Made by a program: the position numbers and the translations under genes
Source of the DNA: Mrakia gelida
Taxonomy: Eukaryota; Basidiomycota; Tremellomycetes; Cystofilobasidiales; Mrakiaceae
NCBI GenBank assembly: GCA_024345305.1
Contig: BRON01000006.1
Coordinates: 1,116,001 to 1,180,000 of the forward strand
Length of the DNA: 64,000 nucleotides
Direction: 5' to 3'
Notes under the pieces: model-generated
Seen by the model: the letters and a program-made list of their open reading frames with translations, nothing else
Databases searched by the model: none
Told to the model about the DNA's origin: nothing
Shown: positions 1-64,000 of the stretch, piece after piece
Numbering within the stretch: position 1 is the first letter of the stretch
Layout of the letters: each line of letters opens with the position of its first letter

Positions 1-258
1 TTGATGTCAGAGGCGGCTCTCGCGGGTCGAGGAGAGAGAAGCGGAACGAGGTGGAAGATCGTTGACTTCAATGTGTTGACGCTGGGGTTTGAGACGGATC
101 TGATGGAGCCTGGTATGGACGAGGCGCACTATCTAGAGACGGATTCGCTGGAGGCGGCGGTGGACGAGGTGATCGGAAAGATGGAGATCTGCGATAGCGA
201 GGAGGCCGGGCAGTTGGCAGGAGAAGGAGTGCAGTTGAGGAAGATGCAGTTTGAGTAA
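1..258 (+). CDS. C-terminal part of an unrecognised host protein (5' end outside the window)
   Basis: The frame is open from the first base to a TAA at 256-258, giving 85 residues. The segment is acidic (many Glu and Asp) and has no membrane segment or recognisable catalytic motif. It ends 15 bp before a copia LTR relic, so the LTR landed in or near its 3' untranslated region. No family is recognised and no function is proposed. Base composition resembles the host genes at the right end of the window, which supports a real exon rather than a chance frame. The start and any upstream exons cannot be seen. Confidence 0.45.
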   Translation: MMSEAALAGRGERSGTRWKIVDFNVLTLGFETDLMEPGMDEAHYLETDSLEAAVDEVIGKMEICDSEEAGQLAGEGVQLRKMQFE

Positions 259-273
259 TAGGTTTGCTTGAAT

Positions 274-413
274 ATGTTGGAAGGTGGCGACGCGCGGAGA
301 AGTGTTGCGTAGTAGCTTAGTATCACGTCCCGTGTCAGTAAACCTCCCTTGTAAATCAACTTCTCTGTAAGCTACCTACGGATCACACGACCAATTCCCA
401 GTATAGAAACCTT
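274..413 (+). repeat. degenerate, truncated LTR relic of copia family B
   Basis: It begins TGTTGGAAGGTGGCGAC, identical to the start of the intact 227-bp LTRs, and can be followed with many substitutions through the GTAGTAGCTTAGTA and GTAAGCTACC blocks to AAACCTTTCGA. The E-box TCACGTGA is decayed here (TCACACGA). The last 80 bp or so of the LTR are missing. This is an old insertion compared with B1, B2 and B3. Confidence 0.8.
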
Positions 414-1465
414 TCGACTCTTTCTTCTCCCTCCTTCGTACTTTCTCTTGTCCCGCCTTCGTACAGTCGCATCACCTAGACAGAACCAAAATATGGCATA
501 CTCGTAAAGTCAAAGTCAAAATCCAAACCCAAAGCAAGAACTTCCGAAAGCAAAGCAAAAAGCAAGCACGTCGACGCGACAAGATCTCCTCTCCTCTCCC
601 TACCCTCCTTCCTCAAACCCCACCCGCCTCCCCCGAGCTACTACCCGCACTCCACTCCCTCCCTCCCTCTCCCCCACTCCCAAACACAGCTCCGAGCATC
701 CCGTACCCGAACGGCGACGAAACCAGCCCTGCCGAAGGAGCTTCGAGGTGTTGAAGTTCCGCTCCTCCTCCTGTCGACAAGGGCTGATCAATGTCCATGG
801 GAAGTTCGATCTCGGGTCTGTCTCCTAATGCTATGCTAGGGCGACCAGAGCTCTGGTCGCCCCCGTTTCGTGAAGTCGACTTCACGCTTTGGCGCAGCAA
901 GAGGGCGACCAGAGAACTTCACGCCCTTCACGCTTTTGCGAACGGCTCGCGCTCGTTCCCCCGGCGTTCGATTCTCAATCTGAAAAGCTGACGCTCGAGA
1001 TCTACATCTTCTCTACTTTGAATCCGAACCTCAGATCTCTCCTTGCAGATTTGCTTCGTCTACGGCAATCAGCGCAAGAGGCAGCTCCCAACGAGGCCGA
1101 ACGCGAGCTCGAGCTCCTTTCCGCGAGTTCTTTTCCAGTTTGAAGAATCCTCTCGGTTTGCCGTCCTCTGTATACCCCAGACCGATTTCTTGAGTTCTGC
1201 AACTTGAATGTCGTCGAAGAGGCCTATAGCAACGACGGGCCCAAAGAAATAAGATCCCAAGGAAGATTTGCAAGAGCAAGGGAGCTGAAAAGATCGCATC
1301 TCGTTCGAGCATTCTCGCTTCTTCTTGTCAACGGACGGACACAACGACAGCGAGCCCTCTTCTTCTTGCGTATAGGTGAGCTCATCTTTCCTTTCCTTTC
1401 GCCTGAGAGAGACTCTAGGGGAGGCTTAGAGTGAAGAAGAGGGAGGAAGGGAGATGGGAAGTTAG
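414..1465. other. intergenic stretch without a recognised gene
   Basis: Pyrimidine-rich runs at 590-680 are followed by the palindrome pair listed separately. Short open stretches around 960-1140 and 1204-1370 may be exon remnants of a host gene cut off by copia A, because a GTGAGCT donor-like site follows at 1376. No protein family is recognised. Confidence 0.4.
839..886. repeat. two adjacent perfect palindromes
   Basis: Positions 839-862 are a perfect 24-bp palindrome with half-site GGGCGACCAGAG. Six bases further on, 869-886 reads CGTGAAGTCGACTTCACG, a perfect 18-bp palindrome. The GGGCGACCAGAG half recurs once more just downstream at about 908-919. Confidence 0.9.
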
Positions 1466-1666
1466 TGTTGAAACTTCCGGTCCTGGGAAGTTAGGTTGTG
1501 CAAGTTATTGTATCAACTTAAGCTATGAAGATGAAATGTCTTTAGGTCGAAAAGAAAGAGCGACGTGTAACTACGTGGAACTACCTGGAAGTGAAACGTG
1601 GAGGCGATGGAGAGTATTAAGCAAATATGAACAGTAATCTCGACGCCGTAAACAACATATTCAACA
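1466..1666 (-). repeat. 3' LTR of copia A
   Basis: In element orientation it runs TGTTGAATATG...GAAGTTTCAACA, 201 bp, with TG/CA ends. It matches the 202-bp LTR at 14079-14280 closely. A purine-rich tract (GAGTGGGAG on the minus strand, 1667-1675), the likely plus-strand primer, abuts it. Confidence 0.92.
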
Positions 1667-4600
1667 CTCCCACTCGACGAGATGAGCTGTGTCATCCCTC
1701 TTCTGTATGTCAACACCCATTTCTGCCCTAAACCTCTCCAACTTCTCCCATCCTAATGCCTTCGTAAGGATATCCGCCGTCATCCGATCGGTCGGACAGT
1801 GCGAGAGAGAGATGACTTCGTTTTGGAGGAGCTCGCGCCCGTATTTGTACGCGACGTCGATGTGCTTTGTTCGCTCCGAATGGGTCCCGTTCTTGGCTGT
1901 TTCGATTGCTCCTTGGTTGTCGACTCGGACGGGAACGATAGGGATATTGTAATCCACTTGACGGAGGAGTTTGGCGACCCAGATAAGATTTTGGCATCCT
2001 TGAGAGAGAGCGATGTACTCTGACTCGTGCGACGACTTGCTGATTGCCTTCTGCCTCCTACTCGCCCAGACCACGGGACTGCCGAAAAGTTTGATGAGGT
2101 ATCCTGTCGTTGACCTCCTTGTTTCGTGATCTCCTGCGTAGTCGGCGTCCGTCCACATCTCGAGGATGGGTGCTTTGGGATTCCCTCCGAGGGTGAGTCC
2201 GTGACTCTTCGTTCCTGCGATGTAGCGAAGGATCCGTTTGACGGCTGCCCAATGGATAGCTCGGGGGTCGTTGCTGAATCTGCTGATGACTCCCACTGGA
2301 TAGGCGAGGTCCGGACGAGTGCAGACCATGAGGTACATGAGGGATCCGACGGCTTGGAGATAGTGCGTTTGATCGATTCCTCGTAGGTCCTCCTTTGAAA
2401 GATCCGAACCGATCATGAGCTGCTTGTGCTCGTCCATTGGCGTTCGAGCGGGCTTGACGTTTCCCATTTCGAATCGTTCGAGGATCTCCTCCGAGTATCG
2501 TTGTTGAGTGAGCGAGATGGTCCTCTTCGCTCGGTCCCGTTGGACCTTCATTCCTAACATCATTCCGTCCTCCAGGTTTCCTCGATCGTCGATGGTGAAC
2601 CTATTCTTCGTCTTGCCCATGACCTCCTGGACGTCTTCCTTCGATCCTGCGACGATGAAATCGTCGACGTATTGGATCAACATCCTGCGACGACCGTCCT
2701 TCCACCCGACGTAGAGGCAGTGATCGGCTTCGATGGCGTGAAGGTTGAGAGAGGAGAAGAAGTCCGAGGAGTGGTTGTAGAAGGCGAGGGGGGATTGTTT
2801 GAGTCCGTAGATGGCCTTAAGGAGGTGAGCGACTAGCTTCTGTCCTTCCTTTCCGGTCCTCTCGTACCCTGTTGGCTGATCCATATACACGGTCTCGACT
2901 AGATTGGCCGTTAGGAACGCCGTCTTGAAATCTCCTTGTCGGAGTTCGAGATCCTCTTGTGCGGCGATGGTGAAGAAAATCCGAAGGGAGTTCATCCTGG
3001 AGACCGGCGCGTACGTTTCCGTGTAGTCGATGCCGTCCCGTTGCGAGTATCCCTTCGCGACCCATCTGGCCTTGAACTTGGCAATCTTCCCGTTTGGGTC
3101 CTTCTTCAAGAGGTAGACCCATCGACCTCCCACTGTCCTTCGCGACGAGGGCAACTCTGTGAGTTCCCAGACTCCGTTGGAATCGAACGACTCCATCTCT
3201 TCGTCCATGGCCGACTTCCAGTATTCGGCGTGGGGAGATATGAGCGCTTCTTTGGTGGTTTTGGGAGTGATCGGGTTAGGAAGAGTGGATAGGTCTTGTT
3301 TCGCGTTTGGCGTTGCGAGTGAGACGAAGCTCGCGAACTCTGCTGGTTCGGTTGACTTTTGGTTTCGTTTCCCGCGTCCGTACCTCCCGCTGACGTCGGC
3401 GTCCGGCTGATCGTCGATAACTGGTTCGTAGGACCAGGATGGCTTTATGCGAGAGGGCTGACGAGCTTTTGCGATACGTGCTGGATCGTCGTCGCCGATG
3501 GGGATGTTGGCCTCTGGTACGTCGTTCTCGCCGACGTCCGATCCCTTCTCGTCCTGATCTGGGACTTCTCCATCTGCCGGTGGGACTAGATCCAGCTCCG
3601 CCTTCTTTGACTTCGACGATCCTTCGTCGAACTTGACGTCTCGGGAGAAGATGATTTTCCCATCCTCCTCCTTCCTGAGACGGTACGCCTTCTTCCCGTT
3701 CGGTTCTCCGTATCCGACGAGGATTGCCTTGAGCGTCTTTGACTGATGCTTCTTGTGGTGAGGATCGTAGACGTAGGCGATCGACCCAAAGGCTCGGAGG
3801 AAATGGACGGACGGTTTTGAGCCCTGATAGGCTTCGTACGGCGTTCGTCCTCCTGTTGCGACTGACGGGAGTCTGTTGATCAGGAAAGTTGCCGTTGCCA
3901 TTGCCTCCGCCCAGTATCTCCCTCTATCTTGGAGATTATCGGTGTCGTGAAGCAGGCAGGTGATCTTCTCCTCGATGGTTCGATTTCCGCGTTCGGCTTT
4001 GCCGTTTTGCTGAGGAGTGTAGGGGATCGATGTTTCGTGCTTGATCCCTTCGGTCTTGAGGTACGCCTTGAATGCGTCCGAAAGATATTCTCCGCCGTTA
4101 TCCGAACGGAGGATCCTGACCGTCCTTCCCTTTTCCTTTTCGACCCTGGCCTTCCATTCGACGAATGTCCGATACGTGTCCGACTTCTTTTCGAGTGCGA
4201 AAGTCCAGTGGTAGTTCGTCGCGTCGTCCCAGATTGTCATCATGTACCACTTCCGAGAAAACGACTCGGTGGGCATGGGTCCTTGGAGATCCGAATGGAC
4301 GCGTTCGAGGGGAGTGGTGGATCGATGGGTGCTAGTGTGGAAGGGAGATCGATGTTGCTTCCCTTGGATACACGGTACGCAGGCCCGTTTCTCGAACGCG
4401 ACGAGGTCCTGTTCCTTGAGTGGTGGGAGTATCCCGTCCGTGACGAGTCTCCTCATGGCCGCGACTGACGCGTGTCCTAGTCTTCGATGTAGCGTCTCGA
4501 CCGCGTCGACTCCCTCTGCTGAGAGGCCTGCTCCTTCTGTCGACTGGCTCGCTTGGATGTCGTCGATCTTGAGCTTGTAAAGCTTTCGAAAGATCACCCT

Positions 4601-5029
4601 TTTGATCAACGTCGTTCCGTCTTTCCTGAACGTGCAGCCGGTGGCCGTAAAGTTGACGTTGACTCCTCGATGGGTGAGTTGTCCGATCGAGATGAGGTTG
4701 GCGAAGTTGGGGATGTAGTAGATGTCGGAGATCTGGAATGTTCGTGTGACTCCGTTGACGGTAGTTGTGACGATGAGGTTTCCAATCCCTTCCGTGCCGA
4801 CGACTTTGTTGTCCGCAACCTTGACGGTGGTTGAGTGCGGTTTGAAGTTGTGCAGGGCTGACCTGTCGTTGCAGATGTGGTTGCTGCACCCGCTGTCCGC
4901 GATCCATGCGCCATCGTCAATGGAGAAAGCCTCCTCCTCGACGTTTGCTGTCGCGACCGTCGCGAGTCCCCAATCTCTTCCACTCCGCCCAGCCTTGTTG
5001 GCTTCCTCCTTCTTTTTTACTTCCGCCAC
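1661..5029 (-). CDS. copia A pol polyprotein (protease, integrase, reverse transcriptase, RNase H)
   Basis: The 1122-codon frame carries the copia domain order. First is a protease with DSGCSNHI near residue 47. A GAG-pre-integrase HRRLGHAS follows, then the integrase core with HSDLQGPM, RSDNGGEY and NGKAERGN. The reverse transcriptase has the YVDD box, and the C-terminal RNase H has WTDADYAGD and DNQGAIETAKNGTHSERTKHID. The stop codon lies inside the LTR, whereas in family B the frame stops 30 bp before it. Gag precedes it in a frame displaced by one base, with an overlap around a run of six A's (about 5007-5012). That fits either programmed +1 frameshifting or a one-base length change in the run. 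The first in-frame Met at 5029 is probably not a real start. No internal stop is seen. The element cannot move by itself as it stands, because its 5' end is elsewhere. Confidence 0.88.
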   Translation of the reverse strand: MAEVKKKEEANKAGRSGRDWGLATVATANVEEEAFSIDDGAWIADSGCSNHICNDRSALHNFKPHSTTVKVADNKVVGTEGIGNLIVTTTVNGVTRTFQISDIYYIPNFANLISIGQLTHRGVNVNFTATGCTFRKDGTTLIKRVIFRKLYKLKIDDIQASQSTEGAGLSAEGVDAVETLHRRLGHASVAAMRRLVTDGILPPLKEQDLVAFEKRACVPCIQGKQHRSPFHTSTHRSTTPLERVHSDLQGPMPTESFSRKWYMMTIWDDATNYHWTFALEKKSDTYRTFVEWKARVEKEKGRTVRILRSDNGGEYLSDAFKAYLKTEGIKHETSIPYTPQQNGKAERGNRTIEEKITCLLHDTDNLQDRGRYWAEAMATATFLINRLPSVATGGRTPYEAYQGSKPSVHFLRAFGSIAYVYDPHHKKHQSKTLKAILVGYGEPNGKKAYRLRKEEDGKIIFSRDVKFDEGSSKSKKAELDLVPPADGEVPDQDEKGSDVGENDVPEANIPIGDDDPARIAKARQPSRIKPSWSYEPVIDDQPDADVSGRYGRGKRNQKSTEPAEFASFVSLATPNAKQDLSTLPNPITPKTTKEALISPHAEYWKSAMDEEMESFDSNGVWELTELPSSRRTVGGRWVYLLKKDPNGKIAKFKARWVAKGYSQRDGIDYTETYAPVSRMNSLRIFFTIAAQEDLELRQGDFKTAFLTANLVETVYMDQPTGYERTGKEGQKLVAHLLKAIYGLKQSPLAFYNHSSDFFSSLNLHAIEADHCLYVGWKDGRRRMLIQYVDDFIVAGSKEDVQEVMGKTKNRFTIDDRGNLEDGMMLGMKVQRDRAKRTISLTQQRYSEEILERFEMGNVKPARTPMDEHKQLMIGSDLSKEDLRGIDQTHYLQAVGSLMYLMVCTRPDLAYPVGVISRFSNDPRAIHWAAVKRILRYIAGTKSHGLTLGGNPKAPILEMWTDADYAGDHETRRSTTGYLIKLFGSPVVWASRRQKAISKSSHESEYIALSQGCQNLIWVAKLLRQVDYNIPIVPVRVDNQGAIETAKNGTHSERTKHIDVAYKYGRELLQNEVISLSHCPTDRMTADILTKALGWEKLERFRAEMGVDIQKRDDTAHLVEWEC

Positions 5030-5256
5030 CCCTCTGGCTCCCTTGACCCTTCCTCCCTCCCTGACCCTTCGGTTTTCCGACCAGGTCGTAGCACTCCGAC
5101 TTGAAGTGCCCCTTCTTCCCGCAGTGGTGGCATGCTGCCTTCGATTTGTCGACGTTCATCGCGGTGTCCTCTTCTGGGACGTTGTCCAATTTCGACGATT
5201 TCGTTCTGACGTGGGATAGGAGGGCGGTGGTAACTGATTTGGGGGTGAGTTCCTTT
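4917..5256 (-). pseudogene. copia A gag, C-terminal part with zinc knuckle
   Basis: After the CCGG at 5257-5260 the frame reads the conserved segment KELTPKSVTTALLSHVRT, then a CX2CX4HX4C zinc knuckle (CHHCGKKGHFKSEC), then a Gly/Lys/Gln-rich linker. Family B has the same order in its single frame. Gag is the structural protein of the virus-like particle and the knuckle binds RNA. The N-terminal half is at 14328-14887. The gene is broken by a nested insertion at its CCGG and by the later inversion. Confidence 0.82.
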
Positions 5257-5260
5257 CCGG

Positions 5261-5636
5261 TGTGGGGGTTTGGAGAGGAAGTGAGGAGTTCTTCTCGGTT
5301 CGTTCGTTCTTTCGGTTTGCTTTCTTCTCGACGCGTCTCTTCCCCTTTTCTCCTGTCTCGGTTAGAGACCCCGCTTCTATAGGTTCTGGGCCTCGCCCTT
5401 CTGGTTATATTTAGTCCTCTGCTTCCCTTCGCCGACTGTTCTCGTTCTGTAGATACCTTTGCCCGAAACCTTCCCCTCGCGACGCGCCTCACTCACGTTC
5501 CCCTTTTTCTTCTCGGCCTTCCCTTCCGTCTCGACTCTCTTGCTTAGTACATACTTTTCTCGGTTCTCGCCTTCTCTGCCTCTTCCGTTTTATAGCTTAT
5601 ACCCCTTTTTGGCTTTGCTGTGACCGCTGATGGTCT
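5261..5636 (-). mobile_element. one part of an 830-bp short-TIR element nested in copia A gag
   Basis: Starting at the gag CCGG (5257-5260), the insert begins TGTGGGGGTTTGG in plus orientation and runs to the B1 LTR. The other part is 14888-15346, which starts TGTGGGCGTT beside a second CCGG (14884-14887). Together (459 + 376 - 5 bp) they make an 830-bp element with imperfect inverted ends TGTGGG[C/G]GTT and an apparent CCGG duplication. No transposase frame is visible, so it is probably non-autonomous. Confidence 0.65.
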
Positions 5637-5863
5637 TGTTGGAAGGTGGCGACTCGCAGAGAGATCTTACGTAGTAGCTTAGTAACGCGTCTCGTTCAGT
5701 CCCCTTGGTAGTAACCATTCTTCGTAAACAGCTTTGTAAGCTACCTTCAGATCACGTGACCATTTCCATAGTATATAAACCTTTCGAGTAGCTAGCTTTA
5801 TACAACAAGCTTTGAACCACATCCTGCAGACATCCCTAAGCTCAAGTGGACGACCCAACAACA
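5637..5863 (+). repeat. 5' LTR of B1
   Basis: It runs TGTTGGAAGG...ACCCAACAACA, 227 bp. It holds TCACGTGA and a TATATAA box and should drive transcription of the element. Confidence 0.95.
5752..5778 (+). promoter_or_regulatory. E-box and TATA box in the B1 LTR
   Basis: A perfect TCACGTGA palindrome (5752-5759) stands 12 bp upstream of TATATAA (5772-5778). The same pair occurs at 20069-20043 (minus) in B2 and 35320-35346 in B3. The E-box also survives in the solo LTR at 47056 and the relic at 54658. CACGTG cores are typical sites for bHLH factors of the Cbf1/Pho4 class; binding here is an inference. Confidence 0.65.
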
Positions 5864-5876
5864 CGTTATCAGCACC
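5864..5876 (+). other. putative minus-strand primer-binding site of B1
   Basis: CGTTATCAGCACC directly follows the 5' LTR. The same bases follow the 5' LTR of copia A (14281-14293), B2 and B3, although the LTRs of A and B differ. The primer tRNA was not identified. Confidence 0.6.
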
Positions 5877-5909
5877 AGTTCGCCACCACCCGCTCAGCAA
5901 TCCTTCGTC

Positions 5910-8900
5910 ATGTCAAGCAACTACTCCAAGAAGCTAGATCACAAGCTGTTCAAACTCACTGCTCTCGATGGTACCAACTACGAGACGTGGTCAGTAAGGA
6001 TGGAGATCGCTTTTGGAGAAGCAGGAATCAAGCCCGTCGTCCTCGGTACGAAAACCAGGCCCAACCTCACCCCGGAAATCATGGAAAAGGATACCACCGG
6101 ACAAGAGGTCGTGAAGCAGCAGAACAACGTCAAGGACATCGAAGAATGGGACCATATGGACGAGTTCGCGCTCCACAGGATTCAAATGGCGGTCAGCGAC
6201 CGAGAACTACCTCGGATCCGGAACTGCAAACACGCAAAGGAGGCATGGGATCTTCTGAGGAAGACTCACAAGGTGGAAGGAGGAGCGGGAGAGGTCATGG
6301 CCATCCGAAGGATGAGGGACCTCAAGATGGAGGAGGGAGAACCAGTACAGGAGTACATCGACGAATTCCAAAGGATCATCGACGACATGTCAGCTCTCGG
6401 CCTCAACATCCCAGACAGGATGAGCACAATGTTCTTCCTCAGTGGATTACCTGCATCACTCGAACAATTCATTCAACACCAAACGCTCCAGGCGCAAGAA
6501 TCAAAACAAGAACTCAACCCAACCGCCGTCGCCACATCCCTCCTCATCCACGTAAGGACTCACGAGTCCCTCAAACCGACCGGTACTTCATCGTCGAAGG
6601 AAACAGCCCTCCTTGTCGACAAGAGGACCGCCAAGTGCCATCAGTGCAACAAGGTCGGACACTTCAAGTCGGAGTGCTGGGAGTTGAATGGAGGAAAGCC
6701 CACGGGGCAGGGACAAGGTGGAAAGGGAAGGAAGTTCGGGAAGGGGAAGAAGGAGAACAAGGGGAACTGGAAGGATAGGGAAGAGGCGCACCTCGTAGAC
6801 TACGGTCTTCAAGCCGGATCCGACATCGCGACGTCGGCCCAAGCGCTCTTCGCTCAAACCAAGCATGGATACATCGCCGATAGTGGAGCATCAAACCACA
6901 TCGTCGGGGACCGGGAACGCTTCGTAACATACAAGGCGCACAACGGAACGGTCACGACGGCCAACGGATCAATCGTTCAGATCCTCGGCATCGGCTCCAT
7001 CCACCTCCAGACCACCGTGAAAGGATCAAGGAAGGCCTTCACCATCTCCGACGTATACCACATCCCAGGGTTCAGCAACCTCATCAGTATTGGTCAACTC
7101 GGTAACAAAGGAGTCGAGACCAGGTTCCCCAGCAAGGGGACAACCCAAACCAACAAGCGGTGCCAGTTCCTTCGAGACGGATCGCTGTTCATGGAGGGAA
7201 AAGAGGTGTCGAAGAACCTCTACATGCTGGACGTGAGCGACTTCAAGGGAGTCGGCTCAGGAGGAGAAGACGTAGCACTCGCGGCAACAGGAGTCGACAA
7301 GATCGAGGTCCTTCATCGCCGGCTCGGTCACGCTTCTATCTCCGCCATGGAGGAGTTGTCTCGTCAGAAGCTCCTACCAACCTTCACCAAAAAGGACATC
7401 ATCGGATTCAAGGAAAGGATCTGCGTACCTTGCGTCGAAGGGAAACAACATCGAACTCCATTCCCCACCTCCACCACCAAAACCACTTCACCTCTCGAAC
7501 TCGTCCACACGGATCTCGCCGGACCGATGCCAATCGCCTCGGCTCAAGGAATGCGTTACATGATGACGATCTGGGACGACTTCAGCAACTACCACTGGTC
7601 GTTCGCATTGAAGAGGAAGTCGGAAACACTGGCAACATTCATCACCTGGAGGAAAAGGGAGGAGAAAAGGACCAATCACGTCGTCAAACGGATCAGGTCA
7701 GACAACGGTGGGGAATACACGTCGAAGGACTACGAGTTCTATCTCCGGGACGAAGGAATCACCAAGGAAACGACTATCCCACACACACCGCAACAAAACG
7801 GCAAGGCCGAACGAGGAATGCGAACCATCGAGGAGAAGATCACCTGCGCGCTACGAGACGCGAGGGACCTCGACGGATCCTACTGGGCGGAAGCCATGAA
7901 CTACGCCACATACACAATCAACCGCATTCCCTCATCCTCAGTCAACTCTCAAACCCCCTACCAAGCCTACTACAAAAGGAAGCCCGACCTCACTGCAATG
8001 CGGACGTTCGGAGCTCTCGCTTACGCGCTCAACCTTCAAAAGATCAAGCATCAACCCAAGAGCATCAAGTGCATCTTCCTCGGATACGGCGATCTCAACG
8101 GGAAGAAGGCCTATCGACTTCAAGTCCATGGAGACCCCAAGCGGTCGATCCTTCATTCTCGGGACGTTATCTTCGACGAAACACGTGGAGTCCACCAGAC
8201 GGTGGAGCTACCAGGAATGGGACAAGCCGGAATCAAGGAGGACCACAAGGAGGAGGAAGAAGAAGAGAAGGAACTAGAGGAGGACAAAGGAGAGGAACAG
8301 CACCTACTCAAGTCCAACCAACAAGACCCGGTCAGGGAGACCGAGGCAAGGAAACCCAACCCATCACGCGTCAAGCACTCCTACACTTACGAGCCCATCA
8401 TCGATGAACCGGCTGTCGATTTGAGTGGGAGCTACGGACGAGGTCAACGGAACAAGAAGCCATTCACAGGAACAGGAGACTCGGCAAGATTTGTCCAGAC
8501 GGACTACGACATCACCGACTTCATTTCGGAGGACTTCGCCGGACACGCTCAAGCGACGCAACCCAAACTCGAGGATCTTCCACCACCCTCCGTCCCAAAT
8601 ACATACGGAGAAGCCATGGCGTCGGAGCACGCATACTTCTGGAGGGAAGCGATGGACGAAGAGATGGTGTCGATGGAAGGGAACGGAGTCTTTGAACTCA
8701 CAGAGCTACCCTCAGGATCAAAAACGGTCAGAGGTCGCTGGGTCTACGCGCTCAAGAAAGGAGCCGACGGGAGGATTACTCGCTTCAAAGCTAGATGGGT
8801 CGCCAAGGGATTCAGTCAGCAAGAAGGAGTCGACTACGTCGAGACGTACGCGCCGGTATCAAAGCTCAACTCACTCAGGATCGTCCTCGCCATCACAGCA

Positions 8901-10217
8901 TCGGAGGATCTCGATCTAGTTCAAGGAGACTTCAAGACGGCGTTCCTCACAGCCGACCTAGTGGAAACGGTCTTCATGGAACAGCCAACAGGGTACGAAC
9001 AAAAGGGAGCCGACAAGAAGAAACTCGTCGCGCATCTCCTCAAGGCCCTATACGGACTCAAACAATCGCCACTCGCGTTCTACAATCACTCCTCAAAGTT
9101 CTTTCAAACTCAACTCAATCTCCATCCACTCGAAGCGGACCCTTGTATCTACATAGGGCATAGGAAGGGACGACGGATCATGTTGGTCCAGTACGTTGAC
9201 GACTTCGTCGCCGCAGGAGACAAGGAGGATTTGGAATGGGTCATGACGGAGATCCAAAAGGAATTCAAGATCGACGACAGAGGAGACCTCAACCCAGGAA
9301 CCATCCTCGGAATCGACGTTACGAGGGACCGCAAGGCGGGGACAATGGACCTCAGCCAGAAACGATACGTTCAAACGGTCCTCGAACGATTCAACATGGT
9401 CGGCGCTAAACCAAACAAGGTTCCGATGGACGACTTTAGGCAACTGTCGGTCCAATCGGAGGATTCGGGATCAGAGAAGCTGGACGGAGTACCCTACCTC
9501 GAAGCGGTGGGATCGTTGATGTACCTCCAAGTCTGCACTCGACCGGACATCGCCTTCGCCGTCGGAGTTCTCAGCCGATTCAGCTCGGACCCAAGAAGGG
9601 TTCACTGGGGAGCAGTCAAGAAGGTCATGCGATACCTACAAGGATCAGCAGACACGTCGCTTCAACTTGGAGGACACTCGGACGCTCCAATCGCAGAACT
9701 ATGGACCGACTCCGACTACGCCGGAGACACGGAATCAAGACGATCAACAACAGGATTCGTCGTCAAGGTATTTGGATCCACAGTCATCTGGGCAAGTCGA
9801 CGCCAAAAGGCAATCAGTCTCTCTTCTCTTGAAGCAGAGTACATCGCTCTCTCCGCAGGATGCCGGAACCTCAGATGGGTCGCCAAGATCCTCGCTGAAC
9901 TCGGATACGACACCGGATCGATCCCAGTAAACGTAGACAACCAAGGAGCCATCGAAACAACCAAGAACGGTACTCACTCGGAGAAGACCAAGCACATCGA
10001 CGTCGCGTACAAATACGGACGAGAGGCCCAACAGAGAGGATTCATCAAGCTCAACTACTGTCCCACCGAGGACCTGCAGGCAGACATCCTCACCAAGGCT
10101 CTCGGAGTCGAAAAGCTCGAACGGTTCAAGAAATCGCTCAACATCCAGAAGGAACCCTCGCGCTTGGATCAGAAGACCAGCGGAGACATGGATGGAAACC
10201 CGCAGAGGGGGAAATGA
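5910..10217 (+). CDS. copia B1 gag-pol polyprotein, intact
   Basis: The ATG at 5910 opens 1435 codons without a stop. Gag comes first, with a CX2CX4HX4C zinc knuckle at residues 243-256 (CHQCNKVGHFKSEC). The aspartic protease has DSGASNH at about 324. The integrase follows: an H-H-C-C finger (HRRLGHAS ... CVPC) and catalytic D535 (HTDL), D598 (SDNGGEY) and E634 (KAERG). The reverse transcriptase has YVDD at 1095-1098. RNase H has WTDSDYAGD near 1265 and DNQGAIETTKNGTHSEKTKHID near the end. All core residues are present, so the protein could be active. Gag and pol are in one frame, unlike copia A, so the Gag:Pol ratio must be set by something other than frameshifting. A Glu-rich linker lies between integrase and reverse transcriptase. 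Confidence 0.95.
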   Translation: MSSNYSKKLDHKLFKLTALDGTNYETWSVRMEIAFGEAGIKPVVLGTKTRPNLTPEIMEKDTTGQEVVKQQNNVKDIEEWDHMDEFALHRIQMAVSDRELPRIRNCKHAKEAWDLLRKTHKVEGGAGEVMAIRRMRDLKMEEGEPVQEYIDEFQRIIDDMSALGLNIPDRMSTMFFLSGLPASLEQFIQHQTLQAQESKQELNPTAVATSLLIHVRTHESLKPTGTSSSKETALLVDKRTAKCHQCNKVGHFKSECWELNGGKPTGQGQGGKGRKFGKGKKENKGNWKDREEAHLVDYGLQAGSDIATSAQALFAQTKHGYIADSGASNHIVGDRERFVTYKAHNGTVTTANGSIVQILGIGSIHLQTTVKGSRKAFTISDVYHIPGFSNLISIGQLGNKGVETRFPSKGTTQTNKRCQFLRDGSLFMEGKEVSKNLYMLDVSDFKGVGSGGEDVALAATGVDKIEVLHRRLGHASISAMEELSRQKLLPTFTKKDIIGFKERICVPCVEGKQHRTPFPTSTTKTTSPLELVHTDLAGPMPIASAQGMRYMMTIWDDFSNYHWSFALKRKSETLATFITWRKREEKRTNHVVKRIRSDNGGEYTSKDYEFYLRDEGITKETTIPHTPQQNGKAERGMRTIEEKITCALRDARDLDGSYWAEAMNYATYTINRIPSSSVNSQTPYQAYYKRKPDLTAMRTFGALAYALNLQKIKHQPKSIKCIFLGYGDLNGKKAYRLQVHGDPKRSILHSRDVIFDETRGVHQTVELPGMGQAGIKEDHKEEEEEEKELEEDKGEEQHLLKSNQQDPVRETEARKPNPSRVKHSYTYEPIIDEPAVDLSGSYGRGQRNKKPFTGTGDSARFVQTDYDITDFISEDFAGHAQATQPKLEDLPPPSVPNTYGEAMASEHAYFWREAMDEEMVSMEGNGVFELTELPSGSKTVRGRWVYALKKGADGRITRFKARWVAKGFSQQEGVDYVETYAPVSKLNSLRIVLAITASEDLDLVQGDFKTAFLTADLVETVFMEQPTGYEQKGADKKKLVAHLLKALYGLKQSPLAFYNHSSKFFQTQLNLHPLEADPCIYIGHRKGRRIMLVQYVDDFVAAGDKEDLEWVMTEIQKEFKIDDRGDLNPGTILGIDVTRDRKAGTMDLSQKRYVQTVLERFNMVGAKPNKVPMDDFRQLSVQSEDSGSEKLDGVPYLEAVGSLMYLQVCTRPDIAFAVGVLSRFSSDPRRVHWGAVKKVMRYLQGSADTSLQLGGHSDAPIAELWTDSDYAGDTESRRSTTGFVVKVFGSTVIWASRRQKAISLSSLEAEYIALSAGCRNLRWVAKILAELGYDTGSIPVNVDNQGAIETTKNGTHSEKTKHIDVAYKYGREAQQRGFIKLNYCPTEDLQADILTKALGVEKLERFKKSLNIQKEPSRLDQKTSGDMDGNPQRGK

Positions 10218-10238
10218 AGGAAGGACTCTCAGCTCGTC

Positions 10239-10247
10239 GAGTGGGAG
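10239..10247 (+). other. polypurine tract of B1
   Basis: GAGTGGGAG abuts the 3' LTR. The same tract adjoins the 3' LTRs of A, B2 and B3 and, slightly changed, the relic at 29002. Confidence 0.6.
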
Positions 10248-10474
10248 TGTTGGAAGGTGGCGACTCGCAGAGAGATCTTACGTAGTAGCTTAGTAACGCG
10301 TCTCGTTCAGTCCCCTTGGTAGTAACCATTCTTCGTAAACAGCTTTGTAAGCTACCTTCAGATCACGTGACCATTTCCATAGTATATAAACCTTTCGAGT
10401 AGCTAGCTTTATACAACAAGCTTTGAACCACATCCTGCAGACATCCCTAAGCTCAAGTGGACGACCCAACAACA
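10248..10474 (+). repeat. 3' LTR of B1
   Basis: This 227-bp copy appears identical to the 5' LTR at 5637-5863. It is followed by GAAGG, which pairs with the flank of B2 at 20185-20189 (CCTTC on the plus strand) rather than with its own left flank. Confidence 0.95.
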
Positions 10475-10766
10475 GAAGGCCAGAGCTGTTCTTGAGGAAA
10501 GCTCTTCCGACTCGTCTATGGATGCGGACGAGGAGGAGAACGAGGGGGAGAAGGAGGAGGAGGAGGTGCTGAGTAGAGCGGTGGTTCGGGCTGTACCAAG
10601 GGCGGCGGGGGTGATGAAGCGGGTGGGGAGAGAGAAGAAGGACCTGTCGCGGTTTTGGACGTACAAGTGGGTTCCTCGGGAGGCGGATGAGACGATGGAA
10701 GAGACGACAGATGAGGGAGCTGGTGGTATGGTGGAGGTGATGGGACATCGTTTCAGGGCGAGATAG
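10475..10766 (+). pseudogene. C-terminal tail of the pogo-like transposase, displaced by inversion
   Basis: The frame starting at 10476 encodes about 96 residues: an acidic stretch rich in Glu and Asp, then a basic tail ending in a stop at 10764-10766. It has no start of its own. Joined to the minus-strand frame that ends at B2 (20185), it continues in frame through the shared GAAGG, so it is the missing end of the 20185-21512 gene. Alone, an acidic tail would not identify the gene; the assignment rests on the junction. Confidence 0.72.
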
Positions 10767-10922
10767 CTTCGTTGGGGGGAGGAAGGACAGCTGGGGAGCT
10801 TTGGGGCGACGTCGCTCTGCCTTCGACTTCTTTGACGTATTTTTTCTTACTTTCCGCTCATGGGATCATATATATACGTATTGCCTCTCTCCTCGTCCAG
10901 TCTCAGCCTGCAAAATGGAAAG

Positions 10923-11355
10923 GGGAAGCAATCATTGCGCTTCCAAAAGGACAAGGGTGCGTCGATTTTGGTTTCGAGACGAGCTCGTCGAGCTCATCAC
11001 CTTCTCATCTTGGAGGGACGTCGAGGGACGCGGTGTTGCTACTAGACGTTCGAGATAAGCGCGATTTTGTGCATCATGTACACAAGAATCCCTCAAAGTA
11101 TCAACACTTGGAAGAAGAGACAGAATGTGGACTCAGGAGGATTTTTACATTTAATTTTTCGAGAAAGCGAGCTCGGACGTAAGTCTTTCACGTATGCTCT
11201 GGCTTTTTCAACGCGTCTCTCGGGTCTCAGCTTTTGCTCGTAGCATCCATGTATACGTGTTCAATTATGAGCGAAAGATCGAAGCAAAAAGATGATTCTG
11301 CAGCGAGAACGAGGGGGTAGAAGTAAAATGGCCCGTTTCTGCGACAAGTTCTGTA
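10923..11355 (+). repeat. dispersed repeat R1, copy 1
   Basis: From GGGAAGCAATCATTGCG to CAAGTTCTGTAA this segment is a diverged inverted copy of 34681-35127, with matches over almost the whole length. Copy 2 carries an extra 18-bp direct repeat near one end. In both places R1 lies near pogo-like sequence, so it may be non-coding DNA of the same transposon family (inference). Confidence 0.75.
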
Positions 11356-13207
11356 ATGAAACGAGCACAATTCACCAAATGCAGCTTCCGCCTTCTCCTT
11401 CACAAACACCATCTTCTCCTTCGTTATATAGTTCCTCATCGTCCTTTTCGACGTAGCCGTACTGCTGCCAGTAACCGAAGATCTGCCGCCTTTCCAACCT
11501 CCAACGATCTTCTCCGACACTTTGACCTTCCCAACCTCCCACATCGACCTCGTTCTCGACGAGCAGTTTCCTCTCCTTCTCGAGTTCGGCGATGGCGAAG
11601 GGGATGAAAGCGGTGGAGTAGGTTGAGGAGAGGACGGAGAGGTGGTGGGCTAGATTGAAGGTTGCGAGGCTGAGGGCACCATGTTGGATGAGAAGGCCGA
11701 AGGGAGGAGAGGAGGGATTGAAGCTTCGCTAGTCGCTCCGCACTTCCACGACGTTCTCCTACCTGATCTGCTCAGAAGAAGGCGATCACTGCATCCGGTG
11801 GTATGCGAAGACCTATCACAGAGGCGAGGTTAAGGTCGAGGAGTCTACGAGAAAAGACTAGAAAATGGGGGTGTTGTCACCTCGCCCGAAGGAGGAGTAG
11901 GAGCAGGAGAGAGAGAAGACGGATCGAGGTGGAGTCGAAAATGTATCCCCGTCCGATCACAATCCGGGGCTTTATTTTCCTTAAAACCCCCATTCGCATA
12001 ATTTTTCTTTTTTGAAAAATTTATTTTCTGCCCCATTCGTAGAAAAGTGGAGTGGTCTCGTTTTCACGCCCAATGTCACCCAATTCAGGAGTAGAAACCA
12101 AAAAAAAGGTGAAATATGAATTCCGCCACCAGGGTTGAAGAGGTTCCATCGTGAGTATTGTAGACGGAGGGTTGGTTTGGCCACAGCAGGTAAAATTTCG
12201 AGCTGAAGATGGGGAGGGAGGGAGGAGGTGTTGGCGAGCTTCGTCTCCTTCCGAGCGAGCGAGTAGAGGTTCCGACTAGAGCTGAGAGAAGGGGGAGTTG
12301 GACTTTTGACGAGGCGTATGCGGTATAGAAGAAGGACCTGTCGGTCTCGATGCATCCTCGCGAGACTGTGGTGGACGTTGAGAGCTGTTCGACAACGCTG
12401 GCTGCCCTCTCTCTCTTTCGTGAGCTTTCGAGTCGAGCTCCCTCCTGCTTTCATCCAAACCGTCATTTTCTCCAATTTTCATCTGTGACCCCCTCTTCTC
12501 TGCCAAGGTCTCAGGTCCTCCAACGGATCATCTAGCACTGATTTCAACGAGATCGACTCCTTCACTCTCCAAGACGATTTCGCTCTGGTGACTTCTCGAC
12601 GTCCCTCCTCCTCGTCGTCTCCTCCCTTCTCTCGTTGCTCTTTCTCGCTCCACCTCTTTCTCGGCGGAATCGCTCAAGATGAGCTCATCCTTTTCTTTCC
12701 TTCCTCCTGCCTTCAGTTATCTCCTCGACCTTGCCTCCTCTCGGTTTCCAGAAAAAACAGCTCGCCTCCTCTCAACCACCATCTTCACTCCATTCCCTGC
12801 CCAGTATCTCCAGGAACCCCTCGCTCTCTCGTCGTTCCTGTTCTTGGAAAAGGGGCTAGATGACGGATGATAATTGCTTCTGTACGTTTGACGAGGAGGA
12901 GCGACGACGATGAAGGGTTGATGATGGTGAGGATGAAGATCGTTGGAAGTATTGATTGGGATGCGAGTTCGGGTAAGTGAAGGAGGATCGGTAGGATTGA
13001 GATTGGTGGTGGGAGGGAGGTGTCGCGAGGGAAGATCCCGCTGAGCTGCGAGGATTGAGGGCATGGCAACTCCCTTGTGTCCCCGAGAAGACCCCGCATC
13101 CTGATTCGAACCCAAAACTGCGGATGAATGAAGGCCTTCCGGAGGACAGGAAAGGGGCTAACTCCTGCTCCTTTGACCATTACTCCCTCCCTTCCTCAAT
13201 TCGGAAG
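11356..13207. other. stretch without a recognised gene
   Basis: It contains only short, low-complexity open stretches. One frame at 12679-12867 (about 62 codons from an ATG, Phe/Leu-rich) might be an exon, but nothing identifies it. An A/T-rich patch lies at 11960-12110. The whole stretch is inside the inverted segment between B1 and B2. Confidence 0.4.
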
Positions 13208-14012
13208 ATGACCGAGTCTCTACCTCCCTTCGATGTCTCAACATCACCCTCTACTTCTTCCGCTCCTTTCGCAACCCCAAAATCACCCCTCGCCATCCTC
13301 CTCAATCTCTCGCTCCTCGCGATCCCATACTACCTTCTCTCCCTTCACCTCGGACTCAACCCTCGGAACCTCCCCTCTCCGCTCCCCTCTGGCTTCCTCA
13401 TCCTTTCCGTCTTCAGCATCATCCATCTGTGCATCCCTTTCATCACGCTCCTGTACGCTCCATCCACGCCTAAAGGTCGATACGGTGCCCAGTGGACAGC
13501 CTCCAACCTCAACCTCATCGCAGCGTTTGTGCTCGTCCTCCTGTTGTTGGCGAATGAGGTGTCTCTCTCGCAGTCTGCGAGAGAATCCTCCATTGCCCTC
13601 ACGGTCGTAGTATCCACCGCCTTGTTTGCAGCCGTCAACACTGGTGAGTTCTCACGTGCCTTATTCGGGATGGACGCAAGGGATGGACGCTGACCTCCCC
13701 CTGCACTCATTCATTCCTTCTCCTTCTTCTCTTCCCCCGGGCTTCTAGCTTTCAACACCTCGTCTGAATCACCCTGGCGTAGAGGCCCATCCCAGGAGGA
13801 AACGTTGAGGAAGCAGCTCAGGTTGGAACAGCTTAGAGCATCCGTCGATGCTGCTAAGGCTGGACGGAGGTCCATCGTCCTCGAGGACAAAGCGGTGAAC
13901 ACTGCCAAGAGCTCGGATGTGACAGGCTCAGGTGAGTTTGCACTTCTCCAACTCTCCTAGATATATCTTGCTTGCTGATGGACGCCGTTTTCACATTGCA
14001 GATGTCTCCTAG
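13208..14012 (+). CDS. small multi-pass membrane protein, unrecognised family (three exons)
   Basis: Exons 13208-13643, 13749-13931 and 14002-14012 join to 209 codons and a TAG. Introns are GTGAGT...TTCTAG and GTGAGT...TTGCAG, 105 and 70 bp. The N-terminal Ser/Thr/Pro-rich segment is followed by four hydrophobic stretches, at about residues 29-45, 60-83, 98-112 and 125-140. The C-terminal 65 residues are charged and look cytosolic or helical (Gln/Glu/Lys/Arg-rich). No catalytic motif or family was recognised. The last exon holds only three codons and part of a fourth. The gene ends 66 bp before copia A and was carried, intact, inside the inverted segment, so its present orientation is the reverse of the ancestral one. 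Confidence 0.72.
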
Positions 14013-14078
14013 GAGTTGGGGTCAGCGAGGCAAGCCGGGGGATAAAAGACACAGGGAGATGCCGGGGGAGGTGCTGTC

Positions 14079-14280
14079 TGTTGAATATGTTGATTACGGC
14101 GTCGAGATTACTGTTCATATTTGCTTAATACTCTCCATCGCCTCCACGTTTCACTTCCACGTAGTTCCACTTAGTTACACGTCGCTCTTTCTTTTAGACC
14201 TAAAGACCTTTCATCTTCACACCTGAAGTTGATACAATATCTTGCACAACCCCAACTTCCCAGGACCGGAAGTTTCAACA
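14079..14280 (+). repeat. 5' LTR of copia A
   Basis: It runs TGTTGAATATG...GAAGTTTCAACA, 202 bp, and differs from the 3' LTR at 1466-1666 by a few substitutions and a one-base length change. Confidence 0.92.
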
Positions 14281-14327
14281 CGTTATCAGCACCACTCGCT
14301 CGCTACAGCACGATCATCCCATCCGAC

Positions 14328-14887
14328 ATGTCGACCAACGAGCGAAACATCAGGCTCTTCAAGCTCGACCCGCTGGACAGCCGAAACTACGCAACATGGT
14401 CAATCAGGATGCAGATCGCTCTCGCAGAGACCAAGTACAAGTCACTCGTCCTCGGTACGGAAGTCTTCCCAGTCCCCGCACCAGCCGAAACAGGAGCAGC
14501 ACTCAAGACGAGGCAAGAGGAATGGAACGAACGAAAAGAGTTCGCCCTCCACCGGATTCAGATGGCCGTCACGGACCGGGAACTCATGCGTGTCGCAGCG
14601 TGCGCGAACGCGAAAGACGCCTGGGACATTCTCAAGACGGCACATCGAGTCGACGGAGCGGCAGGGAAGATGATGGTCCAAAGGAAGCTTAGGGACCTCC
14701 GGATGGAGGAGGGCTCGTCAGCTCAGTCGTACATCGAACAGTTCGAGGACATCGTCGCCGAAGCCACTATCCTCGACATGGACATCATCAAGACGCCGGA
14801 GCAACTCGCCCTCCAGTTCCTCGCAGGTCTCCCCAAATCCCTGGAGAACTTCTCCGACATCATCTCCCTCAACTCCCAAGAGTCCGG
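14328..14887 (+). pseudogene. copia A gag, N-terminal part, truncated by insertion
   Basis: The ATG at 14328 opens a frame homologous to the first 190 or so residues of family B gag. The LFKL...WSIRMQIAL block, the FALHRIQMAV block and the FLAGLPKSLE block are all recognisable. The frame is sound up to the codons for NSQESG, where the short-TIR element enters at CCGG; the reading then ends at a stop 7 codons on (14904-14906). The continuation KELTP... is at 5256 on the minus strand. Confidence 0.85.
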
Positions 14888-15346
14888 TGTGGGCGTTCTA
14901 CGGTAAAGTAAAGGTCTCTAGGTGGGGTTGTGGTGGGTAGCTCTATCGAGGTTCGTGGGAGGAACGACGCTGGCGAGTGCTCGTTGAGGTTTCAGCTCTT
15001 GGAGGCTTTGGGGTGGGCTGGGAGAAGGAAGGGAGGTCGGTGGAGAAGGGAAAACGAGAACTACTACTAGCGACTTGAGAACTACGCGAGGGAGAATGAG
15101 AACTACTACTGGGCGACTTGACGGCGAGACTGGTTCTGGAGAAGGGAAGATGAGAAAGGGAGACGAGAAGGGAAGCTGAGAAGTTGACCAATTCTGGGGT
15201 GAAAGTTGATCCATAGCAAGAAGGTCAAAACTAGCCCACTCTTTATACTAAATATGATCCGCAGTCCGAAGCACCGAAAAGAGGAACGAGGCTGGAGGGA
15301 GTAGCTAGCGAAAGGGAGGAAGGGCGGTGAGACACGACGCGAGACC
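14888..15346 (+). mobile_element. other part of the 830-bp short-TIR element
   Basis: It begins TGTGGGCGTT directly after CCGG. It contains two copies of a GAGAACTACTACT motif (about 15056 and 15098) and repeated GGAGAAGGGAA-type purine stretches, but no coding frame. It is cut at 15346 by B2. Its partner part is 5261-5636. Confidence 0.65.
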
Positions 15347-15573
15347 TGTTGTTGGGTCGTCCACTTGAGCTTAGGGATGTCTGCAGGATGTGGTTCAAAG
15401 CTTGTTGTATAAAGATAGCTACTCGAAAGGTTTATATACTATGGAAATGGTCACGTGATCTGAAGGTAGCTTACAAAGCTGTTTACGAAGAATGGTTACT
15501 ACCAAGGGGACTGAACGAGACGCGTTACTAAGCTACTACGTAAGATCTCTCTGCGAGTCGCCACCTTCCAACA
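15347..15573 (-). repeat. 3' LTR of B2
   Basis: A 227-bp LTR with one visible difference from its partner at 19958-20184 (AAAGATAGC here, AAAGCTAGC there, plus strand). Confidence 0.95.
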
Positions 15574-15603
15574 CTCCCACTCGACGAGCTGAGAGTCCTT
15601 CCT

Positions 15604-18600
15604 TCATTTCCCCCTCTGCGGGTTTCCATCCATGTCTCCGCTGGTCTTCTGATCCAAGCGCGAGGGTTCCTTCTGGATGTTGAGCGATTTCTTGAACCGT
15701 TCGAGCTTTTCGACTCCGAGAGCCTTGGTGAGGATGTCTGCCTGCAGGTCCTCGGTGGGACAGTAGTTGAGCTTGATGAATCCTCTCTGTTGGGCCTCTC
15801 GTCCGTATTTGTACGCGACGTCGATGTGCTTGGTCTTCTCCGAGTGAGTACCGTTCTTGGTTGTTTCGATGGCTCCTTGGTTGTCTACGTTTACTGGGAT
15901 CGATCCGGTGTCGTATCCGAGTTCAGCGAGGATCTTGGCGACCCATCTAAGGCTCCGGCATCCTGCGGAGAGAGCGATGTACTCTGCTTCAAGAGAAGAG
16001 AGACTGATTGCCTTTTGGCGTCGACTTGCCCAGATGACTGTGGATCCAAATACCTTGACGACGAATCCTGTTGTTGATCGTCTTGATTCCGTGTCTCCGG
16101 CGTAGTCGGAGTCGGTCCATAGTTCTGCGATTGGAGCGTCCGAGTGTCCTCCAAGTTGAAGCGACGTGTCTGCTGATCCTTGTAGGTATCGCATGACCTT
16201 CTTGACTGCTCCCCAGTGAACCCTTCGTGGGTCCGAACTGAATCGGCTGAGAACTCCGACGGCGAAGGCGATGTCCGGTCGAGTGCAGACTTGGAGGTAC
16301 ATCAACGATCCCACCGCTTCGAGGTAGGGTACTCCGTCCAGCTTCTCTGATCCCGAATCCTCCGATTGGACCGACAGTTGCCTAAAGTCGTCCATCGGAA
16401 CCTTGTTTGGTTTAGCGCCGACCATGTTGAATCGTTCGAGGACCGTTTGAACGTATCGTTTCTGGCTGAGGTCCATTGTCCCCGCCTTGCGGTCCCTCGT
16501 AACGTCGATTCCGAGGATGGTTCCTGGGTTGAGGTCTCCTCTGTCGTCGATCTTGAATTCCTTCTGGATCTCCGTCATGACCCACTCCAAATCCTCCTTG
16601 TCTCCTGCGGCGACGAAGTCGTCAACGTACTGGACCAGCATGATCCGTCGTCCCTTCCTATGCCCTATGTAGATGCAAGGGTCCGCTTCGAGTGGATGGA
16701 GATTGAGTTGAGTTTGAAAGAACTTTGAGGAGTGATTGTAGAACGCGAGTGGCGATTGTTTGAGTCCGTATAGGGCCTTGAGGAGATGCGCGACGAGTTT
16801 CTTCTTGTCGGCTCCCTTTTGTTCGTACCCTGTTGGCTGTTCCATGAAGACCGTTTCGACTAGGTCTGCTGTGAGGAACGCCGTCTTGAAGTCTCCTTGG
16901 ACTAGATCGAGATCCTCCGATGCTGCGATGGCGAGGACGATCCTGAGTGAGTTGAGCTTTGATACCGGTGCGTACGTCTCGACGTAGTCGACTCCTTCTT
17001 GCTGACTGAATCCCTTGGCGACCCATCTGGCTTTGAAGCGAGTAATCCTCCCGTCGGCTCCTTTCTTGAGCGCGTAAACCCAGCGACCTCTGACCGTTTT
17101 TGATCCTGAGGGTAGCTCCGTGAGTTCAAAGACTCCGTTCCCTTCCATCGACACCATCTCTTCGTCCATCGCTTCTCTCCAGAAGTATGCGTGCTCCGAC
17201 GCCATGGCTTCTCCGTATGTATTTGGGACGGAGGGTGGTGGAAGATCCTCGAGTTTGGGTTGCGTCGCTTGAGCGTGTCCGGCGAAGTCCTCCGAAATGA
17301 AGTCGGTGATGTCGTAGTCTGTCTGGACAAATCTTGCCGAGTCTCCTGTTCCTGTGAGAGGTTTCTTGTGCCGTTGACCTCGTCTGTAGCTCCCACTCAA
17401 ATCGACAGCCGGTTCATCGATGATGGGCTCGTAAGTGTAGGAGTGCTTGACGCGTGATGGGTTGGGTTTCCTTGCCTCGGTCTCCCTGACCGGGTCTTGT
17501 TGGTTGGACTTGAGTAGGTGCTGTTCCTCTCCTTTGTCCTCCTCTAGTTCCTTCTCTTCTTCTTCCTCCTCCTTGTGGTCCTCCTTGATTCCGGCTTGTC
17601 CCATTCCTGGTAGCTCCACCGTCTGGTGGACTCCACGTGTTTCGTCGAAGATAACGTCCCGAGAATGAAGGATCGACCGCTTGGGGTCTCCATGGACTTG
17701 AAGTCGATAGGCCTTCTTCCCGTTGAGATCGCCGTATCCGAGGAAGATGCACTTGATGCTCTTGGGTTGATGCTTGATCTTTTGAAGGTTGAGCGCGTAA
17801 GCGAGAGCTCCGAACGTCCGCATTGCAGTGAGGTCGGGCTTCCTTTTGTAGTAGGCTTGGTAGGGGGTTTGAGAGTTGACTGAGGATGAGGGAATGCGGT
17901 TGATTGTGTATGTGGCGTAGTTCATGGCTTCCGCCCAGTAGGATCCGTCGAGGTCCCTCGCGTCTCGTAGCGCGCAGGTGATCTTCTCCTCGATGGTTCG
18001 CATTCCTCGTTCGGCCTTGCCGTTTTGTTGCGGTGTGTGTGGGATAGTCGTTTCCTTGGTGATTCCTTCGTCCCGGAGATAGAACTCGTAGTCCTTCGAC
18101 GTGTATTCCCCACCGTTGTCTGACCTGATCCGTTTGACGACGTGATTGGTCCTTTTCTCCTCCCTTTTCCTCCAGGTGATGAATGTTGCCAGTGTTTCCG
18201 ACTTCCTCTTCAATGCGAACGACCAGTGGTAGTTGCTGAAGTCGTCCCAGATCGTCATCATGTAACGCATTCCTTGAGCCGAGGCGATTGGCATCGGTCC
18301 GGCGAGATCCGTGTGGACGAGTTCGAGAGGTGAAGTGGTTTTGGTGGTGGAGGTGGGGAATGGAGTTCGATGTTGTTTCCCTTCGACGCAAGGTACGCAG
18401 ATCCTTTCCTTGAATCCGATGATGTCCTTTTTGGTGAAGGTTGGTAGGAGCTTCTGACGAGACAACTCCTCCATGGCGGAGATAGAAGCGTGACCGAGCC
18501 GGCGATGAAGGACCTCGATCTTGTCGACTCCTGTTGCCGCGAGTGCTACGTCTTCTCCTCCTGAGCCGACTCCCTTGAAGTCGCTCACGTCCAGCATGTA

Positions 18601-19911
18601 GAGGTTCTTCGACACCTCTTTTCCCTCCATGAACAGCGATCCGTCTCGAAGGAACTGGCATCGCTTGTTGGTTTGGGTTGTCCCCTTGCTGGGGAACCTG
18701 GTCTCGACTCCTTTGTTACCGAGTTGACCAATACTGATGAGGTTGCTGAACCCTGGGATGTGGTATACGTCGGAGATGGTGAAGGCCTTCCTTGATCCTT
18801 TCACGGTGGTCTGGAGGTGGATGGAGCCGATGCCGAGGATCTGAACGATTGATCCGTTGGCCGTCGTGACCGTTCCGTTGTGCGCCTTGTATGTTACGAA
18901 GCGTTCCCGGTCCCCGACGATGTGGTTTGATGCTCCACTATCGGCGATGTATCCATGCTTGGTTTGAGCGAAGAGCGCTTGGGCCGACGTCGCGATGTCG
19001 GATCCTGCTTGAAGACCGTAGTCTACGAGGTGCGCCTCTTCCCTATCCTTCCAGTTCCCCTTGTTCTCCTTCTTCCCCTTCCCGAACTTCCTTCCCTTTC
19101 CACCTTGTCCTTGCCCCGTGGGCTTTCCTCCATTCAACTCCCAGCACTCCGACTTGAAGTGTCCGACCTTGTTGCAGTGATGGCACTTGGCGGTCCTCTT
19201 GTCGACTAGGAGGGCTGTTTCCTTCGACGATGAAGTACCGGTCGGTTTGAGGGACTCGTGAGTCCTTACGTGGATGAGGAGGGATGTGGCGACGGCGGTT
19301 GGGTTGAGTTCTTGTTTTGATTCTTGCGCCTGGAGCGTTTGGTGTTGAATGAATTGTTCGAGTGATGCAGGTAATCCACTGAGGAAGAACATTGTGCTCA
19401 TCCTGTCTGGGATGTTGAGGCCGAGAGCTGACATGTCGTCGATGATCCTTTGGAATTCGTCGATGTACTCCTGTACTGGTTCTCCCTCCTCCATCTTGAG
19501 GTCCCTCATCCTTCGGATGGCCATGACCTCTCCCGCTCCTCCTTCCACCTTGTGAGTCTTCCTCAGAAGATCCCATGCCTCCTTTGCGTGTTTGCAGTTC
19601 CGGATCCGAGGTAGTTCTCGGTCGCTGACCGCCATTTGAATCCTGTGGAGCGCGAACTCGTCCATATGGTCCCATTCTTCGATGTCCTTGACGTTGTTCT
19701 GCTGCTTCACGACCTCTTGTCCGGTGGTATCCTTTTCCATGATTTCCGGGGTGAGGTTGGGCCTGGTTTTCGTACCGAGGACGACGGGCTTGATTCCTGC
19801 TTCTCCAAAAGCGATCTCCATCCTTACTGACCACGTCTCGTAGTTGGTACCATCGAGAGCAGTGAGTTTGAACAGCTTGTGATCTAGCTTCTTGGAGTAG
19901 TTGCTTGACAT
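15604..19911 (-). CDS. copia B2 gag-pol polyprotein, intact
   Basis: It has 1435 codons and the same domain order and catalytic residues as B1. Visible differences include the zinc knuckle second residue (CHHCNK instead of CHQCNK), a YRRGQRHKKPLTG segment where B1 has YGRGQRNKKPFTG, an Ala for Thr change in the reverse transcriptase (AIAASED), and Ser for Asn before the terminal RNase H motif (CRSLRW). None touches a catalytic residue and there is no stop or frameshift, so this copy could also be active. Confidence 0.95.
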   Translation of the reverse strand: MSSNYSKKLDHKLFKLTALDGTNYETWSVRMEIAFGEAGIKPVVLGTKTRPNLTPEIMEKDTTGQEVVKQQNNVKDIEEWDHMDEFALHRIQMAVSDRELPRIRNCKHAKEAWDLLRKTHKVEGGAGEVMAIRRMRDLKMEEGEPVQEYIDEFQRIIDDMSALGLNIPDRMSTMFFLSGLPASLEQFIQHQTLQAQESKQELNPTAVATSLLIHVRTHESLKPTGTSSSKETALLVDKRTAKCHHCNKVGHFKSECWELNGGKPTGQGQGGKGRKFGKGKKENKGNWKDREEAHLVDYGLQAGSDIATSAQALFAQTKHGYIADSGASNHIVGDRERFVTYKAHNGTVTTANGSIVQILGIGSIHLQTTVKGSRKAFTISDVYHIPGFSNLISIGQLGNKGVETRFPSKGTTQTNKRCQFLRDGSLFMEGKEVSKNLYMLDVSDFKGVGSGGEDVALAATGVDKIEVLHRRLGHASISAMEELSRQKLLPTFTKKDIIGFKERICVPCVEGKQHRTPFPTSTTKTTSPLELVHTDLAGPMPIASAQGMRYMMTIWDDFSNYHWSFALKRKSETLATFITWRKREEKRTNHVVKRIRSDNGGEYTSKDYEFYLRDEGITKETTIPHTPQQNGKAERGMRTIEEKITCALRDARDLDGSYWAEAMNYATYTINRIPSSSVNSQTPYQAYYKRKPDLTAMRTFGALAYALNLQKIKHQPKSIKCIFLGYGDLNGKKAYRLQVHGDPKRSILHSRDVIFDETRGVHQTVELPGMGQAGIKEDHKEEEEEEKELEEDKGEEQHLLKSNQQDPVRETEARKPNPSRVKHSYTYEPIIDEPAVDLSGSYRRGQRHKKPLTGTGDSARFVQTDYDITDFISEDFAGHAQATQPKLEDLPPPSVPNTYGEAMASEHAYFWREAMDEEMVSMEGNGVFELTELPSGSKTVRGRWVYALKKGADGRITRFKARWVAKGFSQQEGVDYVETYAPVSKLNSLRIVLAIAASEDLDLVQGDFKTAFLTADLVETVFMEQPTGYEQKGADKKKLVAHLLKALYGLKQSPLAFYNHSSKFFQTQLNLHPLEADPCIYIGHRKGRRIMLVQYVDDFVAAGDKEDLEWVMTEIQKEFKIDDRGDLNPGTILGIDVTRDRKAGTMDLSQKRYVQTVLERFNMVGAKPNKVPMDDFRQLSVQSEDSGSEKLDGVPYLEAVGSLMYLQVCTRPDIAFAVGVLSRFSSDPRRVHWGAVKKVMRYLQGSADTSLQLGGHSDAPIAELWTDSDYAGDTESRRSTTGFVVKVFGSTVIWASRRQKAISLSSLEAEYIALSAGCRSLRWVAKILAELGYDTGSIPVNVDNQGAIETTKNGTHSEKTKHIDVAYKYGREAQQRGFIKLNYCPTEDLQADILTKALGVEKLERFKKSLNIQKEPSRLDQKTSGDMDGNPQRGK

Positions 19912-19957
19912 GACGAAGGATTGCTGAGCGGGTGGTGGCGAACTGGTGCTGATAACG

Positions 19958-20184
19958 TGTTGTTGGGTCGTCCACTTGAGCTTAGGGATGTCTGCAGGAT
20001 GTGGTTCAAAGCTTGTTGTATAAAGCTAGCTACTCGAAAGGTTTATATACTATGGAAATGGTCACGTGATCTGAAGGTAGCTTACAAAGCTGTTTACGAA
20101 GAATGGTTACTACCAAGGGGACTGAACGAGACGCGTTACTAAGCTACTACGTAAGATCTCTCTGCGAGTCGCCACCTTCCAACA
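19958..20184 (-). repeat. 5' LTR of B2
   Basis: A 227-bp LTR with E-box and TATA box conserved. It is followed on the plus strand by CCTTC, which matches (as GAAGG) the bases right of B1. Confidence 0.95.
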
Positions 20185-21512
20185 CCTTCCTCCCTCCTCC
20201 CCTGACTCCTCCCCTCACCCTCCCTCCCATCCTGCCAGCTCTGAGACTCATCTCCTTCCCAAAAGATAGCTCCCCTCGACCCTTCCCACCCTTCTTCCCA
20301 ACTCCACCTCCGAAAACTCCTTTCCTCGCCTCCTTCTTGATCAACGCAGCCGTCCGGAGCGTCCCCTGGAGGATCGCGCTCTCTGGGTGAAGACCACTCC
20401 TCCGTGCTCAGGATTCTTCAGGATGATCCTGTCCCCGACCTCGGCTTCCGAACTCCCGTTCTCCTGATCGGGCTGCTTCTTCTGAACGGCCGAGTGAGCG
20501 ATCTGGACCTCGTCGCGCTCGACCTGATCGCGTAGAACGGCGACGAGGGCGTTGGAAGTCGTGAGGTCGTCGTCGGGTTGAACGTTCTCCCTCTGCTCAA
20601 ACGCTTTACTGATCGCGAAGATTTGGGTTTGGCGACGGTTGGGAGTGAGAGGGAGTTGGCTAGCGGAGGTGTTGAGAGGATGGGAGGAGGAAGGAGGGTA
20701 GAGGGAGGAGAAACGGGTAGAGGGAGAATCGAGTCGACGTCGCTCCTCGGCGTCGAGATACTCCTTGACGAAGGGGATCGCTGAGGAATCGATGGGCCAG
20801 GTCCCGCCTTCCTGAAGCGTGTGATGATGGTCGTGGGTTTGATGCAGTCTTTCCGAGCCGCGGCGAGGATCCTGGGAGGGAGGAAAGACGAAGAGGTGAG
20901 CAAGTCGAAGGGAGGTCAAAGACGGGAAAGGACGAGCTCACCCTGTGAACGCCTTCTTGTTAACTCTCCCTCCTCCATCGACATGAGCAATTAGGTGAAC
21001 CGTGTAGAAGTGGGCGGCGGGGGAGAAGACGGCGACGTCGAGAGCGGAGAGGAAGTCCGAGCTGTGGGAGGGGTAGTTGGCGATGGTGATTCCATGGTTG
21101 AAGGCGTAGGAGATGACGAGGGGTGCGAGGTGAGGGGTGGCTCCGTCGAAGTAGGGAACACGCTCCTCCGTTGGAAACCTTTGGTCTGTAAGGAGGCGAA
21201 GAGAGTATGGATTCAGCATTGAGCTCCTTGAAAGAGCTGGAAGTAAGGGTGAAGGAAGAGAAACGGCAACGAAGGGGGGGAAGGAAGAAGGAAGCTCACC
21301 TCGTGAGCTCCTCGAAGTGCACCATCCACTCCAGAGCTACCTCTGAGTTGATGTAACCCTCTTCCGTAGCGGCGAATCCAGTAACAGTCGGAAGGGTTGA
21401 GTGTCTGACCCACCGAAGTGTAGGTACTTCCCCTTCTTAATGATGAGAGGCTCGATGGATGCTCCGGCGGCAGAAACGCATTCGACGACGGTTACGAGCT
21501 CTCGGTTTCCGT
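20185..21512 (-). pseudogene. pogo/Tigger-like DDE transposase gene, decayed and split by B2
   Basis: Three exon-like blocks can be followed on the minus strand. Block a (21512-21300) has GNRELVTVVECVSAAG, IEPLIIKKGKY and, one frame on, GYINSEVALEWMVHFEELT. Block b (21185-20942) has PYFDGATPHLAPLV, the second Asp, and YPSHSSDFLSALDVAVF, the third Asp. Block c (20871-20185) has ILAAARKDCIKPTTIITRFR and later TWPIDSSAIPFVKEYL. These are hallmarks of the DDE_1 superfamily of pogo, Tigger and jerky transposases. Introns have GTGAGC donors with TTACAG and CTCCCAG acceptors. At least three frame changes break it (within block a, at the GGACCTGG of block c and near 20345), so it is a pseudogene. The N-terminal DNA-binding region was not found; the C-terminal tail is at 10475-10766. 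Confidence 0.8.
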
Positions 21513-21579
21513 CTGTACAGTCAAAAGATGAAAAAGGAAAAGGCTGGATGGGAAGACGGAAAGCAGGGTTTGGAAGAGT

Positions 21580-21890
21580 GAGTGTTGAGTATCGACTTCC
21601 TTGAGCCTCGCCAAGTCCTGGATCTTGATAACTTATCTTTCTTGTAGACACTGAGTCGTTTCAGCAGATGCTCACGAACTCGACCCTTTTCATTGGAACA
21701 TTGGTTCGAAGGAGTGGGGATGCGAATTCAAGGATAGACAAAAGACAGCCTGTCGTTTCTCATCCTTGCTGTGGAGTGGGAAGGAAAAGGGAAGTTGAGT
21801 TCAAGGTTGATTGATCTGGACAGCAGCAGCACTGCTCCGATCACATTAAGCAGTGATTCAAGATCTGAGCTCGCCCAACCTCACCTATCT
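21580..21890 (+). repeat. repeat shared with 34370-34678
   Basis: Matching landmarks in the same order are CAAGTCCTGG, TCTTGTAGA(C)ACTG against TTTCTAGATACTG, TTCAGCAGAT, TTGGTTCGAAGGAGTG, a 19-bp palindrome, and finally GAGCTCGCCCAACCTCAC. It lies just upstream (in transposase orientation) of the pogo-like gene and probably contains its 5' region or introns. Confidence 0.7.
21741..21758. repeat. 19-bp palindrome family, site 1
   Basis: AAAGACAGCCTGTCGTTT, one mismatch from a perfect palindrome. It is followed by CTCATCCTTGC, as at sites 34308 and 34521. Confidence 0.8.
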
Positions 21891-22449
21891 CCCTGCCGCA
21901 ATCCCCCTCCTCTCGTTGTGCACTATTGAACTACTGTAGCATCTCTCATTTCACGTCCTGATCATCTGATTATTTGGTCTAAGGATGATGGACGCATAGG
22001 GAAACCCACATCCTCAAACAAGAAGCCAAGCGAAAGCGATGCGAAAGAGTAAGAGGACAACGGCGAACCTTCAGAGCAAGCTGTCAACCACTTAACACGG
22101 CTTGCCTGAACAGATCCATCTCGACCTTCAAGTTGCCTTGCCTTAGCCGTATCCTAGCCGAGAGCAGATACTCAGTAAGATGGCGGCAGACCCTTCCTCC
22201 TTTTGGCCGTCACGCTCTAGTCGACTTCCTTCGTACGACGCGACACTATCGTTCGAAGGATTCTTTCGACTTGCCAGGTCTCCGTCAAGAACTTTCTCAT
22301 CGCGAGATGAGCCCAACCGTCTTCAAACATTCCCAGCTTATACTACCTGCCTTCTGTCGTTGGGTCGATCACTTGAGCTTAGCCTTATACTACCTCCCTT
22401 CTGGTCTCTACAGTAGATCAGTCTGTTTAGCTCGCTCTCCTCGACTCCA
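21891..22449. other. stretch without a recognised gene
   Basis: Only short frames are present. A 27-bp patch near 22358-22384 (TTGGGTCG, CACTTGAGCTTAG) resembles the 3' end of a family B LTR and may be a tiny relic. Confidence 0.35.
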
Positions 22450-22620
22450 GCCTCACTCGCTCGTTCTCCTTGCTACAGCCCAACGCCTCCAAACCTCTTC
22501 ACTCTCTAACCTACCTTCTCTTCATCGGTCGTGTACTTATAGTCTCTCTATACTTCTACAGCTTTCTCTCATCCAGGTTAGCTCGATACATAATCTAGAT
22601 CTTGACTATCAAGCTAAGCG
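22450..22620 (+). repeat. dispersed repeat R3, copy 1 (partial)
   Basis: It shares CTTCATC(G/A)GTCGTGTACTTATA, CTTCTACAGCTTTCTCTC and CCAGGTTAGCTCGATACATA with 59397-59745 and 50305-50660. Only the distal half of the repeat is clear in this copy. Confidence 0.7.
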
Positions 22621-23207
22621 TCGCAGAGCCACTTCTTTCTCGCCCGCGCCAAAGCGGCTTTCGAGAAGATCTTGATGTTCGTCTCTCTCTTCTTCGCTTC
22701 TCGAAACTCACTCTTTGGGTTTCCTTCGTATGCTCAGCCCTTCCTTAAGATTATTCACCTTTTTCCGTCGGCTCATCAAACGCCTCAGCAAGCAACTCTT
22801 GAAACGTCAGGGGCCGCAGGGAGAGAAAGGTGGCGTCATTTATCGCAACAAGTCGCTTGCTGACTTTCATATTTTTTTGTTACCTTTTCCTCCAGCACTT
22901 TCTCGTTTGGACCGCAACAACTTGAGCAAAGTTGCAGGGGCGAAAAAGAGGTTCTGAAACAGACTGGGATAAGGTACAGTCTACAGATAGTTATGACGGG
23001 AGAAGTACTAGGGGTGGAGAGGTTTGTTGTTAGGACGAGAATCCTACAGTAGTGTGTGATGGGCTGAGTGGACAAGGGAAAGTAGCTCAATTTCTACTTT
23101 CTGCTCTTTATCTTGAATGTCTTGATGGAATGGGCTACATGATTGTTAGGTAAATGCAAAACATAGTCAAACTGTCTTGCAGTCGGTATTGTTGCGATGT
23201 GACTCGG
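22621..23207. other. stretch without a recognised gene
   Basis: Short frames only. No motif or repeat relationship was recognised except that the gypsy relic begins at its right end. Confidence 0.35.
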
Positions 23208-23226
23208 AAAAGACAGGCTGTCGTTT
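23208..23226. repeat. 19-bp palindrome family, site 2
   Basis: AAAAGACAGGCTGTCGTTT, with GCCATCCTTTTCG following. It lies at the left edge of the gypsy relic. Confidence 0.8.
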
Positions 23227-23228
23227 GC

Positions 23229-23560
23229 CATCCTTTTCGACCACCCAGTTTGTCTCGATTACACTTGACCTCAACTCCACCGAACTTGACTATGAGATCC
23301 GCGACAAGAAGCCGCTCAACATCTTCGAGTCTCTGAAGAAGTGGAGACACTACTGCAAAGGATATCGATAAACTTTGACCATCCACTCCGAGCACGAGGT
23401 CGTCCAATGCTTCCATTTCTTTGAAGTTTTCACGCGTCGACAAGCCCGCTGTTGCGAGCTCCTCAAGTACGTCTCCTTCTTCATTCTCTACAAACCTAAG
23501 AATCATCTTCCAACTGCCCTCTCGAGATGGTCAGATAGCGAAAGGAAAAGAGCTCTCAGC
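23229..23560 (+). pseudogene. Ty3/gypsy RNase H relic
   Basis: Two frames separated by a stop near 23369 read, in order, LDYEIRDKKPLNIFESLKKW, RHYCKGY, TIHSEHEVVQCF, FTRRQARCCELL and ILYKP...ALSRWSDSE. This is the pattern of the RNase H end of gypsy pol (a YEI.DKELLAI...ALK.WRHYL.G block, a (S/D)HK-like block, then a L.RRQARW block and ALSRR). The flanking polymerase and integrase were not found, so this is an isolated, mutated fragment. Confidence 0.72.
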
Positions 23561-23721
23561 GACGAGCGGACGCGTCCAGGTGTGAGAGGACGTTGGGATT
23601 GCAAGATCCTGCGCTGTGATAGGTCATCTGTAATGAGTGAGCGCAGTAGAAAGGGGGTCAGGTGACGTTCCCAAAGGAAAGTGGAAACGTCGAGCCGTCG
23701 GTCGCGAAGGTGGATCGGACT

Positions 23722-23935
23722 CACAGCCTGTCGTTTCTTATTAACGCTGCGTCTCTTCTCGAGGCCCAAGGGGGAGAAAACTTTTTTGTATCGGATCTAC
23801 TCACAAGATCACTAATAGTCATCCGTCTGCTGGACTCTACATTAACAGTGTAAACGACAGGCTGTCCTTTGCCCTCGTTGTCGCAGGTTTCGATCTGGAT
23901 GCGTCCGATCTGAAGTGCGTTCGCCATCTCGACCT
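23722..23935 (-). repeat. palindrome-ended mini-element, copy 1, inside a short conserved frame
   Basis: On the minus strand a frame from an ATG at about 23927 reads ETCDNEGKGQPVVYT, then SSRR...ISDL, then DTKK, PWASRRD and NDRL. The 40701-40979 segment has the same order. The inner 149 bp (23722-23870) is bounded by inverted copies of the 19-bp palindrome; the left one has lost its first bases. Confidence 0.65.
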
Positions 23936-26009
23936 TTCTTTAGCCCCCTTAGCCTTCTCGAGCTGAGTTAGTTTTTATTCACACTTAGCAATCACTTGGG
24001 AGATGAGGTTCACCTATAATCATCTCCTCCATCTTTCAGTCTGTTCACTCCGTCATTCTTCCTTTGAATTGGTTTTACTTTGTCCTGCGTCGTATCCTCC
24101 TTCTTTACTTTTCTCAGTCTTCATCCTCTTCTCCCACCTCGTCTTCTAGACCTGTGCCTCCTCATCTGCCCCGTCCGACCTAGATACCATGCTCCTAATC
24201 GTCAGCAGCACCGTTCATCCCACCTCAGGTGCTTCCTGCTGGACGACGTTCCCCCCGGTCGCCGTCTACCTCGGCCGCCGTGCACTCCGCCACCCGTTAC
24301 CGAATCCTCCCCTCTCGCTCTTAACGGATCTCTTGTACATTGTCGCTCTGTGGCCAAGCCAGGTCGTTCGCAACTTCACAGCTGATCAAACAGGCGAGTC
24401 GTTCGGCTCCACCTTCGTCTCTTGATCCCGCTCTCAGCCAGAAGGTTTTCCAACGTCTTCAAGCTCAGAGTATGGCCGCAGTTTTCCCGGAGCCCTCTGA
24501 TAGCTTGCTAGCGATGCCTTGTGCATCTTTAACTGCCGTCATGACAGTGGCAGCCTCATGACAGCGAAATCCCGCGTACTGCGCTTTCTGTTCAAATCCT
24601 TCGACTTTTCGACTTCGGCCGTTCCCCTCGACGTCCACGCCTTCCCCATTATTTCATCCTATCTTCGTACCATCCGTCCGAAAACAAAACTTTGCGGACC
24701 CCTGCTGATTCTTACTGCGCCGGGTCGACAGTTATCGCCTCAGCCAGCCGCTGTCAATGTCTTCGTGCCCTCCACCTCCGAGGCAGCACCTCATGTTTCG
24801 CAGTCCGACCTGGTCAGTGTGCTTTCTTCTTTTCCTGCCTCCATCCGCCTCTGAACCCAAATCGTTCGTTTGTATTCGTCAGAGTACCCAGCCAACGCAC
24901 GTCTCATCGTCTTACCGTTCTCCATCCCCCTCTCCCTCCTCAACAATCTACCCGACCTCCGCTGAACCTCAACACCACAGATCACCCAGTGGTTTCTCCA
25001 CCGCCTTTCTTCCCGCAAGCGAGTTTGCCGTTAGCCCCATGGAAGTCGATGTGGTAGCGTCCCTCCCAATCTCTATATGCCCTTTTATAACAAAGGATAA
25101 CACATACGCAAAGGCCATCCAGCCACTAGATCACAAACTTGATATTTTCCTTAATTCCATCGTTTTCAGCTCGTCCCTTCCCTTCACCCCGAAACCCTTC
25201 GCCACTCTCAGCTTCCTTTCGACGGTTCCGAGTCCCTTCAAACCTCTTCTCTTCTTCAACAAACATCCCACTATCTACGTTTACATTTGCATTCACCTCG
25301 ATTGCCGCTTCGTCGTCGCCAAGCCCCTCTACCACATTACCAACTTCCACAAGGAGCTCAAAAGGGCACTCGGTTCCACCTTCCAGTCGCTCGTCCCCTC
25401 CCGCGACCCTGCCACCGTCTTGCCACCGGTCCTCTCGGACTTTCATCACTCCCAAGCTGTCCATCAGATGAGCTTCCTCCCCCTTCACCACGGGCGGATC
25501 TGACTCCACTGCAACTTCGCCTTCCTCCACGTCCGCACGGCGAAGTCTCGCGTCTTCCTCATCCATCTTCGAACCCACCACCCCGAGCTCCGCGGCGACA
25601 TCGAACAGTATCACACCCGATTTGACAGTCCTTTGCAGATTCACCTCAACCCTAGGGCCACTCGCCGACTTCGATCGGGACCTCATCTACGCCATTTAAG
25701 ACGGAACGAGACCCACCAAGCAGACAAGGCGCTCGGCACCTGGTAATTAACCTTTCTTTTAGACGAGCTATTTGAGAGATGAAGCACGCGGCGTCCTCGC
25801 GTCGCTCTCTTCAATAGAACACCCGAGAGACGAGCAAGGAGGTGAGTCGAAGCAGGGAGGAACTCGTCGATGAGTTGTTCTTCGCGTAGGACTCCCGATC
25901 GTCCTCCGTTGAAAGTGCGACTGACAGCTGGTGCAGAGATTGAAGGGCTGAGTCGCAAAAAGTTCAAAGAAGATTAGAATTTCCAACTAATCTTCAGATC
26001 ACTCTCCTT
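23936..26009. other. 2-kb stretch without a recognised gene
   Basis: Long plus-strand frames exist (24757-25503) and a Glu/Val-rich minus-strand frame (25126-25686), but they overlap, have biased composition and show no motif. They may be remnants of an unidentified mobile element or gene, and neither is called. Confidence 0.35.
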
Positions 26010-26292
26010 TTAGAAGGTGGGTGTAGCTCGCTGCAGAAAGATGCTCGACAGTACAAGTGATATATAGATTGATAGTGCTTAGAGTCACAAAAGCTAGACT
26101 CACCTGCAGAAAGATGCTCGTCAGTACAAGTGAAAAGCAACACTCTGCGAGGTTCGCGAGCTTATATACCCATGGGTCAGTTTCGTGGAAACCTACTAGA
26201 AATCACTACGGACTCTTCTAAGATGCAACCAGATAGAAGCCTACATAAAACAGAGAAAGAGAGATAAATGATGCTCTAGAAACAAGTCGACG
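26010..26292 (+). repeat. dispersed repeat R4, copy 1
   Basis: It is an inverted relative of 46389-46602. Shared blocks are AGGTGGGTGTAG, GAGGTTCGCGAGCTTATATACCC, GAAACCTACT(A/G)GAAATCACTA and TAAATGATGCTCTAGAAAC. Copy 1 holds an internal duplication of about 30 bp (GCAGAAAGATGCTCG(A/T)CAGTACAAGTGA, twice) that copy 2 lacks. Confidence 0.78.
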
Positions 26293-27203
26293 CGACTGCC
26301 CTCTCGCGTCCTTTTCAACATCTTCCTCCTCCTCCTCTTCCTCCGCCTGCTTTACCCGCCTCAACTTATAAGCCTGCCACACCAGCACTCCCCTCATCAA
26401 CTCTATCAGATTCGTGAATTTCCATGGATCCATCAACTCCCACCTCCCCCACTTCGACGAGAGCACGATCGGAAGCGACGCGAGGACCTCTGATCCGATG
26501 TCGAGGAACGCAACGACTTTGTAGCTTCCTCCGAAGGTTCATGAGCGATGGTTGAGAACAGCTTGAGCAAGGAAGACGAAGAAGCGAGAGGTGTGGTGGT
26601 TTGGTGTGATGAAGCGGATGAGGGAGGCGTAGGTGATCGAGTGGTGGGGGAGGGAGAGATGTCCGGGCGTGAGGGAGGTGTTGAAGGGAGGAGCGGCTGA
26701 GATGAGATCGGGGAGGGAGGGGAGGTAGAGGAAGGTGAGGTAAGCGAGAACGATGGTCTGTTATGGGATGAGGGGTGAAAGAAGGGAACGGTCAGAATTA
26801 TAAGTAGAGAAGTGACGCGTCGAGAAAGAAGGACGACTTACGAGAGCTCGTGGACTCCAACCGAACTGCCAATTTAGCCTCGAGCTTGCTCGCTCGGCAT
26901 GCGTCTCTCTCCTCCTCGTCACTCCTACAAGTATCCAACTCCCCACCTCTACTCCAACTTTGCTGCTAGACTCCAGACGAGCGAAGCCGCAAAGAGAACG
27001 AAGGCGGCCATCCCGTAATCTTGAAGGTCGCCTTTTCGGAACCCGACGAGGGTGATGAAGAAGAGGACGACGCGAACGAGGGTATCGATGACGTAGGCGG
27101 AGATCGATATTCCAGTCGTGTAGGAGCGAGTGAACCAGGAAGTTGGAGAGATGTTGGAGGAGGAATCGGAGGATGGGTCGAGAGGTGGGATCAAAGGGAT
27201 GTC
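26218..27203 (-). pseudogene. decayed membrane-protein gene
   Basis: Minus-strand exon 27203-26949 (after a TCTTAG acceptor) encodes hydrophobic stretches, including SAYVIDTLVRVVLFFITLVG and MAAFVLFAASLVW. After an intron, a second exon from 26757 (after CATAACAG) encodes TIVLAYLTFLYLPSL and further hydrophobic segments. An in-frame TGA at 26541-26539 interrupts it. Beyond the stop, the same frame goes on with KWGRWELMDPWKFTN and a Glu-rich run. The related fragment at 62500-62840 has a Lys codon at the stop position. The last codons fall in repeat R4, which has replaced the original end. No function is recognised. Confidence 0.6.
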
Positions 27204-27299
27204 CTAAGACAGCGTCTGAGTAGAGGAGGACCAAGATGGGGATGGAATGAGCCGGGGAAATCTTGTCCGTCGTCGAGATACTTTGAAGCCTGTTGGCCA

Positions 27300-28894
27300 A
27301 GTCAAAGAGGAAACCAGGTGTCGAAGGAAACGAACTAACCAGATTGAGGTTCAGCGGAGAAGTGGTCGCAAAACTGAGGTGCCAGTCTAGCGAGAAATCG
27401 AGAAGGATACCCTCAGCTGTTGAAAAAGAGTCGAGGAACGACGAGCTAACTCAACCTGCACCCATCCTCAGCCCTCCGATGTCCCCCTCGATCGGTTCCG
27501 GAATGTCATCCTCATTCCGTTCCCAGCGTAAAGACGCAAATGGCTGTGTGGCTCGGGAAAGCTCCGAGAGCTAGCTCGAGAACGGCTCTCTCTGATCGAA
27601 GCAGAATAGAAAGGTGGCGCGGAGAGGTCGTGCGATAAAGGAGAGTGTTGTAGGAGTAAAGAGAAAGTGCACGAAAAGGAAGAGAACAGATAAAACGGGT
27701 GAGAAGAGGCGATGTGCGAAGAGGATGAAAAGGTGAGTGGTAGATAGTGAGAGGGAAAGGCAAGTGCCGTTGAGGGGAGATAACAAATGAAATAGATGAA
27801 AGGAAGTGAAACGCAAACAGGATGAAAAAAGCTGAGACGTCATCTACTCCTTGACCTCAGCGTCCTCGAGTTCTTAAAAGCAGTTGTTCCCCTCTGGTCA
27901 AGTCATCACAGCTCTGGCGACGGCGAGAGAGTGGCACGAAGTCTGTTGAATAATTTTCAGACCAAGGGCTGTCTGTACGTGCTCACCTTCTCTGCTGGGC
28001 TCGTAAGGCTGACTCCTCGGCCCTGAGTTGTAGCTCTAGTGTCTTCAGGTCTGCAGCGAGGTCTTGAAGGTCAGCCCTCTTTTTGGCAAGCACTTGCTCT
28101 GAACGCTTCGAAGAATCCAAATCGACTTCCATCGAAAAAGAGAGCTCGAGGTGAGTTCGCTTTCCCTTCTATCCCGTACTTTCGAGGCTGTAAACTGAGC
28201 TCTTACTTGGTACGGGTGGACTCTTCCAGTAGAAACCCCTGTAGGTTTCACATCGGTCGAGCGGCGGGGCAGCGATTCTGGCGGTGGAGGATGAACTCCC
28301 TCCCTTCCTCCTGCCTTCCCTCCCAGCTCGACTCCCCTTCCTCTCCCTCTCCTCTCCCAACACCTCAATTGTTCCCATCCTTCGTCTTTCCCACGGCCCG
28401 AACTGTCCCTTTCCCAACCAATTCCTCCTTTATACCCGAAGACTGGTCGTCTTTCCACGTCCTTTCGTTCGCCCCTCCCCTCGAGCTCAACAAGAAGGCT
28501 CTTCCTTCGTCCGGCATTCCCAACTGCCATCAAGTCCAGCCCAACAGCAAGGAGGACCAGGCCAGGCTCGACAGAGGTGTGTTGTATGCTATCCTCCTTG
28601 AATTTTGCAACTCGCGCGTCGAGAAAAGGTAGTTCTCGGCGCTGGTCTCGATTTAGATACAGACTCCAGGGAAGACGTCGAGCTCCAGCTTCTCTCGACG
28701 CTGCCTCACCCTCTCCCTCTTCTTCTCGCTCTCCCTCCACCTCGACTTCGAGCCAGTACCGACACTGATTCCTCCCTCCTGCTCATCTCCTTTGCCCTTG
28801 GCTTTTTATGCCGTAGTAATTATAGATCCACCGACCTTCCTGGCCAACATCCTACCTGATGAGGGATGAGAAGAAGTCAGCTCGACGCGACGTC
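27300..28894. other. stretch without a recognised gene
   Basis: There are short frames on both strands. Plus-strand 28040-28630 has a plausible donor (GTGAGTTCGC, 28151) and acceptor (TCTTCCAG, about 28229) and might be exons of an unknown protein. No family is recognised. Confidence 0.35.
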
Positions 28895-29001
28895 TGTTGG
28901 AAAGTGGCGACTCGCAAAGAGGGGCACTGACACGGGGATCAAATGGGACGCGTTACTAAGCTACTACGTGATACCTCTCTGCGAGTCGCCACCTTCCGAC
29001 A
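28895..29001. repeat. foldback made of two inverted LTR ends (family B relic)
   Basis: The left arm 28895-28922 (TGTTGGAAAGTGGCGACTCG...) and right arm 28974-29001 (...CGAGTCGCCACCTTCCGACA) are inverted copies of the family B LTR start, 25 of 28 bases complementary, with 51 bp between. The right arm is the true beginning of the 3' LTR of the minus-strand relic next door; the left arm is an extra inverted copy. Confidence 0.75.
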
Positions 29002-29572
29002 CTACCACTCGACGAGTTGAGAGTCCATTCCTTCATTTCCGCTTCTACGGATTTCCATCCAAGTCTCCGCTGGTCTTTTGATCCACGCGCCAGGTCTGCT
29101 TCAGGATGTTGAGCGATTTCTTGAACCGTTCGAGTTTTTCGACTCCGAGAGCTTTGGTGAGGTTGTCTGCCTGCATGCCTCCGTGGGCAGTCGAGTTTGA
29201 TGAATCCACTCTGTTAGCCCTCGTCCAATCTGTACGCGACGTCGATGTGCTTGGTCTTTTCCGAATGAGTACCGGTCTTGGTTGTTTCCACGGCGCCTTG
29301 ATTGTCGACGTTTGCTGGGATCGATCCGATGTCGTATCCGAGTTTAGCGAGGATCTTGGCGACTCATCTAAGGCTCCGGCATCCTGCAGAGAGAGCGATG
29401 CGATGCACTCTGCTTCAAGAGAAGAGAGACTGATTGCCTTTTGGCGTCGACTTGCCCAGATGACTGTGGATCCAAATACCTTGACGACGAATCCTGTTGT
29501 TGACCGTCTTGATTCCGTGTCTCCGGCGTAGTCAGAGTCAGTCCATAGTTCTGCGATTAGAGCGTCCGAGTG
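29002..29572 (-). pseudogene. family B relic: RNase H end of pol
   Basis: On the minus strand, SDALIAELWTDSDYAGDTES and the following RNase H residues match family B nearly perfectly. The frame then shifts, passes through a decayed copy of the DNQGAIE region and recovers at ADNLTKALGVEKLERFKKSL before its stop. It starts abruptly at the CACTCGGACGC codons, joined to the palindrome mini-element at 29573. It is a truncated, inactive fragment, clearly older than B1-B3. Confidence 0.85.
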
Positions 29573-29740
29573 TAGTGGGGGCGTAGTTGGCTGAGAAGAG
29601 GAAAAGACAGCCTGTCGTTTTTTATTAATGCTGTGTGTCTTCTCGAGGCCCAAGGGGGAGAAACCTTTTTTGTATCAGATCTACTCACAAGTTCACTAAT
29701 GATCATCCGACTCCTGGACTCTACATGAACAGTGTAAACA
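29573..29740 (-). repeat. palindrome-ended mini-element, copy 2 (right end lost)
   Basis: It matches 23722-23870 and 40758-40909. The palindrome AAAAGACAGCCTGTCGTTT is complete at 29602-29620, but the other end reads GTAAACAGGAGG, lacking the rest of the palindrome. A SQPTTPP coding segment left of it is shared with 40701-40979. Confidence 0.7.
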
Positions 29741-30727
29741 GGAGGAGGACCCGTCCATGATGACGTTCGCTACGTCGAAGGAAACTTTCTCTTCGAGAAA
29801 TCGAACCTGGGAGTCGCGGAGTCGGCTACCGAGGTCGCACCAGCTCGTCGCGTCTTGCACGAGTGGGTCAGCAGCGACGCCTCCTTCCTCCCCTCTGCCG
29901 ACATCCCCCCCTCTCGTTCGAGATCTACTATCATCTTCTCCCACCGGTCAGCCTATCCTCCAGCTCCTCAACGAGTTCCTTGTCCTTCCCAACGGTCGAC
30001 TCAAGAAGGAGTACAGGTCGCTGCTCAAGATGGATCGTTCTTTCTTCCTTCCCCCCTCTTCCCTTTCACTGGACTCTCAGACTGACAAGCTCGCTTCCTT
30101 TTCTTCATTAACTACAACAGAACCATTTCTTCCAACTCGTTCCTCCCTCCTCCTTCCCCTACCTCCTCAAACTCATCCAACGCAAACGCTTCCAACTCAA
30201 CGACGACGTCGACCTGACCGGGAAACTCCCCATCCTTGTCTGCCTGCACGACACCCTCCTCGACTCCCCTTTCTCGGACGCTGTTCTCTCCTCTCAACCT
30301 TCATTTATTCCTATTCTCTTCTCTCGTCTCTCTGCATTGATGAAGTGTCGCTTCGTGGTGGATCAGTTCCACGCTCCCGGCCACTCGACATGCTCGCTAG
30401 CCTCTGCGTTGGCCGAAGCGATGCTTCACCTTCCAGAGCTCAACGGGCTCAACGAGAGTGCTGCCGAGCGTGGAAACTTGGGAGTAGCGAGGATCCGAAA
30501 GACGCTCAGCGACATGAACGAGGAGCATGCGATTCTCTACACAAAGGTTCGTTTCTTTCTTTTCTTCCCTTCTTCCTTCTTCTTCCCTTCCATCTCTCTT
30601 CCTCGCTTCTTCGCTGACACTCTTTTCTTCCCTCCCCTCTGCCTTCTAGGTCTACATCGACCTTCAGAACCGACGCTGGATTCTCAGGAGGGAGGCGAAG
30701 GGCGAGAGGTACCGATCCGTCGTTTGA
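29741..30727 (+). pseudogene. KDZ-transposon-type protein relic, copy 1
   Basis: The plus-strand frame starts GGGPVHDDVRYVEGNFLFEK and LHEWVSSDASFL, then shifts to LLNEFLVLPNGRLKKEYRSL. At the place where copy 2 has its GTGCGT donor (32936) this copy has GATCGT, so the splice site is lost. Later blocks are CRFVVDQFHAPGHSTCS, ASALAEAMLHLPEL, RIRKTLSDMNEEHAILYTK, an intron (30547-30649), then VYIDLQNRRWILRR and a TGA at 30725. The D-FHA-GH-C, (S/N)SAAE and RIRK(S/T)(L/V)S pattern belongs to a large basidiomycete family found with KDZ transposons and their CxC zinc clusters. The middle exon present in copy 2 is absent. Confidence 0.55.
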
Positions 30728-32277
30728 GGTGGTCACGTCGCGTCGGTGGGATATATCTGGTTCCTCCTTTCAGTCTTCTTTCTTTAGAGTCTTAGATTTC
30801 GTTTCATACTTTCCTTCGTGCGTATCTTTAGTGAGGACGAGTTTTTCTATACTTTCGCTCACCGTGAAGGTTCCTGTTCTTCAGCAAGGCAACGTGACCC
30901 AACAGACTGTCTGATATCTTTTGTGGTGCCCAAGCGCGACGAAAAATTAACTGTCAAGTCACAAGTAAGTCAAGGAAGTCTACGCTTCGTCACGGAGGGA
31001 TCTCTCGACTCCTTGCGCAAAAAAGAAGACAGATGACCGACGCGTTGACTTCCTTCTCGCTGTGGTTGACCCTTCTTTCCTTTTCTGGATACACCGACAT
31101 TCTAGCCAGGCTCGGACACCGTGAGAGTGATGCTGTAGTTAGAGAGTCGCTACAATGGTAGAAGTTGAAAGGAGAGACCTGCTCGACCGTGTTGATGTCT
31201 CTTGTCAAAGTAAATCCTTTATTTGTTCTCGTGTGAAGATTTACTAATGATCTGGTTCAAACGAGGATTCTCCAAAAAATCCAACGCAAAGATCGGATCG
31301 ATAATAGTTAGCCAAATAGACTGAGCGAGTTTTAGATCATCCGTTCGAAGGGGAAAACGTTCACCTCACTTTCAGTCTCACAAACTTGCGCGAGATTCCC
31401 CTGCGACGCGCGGAGCAGAGGGAAGAGTATTTCAATGCTTAATCTGCATCGCCTGCACTCTCAAAAATCACTCGGGGTACTTACATGGATTTGAGAGCCA
31501 ACTGAATTCCAAATCTTCACCGTTAAGCTCTACTACTCTTCTCAAATCAGCCACCGTTGCGTCTCGTTTCCTCTCATCCTTCCCTCCGTTTTCCTCCTCC
31601 TCCGTCGCCGATGACCAGAGGTCTAATTAGTCACTTAGTCAGATCGGGAGAACGGTCAGTATGTCTCTGTCTTGATGAATCTGGAATGTAGGGGAGTCGG
31701 CGGACAAGGCTGGATTTCAACCTTCGGTTGAGGCTGGAGTACGGAGGATCAAGCGAGAGGATGGATTCGGCCTCGGCCGCAGAGGAAGCAGTAGATGTTT
31801 GGAAAGAAAAAAAAAGCTGAACTTGCCCATAGTTTTGGATGAAGAGCGGAGGGAAGCGTCTATAGGTATGATGCAAAGCAAGATCAAAACGGAGAAAGGA
31901 GGACCGAACGCAAACTAACGAGAGATGCATACGAACGCGTGAAATGCGATCAAGAGATGCCGAAAGGATGAAGGAGAGCGCAGAGGCTCCGAAAAGGCAT
32001 GATGCAAAAAAAAAAAAAACTGGAAGAGAAGAAAGAGGAAAGAGATGTTGACGTATCAGTTCTCCGAGCGAAATGGTCGCGCACGAAAGAGAGGAGAGCT
32101 CGCGCTCACTGGAGAAGATAGCGAGGTAGGTTCTTGATGATGAGAGTGGCGAAGAGGGGATAAGAAGTGAGCTTACGGCGACCGAAACCGAACGCAGCGA
32201 GAAAGGAGAAGACGTGCAGCTCGTGAGGCGAAGAGCTGAGGAGTTGGAACGAAGGAACGATAGAGAAGGAAAAGGGT
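30728..32277. other. stretch without a recognised gene
   Basis: It has short frames only, with a 14-base A run near 32007-32020 and a shorter one at 31807-31815. No repeat relationship was seen. Confidence 0.35.
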
Positions 32278-33921
32278 GTGAGAAGGGTATTTCTTTCGAT
32301 GAGCTTACCTACCTCGTCTACTTCTTCCCTTTCCAGTCTTCAACTAAAACAACGAAATACTCTGAGCTCACGACTCTTCGACGACTTCCTCGCCCAGGCA
32401 ACCACCTCCTCCACTCCCTTCTCCGCCTATCGCAAAACTCGAACCGACGCGTACCAAAACCACCTCTCCCCTCTCCCCTTTCCCTCCATCGAGACATTCC
32501 GACGAGCGGCTCTCACCTACATCGCCATCTTCGACGTGGATAGCGGCATGAGCTGTCCGGAGTGTAGATCGGAACCTCGCGAGGTCGTGGCGGATGGGTT
32601 CGCTGGAGTTGGGCACGGGAACGCCTATCAGTCGTCGAGAGTGCAGCCTCCAACGCTCAGCCAAGGAGGACCCGTTTGGAGAGACGTTCACTACGTCAAT
32701 GGGACCTTCCTCTTCGAGAGGACGAACCTGGGAGTCGAGGATTCGGCTACCAAAGGTGCGAGTGCTCGACGCGCCCTGCACGACTGGATCGGCAGCGATG
32801 CTTCCTTCCTCATCCCCAACGACATACCTCCTCTCCTTCTCCACGACCGATATTTCTCTTCTAAATCTCCTCGACGAGTTCATCTCACTTCCGAACGAGA
32901 ACCTCAAGAAGGAGTACAGGCTGCTGCTGAAGATGGTGCGTTCTCTGCTTTTCCCTCTTCTTCCTTCGTCTTTGACTCTCAGACTGACGAACTCTTCGCC
33001 TCTCCTCAGTTACCACCACGGATCACCTCTTTCAACTCGTCCCTCCCTCCTCTTTCTTCACTCTTCAGCAACTCATCGCGACAAAACAGTTCGACGCGAA
33101 TGAGATCGACCCCGCCGCTGGACTTCCCATCCTCGTCGGCCTTTCTCAAGCCCTCTTCGGATCTCCTTCTCCGAGCCCCTCCTCTCCACCATCGACGTCA
33201 TCTTCTCCGATCCCAAATCCTCTTCATCAAGCTCTCCCAACACGAGACCCCTCCTCTCCTCCCTCCCAACCCTCTTCCTCCCCACTGGCGAACCACCGGC
33301 GCTCACTTCGGCCACGCTCCCTACCGACTCCATCCCTCTTACCCTCATCTTCAAGAGACATCCAAGGAGCCGGATCAGGTCAAGCTCGATGCCTGTAACT
33401 AGTGGTACTCGACGTACGGGACGAAGGGAGTGACAGCGGGGATGTGTGCGTTGTGGTGGCGTCACTCGATCTGCGTCGGGTTCCACTTCATGAGGACGTT
33501 GGAGGGACGGAATGATGTGCTCGCGGCACTTTACCAGTACTGGAAAGCTGCTCCGACGTGGGTTATCGACGACTACGACTACGCTCTCGCCGTCTACTCG
33601 TTTCTTCGCGAGACCCGGTTCTTCAAGTTTGTGAGTCGCTTCCTTTCTCTCTTCTGCTTCCTCCTGCCTCGTACTTCGTCTTCGAGGTTGGAAACACGCT
33701 ACTGAATCCTCTCCCTTCGCGTCGTCTTCTTCGATTTGGTGCATTGCCGCTTCCTCGTCGATCAGTTCCACGCTCCCGTCCACACGACGCGCTCGCAAGC
33801 CTCTGCGTTGGCTGAAGCTATGATTCACCAGCCAGAGCTTTACGTGCATAACGCGAGTGCCGCTGAGTGTGGAAACTCGGGGGTTTCGAGGACCCGAAAG
33901 ACGCTCAGCTACAAACCCGCT
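32278..33921 (+). pseudogene. KDZ-transposon-type protein relic, copy 2 (more complete)
   Basis: The first block contains a zinc-cluster-like CPECRSEPREVVADG, QGGPVWRDVHYVNGTFLFER and LHDWIGSDASFL. A frame change leads to LLNLLDEFISLPNENLKKEY, then an intron 32936-33009 (GTGCGT...CCTCAG). Next come DHLFQLVPPS, an in-frame stop before WYSTYG, and then MCALWWRHSICVGFHFMRTL, EGRNDVLAALYQYWKAAP and FLRETRFFKF, the middle part missing from copy 1. The last blocks are CRFLVDQFHAPVHTT and SAAECGNSGVSRTRKTLS. It breaks off there against a captured eRF3 fragment. The family pattern is known from proteins linked with KDZ transposons in basidiomycetes; the role is not established. Frame changes and a stop make this copy inactive. 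Confidence 0.58.
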
Positions 33922-34140
33922 ATTTCTGCAGACTAGTGTCGAAGTCGTCGCCATCCTCGACGAGGGCCTCAAGGAGCTCAACGCCGCTCAATTGGGCGAC
34001 AACATTCAGCTTCGTCTCAAGGGAATCAAGGACGACGAGGCCTCTTCCGGATTCGTTCCGTGCAGCGTCGCTAGACCCGTCAAGACGTCTACCCAGTTCC
34101 ACGGTCAGCTCGCAATCCTCGAGTCGAAGATTCGCTCTCT
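33922..34140 (+). pseudogene. captured fragment of translation release factor eRF3 (SUP35-type)
   Basis: A plus-strand frame reads VEVVAILDE, GDNIQLRLKGIKDDEASSGF, then V...ARPVKTSTQFHGQLAILESK. That is the order of the second beta-barrel region of eRF3 (Q-VEV-AI-DE, GDN-RLRLKG-, E-.GFVL, F.AQ.-I.E.K). EF-1-alpha is less likely because of the KGI-DDE segment. Only about 75 codons are present, without the GTPase domain, and the fragment is joined directly to the broken KDZ-type frame. It looks like gene-fragment capture, not a working gene. Confidence 0.68.
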
Positions 34141-34307
34141 TCCGACATCGGCGCTCCTACTCTTTTATCTTCGCTGACTCCTGTGCCAGCCCTCTCCAAC
34201 ATCGCCCAATGTCCCACAATGATATCTGTGAGCTTGAATTCTCAAATCAGCTGCCCGGCTTCTTTATGAAGGAGAAGCTGAGAGGGAAGGTGAGACAGAA
34301 GGAGAGT

Positions 34308-34325
34308 AAACGACAGCGTGTCGTT
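34308..34325. repeat. 19-bp palindrome family, site 6 (degenerate)
   Basis: AAACGACAGCGTGTCGTT followed by CCTCATCC. Confidence 0.7.
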
Positions 34326-34520
34326 CCTCATCCTCGATAGGAAGGCTTGGGTTTGGAAGAAGGAGTGTTTGTATAAACTTCTTCGTTCTCACCAAGTCCT
34401 GGGTCATGCTGACTCGTCCGTTTTCTAGATACTGGGATATTCAGCAGATTCTCACGAGCTCGATCCCGTTCGTGGGAAACTTGGTTCGAAGGAGTGCAGT
34501 GGAAAAATGAAGAGTTTTAT

Positions 34521-34539
34521 AAACGACAGCCTGTCGTTT
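34521..34539. repeat. 19-bp palindrome family, site 7 (perfect)
   Basis: AAACGACAGCCTGTCGTTT: 9 + 1 + 9, fully symmetrical. Confidence 0.85.
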
Positions 34540-34680
34540 CTCATTTTCGCTCAAGTTGAAAGGAAAAGAGAGGTGAGGTCGAAACTGATCTGGACATTTT
34601 TATTACCTTGATCTGGTTAGCAGCACTTCTCCTATCTCAATAAGCAGTGATGCGAGACTTGAGCTCGCCCAACCTCACTT

Positions 34681-35127
34681 ACAGAACTTGTCGCAGAAAC
34701 GGACCACGGCACAGAAACGGGCCATTTTACTTCTACCCCCTCGTTCTCGCTGTAGAATCATTTTTTTGCTCCGATCTTTCGCTCATAATTGAACACATAT
34801 ATGGATGCTAGGAGCAAAAGCTGAGACTCGAGAGACGCGTCGAAGAAGCTACAGCATACGTGAAAGACCTCGTCCGAGCTCATTTTCTCGAATAATAAAG
34901 TGTAAAAATCCTCCTGAGTCCACATTCTGTCTCTTCTTCCAAGTCTTGATACTTTGAGGGATTCTTGTGTATATGATGCATAAAATCGCGCTTATCTCGA
35001 ACGACTAGCAGCAACACAGCGGCCTCCGAAGTCCCTGCAAGATGAGAAGGTGATGAGCTCGACGAGCTTGTCTCGAAACCAAAATCGACGCACCCTCGTC
35101 CTTTTGGAACCGCAATGATTGCTTCCC
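34681..35127 (-). repeat. dispersed repeat R1, copy 2
   Basis: Inverted relative of 10923-11355. Near its left end the segment CAGAAACGG occurs twice, 18 bp apart. B3 is inserted 77 bp beyond its right end. Confidence 0.75.
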
Positions 35128-35204
35128 TAAGTTAACTATGTTCCTCGGTCCTGCTGGATGTGTTCCGTGAATATGAGTCTTTACGCTGCAATGAAGATGA
35201 GGAC

Positions 35205-35431
35205 TGTTGGAAGGTGGCGACTCGCAGAGAGGTCTTACGTGGTAGCTTAGTAACGCGTCTCGTTCAGTCCCCTTGTTAGTAACCATTCTTCGTAAACAGC
35301 TTTGTAAGCTACCTTCAGATCACGTGACCATTTCCATAGTATATAAACCTTTCGAGTAGCTAGCTTTATACAACAAGCTTTGAACCACATCCTGCAGACA
35401 TCCCTAAGCTCAAGTGGACGACCCAACAACA
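35205..35431 (+). repeat. 5' LTR of B3
   Basis: Compared with its own 3' LTR it has three visible changes (GAGAGGTCTT, ACGTGGTAGC and CTTGTTAGT against GAGAGATCTT, ACGTAGTAGC and CTTGGTAGT), so B3 is probably somewhat older than B1. Confidence 0.95.
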
Positions 35432-35480
35432 CGTTATCAGCACCAGTTCGCCACCACTCGCTAAGCAACAATCCTTCGTC

Positions 35481-38400
35481 ATGTCAAGCAACTACTCCAA
35501 GAAGCTGGATCACAAGCTGTTCAAACTCACTGCTCTCGATGGTACCAACTACGAGACGTGGTCAGTAAGGATGGAGATCGCTTTTGGAGAAGCAGGAATC
35601 AAGCCCGTCGTCCTCGGTACGAAAACCAGGCCCAACCTCACCCCGGAAGTCAAGGAAAAGGACACCACCGGACAAGAGGTCGTGAAGCAGCAGAACAACG
35701 TCAAGGACATCGAAGAATGGGACCATATGGACGAGTTCGCGCTCCACAGGATTCAAATGGCGGTCAGCGACCGAGAACTACCTCGGATCCGGAACTGCAA
35801 ACACGCAAAGGAGGCATGGGATCTTCTGCGGAAGACTCACAAGGTGGAAGGAGGAGCGGGAGAGGTCATGGCCATCCGAAGGATGAGGGACCTCAAGATG
35901 GAGGAGGGAGAACCAGTACAGGAGTACATCGACGAATTCCAAAGGATCATCGACGACATGTCAGCTCTCGGCCTCAACATCCCAGACAGGATGAGCTCAA
36001 TGTTCTTCCTCAGTGGGTTACCCGCATCACTCGAACAATTCATTCAACACCAAACGCTCCAGGCACAAGAATCAAAACAAGAACTCAACCCAACCGCCGT
36101 CGCCACATCCCTCCTCATCCACGTAAGGACTCACGAGTCCCTCAAACCGACCGGTACTTCATCGTCGAAGGAAACAGTCCTCCTAGTCGACAAGAGGACC
36201 GCCAAGTGCCATCAGTGCAACAAGGTCGGACACTTCAAGTCGGAGTGCTGGGAGTTGAATGGAGGAAAGCCCACGGGGCAGGGACAAGGTGGAAAGGGAA
36301 GGAAGTTCGGGAAGGGGAAGAAGGAGAACAAGGGGAACTGGAAGGATAGGGAAGAGGCGCACCTCGTAGACTACGGTCTTCAAGCAGGATCCGACATCGC
36401 GACGTCGGCCCAAGCGCTCTTCGCTCAAACCAAGCATGGATACATCGCCGATAGTGGAGCATCAAACCACATCGTCGGGGACCGGGAACGCTTCGTAACA
36501 TACAAGGCGCACAACGGAACGGTCACGACGGCCAACGGATCAATCGTTCAGATCCTCGGCATCGGCTCCATCCACCTCCAGACCACCGTGAAAGGATCAA
36601 GGAAGGCCTTCACCATCTCCGACGTATACCACATCCCAGGGTTCAGCAACCTCATCAGTATCGGTCAACTCGGTAACAAAGGAGTCGAGACCAGGTTCCC
36701 CAGCAAGGGGACAACCCAAACCAACAAGCGATGCCAGTTCCTTCGAGACGGATCGCTGTTCATGGAGGGAAAAGAGGTGTCGAAGAACCTCTACATGCTG
36801 GACGTGAGCGACTTCAAGGGAGTCGGCTCAGGAGGAGAAGACGTAGCACTCGCGGCAACAGGAGTCGACAAGATCGAGGTCCTTCATCGCCGGCTCGGTC
36901 ACGCTTCTATCTCCGCCATGGAGGAGTTGTCTCGTCAGAAGCTCCTACCAACCTTCACCAAAAAGGACATCATCGGATTCAAGGAAAGGATCTGCGTACC
37001 TTGCGTCGAAGGGAAACAACATCGAACTCCATTCCCCACCTCCACAACCAAAACCACTTCACCTCTCGAGCTCGTTCACACGGATCTCGCCGGACCGATG
37101 CCAATCGCCTCGGCTCAAGGAATGCGTTACATGATGACGATCTGGGACGACTTCAGCAACTACCACTGGTCGTTCGCAATGAAGAGGAAGTCGGAAACAC
37201 TGGCAACATTCATCACCTGGAGGAAAAGGGAGGAGAAAAGGACCAATCACGTCGTCAAACGGATCAGGTCAGACAACGGTGGGGAATACACGTCGAAGGA
37301 CTACGAGTTCTACCTCCGGGACGAAGGAATCACCAAGGAAACGACTATCCCACGCACACCGCAACAAAACGGCAAGGCCGAACGAGGAATGCGAACCATC
37401 GAGGAGAAGATCACCTGCGCGCTACGAGACGCGAGGGACCTCGACGGATCCTACTGGGCGGAAGCCATGAACTACGCCACATACACAATCAACCGCATTC
37501 CCTCATCCTCAGTCAACTCTCAAACCCCCTACCAAGCCTACTACAAAAGGAAGCCCGACCTCACTGCAATGCGGACGTTCGGAGCTCTCGCTTACGCGCT
37601 CAACCTTCAAAAGATCAAGCATCAACCCAAGAGCATCAAGTGCATCTTCCTCGGATACGGCGATCTCAACGGGAAGAAGGCCTATCGACTTCAAGTCCAT
37701 GGAGACCCCAAGCGGTCGATCCTTCATTCTCGGGACGTTATCTTCGACGAAACACGTGGAGTCCACCAGACGGTGGAGCTACCAGGAATGGGACAAGCCG
37801 GAATCAAGGAGGACCACAAGGAGGAGGAAGAAGAAGAGAAGGAACTAGAGGAGGACAAAGGAGAGGAACAGCACCTACTCAAGTCCAACCAACAAGACCC
37901 GGTCAGGGAGACCGAGGCAAGGAAACCCAACCCATCACGCGTCAAGCACTCCTACACTTACGAGCCCATCATCGATGAACCGGCTGTCGATTTGAGTGGG
38001 AGCTACGGACGAGGTCAACGGCACAAGAAACCTCTCACAGGAACAGGAGACTCGGCAAGATTTGTCCAGACAGACTACGACATCACCGACTTCATTTCGG
38101 AGGACTTCGCCGGACACGCTCAAGCGACGCAACCCAAACTCGAGGATCTTCCACCACCCTCCGTCCCAAATACATACGGAGAAGCCATGGCGTCGGAGCA
38201 CGCATACTTCTGGAGGGAAGCGATGGACGAAGAGATGGTGTCGATGGAAGGGAACGGAGTCTTTGAACTCACAGAGCTACCCTCAGGATCAAAAACGGTC
38301 AGAGGTCGCTGGGTCTACGCGCTCAAGAAAGGAGCCGACGGGAGGATTACTCGCTTCAAAGCTAGATGGGTCGCCAAGGGATTCAGTCAGCAAGAAGGAG

Positions 38401-39788
38401 TCGACTACGTCGAGACGTACGCGCCGGTATCAAAGCTCAACTCACTCAGGATCGTCCTCGCCATCACAGCATCGGAGGATCTCGATCTAGTCCAAGGAGA
38501 CTTCAAGACGGCGTTCCTCACAGCCGACCTAGTGGAAACGGTCTTCATGGAACAGCCAACAGGGTACGAACAAAAGGGAGCCGACAAGAAGAAACTCGTC
38601 GCGCATCTCCTCAAGGCCCTATACGGACTCAAACAATCGCCACTCGCGTTCTACAATCACTCCTCAAAGTTCTTTCAAACTCAACTCAATCTCCATCCAC
38701 TCGAAGCGGACCCTTGCATCTACATAGGGCATAGGAAGGGACGACGGATCATGCTGGTCCAGTACGTTGACGACTTCGTCGCCGCAGGAGACAAGGAGGA
38801 TTTGGAGTGGGTCATGACGGAGATCCAGAAGGAATTCAAGATCGACGACAGAGGAGACCTCAACCCAGGAACCATCCTCGGAATCGACGTTACGAGGGAC
38901 CGCAAGGCGGGGACAATGGACCTCAGCCAGAAACGATACGTTCAAACGGTCCTCGAACGATTCAACATGGTCGACGCAAAACCAAACAAGGTTCCGATGG
39001 ACGACTTTAGGCAACTGTCGGTCCAATCGGAGGATTCGGGATCAGAGAAGCTGGACGGAGTACCCTACCTCGAAGCGGTGGGATCGTTGATGTACCTCCA
39101 AGTCTGCACTCGACCGGACATCGCCTTCGCCGTCGGAGTTCTCAGCCGATTCAGTTCGGACCCACGAAGGGTTCATTGGGGAGCAGTCAAGAAGGTCATG
39201 CGATACCTACAAGGATCAGCAGACACGTCGCTTCAACTTGGAGGACACTCGGACGCTCCAATCGCAGAACTATGGACCGACTCCGACTACGCCGGAGACA
39301 CGGAATCAAGACGATCAACAACAGGATTCGTCGTCAAGGTATTTGGATCCACAGTCATCTGGGCAAGTCGACGCCAAAAGGCAATCAGTCTCTCTTCTCT
39401 TGAAGCAGAGTACATCGCTCTCTCCGCAGGATGCCGGAGCCTTAGGTGGGTCGCCAAGATCCTCGCTGAACTCGGATACGACACCGGATCGATCCCAGTA
39501 AACGTAGACAACCAAGGAGCCATCGAAACAACCAAGAACGGTACTCACTCGGAGAAGACCAAGCACATCGACGTCGCGTACAAATACGGACGAGAGGCCC
39601 AACAGAGAGGATTCATCAAGCTCAACTACTGTCCCACCGAGGACATGCAGGCAGACATCCTCACCAAGGCTCTCGGAGTCGAAAAGCTCGAACGGTTTAA
39701 GAAATCGCTCAACATCCAGAAGGAAACCTCGCGCGTGGATCAAAAGACCAGCGGAGACATGGATGGAAACCCGCAGAGGGGGAAATGA
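35481..39788 (+). CDS. copia B3 gag-pol polyprotein, intact
   Basis: It has 1435 codons and the same domains and catalytic residues as B1 (zinc knuckle, DSGASNH, DDE, YVDD, RNase H). Differences seen include TPEVKEKD for TPEIMEKD, MSSMFF for MSTMFF, FAMKRK for FALKRK, PRTPQQN for PHTPQQN beside the integrase core, MVDAKPN for MVGAKPN and ETSRVDQ for EPSRLDQ. No stop or frameshift is visible. It shares the HKKPLTG segment with B2 rather than B1. Confidence 0.95.
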   Translation: MSSNYSKKLDHKLFKLTALDGTNYETWSVRMEIAFGEAGIKPVVLGTKTRPNLTPEVKEKDTTGQEVVKQQNNVKDIEEWDHMDEFALHRIQMAVSDRELPRIRNCKHAKEAWDLLRKTHKVEGGAGEVMAIRRMRDLKMEEGEPVQEYIDEFQRIIDDMSALGLNIPDRMSSMFFLSGLPASLEQFIQHQTLQAQESKQELNPTAVATSLLIHVRTHESLKPTGTSSSKETVLLVDKRTAKCHQCNKVGHFKSECWELNGGKPTGQGQGGKGRKFGKGKKENKGNWKDREEAHLVDYGLQAGSDIATSAQALFAQTKHGYIADSGASNHIVGDRERFVTYKAHNGTVTTANGSIVQILGIGSIHLQTTVKGSRKAFTISDVYHIPGFSNLISIGQLGNKGVETRFPSKGTTQTNKRCQFLRDGSLFMEGKEVSKNLYMLDVSDFKGVGSGGEDVALAATGVDKIEVLHRRLGHASISAMEELSRQKLLPTFTKKDIIGFKERICVPCVEGKQHRTPFPTSTTKTTSPLELVHTDLAGPMPIASAQGMRYMMTIWDDFSNYHWSFAMKRKSETLATFITWRKREEKRTNHVVKRIRSDNGGEYTSKDYEFYLRDEGITKETTIPRTPQQNGKAERGMRTIEEKITCALRDARDLDGSYWAEAMNYATYTINRIPSSSVNSQTPYQAYYKRKPDLTAMRTFGALAYALNLQKIKHQPKSIKCIFLGYGDLNGKKAYRLQVHGDPKRSILHSRDVIFDETRGVHQTVELPGMGQAGIKEDHKEEEEEEKELEEDKGEEQHLLKSNQQDPVRETEARKPNPSRVKHSYTYEPIIDEPAVDLSGSYGRGQRHKKPLTGTGDSARFVQTDYDITDFISEDFAGHAQATQPKLEDLPPPSVPNTYGEAMASEHAYFWREAMDEEMVSMEGNGVFELTELPSGSKTVRGRWVYALKKGADGRITRFKARWVAKGFSQQEGVDYVETYAPVSKLNSLRIVLAITASEDLDLVQGDFKTAFLTADLVETVFMEQPTGYEQKGADKKKLVAHLLKALYGLKQSPLAFYNHSSKFFQTQLNLHPLEADPCIYIGHRKGRRIMLVQYVDDFVAAGDKEDLEWVMTEIQKEFKIDDRGDLNPGTILGIDVTRDRKAGTMDLSQKRYVQTVLERFNMVDAKPNKVPMDDFRQLSVQSEDSGSEKLDGVPYLEAVGSLMYLQVCTRPDIAFAVGVLSRFSSDPRRVHWGAVKKVMRYLQGSADTSLQLGGHSDAPIAELWTDSDYAGDTESRRSTTGFVVKVFGSTVIWASRRQKAISLSSLEAEYIALSAGCRSLRWVAKILAELGYDTGSIPVNVDNQGAIETTKNGTHSEKTKHIDVAYKYGREAQQRGFIKLNYCPTEDMQADILTKALGVEKLERFKKSLNIQKETSRVDQKTSGDMDGNPQRGK

Positions 39789-39818
39789 AGGAAGGACTCT
39801 CAGCTCATCGAGTGGGAG

Positions 39819-40045
39819 TGTTGGAAGGTGGCGACTCGCAGAGAGATCTTACGTAGTAGCTTAGTAACGCGTCTCGTTCAGTCCCCTTGGTAGTAACCAT
39901 TCTTCGTAAACAGCTTTGTAAGCTACCTTCAGATCACGTGACCATTTCCATAGTATATAAACCTTTCGAGTAGCTAGCTTTATACAACAAGCTTTGAACC
40001 ACATCCTGCAGACATCCCTAAGCTCAAGTGGACGACCCAACAACA
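39819..40045 (+). repeat. 3' LTR of B3
   Basis: A 227-bp LTR identical by eye to those of B1. It is followed by AGGAC. Confidence 0.95.
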
Positions 40046-40050
40046 AGGAC

Positions 40051-40700
40051 GACGATCCAGAGCCGGATGAAAGGAACATCGAAGGGCCACGAGCCATCTT
40101 GAGGTTTCATCACCTGTCCTGAACCGCGAAAGAAGGAGAAGGAGAGGAAGAAGTGACTCACCACCTCAGCATCTTGAACTATGCGAGCAAGTAGTGCGTC
40201 TCCGTTTCGACATCTAGGAGTTAGTCTAGCTCTGGTCCTCCCTCAGGTCATCTTTAGGTCATACTCCAGACACCCCCGTAGAATATACCTTCGAACGGTT
40301 TTGATTCAGCCTCGTCAGAGATTTGAGGGATGGAGATGGATGTTTAGTCGCCAACGAGCCGCGCATTAAGGGAAGCAGAAAAGACAGCCTGTCGTTTCCG
40401 CGTCGGATACTTTTAGTAAGCCGGCATACCGTAGTCTGGTTCAGAGAGGAGGTAAACAGAAGTCAGTCAAGCATGAGATTGACGGACTCCAGAGCAGGTG
40501 TGGTTACCAGCGGATACGCATCGCTCCAGGATCTCAAGAGACGAAGAAAGATTATGAACCATCACGCCGAGGGTTAAGTACAGAATGAGGGTTAGGGTTA
40601 TTGATCGATGTGCAGGGTAGAAGCTCTGTCAGTGTTGATAAGAGATAATAAAACCTAGGTCAACTCGAGAAGACGAGAAGCGGGCTAGAGAAAGGTCTAG
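40051..40700. other. stretch without a recognised gene
   Basis: It holds palindrome site 8 (40379-40396) and short frames only. Confidence 0.4.
40379..40396. repeat. 19-bp palindrome family, site 8
   Basis: AAAAGACAGCCTGTCGTT(T), flanked by unrelated sequence on both sides. Confidence 0.8.
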
Positions 40701-40979
40701 ATGGCGAACTCACCTCAGATCGAACGCGTCCATTTCGAGACCTGCGACAACGAGGGCAAAAGACAGCCTGTCGTTTACACTGTTCACGTAGAGTCAAGCA
40801 GACGGTTGATCATTAGTGAACTTGCGAGTAGAACCGATACAAAAAAGGTTCTTCTCCCTTGGGCCTCGAGGAGAGACACAGCATTGATGAAAAACGACAG
40901 GCTGTCTTTTCCTTCTCAGCCAACTACGCCCCTACCCGTCACCAAAGGGGGAATGAGATCTTTGTTGGGCAAAAGCTGA
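40701..40979 (+). pseudogene. short conserved frame containing the palindrome-ended mini-element, copy 3
   Basis: The ATG at 40701 opens 92 codons: MANSPQIERVHFETCDNEGK, RQPVVYTVHVESSRR, ISELASRTDTKK, PWASRRDTALMKNDRLSF, SQPTTP. The minus-strand frame at 23927-23721 shares this order with substitutions that mostly keep amino acids. The inner 152 bp (40758-40909) starts with AAAAGACAGCCTGTCGTTT and ends with its exact reverse complement. The protein family is not recognised. It could be a fragment of a mobile-element protein, and conservation between copies may reflect a recent common source rather than function. Confidence 0.5.
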
Positions 40980-42148
40980 GCTTCAGGGTCCGTTAGTCTT
41001 CGAGCGCGTCAAGCGTCTTCGAACGCGTCAAGCGGGGACTGACCACTTCTTCCGTCATAGCCGTTCCTTACACGTTTACTCCCTGGATATTTTAAAGCAG
41101 TGGGTAGATATATGAGTGTAGTTATATAGAGGTACGCGGAGTCTGCACGTCGGTTCCTTATGGAGAACGAGGCGACGTAAGATACAGAGGTGATTCAAGT
41201 TAGAGAACAAAAGAGAGGCGAGCAAAAAGCCCTTTAATACTAGAAAATTTTAGAAAGAGGTAGTACGTAAAGAAAGAAAACGGAGAGAACGGGAAGGAAG
41301 CCCAGATCGACGCAGTGTATAGAAAGCTGGAGGGAACAATGACTAAGTACAACGCGTTAAGTTGGGAGGATCCGGAGTAGACGACGACGTGACGTAATTC
41401 CCTGACGCGGAGGTGCATTTCTACCACGGAAGTTCTTGACCATGCTCGTCGAAGAATTTCCCAGTGTCCTTGAGACTCAACGAGTTAATGTGGCTAGCAC
41501 TGTGAGGTTTGAAGATGAAAGGTAAGGACAGAAGACAGTTTTGTTGAGAAGTGCGTGTTGAGATGAGACGAGCCGCGTCGAGTCGTTTCGAGCACCTTCT
41601 CTCTTCTCCATAGGTCTAGTAATTTCTTCGTAGGTAGCTTAGTCATCTCTTGTGATGATAGATACGTCATAGGTGCTGCGGAGGGTTCTCGTAGAGTATA
41701 TAACGAGGGCTCGCACTGAGAGGAGGAGGTTCTTCACTTGTATTGAAGACCATCCTTTTCTAGGTGAATTCCACCGTCTCTCGCGCTACTTTATCTCTTT
41801 TATATATTACTTGTACTGAAGACATCCTTCTCCAGAGGCGACATTCCACAACAGAACCAAGTGAGAGGAGGAGAACAGTGGTCGTCGCGCCGATAGCTTG
41901 GACATAAAGATTTACATGTCGTTGTGACTGGGATAATTCGATTAAGAAGCCAAAGTCCATTGCAGAGAGATAAGGACGGTCCAGCAAGAAGCAGAGATGG
42001 AGAGCGGAAAGAGTACAGCTGAACGAGGACAAGTACATGTGGAACGAGGGCAACAAAGTAAAAAAAAAGGAATCAAACGAAAAGATGGACGAAAAGGTTC
42101 GTGAGCAGCAATTTGAGAGACAGGTCATCAGGCGGAACCGTTTCCTCC
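40980..42148. other. stretch without a recognised gene
   Basis: It contains a direct repeat of CGTCAAGCGTCTTCGAACG type at 41005-41030. It also has two copies of a (C)TTGTA(T/C)TGAAGAC(C)ATCCTT motif, near 41738 and 41810, that recalls part of repeat R4. The lectin gene ends at its right border. Confidence 0.4.
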
Positions 42149-43248
42149 TCAGTAGTCGTAAGAGGGCGCACCGGCCCAGACCTGATTGAGGTTCCCGTTT
42201 CCGCATGCCCAGGTCTGAGTCCTGCCAGGTGCAAAAACCACACGGGTCAGTCTGTAGCGCTGTGATGCTAACCAGGCGCCGATAGGGCGGGCATGAACGT
42301 ACTGGACGCCGTCCTGGATCTTCCCGTCCGTCAGGTCAAGGCATTGACCTTTTCCCTCCACGGCCAAGCGCTTGTCCGCCGTGACGTACCAGTTCTGCGC
42401 AGCAAGATTGTCGTAGCACTTCCAGATTTTCATCCCTGTACCCGAAGAAGGGTTGGTCCCTGCGTCGAGGCAGAAGTCGGTTCCAGCGAGTCGGATGGAT
42501 GTTCGACCGGGTCCGGCATCGTACACCCATCTCTGAGCGGGTGTTTTGTTGCATTTGTAGACTTGGACGGGCTGTCTGAGGTGGGAAGAATCGAATGGAG
42601 GTGAGGTACGGCAGAGTGAGTTGATGGCGGAATGAGAAAATGGAGAGATCAGGCCGCGCAGAAAGGGGGCAAGGCGGAGAGGGGATTGACATACCCGTTC
42701 TGTCGTATATCACCTCGAACGTCGAGGCATTTGTCAGAATCTTTCCCTGGCTGAATGAGTGCCGCTCGCCGACAGGCTGGCGAAGGAAGAGCGGTTGGGG
42801 GACAGTAGGCGTCAGAAAGCTTGCCGTCCTTGGAAAAGAGAAGCATGCCAGCCGAAGTCTGCAGTTGTCCAAAAATTCCATCACTTTCAGTGCCAGAGAG
42901 GAGGAGGGCGTAAAAAGGAACTGGCTAGGACTGAAGGGGGACTCACGTAGAAGCAGGACAAGGCCCTTGCAGGCTTGCCGGGCTGCTCGAAGGTGCTGTA
43001 TTTGCATTCGGCGAGGTTGGAGCGGTCCAAGCCATAGACGTTGTCGCAGTAGTAGAGGTCAGGGCACGGGGGAGTTTGTCTCTGAAGGAAGGAAAGGACG
43101 AAGGGAAGAAGAAAGATGGGAAGAGGGATGGTGGCGTCGTCAGCACGGCACGGATGGAGCAGGTGCAAGGGGGACTGACCTCGGAGATCGCAGCGCCCTT
43201 GACGGCAGCAGCGACGAGGGAAAGAATAGTCGTGAGGTATGCGAGCAT
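42149..43248 (-). CDS. secreted ricin-B-fold lectin-domain protein (five exons)
   Basis: Exons on the minus strand are 43248-43180, 43081-42947, 42828-42695, 42575-42303 and 42221-42149, giving 227 codons and TGA. All introns are GT-AG and the phases agree. MLAYLTTILSLVAAAVKGA is a signal peptide. A Cys-rich N-terminal part (CPDLYYC, CFY, YCPP) precedes a ricin-type beta-trefoil with CLDVRG...Q..Y.CN...AQRW, FCLDAG...W.C....AQNW and QCLDLTD...QTW.C..GNLNQVW. The QxW repeats mark the three sugar-binding lobes. Such domains bind galactose-type glycans; no catalytic toxin chain is present. The product is probably secreted or in the cell wall. Substrate and role are unknown. Confidence 0.85.
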
Positions 43249-44257
43249 GGCTTGGTGTTGTTGAGTCAAAGATGTGGATGTTGGAGAGGCAGGAAGAAGA
43301 TGATCAACGATCGACTTTGTTCGCTTCCATACTTTCTTTCACAGGTATTGTGACCTCCGTAGCAAACACATCGGAAGCTCGCCAAGAAAACAGCGTACAT
43401 CATCTGGACATCCAGTGTCAGCAGGCTATCAAGGTCAGCAGCCAGGAAGCGACGTTCATCTCGTCACTCCTTCGTCTCGTCACTCGGGTCCGAGCACGCC
43501 GCGTCGTTCGGAAGCGAGCAGCCCCCTGCATCTCTTTTCTGTCAGGGAGTTGGGCTAGTTTTTCTGATTGAAGGGTTCTTCCGTCCAGATTGATATACAC
43601 AAGACTAAAGCAGGATAAATGGGAGACGCTGTGAAGAGCAACACCAATCACGAAGATAACCCCCAAAAGCAGACGGGCATTCCTTATCCTTTTCTGCTAT
43701 GGGGTGCTGAAGAAGAACAAGGGAAGAAGGCGAAAAACGAGAAAGAGCCGAGACACAGAAGGCGGCGTCGAGGGATCAAAACTCCCCGTTCCACGGTTCG
43801 AGCCATCATTCACGACGGAGGAAAGACTTGGCAAAGCAGAGGACACGGGTGCAAGAGATAAGGTTGGTTCTTTTTGTGCGGCTTCCGAACAGACCCAGGG
43901 GAAAAGCACGGAGTGGTGTTAAAGGAGAGTGAAACGGCAAGCCATGGAACTGAGATGAAGGTTGAGAGAGGGGGCTCGTTGTCTACATCTAGCCTCTGTT
44001 TTGAGTATCATTTAGATCATACCCCTTCCTCATCTCTCAATAAGATGGGACTTCCCTCGTCGCGTTGCTCTCGTCCCTTTGCTACATGCGCACTGCTTTT
44101 TGCCAAGATAATGAAAATGACTCCGTTACGAACCACGAACCATGTCTTAAGACCAAGTGGGATAAGCGGGAGTCAGGGAGCCTTCCGATTTCCCATAGCC
44201 CCTCTTTCTAAAAGGTCACTCTTTGCCACGGGGTCACCACCTATCGCCATCACCACC
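43249..44257. other. intergenic region between divergent lectin and GPI-protein genes
   Basis: No recognised gene. Short frames on both strands are of low complexity. It probably holds the promoters of both neighbours, which point away from each other. Confidence 0.45.
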
Positions 44258-45808
44258 ATGTTCTTAGGATCCATCAACATATCCTACGTCGCTTTCCTCC
44301 CTCTCCTCATCCTCCCTCTGGTCTCGGCACAGGCCCCACTAACCTGTAACGGACAGGGTGCTGGATAAGTATCTTATCTTGTTCTCTGTGGCAGCTAATT
44401 TACGCCCGGCTGACATCTGCTCATCCTTCCGCCGCCTCTACACCATCAGGTGCCCCAGGTTTTCTTCTTAGCACCACCTGCACCGACGGATCTCAATGTC
44501 CCTCTGCCATCTGCTGGTAAGGAAAAGCCCGCTAGAACTCCCCGTCAGGGTTCAAGCTCATCCATCGTCCCTCACCCCATCTAGCCTCCAGAGCGGATCC
44601 GACAGTCTCTGTCTAGGATTCGGATTTTATCACGAATGTACCGCCAACGGACAATGCTGGAGCAACTTTTGCTTGAGTTCAGAATGTCGGGATCCTCAGA
44701 GCGCAGGAGTCTCTGGGCTTCAGGAATGTGGCGCTGGAATCGGCGCTGGATAAGTCTCCCTTGATTTTCTTGGTCTCCCCTTGCCAAAGGCTAATTTCGC
44801 CTTCCCGGTACTTTCTTTTTTTTTTCGTTCCTCTCTACACCATCTGGTGCGCCTGGTTTTTTGACCATTCCCTGTTCTCAAGGTTCCGACTGTGGTTCCC
44901 AAATCTGCTGGCAAGTCCCTCTGCCTCCCACATCCCTCCCCCTCATCTTCCCCCACCTTCCTGACTTCTTGCCAGACACCTCAAAAACAGCCTTCAAGGA
45001 ACGGGCGGAAACCTTTGTCTAGGATTTGGATTCGGCCACACCTGCACGAGCAACAGCGAATGTGGTTTCAGCTACTGCTCGCCCGCCGGAGACTGTCGGG
45101 ATCCGGATGGAGTCATCGCCGCAGTCGGAGAAGCTTGCGAAGTGCGTGGTTCGGATCCCAAATGTGCTGTGAGTTCCGCCCCTCCCGTCGCTATCGCCTG
45201 GGCATCTTCTGATATCTCCTGCATCCGCGGGAGTAGGAGGGGTCTATCTGTCAGTCTGGAACTTGCGTTGCCAAGACAGAACCCGTGACCTCTGTGTCCG
45301 ACACCGAGAGCCAAACCAGCACTTTCATATCCGTCTCCGAGGACAACAGGTACGTCGTTCCTGCAGCCAGAACTGTGAGCCCTCCCTACACCCATTCAAC
45401 CCTATAATATTGGTCTCTCTTTGTGCAGAAATACCCAAACCCCCAGCATTGCAGTCACGCAGTCGCAAGCCGAGCCCCAAACAGTCACAACTGTTGTCAA
45501 CGGCGTGACCACCGTAGTTGTGAACTCACCTGGCCGTGTCTCCCAGACTCTCGGTGCAACAGGGTAATTGCTTCCGTTCCCAAGCTGCTATTTCTTTGAT
45601 CACAGCGCCGACGCTGATACCATGCGTTGTTGATCATGGTCGTCGCAGCGGCAGGACGACAGCTACCGGCACCGCCACCGTAACCAGAGCGACCGGCGCA
45701 TCTACCGCAACTGAAAATTCAGGAGCCTTGCCTAAGATCGGCAAAGGGGTACTCGAGATGGTCGGCAGGGTCGCGTTGGCCGTGATCGGCGGGGTCTTTG
45801 CCCTCTAA
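44258..45808 (+). CDS. Cys-rich secreted, probably GPI-anchored cell-wall protein with repeated domain
   Basis: The ATG at 44258 starts a signal peptide (FLPLLILPLVSAQAPLTC). Two related Cys-rich units follow: APGFLLSTTCTDGSQCPSAIC, then CLQSGSDSLCLGFGF...C...CWSNFCLSSECRDP; and APGFLTIPCSQGSDCGSQIC, then CLQGTGGNLCLGFGF...C...CGFSYCSPAGDCRDP. After an EGSICQSGTC unit come a Ser/Thr-rich linker (VTTVVVN, TATGTATVTRATGAST) and a hydrophobic end (VGRVALAVIGGVFAL) typical of a GPI signal. Most introns are clear: GTAAGG...CATCTAG, GCAAGT...AAAACAG (GC donor), GTGAGT...GAGTAG, GTACGT...GTGCAG and GTAATT...GTCGCAG. The intron before each APGFL unit is irregular (see findings). The last exon ends at a TAA, 45806-45808. 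Exact exon borders are provisional. Confidence 0.7.
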
Positions 45809-46388
45809 GGGTCGTGTGAGGTTTCAGTTTCTTAGGTTTTACTCTCCAGACTCTTGCTCTCCCTTCTCCTTACTCTACTTTCCCCGCTCACCAGTCCTTT
45901 GCTCACAACTACAGGTTTGCTTTTGTCGCTTTATTCATAACTCTTTCCACAGTATTTCTTTCCCCCTTTACTTTGATCCCTTGGACTCTTGACACGCTCG
46001 CGCCGCTTTTGATATCTAATGGCTATGCTGAATCCAAATCTTGGATCATACCTCGTCCTCGTCCCTCGACGAGCCTCACTTGAAGCGTCGCGCAGCTCTC
46101 GTTCCCCCGTCATTCCTGAGCACACTGCCCCATGTCACGTTGAGGCTGATCGATATTCCCGTCTCCTTCCAGAACTGCTCCACCTTCGCCAGAGCTCCCT
46201 GCTCGAGACAAAGCCAAGTGGCAAGGTCCTGGAGCGATTGTCAAATGTCCATCGAGAAGAAAAGAGGTCCGAAGGGATCACCCTGTCGGAAACCCTGCGA
46301 TCCAACAACTTGACGCGTCCAAAGCGGGTGAGTTGATTCGGACAAACCTTCCTCTTCTTCACCCTGCAGTGTCGGTACGAGTGGGGCA
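45809..46388. other. stretch without a clear gene
   Basis: A plus-strand frame near 46041-46313 (SLDEPHLKRRAALVPPSFL...) could be the remnant of a host protein cut off by repeat R4 on its right. It has no recognised domain. Confidence 0.35.
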
Positions 46389-46602
46389 GTCGCGTCAACT
46401 TGTTTCTAGAGCATCATTTATCTCTCTTTCTCTGTTTTCTATAGGCCTCTATCTGGTTACATCGTGAAAAAGTCCGTAGTGATTTCCAGTAGGTTTCCAC
46501 GATATTGACCCGTGGGTAAATAAGCTCGCGAACCTCGCAGAGAGTTGCTCTTCACTTGTACTGACGAGCATCTCTCTGCAGCGAACTACACCCACCTTTT
46601 AA
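46389..46602 (-). repeat. dispersed repeat R4, copy 2
   Basis: Inverted relative of 26010-26292, 214 bp against 283 bp; it lacks the internal duplication. Confidence 0.78.
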
Positions 46603-47055
46603 TAGAGGAGACGACGCGCTCAGCCTATCGAAGGGAGGAAAGGAGGTCGCGTCGAAGTCTCCTCTAGCCTTCTTCGCCGTGGGTGCTTTCGAGCGAGTTG
46701 AGGGAGAGCCACCGAAGAGGCGACCGTGCTTCAAGGCCAAGGAGCCTTTGAACGGAAGTTCGAGCGTGTGCGGTCAGGGAGCGATTCAATAGGTTAGGCT
46801 TTGAAAGAAGCTAGCTGCACTAAGGCCAACGGACGCGCGCTAATCGTTTGTTTCTTCCACTCTAGCAGGCTTCCTCTCGACTCTCCTCCATCATCGATGA
46901 ATATCCTCAAGGGTCGTCGAGAGACACGTGTTCGAAGGACTGCTTGAATGGTCGCATCTCGAGCGTTGATGAAGCCGGTGAGTTGCGTGATATCGCGAAG
47001 TAAGCCACGCAGCGCTTCGATGTCTCAAGGATCGAAACGTTGGCGCGAACCGGTT
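46603..47055. other. host sequence left of the solo LTR
   Basis: On the minus strand a frame (ALRGLLRDITQLTGFINARD, then RPLRIFIDDGGES) lies between about 46840 and 47010. It may be the distal exon of a gene interrupted by the solo LTR, but a TGA precedes it. It is not recognised. Confidence 0.35.
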
Positions 47056-47281
47056 TGTTGTTGAGTCGTCCACTTGAGCTTAGGGAAGTCTGCAGGATGT
47101 GGTTCAAAGCTTCTTGTATAGAACTGACTATTCGATAGGTTTACATACTATGAAAAGGTCACGTGATCTGAAGGTAGCTTACAAAGCTGTTTACGAAGAA
47201 TGGTTACGAACAAGGGGACTGAACGAGACGCGTCACTAAGCTACTACGTAAGACCTCTTTGCGAGTCGCCACCTTCCAACA
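47056..47281 (-). repeat. solo LTR of copia family B
   Basis: A complete 226-bp LTR with TG/CA ends and about 90% identity by eye to the intact LTRs. No internal element remains, so it probably arose by LTR-LTR recombination. The flanks (CGGTT and CTCGT) do not match. The E-box is intact. Confidence 0.9.
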
Positions 47282-47640
47282 CTCGTCAATACTCTCCCGC
47301 ACCTCTTCCGGCACGTAGTCAGCCAAACGTAGGTATCCTGGGATCTGAAAGAGGTAGAGCCTAGTGTTGAAGGAGCGAGGCAGAATAGCAGAGAGGGGAA
47401 TCAGGGTGCGTGCGAGAGGCAGAAGGGGGAGGAAGAGTATGATGTGGGATGAACTTGGCAGCTGGTGTTGTTGCTGCTGATGCAGGAATGGGAGCGGTGT
47501 CGCAAGGGGAGAACGGGAGGTACCAAGGAGGGAGCTCTTTGGTGCCCATCGTCGTCGAGGCAGATGGATGTAGTTGCCTAGAGGGAAGAAGGGATTCAGC
47601 TGGCGACATGGTTCTGAGGATCATGGTCCATTTAGCGAGA
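47282..47640 (-). pseudogene. possible host gene exons truncated by the solo LTR
   Basis: After a CTCTTTCAG acceptor, minus-strand codons IPGYLRLADYVPEEVRESID run straight into the LTR at 47281. Upstream is an open frame (about 47624-47361) rich in Pro and Ser. The protein is not recognised. The break of an apparently conserved segment at the LTR edge suggests gene disruption. Confidence 0.4.
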
Positions 47641-48556
47641 CGTGGTCAGGTTGAAGAATCACCTCTCACCGCCCATGGAACGAGGAACACTCACGCCAAG
47701 TCTTTCGGAGCTGTAGCAAGCGCAGATCGACGCAACGCTATGGGGAGGTCTGGAGGCCTGGCCTTCAGATCTAGTTTATTACGTCTAGCACGGGGTGGGA
47801 AGGTGATGGAAGGTGTTGGAAGCCGTAAGGGAAAAACAGGCCGCGCCCTCTAAGACAGACGACAGGTCGGTCACCACCATCATCTCTCGCTTGCCTCCTC
47901 GCTTCCTTGAGCAGGTCGTAGATGTACAGTACTGCTGCGATCTATGATCCTGCCTGCCTATGAAGACATCCACGAGCTCGGCTTGATCCCTAAGTTTTGC
48001 GCTTTGATGTTTCGTACGTGCTCCGTCAATGCACTGTTTGCTTGCGCTCCTCTGAACCTACTATTTATTCACTCTCTATCATTGAAGCTCTCCTCCTTTT
48101 TTTCGCGACGGTATCTTTGTATCAAATGTGATGGAACGAGAATGGAGCGACGCATCTGAAGATCAAAAGTTCGATGCGCGTTTTGTTCTTTCGAAGGTAG
48201 TCTGCATGCCCATCTCTGTTGATGATACTCCGTCGTTCATGTCTCGGCCCGGAGCAGGTAAGTTTCATCATCTTGAAGCCCCGCCACTGAACCTTCCACA
48301 GCTCACTCAGGCCCCCTCGCTTTCGCACTTGATCTCCGCATTGCTCGTATCATGGAACCAGACGGCACGCGTGCTCTATCCGTTCGTATGCGCTAAGACT
48401 CTGTTACTTCTTTGCGTGGGAGTTCAGGCACGAATCGTTACTCTTTCGTCCGTTTGGCCTTCAGGTTCCTGGAGCAGCTTCATGCATCATCTTCCCCCTA
48501 ACCAACACCTGGGCCAGTACTCCACCTCATTGTTGGGTCAAGATCTCCTCCCTCCC
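47641..48556. other. upstream region of the zinc-cluster gene
   Basis: A plus-strand frame from 48130 stays open into the transcription-factor gene for 140 codons, but it has poor coding character and a possible intron acceptor. It is treated as leader or promoter. Confidence 0.4.
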
Positions 48557-50199
48557 ATGGATCCCTCAGAAGACTTCGGAACTTCCACTCCAACTTTTTC
48601 AATGGCTCAGACATACGACGGTCATCCTCCCCCACCTCACTTCGCGCGTTCGCACCACTACCCCTCCCCTTCTTCGCCGAGCTACCCCTCCTCTTACAAC
48701 CTGCCCCTCCCTTCTCCTCTCACGTACCAATATTCTACCGAGTTCGACCCTCATCGACATGACCTCTATGGCTGGCACTCGCTCAACCCGTTTGCGGCGG
48801 AACTCGCTCGACCGGAGGAGGAAGGGAAGGCCAGCGACTCGATGTCGGTCGTTCGATTCACGCTCAGCAAGTCATCATCAGAAGAGACGAGAACTCGTCA
48901 GGTGAGCATGACCCTTTCTTTCTCTCCCAACCCTCCCCTCGTTTGCCGTCGCTTCCAGGCTAGGGTTTCGCATCTGCACTCGGGGCTGACAACCCTTCCT
49001 GTTCCTTCAGGCCTGCCAAGCTTGCCGATGTAGGAAGTCCAAGGTCACTAGATTTAACATCTCTAGATCGCTTTCACTTGGGTATGCGCCCGAAGGAATC
49101 AAGGGGGGCGGGTCGCTGGCGAGGACTCGACCCGCAGGGACTCTTGATTTGGACGGAGCAGTCAGCTCAACTGAAACTTTTGTTTTCCGTTCATCTTTAG
49201 TGCGACGGGGACGCTCCTTGTATTCGATGCAGGAACCGAGGAATCAGCTGTGTTTACACTGCGCGCTCGCCACGAACTCGAGGATCGACTTCGAAGCGAG
49301 GATCCGGAGGCGTTCGAGAACCTAACGCTTCTTCCCTCACCTCCTGCTTCACCACTCAACCTCTTGCCCACGCTCCTACCCCAATTCTAGTGGCTGGATC
49401 CTCAAACATGGACCTGAACTCGGAGCATGGAGTCAGTCGCTTACGAAGGAGAATCTCGGATGAAGATGGAAAACGGGGAGTTGACGTCAGACCTCAAGAA
49501 TTCGTCAGGAGGGTCAACGAGCCCCGAAGCTCTTCGGTGGGAAGAGAGGAACCTTGGATAGGTTCCAGACCAATTGGGTTGGGACTGGTGTCGGTCGAGG
49601 CCGCAAGAGGAGGAAGTGAAGAGTCACGTCGTCTACGAACGTCAACGGATCCGTACCCCTCCCCTCGCAACCCCATCCCCATCGGATCCTCGTTGCACCA
49701 AGAGTTTCCTGCTTCCTTCAGCCACTCCACTTCCTACTCAATTCCCTTCGCCTACTCCAGTTTCCACTCCTACGAAACCCAAAATCATTACCCTCCTCCT
49801 CCTCCTCCGCAAATGCAGCATCGTCACTCGGTTCCTCAACTTCAATCTCACCTCTATCACCACTACCCTTCTTCCCCTTCCGAGGCTCAAACCCCTTCTC
49901 TATCCAGCCGCTACTCTCCCTTTTCATCGACTGCGCCACTCCACCAGTTCGGTCTCCCCTACGCTCCCGGCCATCACTCCATCTTCCTCGACCAACCCTC
50001 GGACGCGTCGTCCTCGGTCGCCGTCGTCCTCGACGCTCAGCACCCGTCCACCCCCCACCATCGTCCTCTCGGAACCGAACAACTTCACAAGATTCATCCG
50101 CAGCCTAGGAGGGCTTTGCTCTCCATCATTCAGGCCCCGGAATCCCACCTCGGCTTCTTCCCTCGAGTCGTCGAGGAGGGGCCAGCCTCTTTGAGATAG
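48557..50199 (+). CDS. Zn(II)2Cys6 binuclear-cluster transcription factor (three exons)
   Basis: Exons 48557-48901, 49011-49043 and 49201-50199 join in phase 0 to 458 codons and TAG. The cluster is ACQACRCRKSK | CDGDAPCIRCRNRGISC, all six cysteines present. The second exon holds only 11 codons, and the intron after RKSK falls just before the third cysteine. The Zn2Cys6 fold binds CGG half-sites as a dimer in fungal regulators. Here it is central (residues 116-145) after a Ser/Pro/Tyr/His-rich N-terminal region. A long low-complexity region with Pro, His, Ser and Tyr runs follows. No fungal_trans middle homology domain is visible, so the protein is short for its family. Target genes are unknown. 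Confidence 0.85.
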
Positions 50200-50304
50200 C
50201 CAGGAGCAGTCGCATTTGGTTCCGGCGAAACTTGGGCAAATAGAAGATGGGAGTAGGTGGGTCTTCATGGTTGAGGGAAGCTCGAAAGACTGTTGTATTG
50301 AGTT

Positions 50305-50660
50305 TGTGTATCTCTTTCTTGCTTCCTCTATAGTAGCTTAGCTCGTCGTTATTACTCTCTCACTCGCTCTATCTCGTCTCTCGCTCGTTCTTTCTTTCAC
50401 AGCTCTCATGAGTCCGCGCGCTCCCTTAGATTTGCGCTCGCCCTCCTCCCTTTTTACCCTCGTCTACATCTTGACCTCCGTCTAGCGTCTCACTGAACTT
50501 CGTTCGGTCTCTCTCTTTCACTCTCTCTTTCTTCTCCATCGTGTACTTATACTCGTACCTCTTTTTACAGTGTCCTCTCATCCAGGTTCGCTCGATACAT
50601 CAGTCTACATCTTGACCTCCGCCTAGCGTCTCTCTGAACTTCTGTCCTCTCATCCAGGCA
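50305..50660 (+). repeat. dispersed repeat R3, copy 2
   Basis: It contains the unit TCTACATCTTGACCTCCG(T/C)CTAGCGTC twice, around TCGTGTACTTATACTC and TCATCCAGGTTCGCTCGATACAT. It is diverged from copy 3 and begins about 90 bp after the zinc-cluster gene. Confidence 0.7.
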
Positions 50661-52370
50661 CGAAGGCTAGACCCTTAAATATCCATCATATGTTGTAGGT
50701 GAGTCGACCTGGAAAACTCGACAGTTGGACGCGGTTCGTGTGGCCTGAGCTGATTCCCTTTTCCACCTCTTTCGCTCCTTCTTACTAGTTCTGCTCCTCG
50801 TTCTTTCTATTTATGTTTCGTCGCTCGTCTTTTGCAGGTCACCTTTATGATTACCTTTTATCAGATACACCCGGATACCTCTCTTTTCGGACCCCTTGTA
50901 CTACTCGTACTGTATAGCTTCCCAGCAGTCTTCTAGCGGTCCCTCTCTGATCACCCTCTGACGTCTGAGGCGTTACAAAATGTTACACCGACATGTCGTC
51001 TCGACGATAACCTTCTTTTATACTCTCGAAACTGACGGAAGCTGGTCGAGAAGTCTTGATGATGAGAAGAAGCGAGTCCGATTGCATTCACTAACGGGAA
51101 CAGGAGTAGACAAAAACCAAGCTGGATCGACTTGTCCTCCTTGTTCACTGAAGCATCCAGAATCTCTTCCAATCATTCCAGACGGAGGATCCTGTCGTTC
51201 GAGAGTGAGTTTTGTGTCGCAGCGAACCCTCACTCATCGTCTTCCTTCTTCTCTCGCGCAGGTCGTCAGCACCACCGTCTTCCTACGGGTCGACGACGCC
51301 AGCTTCCCTTGATAAAGCCTCAATCCGTCGTCCTCGAGCTTCTTTCTCTTTTTTCTCTTACGAAGCGAGACGTCCCAGGAGTCCTCGCGAACAGTTTCTC
51401 AAACGATTGATTCGCGAAGGGTGCTCGAGCGAGGCTGATCGCTTTTCTCCATCGCGTGATGACCACCTCCTCCTCCCTCCTCCTTGCCAGGTCTCTCCCA
51501 AGGTCCTCGATTTTGCTTCCGACGCTAAGGACTTTCATTTTGTCTTCGGCTCTTTTTGATTCATACCATGTTGATTGTGGAGGGATTAAGAACAACACGC
51601 GAAGTTTAGGTTACTTCTACTGTCCAAGGTGTATCAACTATAATGACGCGCGCGGAAGTTCAGAAGAAAGTACAAAGATCTGATAAACGAAGTAAGAGAC
51701 TATCCTCGAAGTGATATCTCGAACTGATACGTCGGCGCAATCTGCAGTATAGTTAACCGAAATTCTACTAAGAGGACCCGAAGAGTAAGGAAGGACCGTG
51801 GCTGACATTGGGCAGAGGTAAGTCGACGATCAAACCAGTTCAGAGACGGCGACGGGTGTACATACTGCTCAGATCACATTCTTTCGTTTCCCGAATGAAG
51901 CATGATCTGGGTGAGCGTTGAGCGGGAAAAGATGGATGACTAGATGAGGAGCATACCGTGACGTGGATATGCGACTGACTCGCTCACTTGCCTTCATCAC
52001 AGAAGTGATACACTTTCGAATAGAGGCAAATTTGCCATACATGGGTTTGCGGCCTGTTTACGTGTTTTGTTTGACCAGACCTCACCTTGGAAGGCGAAGG
52101 TCACTCTGCAGCTCAGCACTTCACACTGACCCTTCGCCCATCGTCTCGTCCGCTACCTTTGGACCGGTAGCAGAGTCGTTGTTTCGGGGGGGGGTCGTTA
52201 TGGTCAAAGTAATATCCAGATATCAGCTCGGTTCTAGCGGAGGAGTTCCTGGCCCAGTCTCCTGTCAGCTGATCTCGATTGTTTGACGATGGAAAGAGGA
52301 AAGGCCATCCGAGGACGCTTCGAGCACGACTGAGCTCCAACCACCATCCAGCTTCGAACTCACTAGCAAG
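50661..52370. other. 1.7-kb stretch without a recognised gene
   Basis: Frames between 50980 and 51600 have donor- and acceptor-like sites (GTGAGTTTTG at 51204, CGCGCAG near 51261) and could be exons of a small gene, but no protein is recognised. A run of nine G's lies at 52187-52195. Confidence 0.35.
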
Positions 52371-53533
52371 ATGAGCCCACGTCTCGACCATCAACCTTTC
52401 CTCTCCACCCCACTCGAGATCAAGGACAACATCTTATCCTTTTGCGACCCTCAAACCCTCGGACGAAGCGCTCAAAGCTCACTGGCCCTCCTCGAGCTCG
52501 CTTCTCCGTACCTTTATCTGGACATGACCATCAATGGCTTCTCCCAGCTAGACCGGCTTTTCTCCGTCAAGGTACTGTCGATTTTCTCTCTGGCAATGCT
52601 CCTGGAAGTCTTTCTAAACCCCGGTACATTCTTACTCTATCTTTCAGCACAAACCCTTCTCTCCGTCCTTGGACCCTCTCCTATCCCTCCATCGCACACG
52701 ATCCCTCACCTTCATCAACCTAACCCACGAACAAGGCGGAGATCCAGAGTGGAACACTCTTTTCCTCCCCAACCGGTCCGTCACTCCCCTTCATCTCGGC
52801 ACTCTTTCGGTCTACTTCGGCGAGAACGGCATCGACGGTGGGACGGACGCCATCTCCACGTCCCTTCTCAACCTTTTCGACCCTGAGCACGTTGTGTTCT
52901 CGATCTCCGGCGTATGGCCAGTCGACACCGCTCCAGGGGTCGCGTTGTTCCCGGTGAACTGGACTCGCCTCAAGTCCCTCACGTTCAAAGGATCCCGAGC
53001 CTTCAAGGGAAATCTCGCAGTGTGCCCTTTCCTTGCGGATTTGGCGGTGGGGTCGTTGACCATCCTGTACACTTTCAGTGACGATGCCGAGGACGAGGCC
53101 TGGTTATACGACGATGAGCTTTTGGATGATCTTATCTGGATGGCGGCGGATGGACGAGCGTTGTCGCTGCTGGAAACCCCTTGCGTGAAAGAGGTAAGTC
53201 GAAGCTCAACAGTCTGTCTTACCGCTCCTTCGTTCTCGGTTTCGCTAATTGTTGTCAACCTTCGAGCAGATCGTGCTTCGCGTCTACAATCAGGAGCAAC
53301 AATCCCACGTACTTGCGCATTGCCATCGGGTATGGGATGACGAAGGGATGTCTCCTATGGAGCGGAAGAGGAGAGAGGGTCTGCTTCGGTTCGACGTTGT
53401 CAACCAGCACGAGGGGAAAAAAGTGAGTTGGAACGGTTGAGGGCAAAGTTCTCATATCGACTTTGCTTAAAAAAAACCTTTCTTCTGTCAGCAGAAGGAG
53501 GCGGCGGAAGTCGAGAGTGGAGAAGAGGTGTGA
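52371..53533 (+). CDS. F-box-like protein (four exons)
   Basis: Exons 52371-52571, 52648-53193, 53270-53422 and 53492-53533 give 313 codons and TGA, all phase 0 with GT-AG introns of about 70 bp. The first exon, LSTPLEIKDNILSFCDPQTL, then SSLALLELASPYLYLDMTI, has the shape of an F-box (LP.E...I....D...L..A..S..L..LASPYLY), which would tie substrates to an SCF ubiquitin ligase. The rest has no clear leucine-rich repeat but keeps a pattern of short hydrophobic blocks (LGTLSVYF, LKSLTFKG, FLADLAVGSLTILY). Such F-box-like families are large in basidiomycetes. The substrate is unknown. It ends in an acidic tail. Confidence 0.65.
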
Positions 53534-54030
53534 GGGTGTGTCAACAGGACCAGTCGAGGGATGAGGTGGAGAATAGCGAGCTGTGTGGCTTGAGGTGCAT
53601 GAAGGGGCGCTGACGGGAGATCGCACCACTTCGCATCGTGCTCTGTTCGTGATTCGTGATGCCTTACATTATTTTACTCCTCGTACCAAGTTCTCACTCC
53701 CTTTGTCCTCTTCAAGTGTCATCCCGAGGTCATCTAGTCATTATTTTCGTACAGTAGCTCTTAGTGACCGTACTCACTCTACTTTATCCCTGAAATTTAC
53801 AGCTCCTCGAATCCCCCTCTCTTGTGAGGTGAGCGCTGCACGAAGACGTTCGTCAGTACATGTAAACGGATGCACCATACGGTAGTGGAAACGAGGCATC
53901 ATATGGACTGGATGAACATAGCGGCTCGTAAGTGGCAGCAATAATGAAAGATAACAAGGACGCGGAAGGAAACATAGAATGAAAGCGACAGCGACAGGAG
54001 TCCCGAAGCGACAGCCAAGCACGAAGCAGG
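53534..54030. other. intergenic region between convergent genes
   Basis: AT-richer than its neighbours, with no gene. A GACGTTCGTCAGTACATGTAA segment near 53842 recalls a piece of repeat R4. Confidence 0.4.
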
Positions 54031-54507
54031 CTACTTACTCATGACCTCCTCACGTTGCTCCGTCTTCCCTGCCTTGTAATGACCTTGAGCTTCCCTCTCT
54101 CCTCTCTGCCTCTCCACCAGTGTCTCAAACGCAGACCTGTGCTCGCCAGGCTCTACCATCTGCCAGGGAGGGTTTGTTGAACTGGGAAGGTGGAAGTCCT
54201 TGTACGGGCCCGACGTTGCCCGGTTGACCTCGTAAACACTGACTGGTGGGGAGTAGATCTTGCCTTTGTAGCGAACCGGAGTGGGTATATGTTGGACGTG
54301 CGGGAGGACAGTTCGATTGGGAAGAGATGGACACGATGGTTGGTTGCGTGATTCTGAAGTAGTAAGTGTAGCAGGGGGAGTGGAAGGGTGGGCGACTGAG
54401 GACGAGCTGGAGGGTGAGCCGGTTGAAGAAGAGAGCTGAAGAGTGGGTGAAGAAGGCTTGAAACCTGTTGATTCGGCTGTCGCGGGGACTTAAGATGAAG
54501 AGGACAT
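54031..54507 (-). pseudogene. unrecognised small gene with an early stop
   Basis: On the minus strand an ATG at 54507 is followed by four Ser codons and a TAA (54492-54490). The same frame then stays open for 152 codons to a TAG at 54033-54031. The N-terminal half is Ser/Pro/Thr-rich. The C-terminal half is charged and looks conserved (TPVRYKGKIYSPPVSVYEVN, HLPSSTNPPWQMVEPGEHRS, then a Glu/Arg/Gln-rich end). No Met lies near the start of the long frame, so either the TAA is a nonsense mutation or the true first exon is elsewhere. An LTR relic sits 151 bp upstream. No function is recognised. Confidence 0.45.
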
Positions 54508-54657
54508 GGTTGAGAGGGAATGTGTGGGTGACTGAGTTGATCAGTGGAATGGTGGGATGGAGGCAAGATCGGGGGTGGGGGTAGCGGGCGCGTCGAGATG
54601 ACGCTGAATGTTTCCCCATCCCTTCCCATTTTTTTCTTTGGCAAGCGGTACCTTGCT

Positions 54658-54791
54658 TGTGGAAATGGTCACGTGATCTGAAGGTAGCTTGCAAAGCTGA
54701 TTCCGAATGGTGGTTGCTGACTGGGTATCGAACGAGACGCGTTACTAAGCTACTACGTGATACCTCCCTGCGAGTCGCCAGCTTCCAACAC
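54658..54791 (-). repeat. truncated LTR relic of copia family B
   Basis: It corresponds to the first 134 bp or so of the LTR, ending TTCCAACA at 54791, with E-box GTCACGTGAT intact and the TATA end missing. It lies upstream of the minus-strand gene at 54031-54507. Confidence 0.82.
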
Positions 54792-56678
54792 AGTTTCGGT
54801 TCTGATCTAGTGAGTCTGTGCTGCTGTCTGCATCCGACGCTTATGATAGACGATACTTCCCCTTTGTCTCAGCTTATGGAAGGTACGGGGTTGGTTTAAA
54901 GGCTTGCGGCGCGTCGGACGAGGACGTCGGACGACGAGAGGTATGTCCGTGATGGCTGCTTTGTGTTGACCTTGTTTCGTAGACAAGATCATTGCTGATC
55001 TGTTCTAGTTATCCGGACTAGTACTAATCATCGCTTTTCTATGCATCTTGAGGTCATCACATCAGTCGAGCCAAGCGTTCAGTCGTCTTGTGTATGGGCC
55101 TGCCATGACTGTGGCACATGTCGCCGGTGCGATTCTTGTCGCGTCTGTCGTAGCTTCCGTTCATTGCGGTTTAGACACTGAACATGGTCACCTCCCTCCA
55201 TGCCTTTCCTTGACTTTTGGTCTTAGCTTTATTTTTTTTCCCGTTTCTCTGCCTTGTTCTACGTATACCTACACAAAGTTGCAAACGTTGGTCAACTCGG
55301 GTTCCCAGATTTACATAAGCCGAAAATGAAGACAGGGAATTGCCGTCGTTACGATAACTGAAGAAAAGAGAACGAGAACGCGTCGAGGTCAGCGCTCTCG
55401 ACTGCTTTAGAGCAGATCTCGAAAAAAGCTACCCCAGAAAAGACAGCTGATAAATACAAACGGAACCGACGAGAGCAACGAAACTAGAAATGTAAAGTAA
55501 AAGACAGCCTGTCGTTTTCGTCGTCGCTTCAACTTTCAATCTTTCAACCTCCGCGGATGAGAGAGCAAGAGAGGAAACGAAGGAAAGGTTTTTTTTAAAA
55601 AAAACTAAAAAAAACTATAGAGGTCGAAGAGATGGCTGATTATTTCGGCTTGTGCTAGAGTTGACTCACCGGATACTGATGTGTGAGTCAAAACGGAACG
55701 AGAGGACAGGTGAGACGCAGGTGAGACGCGTCTTGAGGGACGATTGGCGTAGGTTTTCTTTCTTTCATTACCACGATAGCACTCTTAAGTGATTCATTCG
55801 TACGATCCAAAGCTGGAGCTGTGTTGTATCTGTTCTTGGGAGCTACAAAGCGAAACGACTCGCCTCGTCACGTCGCCTCTCCCACTCTTCTCACGGATTT
55901 AAGAACATACTTCGCTAGTACCGAGTCCTCGCCGCTTCGTTCCAGCTTGAACTCACTTGCACCGACTCACCATCTATCTCCCTGGAAGCTCAGCTGGCCG
56001 GGACAAGCGACGATAAATGAAAACGAGCAAAACGGAAGACAACACCGATGAAAACGCGTACACCTACCCCTCTGCATTTCTAATGCTTGGAGTGAAGGTC
56101 CGTGCTTGTACAGCTTGAAGTGATGGAATAGTGACCCGTTGGATGTCGGGAAATCGAAGAAAACGAGTAGTTTGGGGAGGAAGAGCCGGAAAGCTCGAAA
56201 GGATCAAAGTGGTGCTGCTGATGTTGAGATTGCATCCAAGGAGAGGTTTGTCGCTGAAAGTCCTCCCCCCGTTTATGTTTCGATTTCTCCCATTCTTCTA
56301 CTGATCGGGACGCGTTTCCACCGCGATTCCTACCATCGTCTGTAAACCTGTGCCCTACGAGAAGTACGTTCCCTGACGGACAGTCAACCGCTTCTTCGCT
56401 CTCCCTAAGAAACGGAAACCCAGCTCCTTGTGGGAAGACAGTCGTCTTGCCCGTAAAATCGGAACTCCTGTGAATATCATCAAGCAGTCGGGGAAGAGAA
56501 GAGGAAGAAATGGGAGAACAGTAGCGGGCGAGTCTCACCTCGTGTTGACGTGAGGGAAGGCGAGAAGGGAAAAACTTCATCCGCTCGTCAACGTGGGAAC
56601 CAACTCCGGTGTCCGAGTTCGTAACGGGGCACGCCTCTGCATACATGGCGTCGGTAACTGCAGCTCCTCCGGTGTAGC
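54792..56678. other. 1.9-kb stretch without a confident gene
   Basis: Palindrome site 11 is at 55499-55518, and A-runs lie near 55595-55615. A minus-strand frame 56646-56540 with a good donor (GTGAGACTC) and acceptor (ATTCACAG) might be a short gene, but its product is not recognisable. Confidence 0.35.
55499..55518. repeat. 19-bp palindrome family, site 11
   Basis: AAAAGACAGCCTGTCGTTTT, 20 bp with one central mismatch pair; the only site to the right of 41 kb. Confidence 0.8.
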
Positions 56679-57844
56679 GACGACTCTCGTGGGGTCTTGC
56701 TGGGGGGGTTTTATATGCTCCTACGCGTGGGGAGGCTTATTGCGTGATACGACTAGAGGAGTGTAGTCGATCGCGGGGGGGCTGGGAAGTTCCGACGAGG
56801 GACGATGAGAACGACGAGGGCGAGGGAGTGGCGAGAACGGCGACGACGAGACTGCCTCTTGAGGACGGAGAAAGTGTCCGTTCGAGAGATTTGGAAGGCC
56901 GAGAGGTGGATTGATTGGGAGTGAAGGCGAGGCTGTAACTAAAAGAAGAGCGTCGCTTCCCCTCCCTCGGCGTCGAGTTCCTTTTGCAACACAAGGGGTT
57001 GACGTAAGAAAGATGGCCTTCGTTTTTTCGACGTGACACTTCGAAGCTTCGCGACCGCCACTCCACTCGAGCTTCGATCTACGCAACCAAAGGAAGAACA
57101 TCAACACCAAGATCTACACCTTCCACATCTCCTCCTTCAAGCTCGACTGCACCTCCACTCGGCGTCTCAACCTAGGACCAAGGGCGGCCTTCTCGTCTCG
57201 CAACGCGTCTCGTTTTCACTTTCTCTTCTCCTTTTAGATCTCTCTCTTTCTCCTGGACACTTCACTCGTAGATAATTCTTTCTCCTTCTCTTTTTACTAC
57301 ACTTCACTTCGACTCCATTTTCGGTCCTCGTTACATCTTTCTCGCCGGGGTTTCAGATCCGGTTTCGAGCGACGCGTCTGCGTTTCACCTCTCCTTTCTT
57401 TCGAGTTCGTTTCTTTCTAGAAGGTTCCACGAAGTCTGGTCGAGTAGTATGAAAATCTGAAGTCTAGGTAGTCTTGATCAATCACCCGTGGACCGGAACA
57501 GTCTCACGCAAGTCACTTCTCGATCTCCTTCTCTTTTCTTTTCCAAACTCGTACTCGAGCCCCGTGCGCTCAACCTTCTCGAGACTCGTGCTCTCATCTT
57601 CTCCTCGGACCCATCCACCTCTCGGCCTTCCAAATCTCTCAAACGGATTCTTTCTCCATCCTCAAGAGGCAGTCTCGTCGTCGTCGTTCTCGCCAATTTC
57701 TCGCTCTCGTCGTTCTCACCATCCCTCGTCGGAACTTCCCAACCCCACCTCGATCGGCTACACTCCTCTAGTCGCATCACCCAATAAGCCTCTCCATGCG
57801 TAGGAGCATATAAAATCGCCCAAGAAGACCCCCCGAGAGTCGTC
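56679..57844. mobile_element. foldback element with arms of about 240 bp
   Basis: The left arm, GACGACTCTCG at 56679 to about 56920, is an inverted copy of the right arm, about 57604-57844. Shared blocks, left arm read forward, are GGGGTCTT, TTTTATATGCTCCTACGC, GAGGCTTATTG, ACTAGAGGAGTGTAG, AGACTGCCTCTTGAGGA and GAGAGATTTGGAAGGCCGAGAGGTGGAT. The 680 bp between the arms is not repeated and shows no transposase. Both arms keep a short similar reading frame (LGLPNLSNG, PQEAVSSS, PSSELP, YTPLV). No target duplication was seen. Confidence 0.7.
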
Positions 57845-58457
57845 ACTCATCGGTCGAGAGCGAGACTTTGGGCGCGGAGCGATGATGGGTAGAACGGTGG
57901 ATACAGCAATGGAGGTGATGTAGGAGAGGGTGTCGACGCGTTCAGCGACGCGGGTCGGGACCGGAGAGCGAAGAGGGAACGAAGAGGAAAGAGTCATGTT
58001 CCATGACCAAGACGCCAACCAAAGGTCATTAACTTGGCTCTACATCACCCCCTTCAATTCAACCACAAGGTTTCTTCTCCGACTCGAGCTCGAGCCTCGA
58101 ACGACTTCCTTCGTCACTTCCCTCTCCTCCTCCTCCAAACAACCAAAACCACCCCATCCCTTCGCACCCAGATCCGCTGCTCGTCAAACGGCCAGGAGAC
58201 GGAGGATCTGGTGGTGAAAGCTGATGAAAAAAACCAGCCGCGAGAGCAGCGAGTTGTGCGCCAGCGAGGACTGATCACCCGACGCGTCGTCCGTCCCTTC
58301 TCTTTCCTTCTTCGCCATCTCTCTCCCCTCTCCCTCATCACTCTCTTGCGCACCTCCTTCTACTTTTCGCGCAGTAGCGATAACTCACATCTGATCAACT
58401 CCGTCCTCACCATCTTCCATCCCTAGCCCCGTTCCCCTCAGGTGGTCAACCATCCTC
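57845..58457. other. stretch without a recognised gene
   Basis: A plus-strand frame 58034-58423 is open but has shifting composition and no motif. It could be the end of an unknown gene. Confidence 0.35.
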
Positions 58458-59330
58458 TCAACTCGTTTCCCAACGGGCCAACTCCTCCCACCCCTCCCTT
58501 CCTTCCTTCAGCTCATGACTCCCCTCCAACATCGATCCCCTGAACTTCAACTCCTTCGGAACCGCCGCTTCCCAAGCCTTCCGCAAGGCATGCTGAGCCG
58601 TCGAAGCGTTGGGAGTATGCTCGTCCTTCGAGGAGAAGAGGAAGAGCGTCGGTGTTGAGAGAGGGAGTTTGCCGAAGGTGGTGTGGAGAGGGAGGGGGGA
58701 GAGGAGAGAGAAGTAGTCGTCGTCGCCGCTTATAATGCGAAGGGGAGTGGTTGGAGCGGGAGGGGGGAAGGGAAGTTGACGAACAAGAAGGTCAGTTGTC
58801 GACGCGTCGAATTCGAGTCTCGACGTCTCTCTCTCGCTCTCGGGGGAAGGAGAAAGCGAGCGAGCGAAACGAAACGCACCCTTCACAAGCCAGACTCCAA
58901 GCTCGATAAACCGTCACATCCACCGCGAAGGCTTCCTGCCCTCCAGGAGCGAGCTCGTCTCGCTGACCAGCGGCGTAGATGTCGGCGGCGAGGGCAGCGA
59001 AGGTGGGGGGGAAGGAAGGATAGGAGGCCAGAGCTTCTCGGTCGGAGACTGCAAACAAACCAAGTCCAAAAAAGAGCAGAGGGGTGAGTGAGAGTCAGCG
59101 AAGTGTCAGCGGTAGCAGGAAAGAAAGAAGGAGACAAGAAAAGTCGAGCGAACGACAAACTCACCAGGCGCCTGAAGAATCGCCTTCTGGATGAGCGACC
59201 TCTTGGGTTCCGAGGCGAGGGAGCACACGATTTTTGGATAGCCTGTAGAATGACGCATCGAAGCGACTTCCGTCTTGCCTTCGAGCGTGAACGGAAAAGG
59301 AGAGGCGGGCGGACGAAGTCAGCGAAAGGG
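58458..59330 (-). pseudogene. DUF1749-type alpha/beta-hydrolase, 5'-truncated
   Basis: Minus-strand exons: about 59330-59165 has GKTEVASMRHSTGYPKIV and KAILQAP; 59048-58880 has VSDREALASYPSFPP and VYRAWSLACEG; a last exon ends at 58458 with PLRIISGDDDYFSLLSP, FGKLPLSTPTLFLFSSKDEH and a GSHEL motif. The HSTG nucleophile elbow, ILQAPVSDREAL and the late His match DUF1749 proteins of fungi (alpha/beta-hydrolase fold, substrate unknown). Introns are GTGAGT...TTTGCAG and one with an unclear acceptor. Expected N-terminal exons are missing, because the region above 59397 is repeat R3. The residue before the elbow is unusual (MRHSTG where MGHSTG is typical). The gene is probably truncated by the repeat; a remote first exon cannot be ruled out. 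Confidence 0.6.
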
Positions 59331-59396
59331 AGACGCGACGGGCCGAAGAGCGAGACCAACGAATCGCATGAGGGAGGGTCGAACTTTCTGTGAAGA

Positions 59397-59745
59397 TTTG
59401 CGTATCTCTTTCTTTCTTTTCTACAGTAGAATAGGTTGCTGAGCTCGCTCCTCTAGTTTCTAATCTCGCTAGCTCTCTCTCTCTTCGCACACTGCCTTAT
59501 TCCCTTAACCTTTTTCACTTCCCTCTCCTCCCTTCTTACTCTCGTCTACATCTTGACCACCAAGCTAGCGTCTCACGAGTCCTTGTTCGTTCATCTTCTA
59601 CTCTCCTTCTCTTCATCAGTCGTGTACTTATATTCTCTCTATACTTCTACAGCTTTCTCTCTCCAGGTTAGCTCGATACATAGTCTACATCTTGACCACC
59701 AAGCTAGCGTCTCACGAGTCCTTCTTTCTCTCTCCAGATCGAACC
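59397..59745 (+). repeat. dispersed repeat R3, copy 3 (best preserved)
   Basis: A 40-bp unit, TCTACATCTTGACCACCAAG and onward to CGAGTCCTT, occurs at about 59546-59585 and again at 59681-59721. Between the two lie TCGTGTACTTATATTC, CTTCTACAGCTTTCTCTC and CCAGGTTAGCTCGATACATA. Related copies are at 50305 and 22450. Confidence 0.75.
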
Positions 59746-60553
59746 AGACGCTAGACCTTACATCTTCATACTTTCAACGGTCTTGCAGAAGTCAACGCAA
59801 GCCTCGATCTCGTCAGCGTCCTGCTGGAGGGAGCCGCCTCCTGAGGCTCTGTAGGATCAGGAGAGGTGGGGTTGAGCTGTGAAGAAGGTGGGAGGAGGGG
59901 AGGGGTGATGGAACGGGGGGTGTCAGTTCATTGGCTCGTCGTTGAGGGAGGAGGTTAGTTGAGCTCCGAGTCGTTGAGAGAGGGATGGCAGGATCAGTAA
60001 AAAACGGTTTGATTTCGATGTGGAGGCAATCCTTCCAACGAAGAAGGCTAGAGCGACGACCACGAGGAAAGAACGAGAGAACTCACAAAGACAACCCGTC
60101 TTCTCGAGCTCGCTGAGGAAGCCGACGTAGGGTACAGATTCAATGCCACCGAAGAGACCTGGAAGGAAGATGAGCTGAGATGGTCGAGTAGAGAGAGTGG
60201 AGAATGAGGGAGGTCAGCGGAGGAAGTGAGAACGAAGGACGAGATGGAACGAAGGGAAGCGTCGAGATGGAGGAGGAGGAAACGTTGATCTCACGACTTC
60301 GTTCGACTCTTGAAGACCTGACTCAGAGACGGGATTCGATGATCCTTCCTCCTTGATAGGGAAGAAGGGAAGAGGTGAAGAGTTCCAGGATATAAATTCA
60401 AGTAGGTTTGCTAGCAGACATGGTGGCCGTTCGAGGCTGAAAGGAAGGAGGGCTTCGTCCGTCAGCTGTTGAGCTTTCTTGTCCTCCTTCTCCTTCCCCC
60501 TCACCCTCCATCTCAGCTCCGTTCTCTTCTTTTCACTTTCTTGTTTTCTCAAG
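59746..60553. other. stretch without a recognised gene
   Basis: It contains short frames and GTGAG-like sites and probably the promoter of the CSN6 gene. A minus-strand frame over 60214-60630 overlaps the CSN6 start and is considered a shadow. Confidence 0.4.
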
Positions 60554-61952
60554 ATGGAATCCTCCTCCTCAAAACTGTCTCCTCCTTTGTTCATCCTTCC
60601 TGGTCTGAGCACCTCTGGGTCGACCATCACTCTGTCAGTCCATCAACGAGAGCTCATCTCCTCCTTCGCCCCATGCTGACCTTTTGATCTCCCTCTCTCG
60701 TTCCTCGTCTTGTTCAGCCAACCTCTCCCTATCCTCAACATCTCGGAGCACTACAATCGTACGAGACTCCGGCAGGGCAGAAGTCGGAGAACTACGAGAG
60801 TCAGTCCACGGTGCAGATATTTTCTCGACTCGAGCGAACGAATGAGCTCATCACGATTGACCTCCTCCCTTCCTCCCCTTCTACTCTGTACTCCCTTTCC
60901 CTTCCCCCTCCCCCTTCATCTCACCTCGCCCGCAGTCATCGAGGCTCTCATCGGGATCCAAAAGGGCCGAGAGGTAGAGATCGTCAACTCTTACGAGCTC
61001 GCGATGGAGAAACTGGACGGAGGCATGGACGTCGATTGCAACAAACATCCAGGAGGGAGCGGGTTCCGAGGGCAAGACGGTTGATTGTGCTCTCTTCGAG
61101 GAGAGGAGTGGAAACTGTGAGTGTATACGTCCCCTTTGGCGTCTTGTCTAGAGGGTTCTGAAGGAGGGAGGGAAACAAACCAGGCGGAAAGGGAGCTCTT
61201 CCCCTTCTTTCGAGTCGAGCTCACACCTCTGGAGCTGGAGTCCTATCCCAGAAGACGAGTTGGAAGATCGGGACAGGCGAGGCTGAGCGAGTTGCGTTGG
61301 AAGGTGCTGGGAAGGCTGAGTTGGAGGGAGGGAAGGGAGGGAGTAGTTGTGAGTGACCCACGTCTCGTCTCGTTTCGTTTCGTTTCATCGACCTCACCGT
61401 CTTCCGCTCCGCCTCTTCTCTTCTCCTTCACTATCTCTTCTTCCTCCCTGAACGAACGCTCACCTGACTCCCTCTTTTCCCTCCGTCGTCGCGCTGCAGT
61501 AGTCTCAAACCCAACAACCCAACGAAACGCCCTCCCGATGCTCTCGAATCGAACGCAGATCGTTTTCGTTTACGTCCGAGGCGTGTTGGAAGGAACGATG
61601 AAGCAGGATTCGGAGATCCTTAGCATGATCAGTGGGTTGATGGCTGGTCTGCCGGGGTCGAGGAGGCCGGGGAGTTTAAGGGAGGAGCTTTTGACGGTGA
61701 GCTCGACGCGTCTCCGTCTCCTTTCCTCGTTCGTCCGCTCGTTCGTTCGTGCGTTCGTACGAAGCTGACCTCCCCTTTTCGCTTTTCGTTCGCTTCCTTC
61801 GTCTCCAGGAGTACGCCGACGTCCAACTATCCACCTACCTCGCGAACCTCACCAGATCCCTCCATTCGCTCAACGACGCGACCGACAAGTTCACGCTTCT
61901 TCACGCTCCGCTGCGCCTGAGCGAAACGGGATGGGAGGGTTCGAGAGCATGA
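60554..61952 (+). CDS. CSN6: COP9 signalosome subunit 6 (CSN6), MPN-domain protein
   Basis: The ATG at 60554 starts MESSSSKLSPPLFILPGL, then TITL. Exon 2 from 60718 gives QPLPILNISEHYNRTRLRQG. A further exon from 60936 gives IEALIGIQKGREVEIVNSYE. This is the start of an MPN domain of the non-catalytic CSN6 type (HPLV-LNISDH, GALIGKQEGR-IE--NSFEL). The C-terminal exons 61500-61696 and 61809-61952 give YVRGVLEGTMKQDSEILSM, GLMAGLPGS, then EYADVQLSTYLANLTRSLHS, matching the CSN6 end. Exons between 61085 and 61499 are not resolved. CSN6 is a structural part of the signalosome, which removes Nedd8 from cullins. The frame ends at TGA 61950-61952, but another frame continues with a Gly/Arg/Met-rich tail to about 62081. 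The exon 2 donor (60783) is tentative. Confidence 0.75.
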
Positions 61953-62499
61953 TGGGTGGCGGAGGAGGTGGTAGTGGGGGTAGAGGAGGAGGAAGGGGGG
62001 GCGGTAGGATGGGTGAGAGGACGAGGATGGGTGAGATGATGGGTGGGAGGTTCGGGAGGGATCACTGGATGGAGCGCTGAGGGGAAGGAGAGGGTGGGTG
62101 GGTGCGTCGAGTCAATTCAAACATTCACGAGTACGATCTTTGCCTATACTTCGATAATGGACGCGTCAACTCTACCCTAGCTCGGCTCCGGTGTTCAAGA
62201 CGAGAGGTGAACGAAGAGCTGGGACGACGCGTCGTTTCTTTCGACTCTCTTTGGCTTGTACGAATCAGCTTTCGCGACGTCTTGTTCGGAGAGGGAATGG
62301 CTGTTTTGATACGGGTCCGTTCCATCGACCTACGAGGCAAACCCGAGGGATGGACGGGGGAGGATGGTCTTGTACTGTAAGTCGCGTCGGCTTTGAGTTG
62401 AGTTGAGTTCGTCTCCTCAACCTTCCACTTTCACGGTTTCTCCCTGCGAGGATACTTCTCTGTCTGTGAACTAAGAACAAATGATCCCCAAAACGACTA
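61953..62499. other. glycine-rich frame and intergenic DNA
   Basis: 61931-62081 encodes, in the frame beginning with the ATG at 61931, a Gly/Arg/Met-rich tail (GGGGGGSGG, RGGGRGGG) that may be the true CSN6 end after an unseen splice or frameshift. No gene was recognised beyond it. Confidence 0.4.
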
Positions 62500-62840
62500 T
62501 GAACCGTTTCCACCGACCCAAATCCCTCTCGACCACACCCTCCCTCCCCACTCTCCCACTGCTCCTCCTCCTCCTCCTGCTTCACCCTCCCGGACCTCCA
62601 CGCCTGCCACGCACTCCCCGCAAACTTCTCCACCGTCACCACATCCCACACATCCAACGGATCCATCAACTCCCACCTCCCCCACCTCGCGCTCAACAGT
62701 ACCGGCAGCGCGTGAAGGATGTGCGAAAGCAAGTCGACACCGCCGAGGACGCGATAGTTCTGTCCGAAGGTCTTGGAGCGTTGGTTGAAGAGGAGCTGGG
62801 AGAGGAACATGTGGGAGGAGAAAAGAGAGGGCGAGGGGGG
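62500..62840 (-). pseudogene. fragment related to the membrane-protein gene at 26218-27203
   Basis: The minus-strand frame has NQRSKTFGQNYRVLGGVDLL, ARWGRWELMDPLDVWDVV, SAWQAWRSGRVKQEEEEE. The 26-kb gene has NHRS-stop-TFGGSYKVVAFLD and KWGRWELMDPWKFTN, AYKLRRVKQAEEEEEE. The upstream exons of that gene were not found here, so this is a fragment or a paralogue with a different N-terminus. Confidence 0.55.
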
Positions 62841-63286
62841 TTGAGGCCGTCGAGGAAGAGGGAAAAAAGACGACGCGTCGTGACTCGTCTTGATCTCGCG
62901 CAAACGAAGGTTGTTCCTAGATCTTTTCGGTCGAGAGAGGAAGAGAGTTGAGCAGGGGTACGTTCATCGCCATATCCAACTACGGCTAACGAGTCAAGCT
63001 GAGGAGAGAGGAGAGGAAGGGAGATCAGCGTTCGGGTCTCGTCGACGTCGAATCGAGGGAGAGGAAGAGAGAGGGGCGAACGTCTGGGCGAGGGAACGGG
63101 CAAGAGACAAGCTCCAGGTTTGGCTGATCCAGGAGCGAGGGATGAGCTGAGGAGCAAGGCGTTCGTGCCTAGAAGGAAAGGGAAAGAAAAGGTCGACGCG
63201 TCAGATACGGCAAGCAGCGAGATCTCGACGGCGAGCGAGAGCGAGATCGAAGACGAAAAAGACGGACAAGGGTTCGGACTCACGTT
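62841..63286. other. stretch without a recognised gene
   Basis: No motif on either strand. It may hold the 3' untranslated region of the minus-strand gene on its right. Confidence 0.35.
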
Positions 63287-64000
63287 TCACGAAGCTCGTA
63301 CCTTGACCTTGATCTGACCTTTCACCCCGGCATCGACGCTATACTCCAAAAGCTCGCGAAACAACTTCCTCTCCCACTTCCAGCTGACGAGCACCACCAC
63401 CTGCACCACCTCCGGAAGAGGAGCAGCAAGATCCACGATCACAGGCTGCATCCAATCCATGGCTCGCGGTCGTCCGAGGTCCAAAAGATCGTACGTGACC
63501 AGTCGAAGTCGAGGGAAGTTGATGGTCGCGAGCCTTCCGAGCTTCCTGAATCCCACACACGCCGGTCCGACGAACTTGATGGTTTGCAGTCGACTCCAGA
63601 AGGCATCGTTGAGGTTGATGAACTTCGTGTCGTCTACCAACCTGGACTTGGGGTCTTCTCGGTGGGCTGCTTGGACGACGAGATGCTTGGGGTGGCAGAG
63701 CCTGTAGAGGGTTCGGAGAGCGAGGGGCTCGATGTTGAGCCGGAGGACGAGCCGGCGCAGGCGAAGGGCTGGTTGAGTGGGGATGGAGAGGAGGAGATCG
63801 TACGAGTCGCCGACGACTTGAGAGAAGTGAAGGATGCGGATCGGAGGAAGGCTGGAGCCGGTGGAGGAGGGGAGGAGGGAAGGGAGGGTCTGGCGAAGAG
63901 AAGAGTGGCAGGAGAGAAGGAAAGGTCAGCATGCAAGATAACCGGGCTGGAACTGCACGGTCAACACTCACCCTTGGTTTGAAGAGAAGCGAGAGCTGCT
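63287..64000 (-). CDS. leucine-rich F-box-type protein, last exon(s), 5' end outside the window
   Basis: The last exon 63889-63287 (201 codons with stop) follows a TCGCCAG acceptor; the preceding exon ends at 63972 before GTGAGTG and continues past the window edge. The protein has spaced hydrophobic blocks: LRRLVLRLNIEPLALRTLYR, FWSRLQTIKFVGPACVGF, LGRLATINFPRLRLVTYDLL, VVQVVVLVSWKW. These resemble the leucine-rich half of basidiomycete F-box proteins. The F-box itself would lie upstream. The family assignment is an inference from pattern only. Confidence 0.6.

Follow-up and report, generated by a model that had tools for sequence, protein, structure and literature searches.

Exchanged target-site repeats at two inverted Copia elements point to a retrotransposon-mediated inversion in Mrakia gelida

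Copia elements and other repeats at the locus

The window (the whole stretch of 64,000 nucleotides analyzed here) corresponds to C6:1116001-1180000 of the Mrakia gelida assembly, which comprises 34.86 Mb in 25 contigs. It carries three full-length copies of a single Copia family, which we designated B1, B2, and B3 (Table 1). As is typical of Copia (Ty1/Pseudoviridae-type) LTR elements, all three are bounded by direct LTRs that run from TG to CA, and short target-site repeats flank the members of the family; Ty1 is a Copia-type element. Each encodes one polyprotein with a copia-type gag, in which the integrase precedes the reverse transcriptase. Pfam searches placed Retrotran_gag_2 at residues 57 to 218, rve at residues 527 to 627, and RVT_2 at residues 926 to 1173 in B1 and B2, and the domains of B3 were the same except for gag (residues 63 to 218). 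In a protein search with the reverse transcriptase, the best hit among the 120 matches listed of 615 reached 60%. The 227-bp LTRs of B1, B2, and B3 are direct repeats that begin with TGTTGG and end with CAACA; the two LTRs of B1 do not differ from each other, and those of B2 differ at 1 site.

B1 and B2 are homologous copies in opposite orientations that occupy both breakpoints of the segment considered below, forming inverted arms of 4839 nucleotides with approximately 99% identity. Over 4838 bp, they differ at 29 positions (99.4% identity), 28 of which fall within element positions 978 to 4236, and two tracts, of 1275 and 977 bp, are identical between them. Genome-wide, we found 79 5' junctions of the B family (with up to 3 mismatches) and 222 LTR starts (with up to 2 mismatches). 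On C6, 39 exact LTR starts were listed, and 35 of them cluster within C6:892189-1308078, a region of 416 kb on a contig of 2.05 Mb. This region, which includes the window, is an island rich in transposable elements and perhaps a centromere or a nonrecombining region.

Table 1. Features of the locus and of its counterpart on contig C24 (window coordinates unless a contig is given)
Feature	Position	Strand	Remarks
Element A (older Copia), pol part and one LTR	1466-5260	-	Repeat X had inserted into A; open frame 1661-5029, with domains
Repeat X, other half	5261-5636	-	B1 inserted into X
GGTCT, left flank of B1	5632-5636	+	One half of what would have been the target repeat at the left site
B1, full-length Copia element	5637-10474	+	4838 bp; 227-bp LTRs; 1435-aa open frame 5910-10217
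GAAGG, right flank of B1	10475-10479	+	One half of what would have been the target repeat at the right site
Segment between B1 and B2, probably inverted	10475-15346	.	4872 bp
Repeat Y, gene-like frame, 3' part	10476-10766	+	Probably cut by B2 insertion and moved by inversion; tblastn of P0122
Element A, other LTR and start of gag	14079-14887	+	Now opposite to the pol part of A
Repeat X, one half	14888-15346	+	Solo-LTR-like, ~830 bp; ends TG..CA; flanked on each side by CCGG
AGACC (GGTCT reversed), right flank of B2 in B2 orientation	15342-15346	+	
B2, full-length Copia element	15347-20184	-	4838 bp; 227-bp LTRs; 1435-aa open frame 15604-19911
CCTTC (GAAGG reversed), left flank of B2 in B2 orientation	20185-20189	+	
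Repeat Y, gene-like frame, 5' part	20242-20817	-	tblastn of P0122, residues 16-207
B3, member of the B1/B2 family	35205-40045	+	4841 bp; 227-bp LTRs; 1435-aa open frame; AGGAC target repeats
Counterpart of B3	C24:106787-111627		AGGAC repeats; 0 differences in 4841 bp

On the left, B1 interrupts a repeat, X, that looks like a solo LTR and lies within the gag region of A, an older Copia element. The copy of X in the window is flanked by CCGG on both sides, and among the other X copies for which both ends were found, 10 of 15 had matching 4-bp flanks. The start of the A gag lies on the strand opposite to the A pol in the window, a discrepancy that flipping positions 10475 to 15346 corrects. The two LTRs of A (positions 1465 to 1666 and 14079 to 14281) are likewise inverted relative to each other, with 94.6% identity over 203 columns. 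Inspection of the outer flanks of A after flipping (GTTAG versus GACAG) revealed no target repeat, indicating that A has a further history.

On the right, B2 divides a gene-like frame, Y. Using tblastn, we found that the protein P0122 matches positions 20817 to 20242 on the minus strand, while its residues 227 to 322 match positions 10476 to 10763 on the plus strand; the two halves of Y therefore now face opposite ways. In a paralogue on contig C13, the frame is unbroken and encodes 336 aa, to which P0122 and P0123 are 86% and 54% identical, with coverages of 96 and 98%, respectively. Both come from public sources outside this genome, and each is one protein that spans both halves of the frame split by B2. 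A Pfam search with the Y frame gave no family above the cutoff; one stretch of it, FRKAGTWPIDPSAI, is perhaps reminiscent of pogo/Fot1-type transposases in their C-terminal part. Together, A, X, and Y fit only when the segment between B1 and B2 is flipped.

Within this segment, positions 13208 to 13690 contain a 161-aa open frame with hydrophobic stretches, which had one relative (45%) among 5.8 billion proteins and no family in a Pfam search.

Target-site repeats in the B family

The original prediction held that B1 and B2 had exchanged their 5-bp target duplications, and both its coordinates and its letters proved to be right. Read in the orientation of each element, the flanks are GGTCT/GAAGG for B1, GAAGG/GGTCT for B2, and AGGAC/AGGAC for B3, the last of which had been cited as a perfect duplication and was read on both sides as such. 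The target-site repeats are thus exchanged between B1 and B2, an arrangement expected of an inversion by ectopic recombination between transposable elements, and flipping positions 10475 to 15346 back restores both duplications, as had been claimed.

We then determined how regularly members of this family are flanked by target repeats. The census covered 38 of the 79 junctions, namely, B1 to B3, a further 15 full copies, and 20 end pairs. For 5 of the end pairs, no 3' end was present at the expected place, and these were dropped, leaving 33 copies with both ends read; the counterpart of B3 on contig C24 was also read but was excluded from the 33, as it represents the same insertion as B3. Matching 5-bp repeats were found in 27 of the 33 copies, in agreement with the expectation that such duplications are the rule. 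The six copies with mismatched flanks were B1, B2, L060, L066, L074, and C6:1263328. Only B1 and B2 form a reciprocally swapped pair among the 33 copies read, and no reciprocal partner was found among them for the other mismatched copies. L074 is part of a tandem partial copy, which accounts for one of the four mismatches outside B1 and B2, while L060, L066, and C6:1263328 are possible products of other ectopic exchanges.

L060 and L066, both with mismatched 5-bp flanks, are located at C24:46178-51105 and C24:9751-14678, respectively. Further irregular arrangements of the family were noted elsewhere in the genome. Tandem partial copies in the same orientation occur at C1:443263-444207, where the LTR starts are 920 bp apart and GCGAG is present at both outer ends, and at C3:2258564-2260606, where a spacing of 1009 bp between LTR starts occurs twice. 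In addition, two opposite copies located 93 kb apart, C6:927948 (minus strand) and C6:1021357 (plus strand), have an identical 25-base 5' flank ending in CTGGA, which suggests an inverted duplication or another rearrangement.

Chromosome order at the two breakpoints

If the segment was inverted, position 5636 should once have adjoined position 15346 in reverse, and position 10475 should have adjoined position 20185. For the left site, we queried the genome separately with positions 14700 to 15346 and 5000 to 5636 and scored the best 40 of the 52 and 47 candidates, respectively. In all 18 of the listed places that contained both left-site flanks, 5636 abuts 15346 reversed with a 5-base overlap, and in all 16 of those whose letters were read, this overlap is a single GGTCT; the evidence for the left breakpoint thus consists of paralogous copies of the repeats that hold B1. 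Among the same best 40 of 52 and 47 candidates, 12 copies of A lack X; in these, 14887 is followed directly by 5260 reversed, the two overlapping by 4 bases, and the identity is 97 to 100% for ten copies and 72 to 79% for two.

The right site is found in its unflipped order on contig C24, a contig of 124 kb. Here, C24:89882-94376 contains window positions 13840 to 10475 reversed, joined directly to positions 20185 to 21318 (98.5 to 98.6%), with one CCTTC at the junction and B2 absent. Paralogues on C13, C15, and at C6:1257982 have the same side-by-side, unflipped order (84 to 96%); their letters at the site are diverged, giving an overlap of 1 or -3, and the clean single CCTTC with a 5-base overlap is seen on C24 only. 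A single target in the unflipped order was therefore observed where the elements are absent, in paralogues of X on the left and on C24 on the right, and the predicted ancestral order was recovered for both breakpoints from within the same genome. Among the loci read at either breakpoint, other than the window itself, none had the present order of 5636-10475 or 15346-20185.

Contig C24 also extends beyond the right breakpoint. C24:95870-113000 is collinear with window positions 24282 to 41418 (99.55%), and C24:121886-123081 matches positions 50300 to 51500. C24:89882-113000 is a near-identical second version of window positions 10475 to 41418, either a second haplotype or a duplicate. The two versions diverge by 1.1 to 2.2% across the inverted segment and the DNA that flanks it on the right, by 3.9% in the first collinear block (24.3 kb of the window), by 0.1 to 0.7% per kb between 25.3 and 35.3 kb, and not at all where they align between 35.3 and 41.4 kb. 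The match ends at window position 13840, 238 bp before the LTR of A, and C24 is therefore uninformative on the left breakpoint. A genome search with window positions 13841 to 14078 gave no other match, and no common home was found for the part of C24 to the left of 89882, which has just partial or short matches elsewhere in the genome.

LTR elements are not expected to be lost precisely. Since C24 lacks B2, it is most likely that B2 inserted, and that the inversion arose, after the C6 and C24 versions had separated. It is also conceivable, albeit rather unlikely, that the two versions are haplotypes for which the strain is heterozygous, with the inversion marking the edge of the stretch where exchange between them stopped. 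If so, this would be a retrotransposon-made inversion caught at the onset of local recombination suppression.

Origin of the arrangement and comparison with known systems

The original prediction of a retrotransposon-mediated inversion is well supported, within one assembly, by the swapped repeats and by the unflipped order at both breakpoints. We consider it highly probable that B1 and B2 inserted separately and that a homologous crossover between the inverted copies then flipped the segment between them. Two Copia elements of the same family would have inserted on one chromosome in opposite orientations, one at GGTCT within repeat X and the other at GAAGG/CCTTC within repeat Y. By crossing over within a single chromatid or between sister chromatids, the two elements would subsequently have turned round the intervening 4872 bp and exchanged their outer flanks. 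We infer that insertion came first and inversion second and that the two elements recombined by a homologous crossover within their own sequence, which explains why the junctions coincide precisely with the ends of the elements, why the 5-bp repeats are complete, and why the flanks are exchanged. With 1275 and 977 bp, the tracts identical between B1 and B2 would have provided enough substrate for such a crossover.

To look for a trace of the exchange within the elements, we aligned the 15 full copies with B1 to B3 and scored all 18 at the 29 sites at which B1 and B2 differ. The aligned copies are mosaics of one another at these sites, with no readable phase, and consequently the family as such gives neither a position for the crossover point nor a demonstration that B1 and B2 are chimeric. 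When all 153 pairs of copies are compared, the proportion of differences that fall in the element ends is lowest for B1 and B2 (1 of 29), with the limits of the ends set from B1 and B2. Conversion of the ends of B1 and B2 would possibly fit this value, which we did not count as evidence, as the limits were chosen afterwards from that very pair.

The main rival to an inversion is an assembly error, in which both elements would have normal target repeats and the 4872-bp segment would simply be misoriented between the 4.8-kb inverted repeats. Such an error predicts identical letters, including the swapped repeats and the splitting of A, X, and Y, and three copies elsewhere have mismatched flanks that are unexplained. 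Nevertheless, apart from B1 and B2, 31 copies were read at both ends, and 27 of these have matching repeats, showing that the assembly usually runs correctly through an element of this family. Moreover, 28 of the 29 differences between B1 and B2 are spread over element positions 978 to 4236, and the 34.9 Mb were assembled into 25 contigs despite the 79 family 5' junctions, from which we infer a long-read assembly. We therefore take the assembly to be correct at this locus and regard misorientation as unlikely.

Very unlikely, in our view, is an inversion without a crossover inside the elements, for example by the rejoining of broken ends or by template switching at the repeats during replication. 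A template switch from one inverted repeat to the other would lead to an identical outcome, and the crossover point is not visible; however, both junctions coincide exactly with the limits of the elements, the 5-bp repeats are complete, and no letters are lost or added, an outcome that random breakage would not produce. Chance, by which unrelated insertions happened to have crosswise-matching flanks or lost their repeats independently, can be dismissed even though four other copies also lack matching repeats, given that a crosswise 5-base match has a probability of about 1e-6 (from the flank composition, calculated after the pattern had been seen) and that the unflipped order with single-copy targets is found at both breakpoints.

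A homologous crossover between B1 and B2 thus remains the preferred explanation, and the locus represents a compact and well-documented chromosome rearrangement whose old order is preserved for both breakpoints elsewhere in this assembly. A genome-wide search for swapped target repeats is feasible and could allow such events to be counted, and if the inversion were heterozygous in this strain, the locus would be a place to watch its effect on exchange between haplotypes.

The mechanism by which a pair of retrotransposons generates an inversion is already well known, and B1 and B2 add one more case. The closest parallel is inversion 2z3 of Drosophila buzzatii, which was generated by the DNA transposon Galileo and for which the criteria were exchanged target repeats and single targets in the old order (PMC2775673). 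In both systems, the copies lie in opposite orientations, the target repeats are exchanged, and ectopic recombination was inferred; the noninverted Drosophila chromosomes carry single target copies, which correspond to the single targets in unflipped order described here. Galileo is a DNA transposon with 7-bp repeats, whereas B1 and B2 are LTR retrotransposons with 5-bp repeats, and the segment between them measures 4.9 kb. Furthermore, inverted and noninverted chromosomes were compared for 2z3 and the copies were found to be chimeric, while our comparison was made within one assembly.

In fungi, potential inversions of approximately 4.1 to 102.6 kb between long inverted repeats have been described in Candida albicans, where the breakpoints, as at our locus, lie inside the repeats (PMC6591007). 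In that fungus, lone LTRs and retrotransposons are rare (5.7%) at the breakpoints of copy number changes and inversions, unlike at B1 and B2, and the part of the report used here describes no target-repeat test, whereas the target repeats of B1 and B2 were read. Ty1-mediated rearrangements in Saccharomyces cerevisiae likewise have retrotransposons as the substrate for homologous rearrangement but were reportedly induced or selected in the laboratory, while B1 and B2 form a natural arrangement read from sequence (PMC3102749, PMC9879454). The B family also resembles the low-divergence Copia copies of another fungus, Microbotryum, which lie in chromosome regions rich in transposable elements, with Copia bursts in nonrecombining and centromeric regions; the portion of that account considered here has no transposon-made inversion, in contrast to the B1/B2 locus (PMC10502011).

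Ectopic recombination between repeats has been invoked in other organisms as well, being proposed to have occurred between transposons for inversions in Atlantic cod (PMC12368964) and hypothesized to have occurred between centromeric repeats for a translocation in a study of mating types in Cryptococcus and Kwoniella (PMC12510652). Finally, inversions between human and chimpanzee have been attributed to retrotransposons, as we propose for B1 and B2, but there the elements are L1 and Alu, which lack LTRs (PMC2603318).
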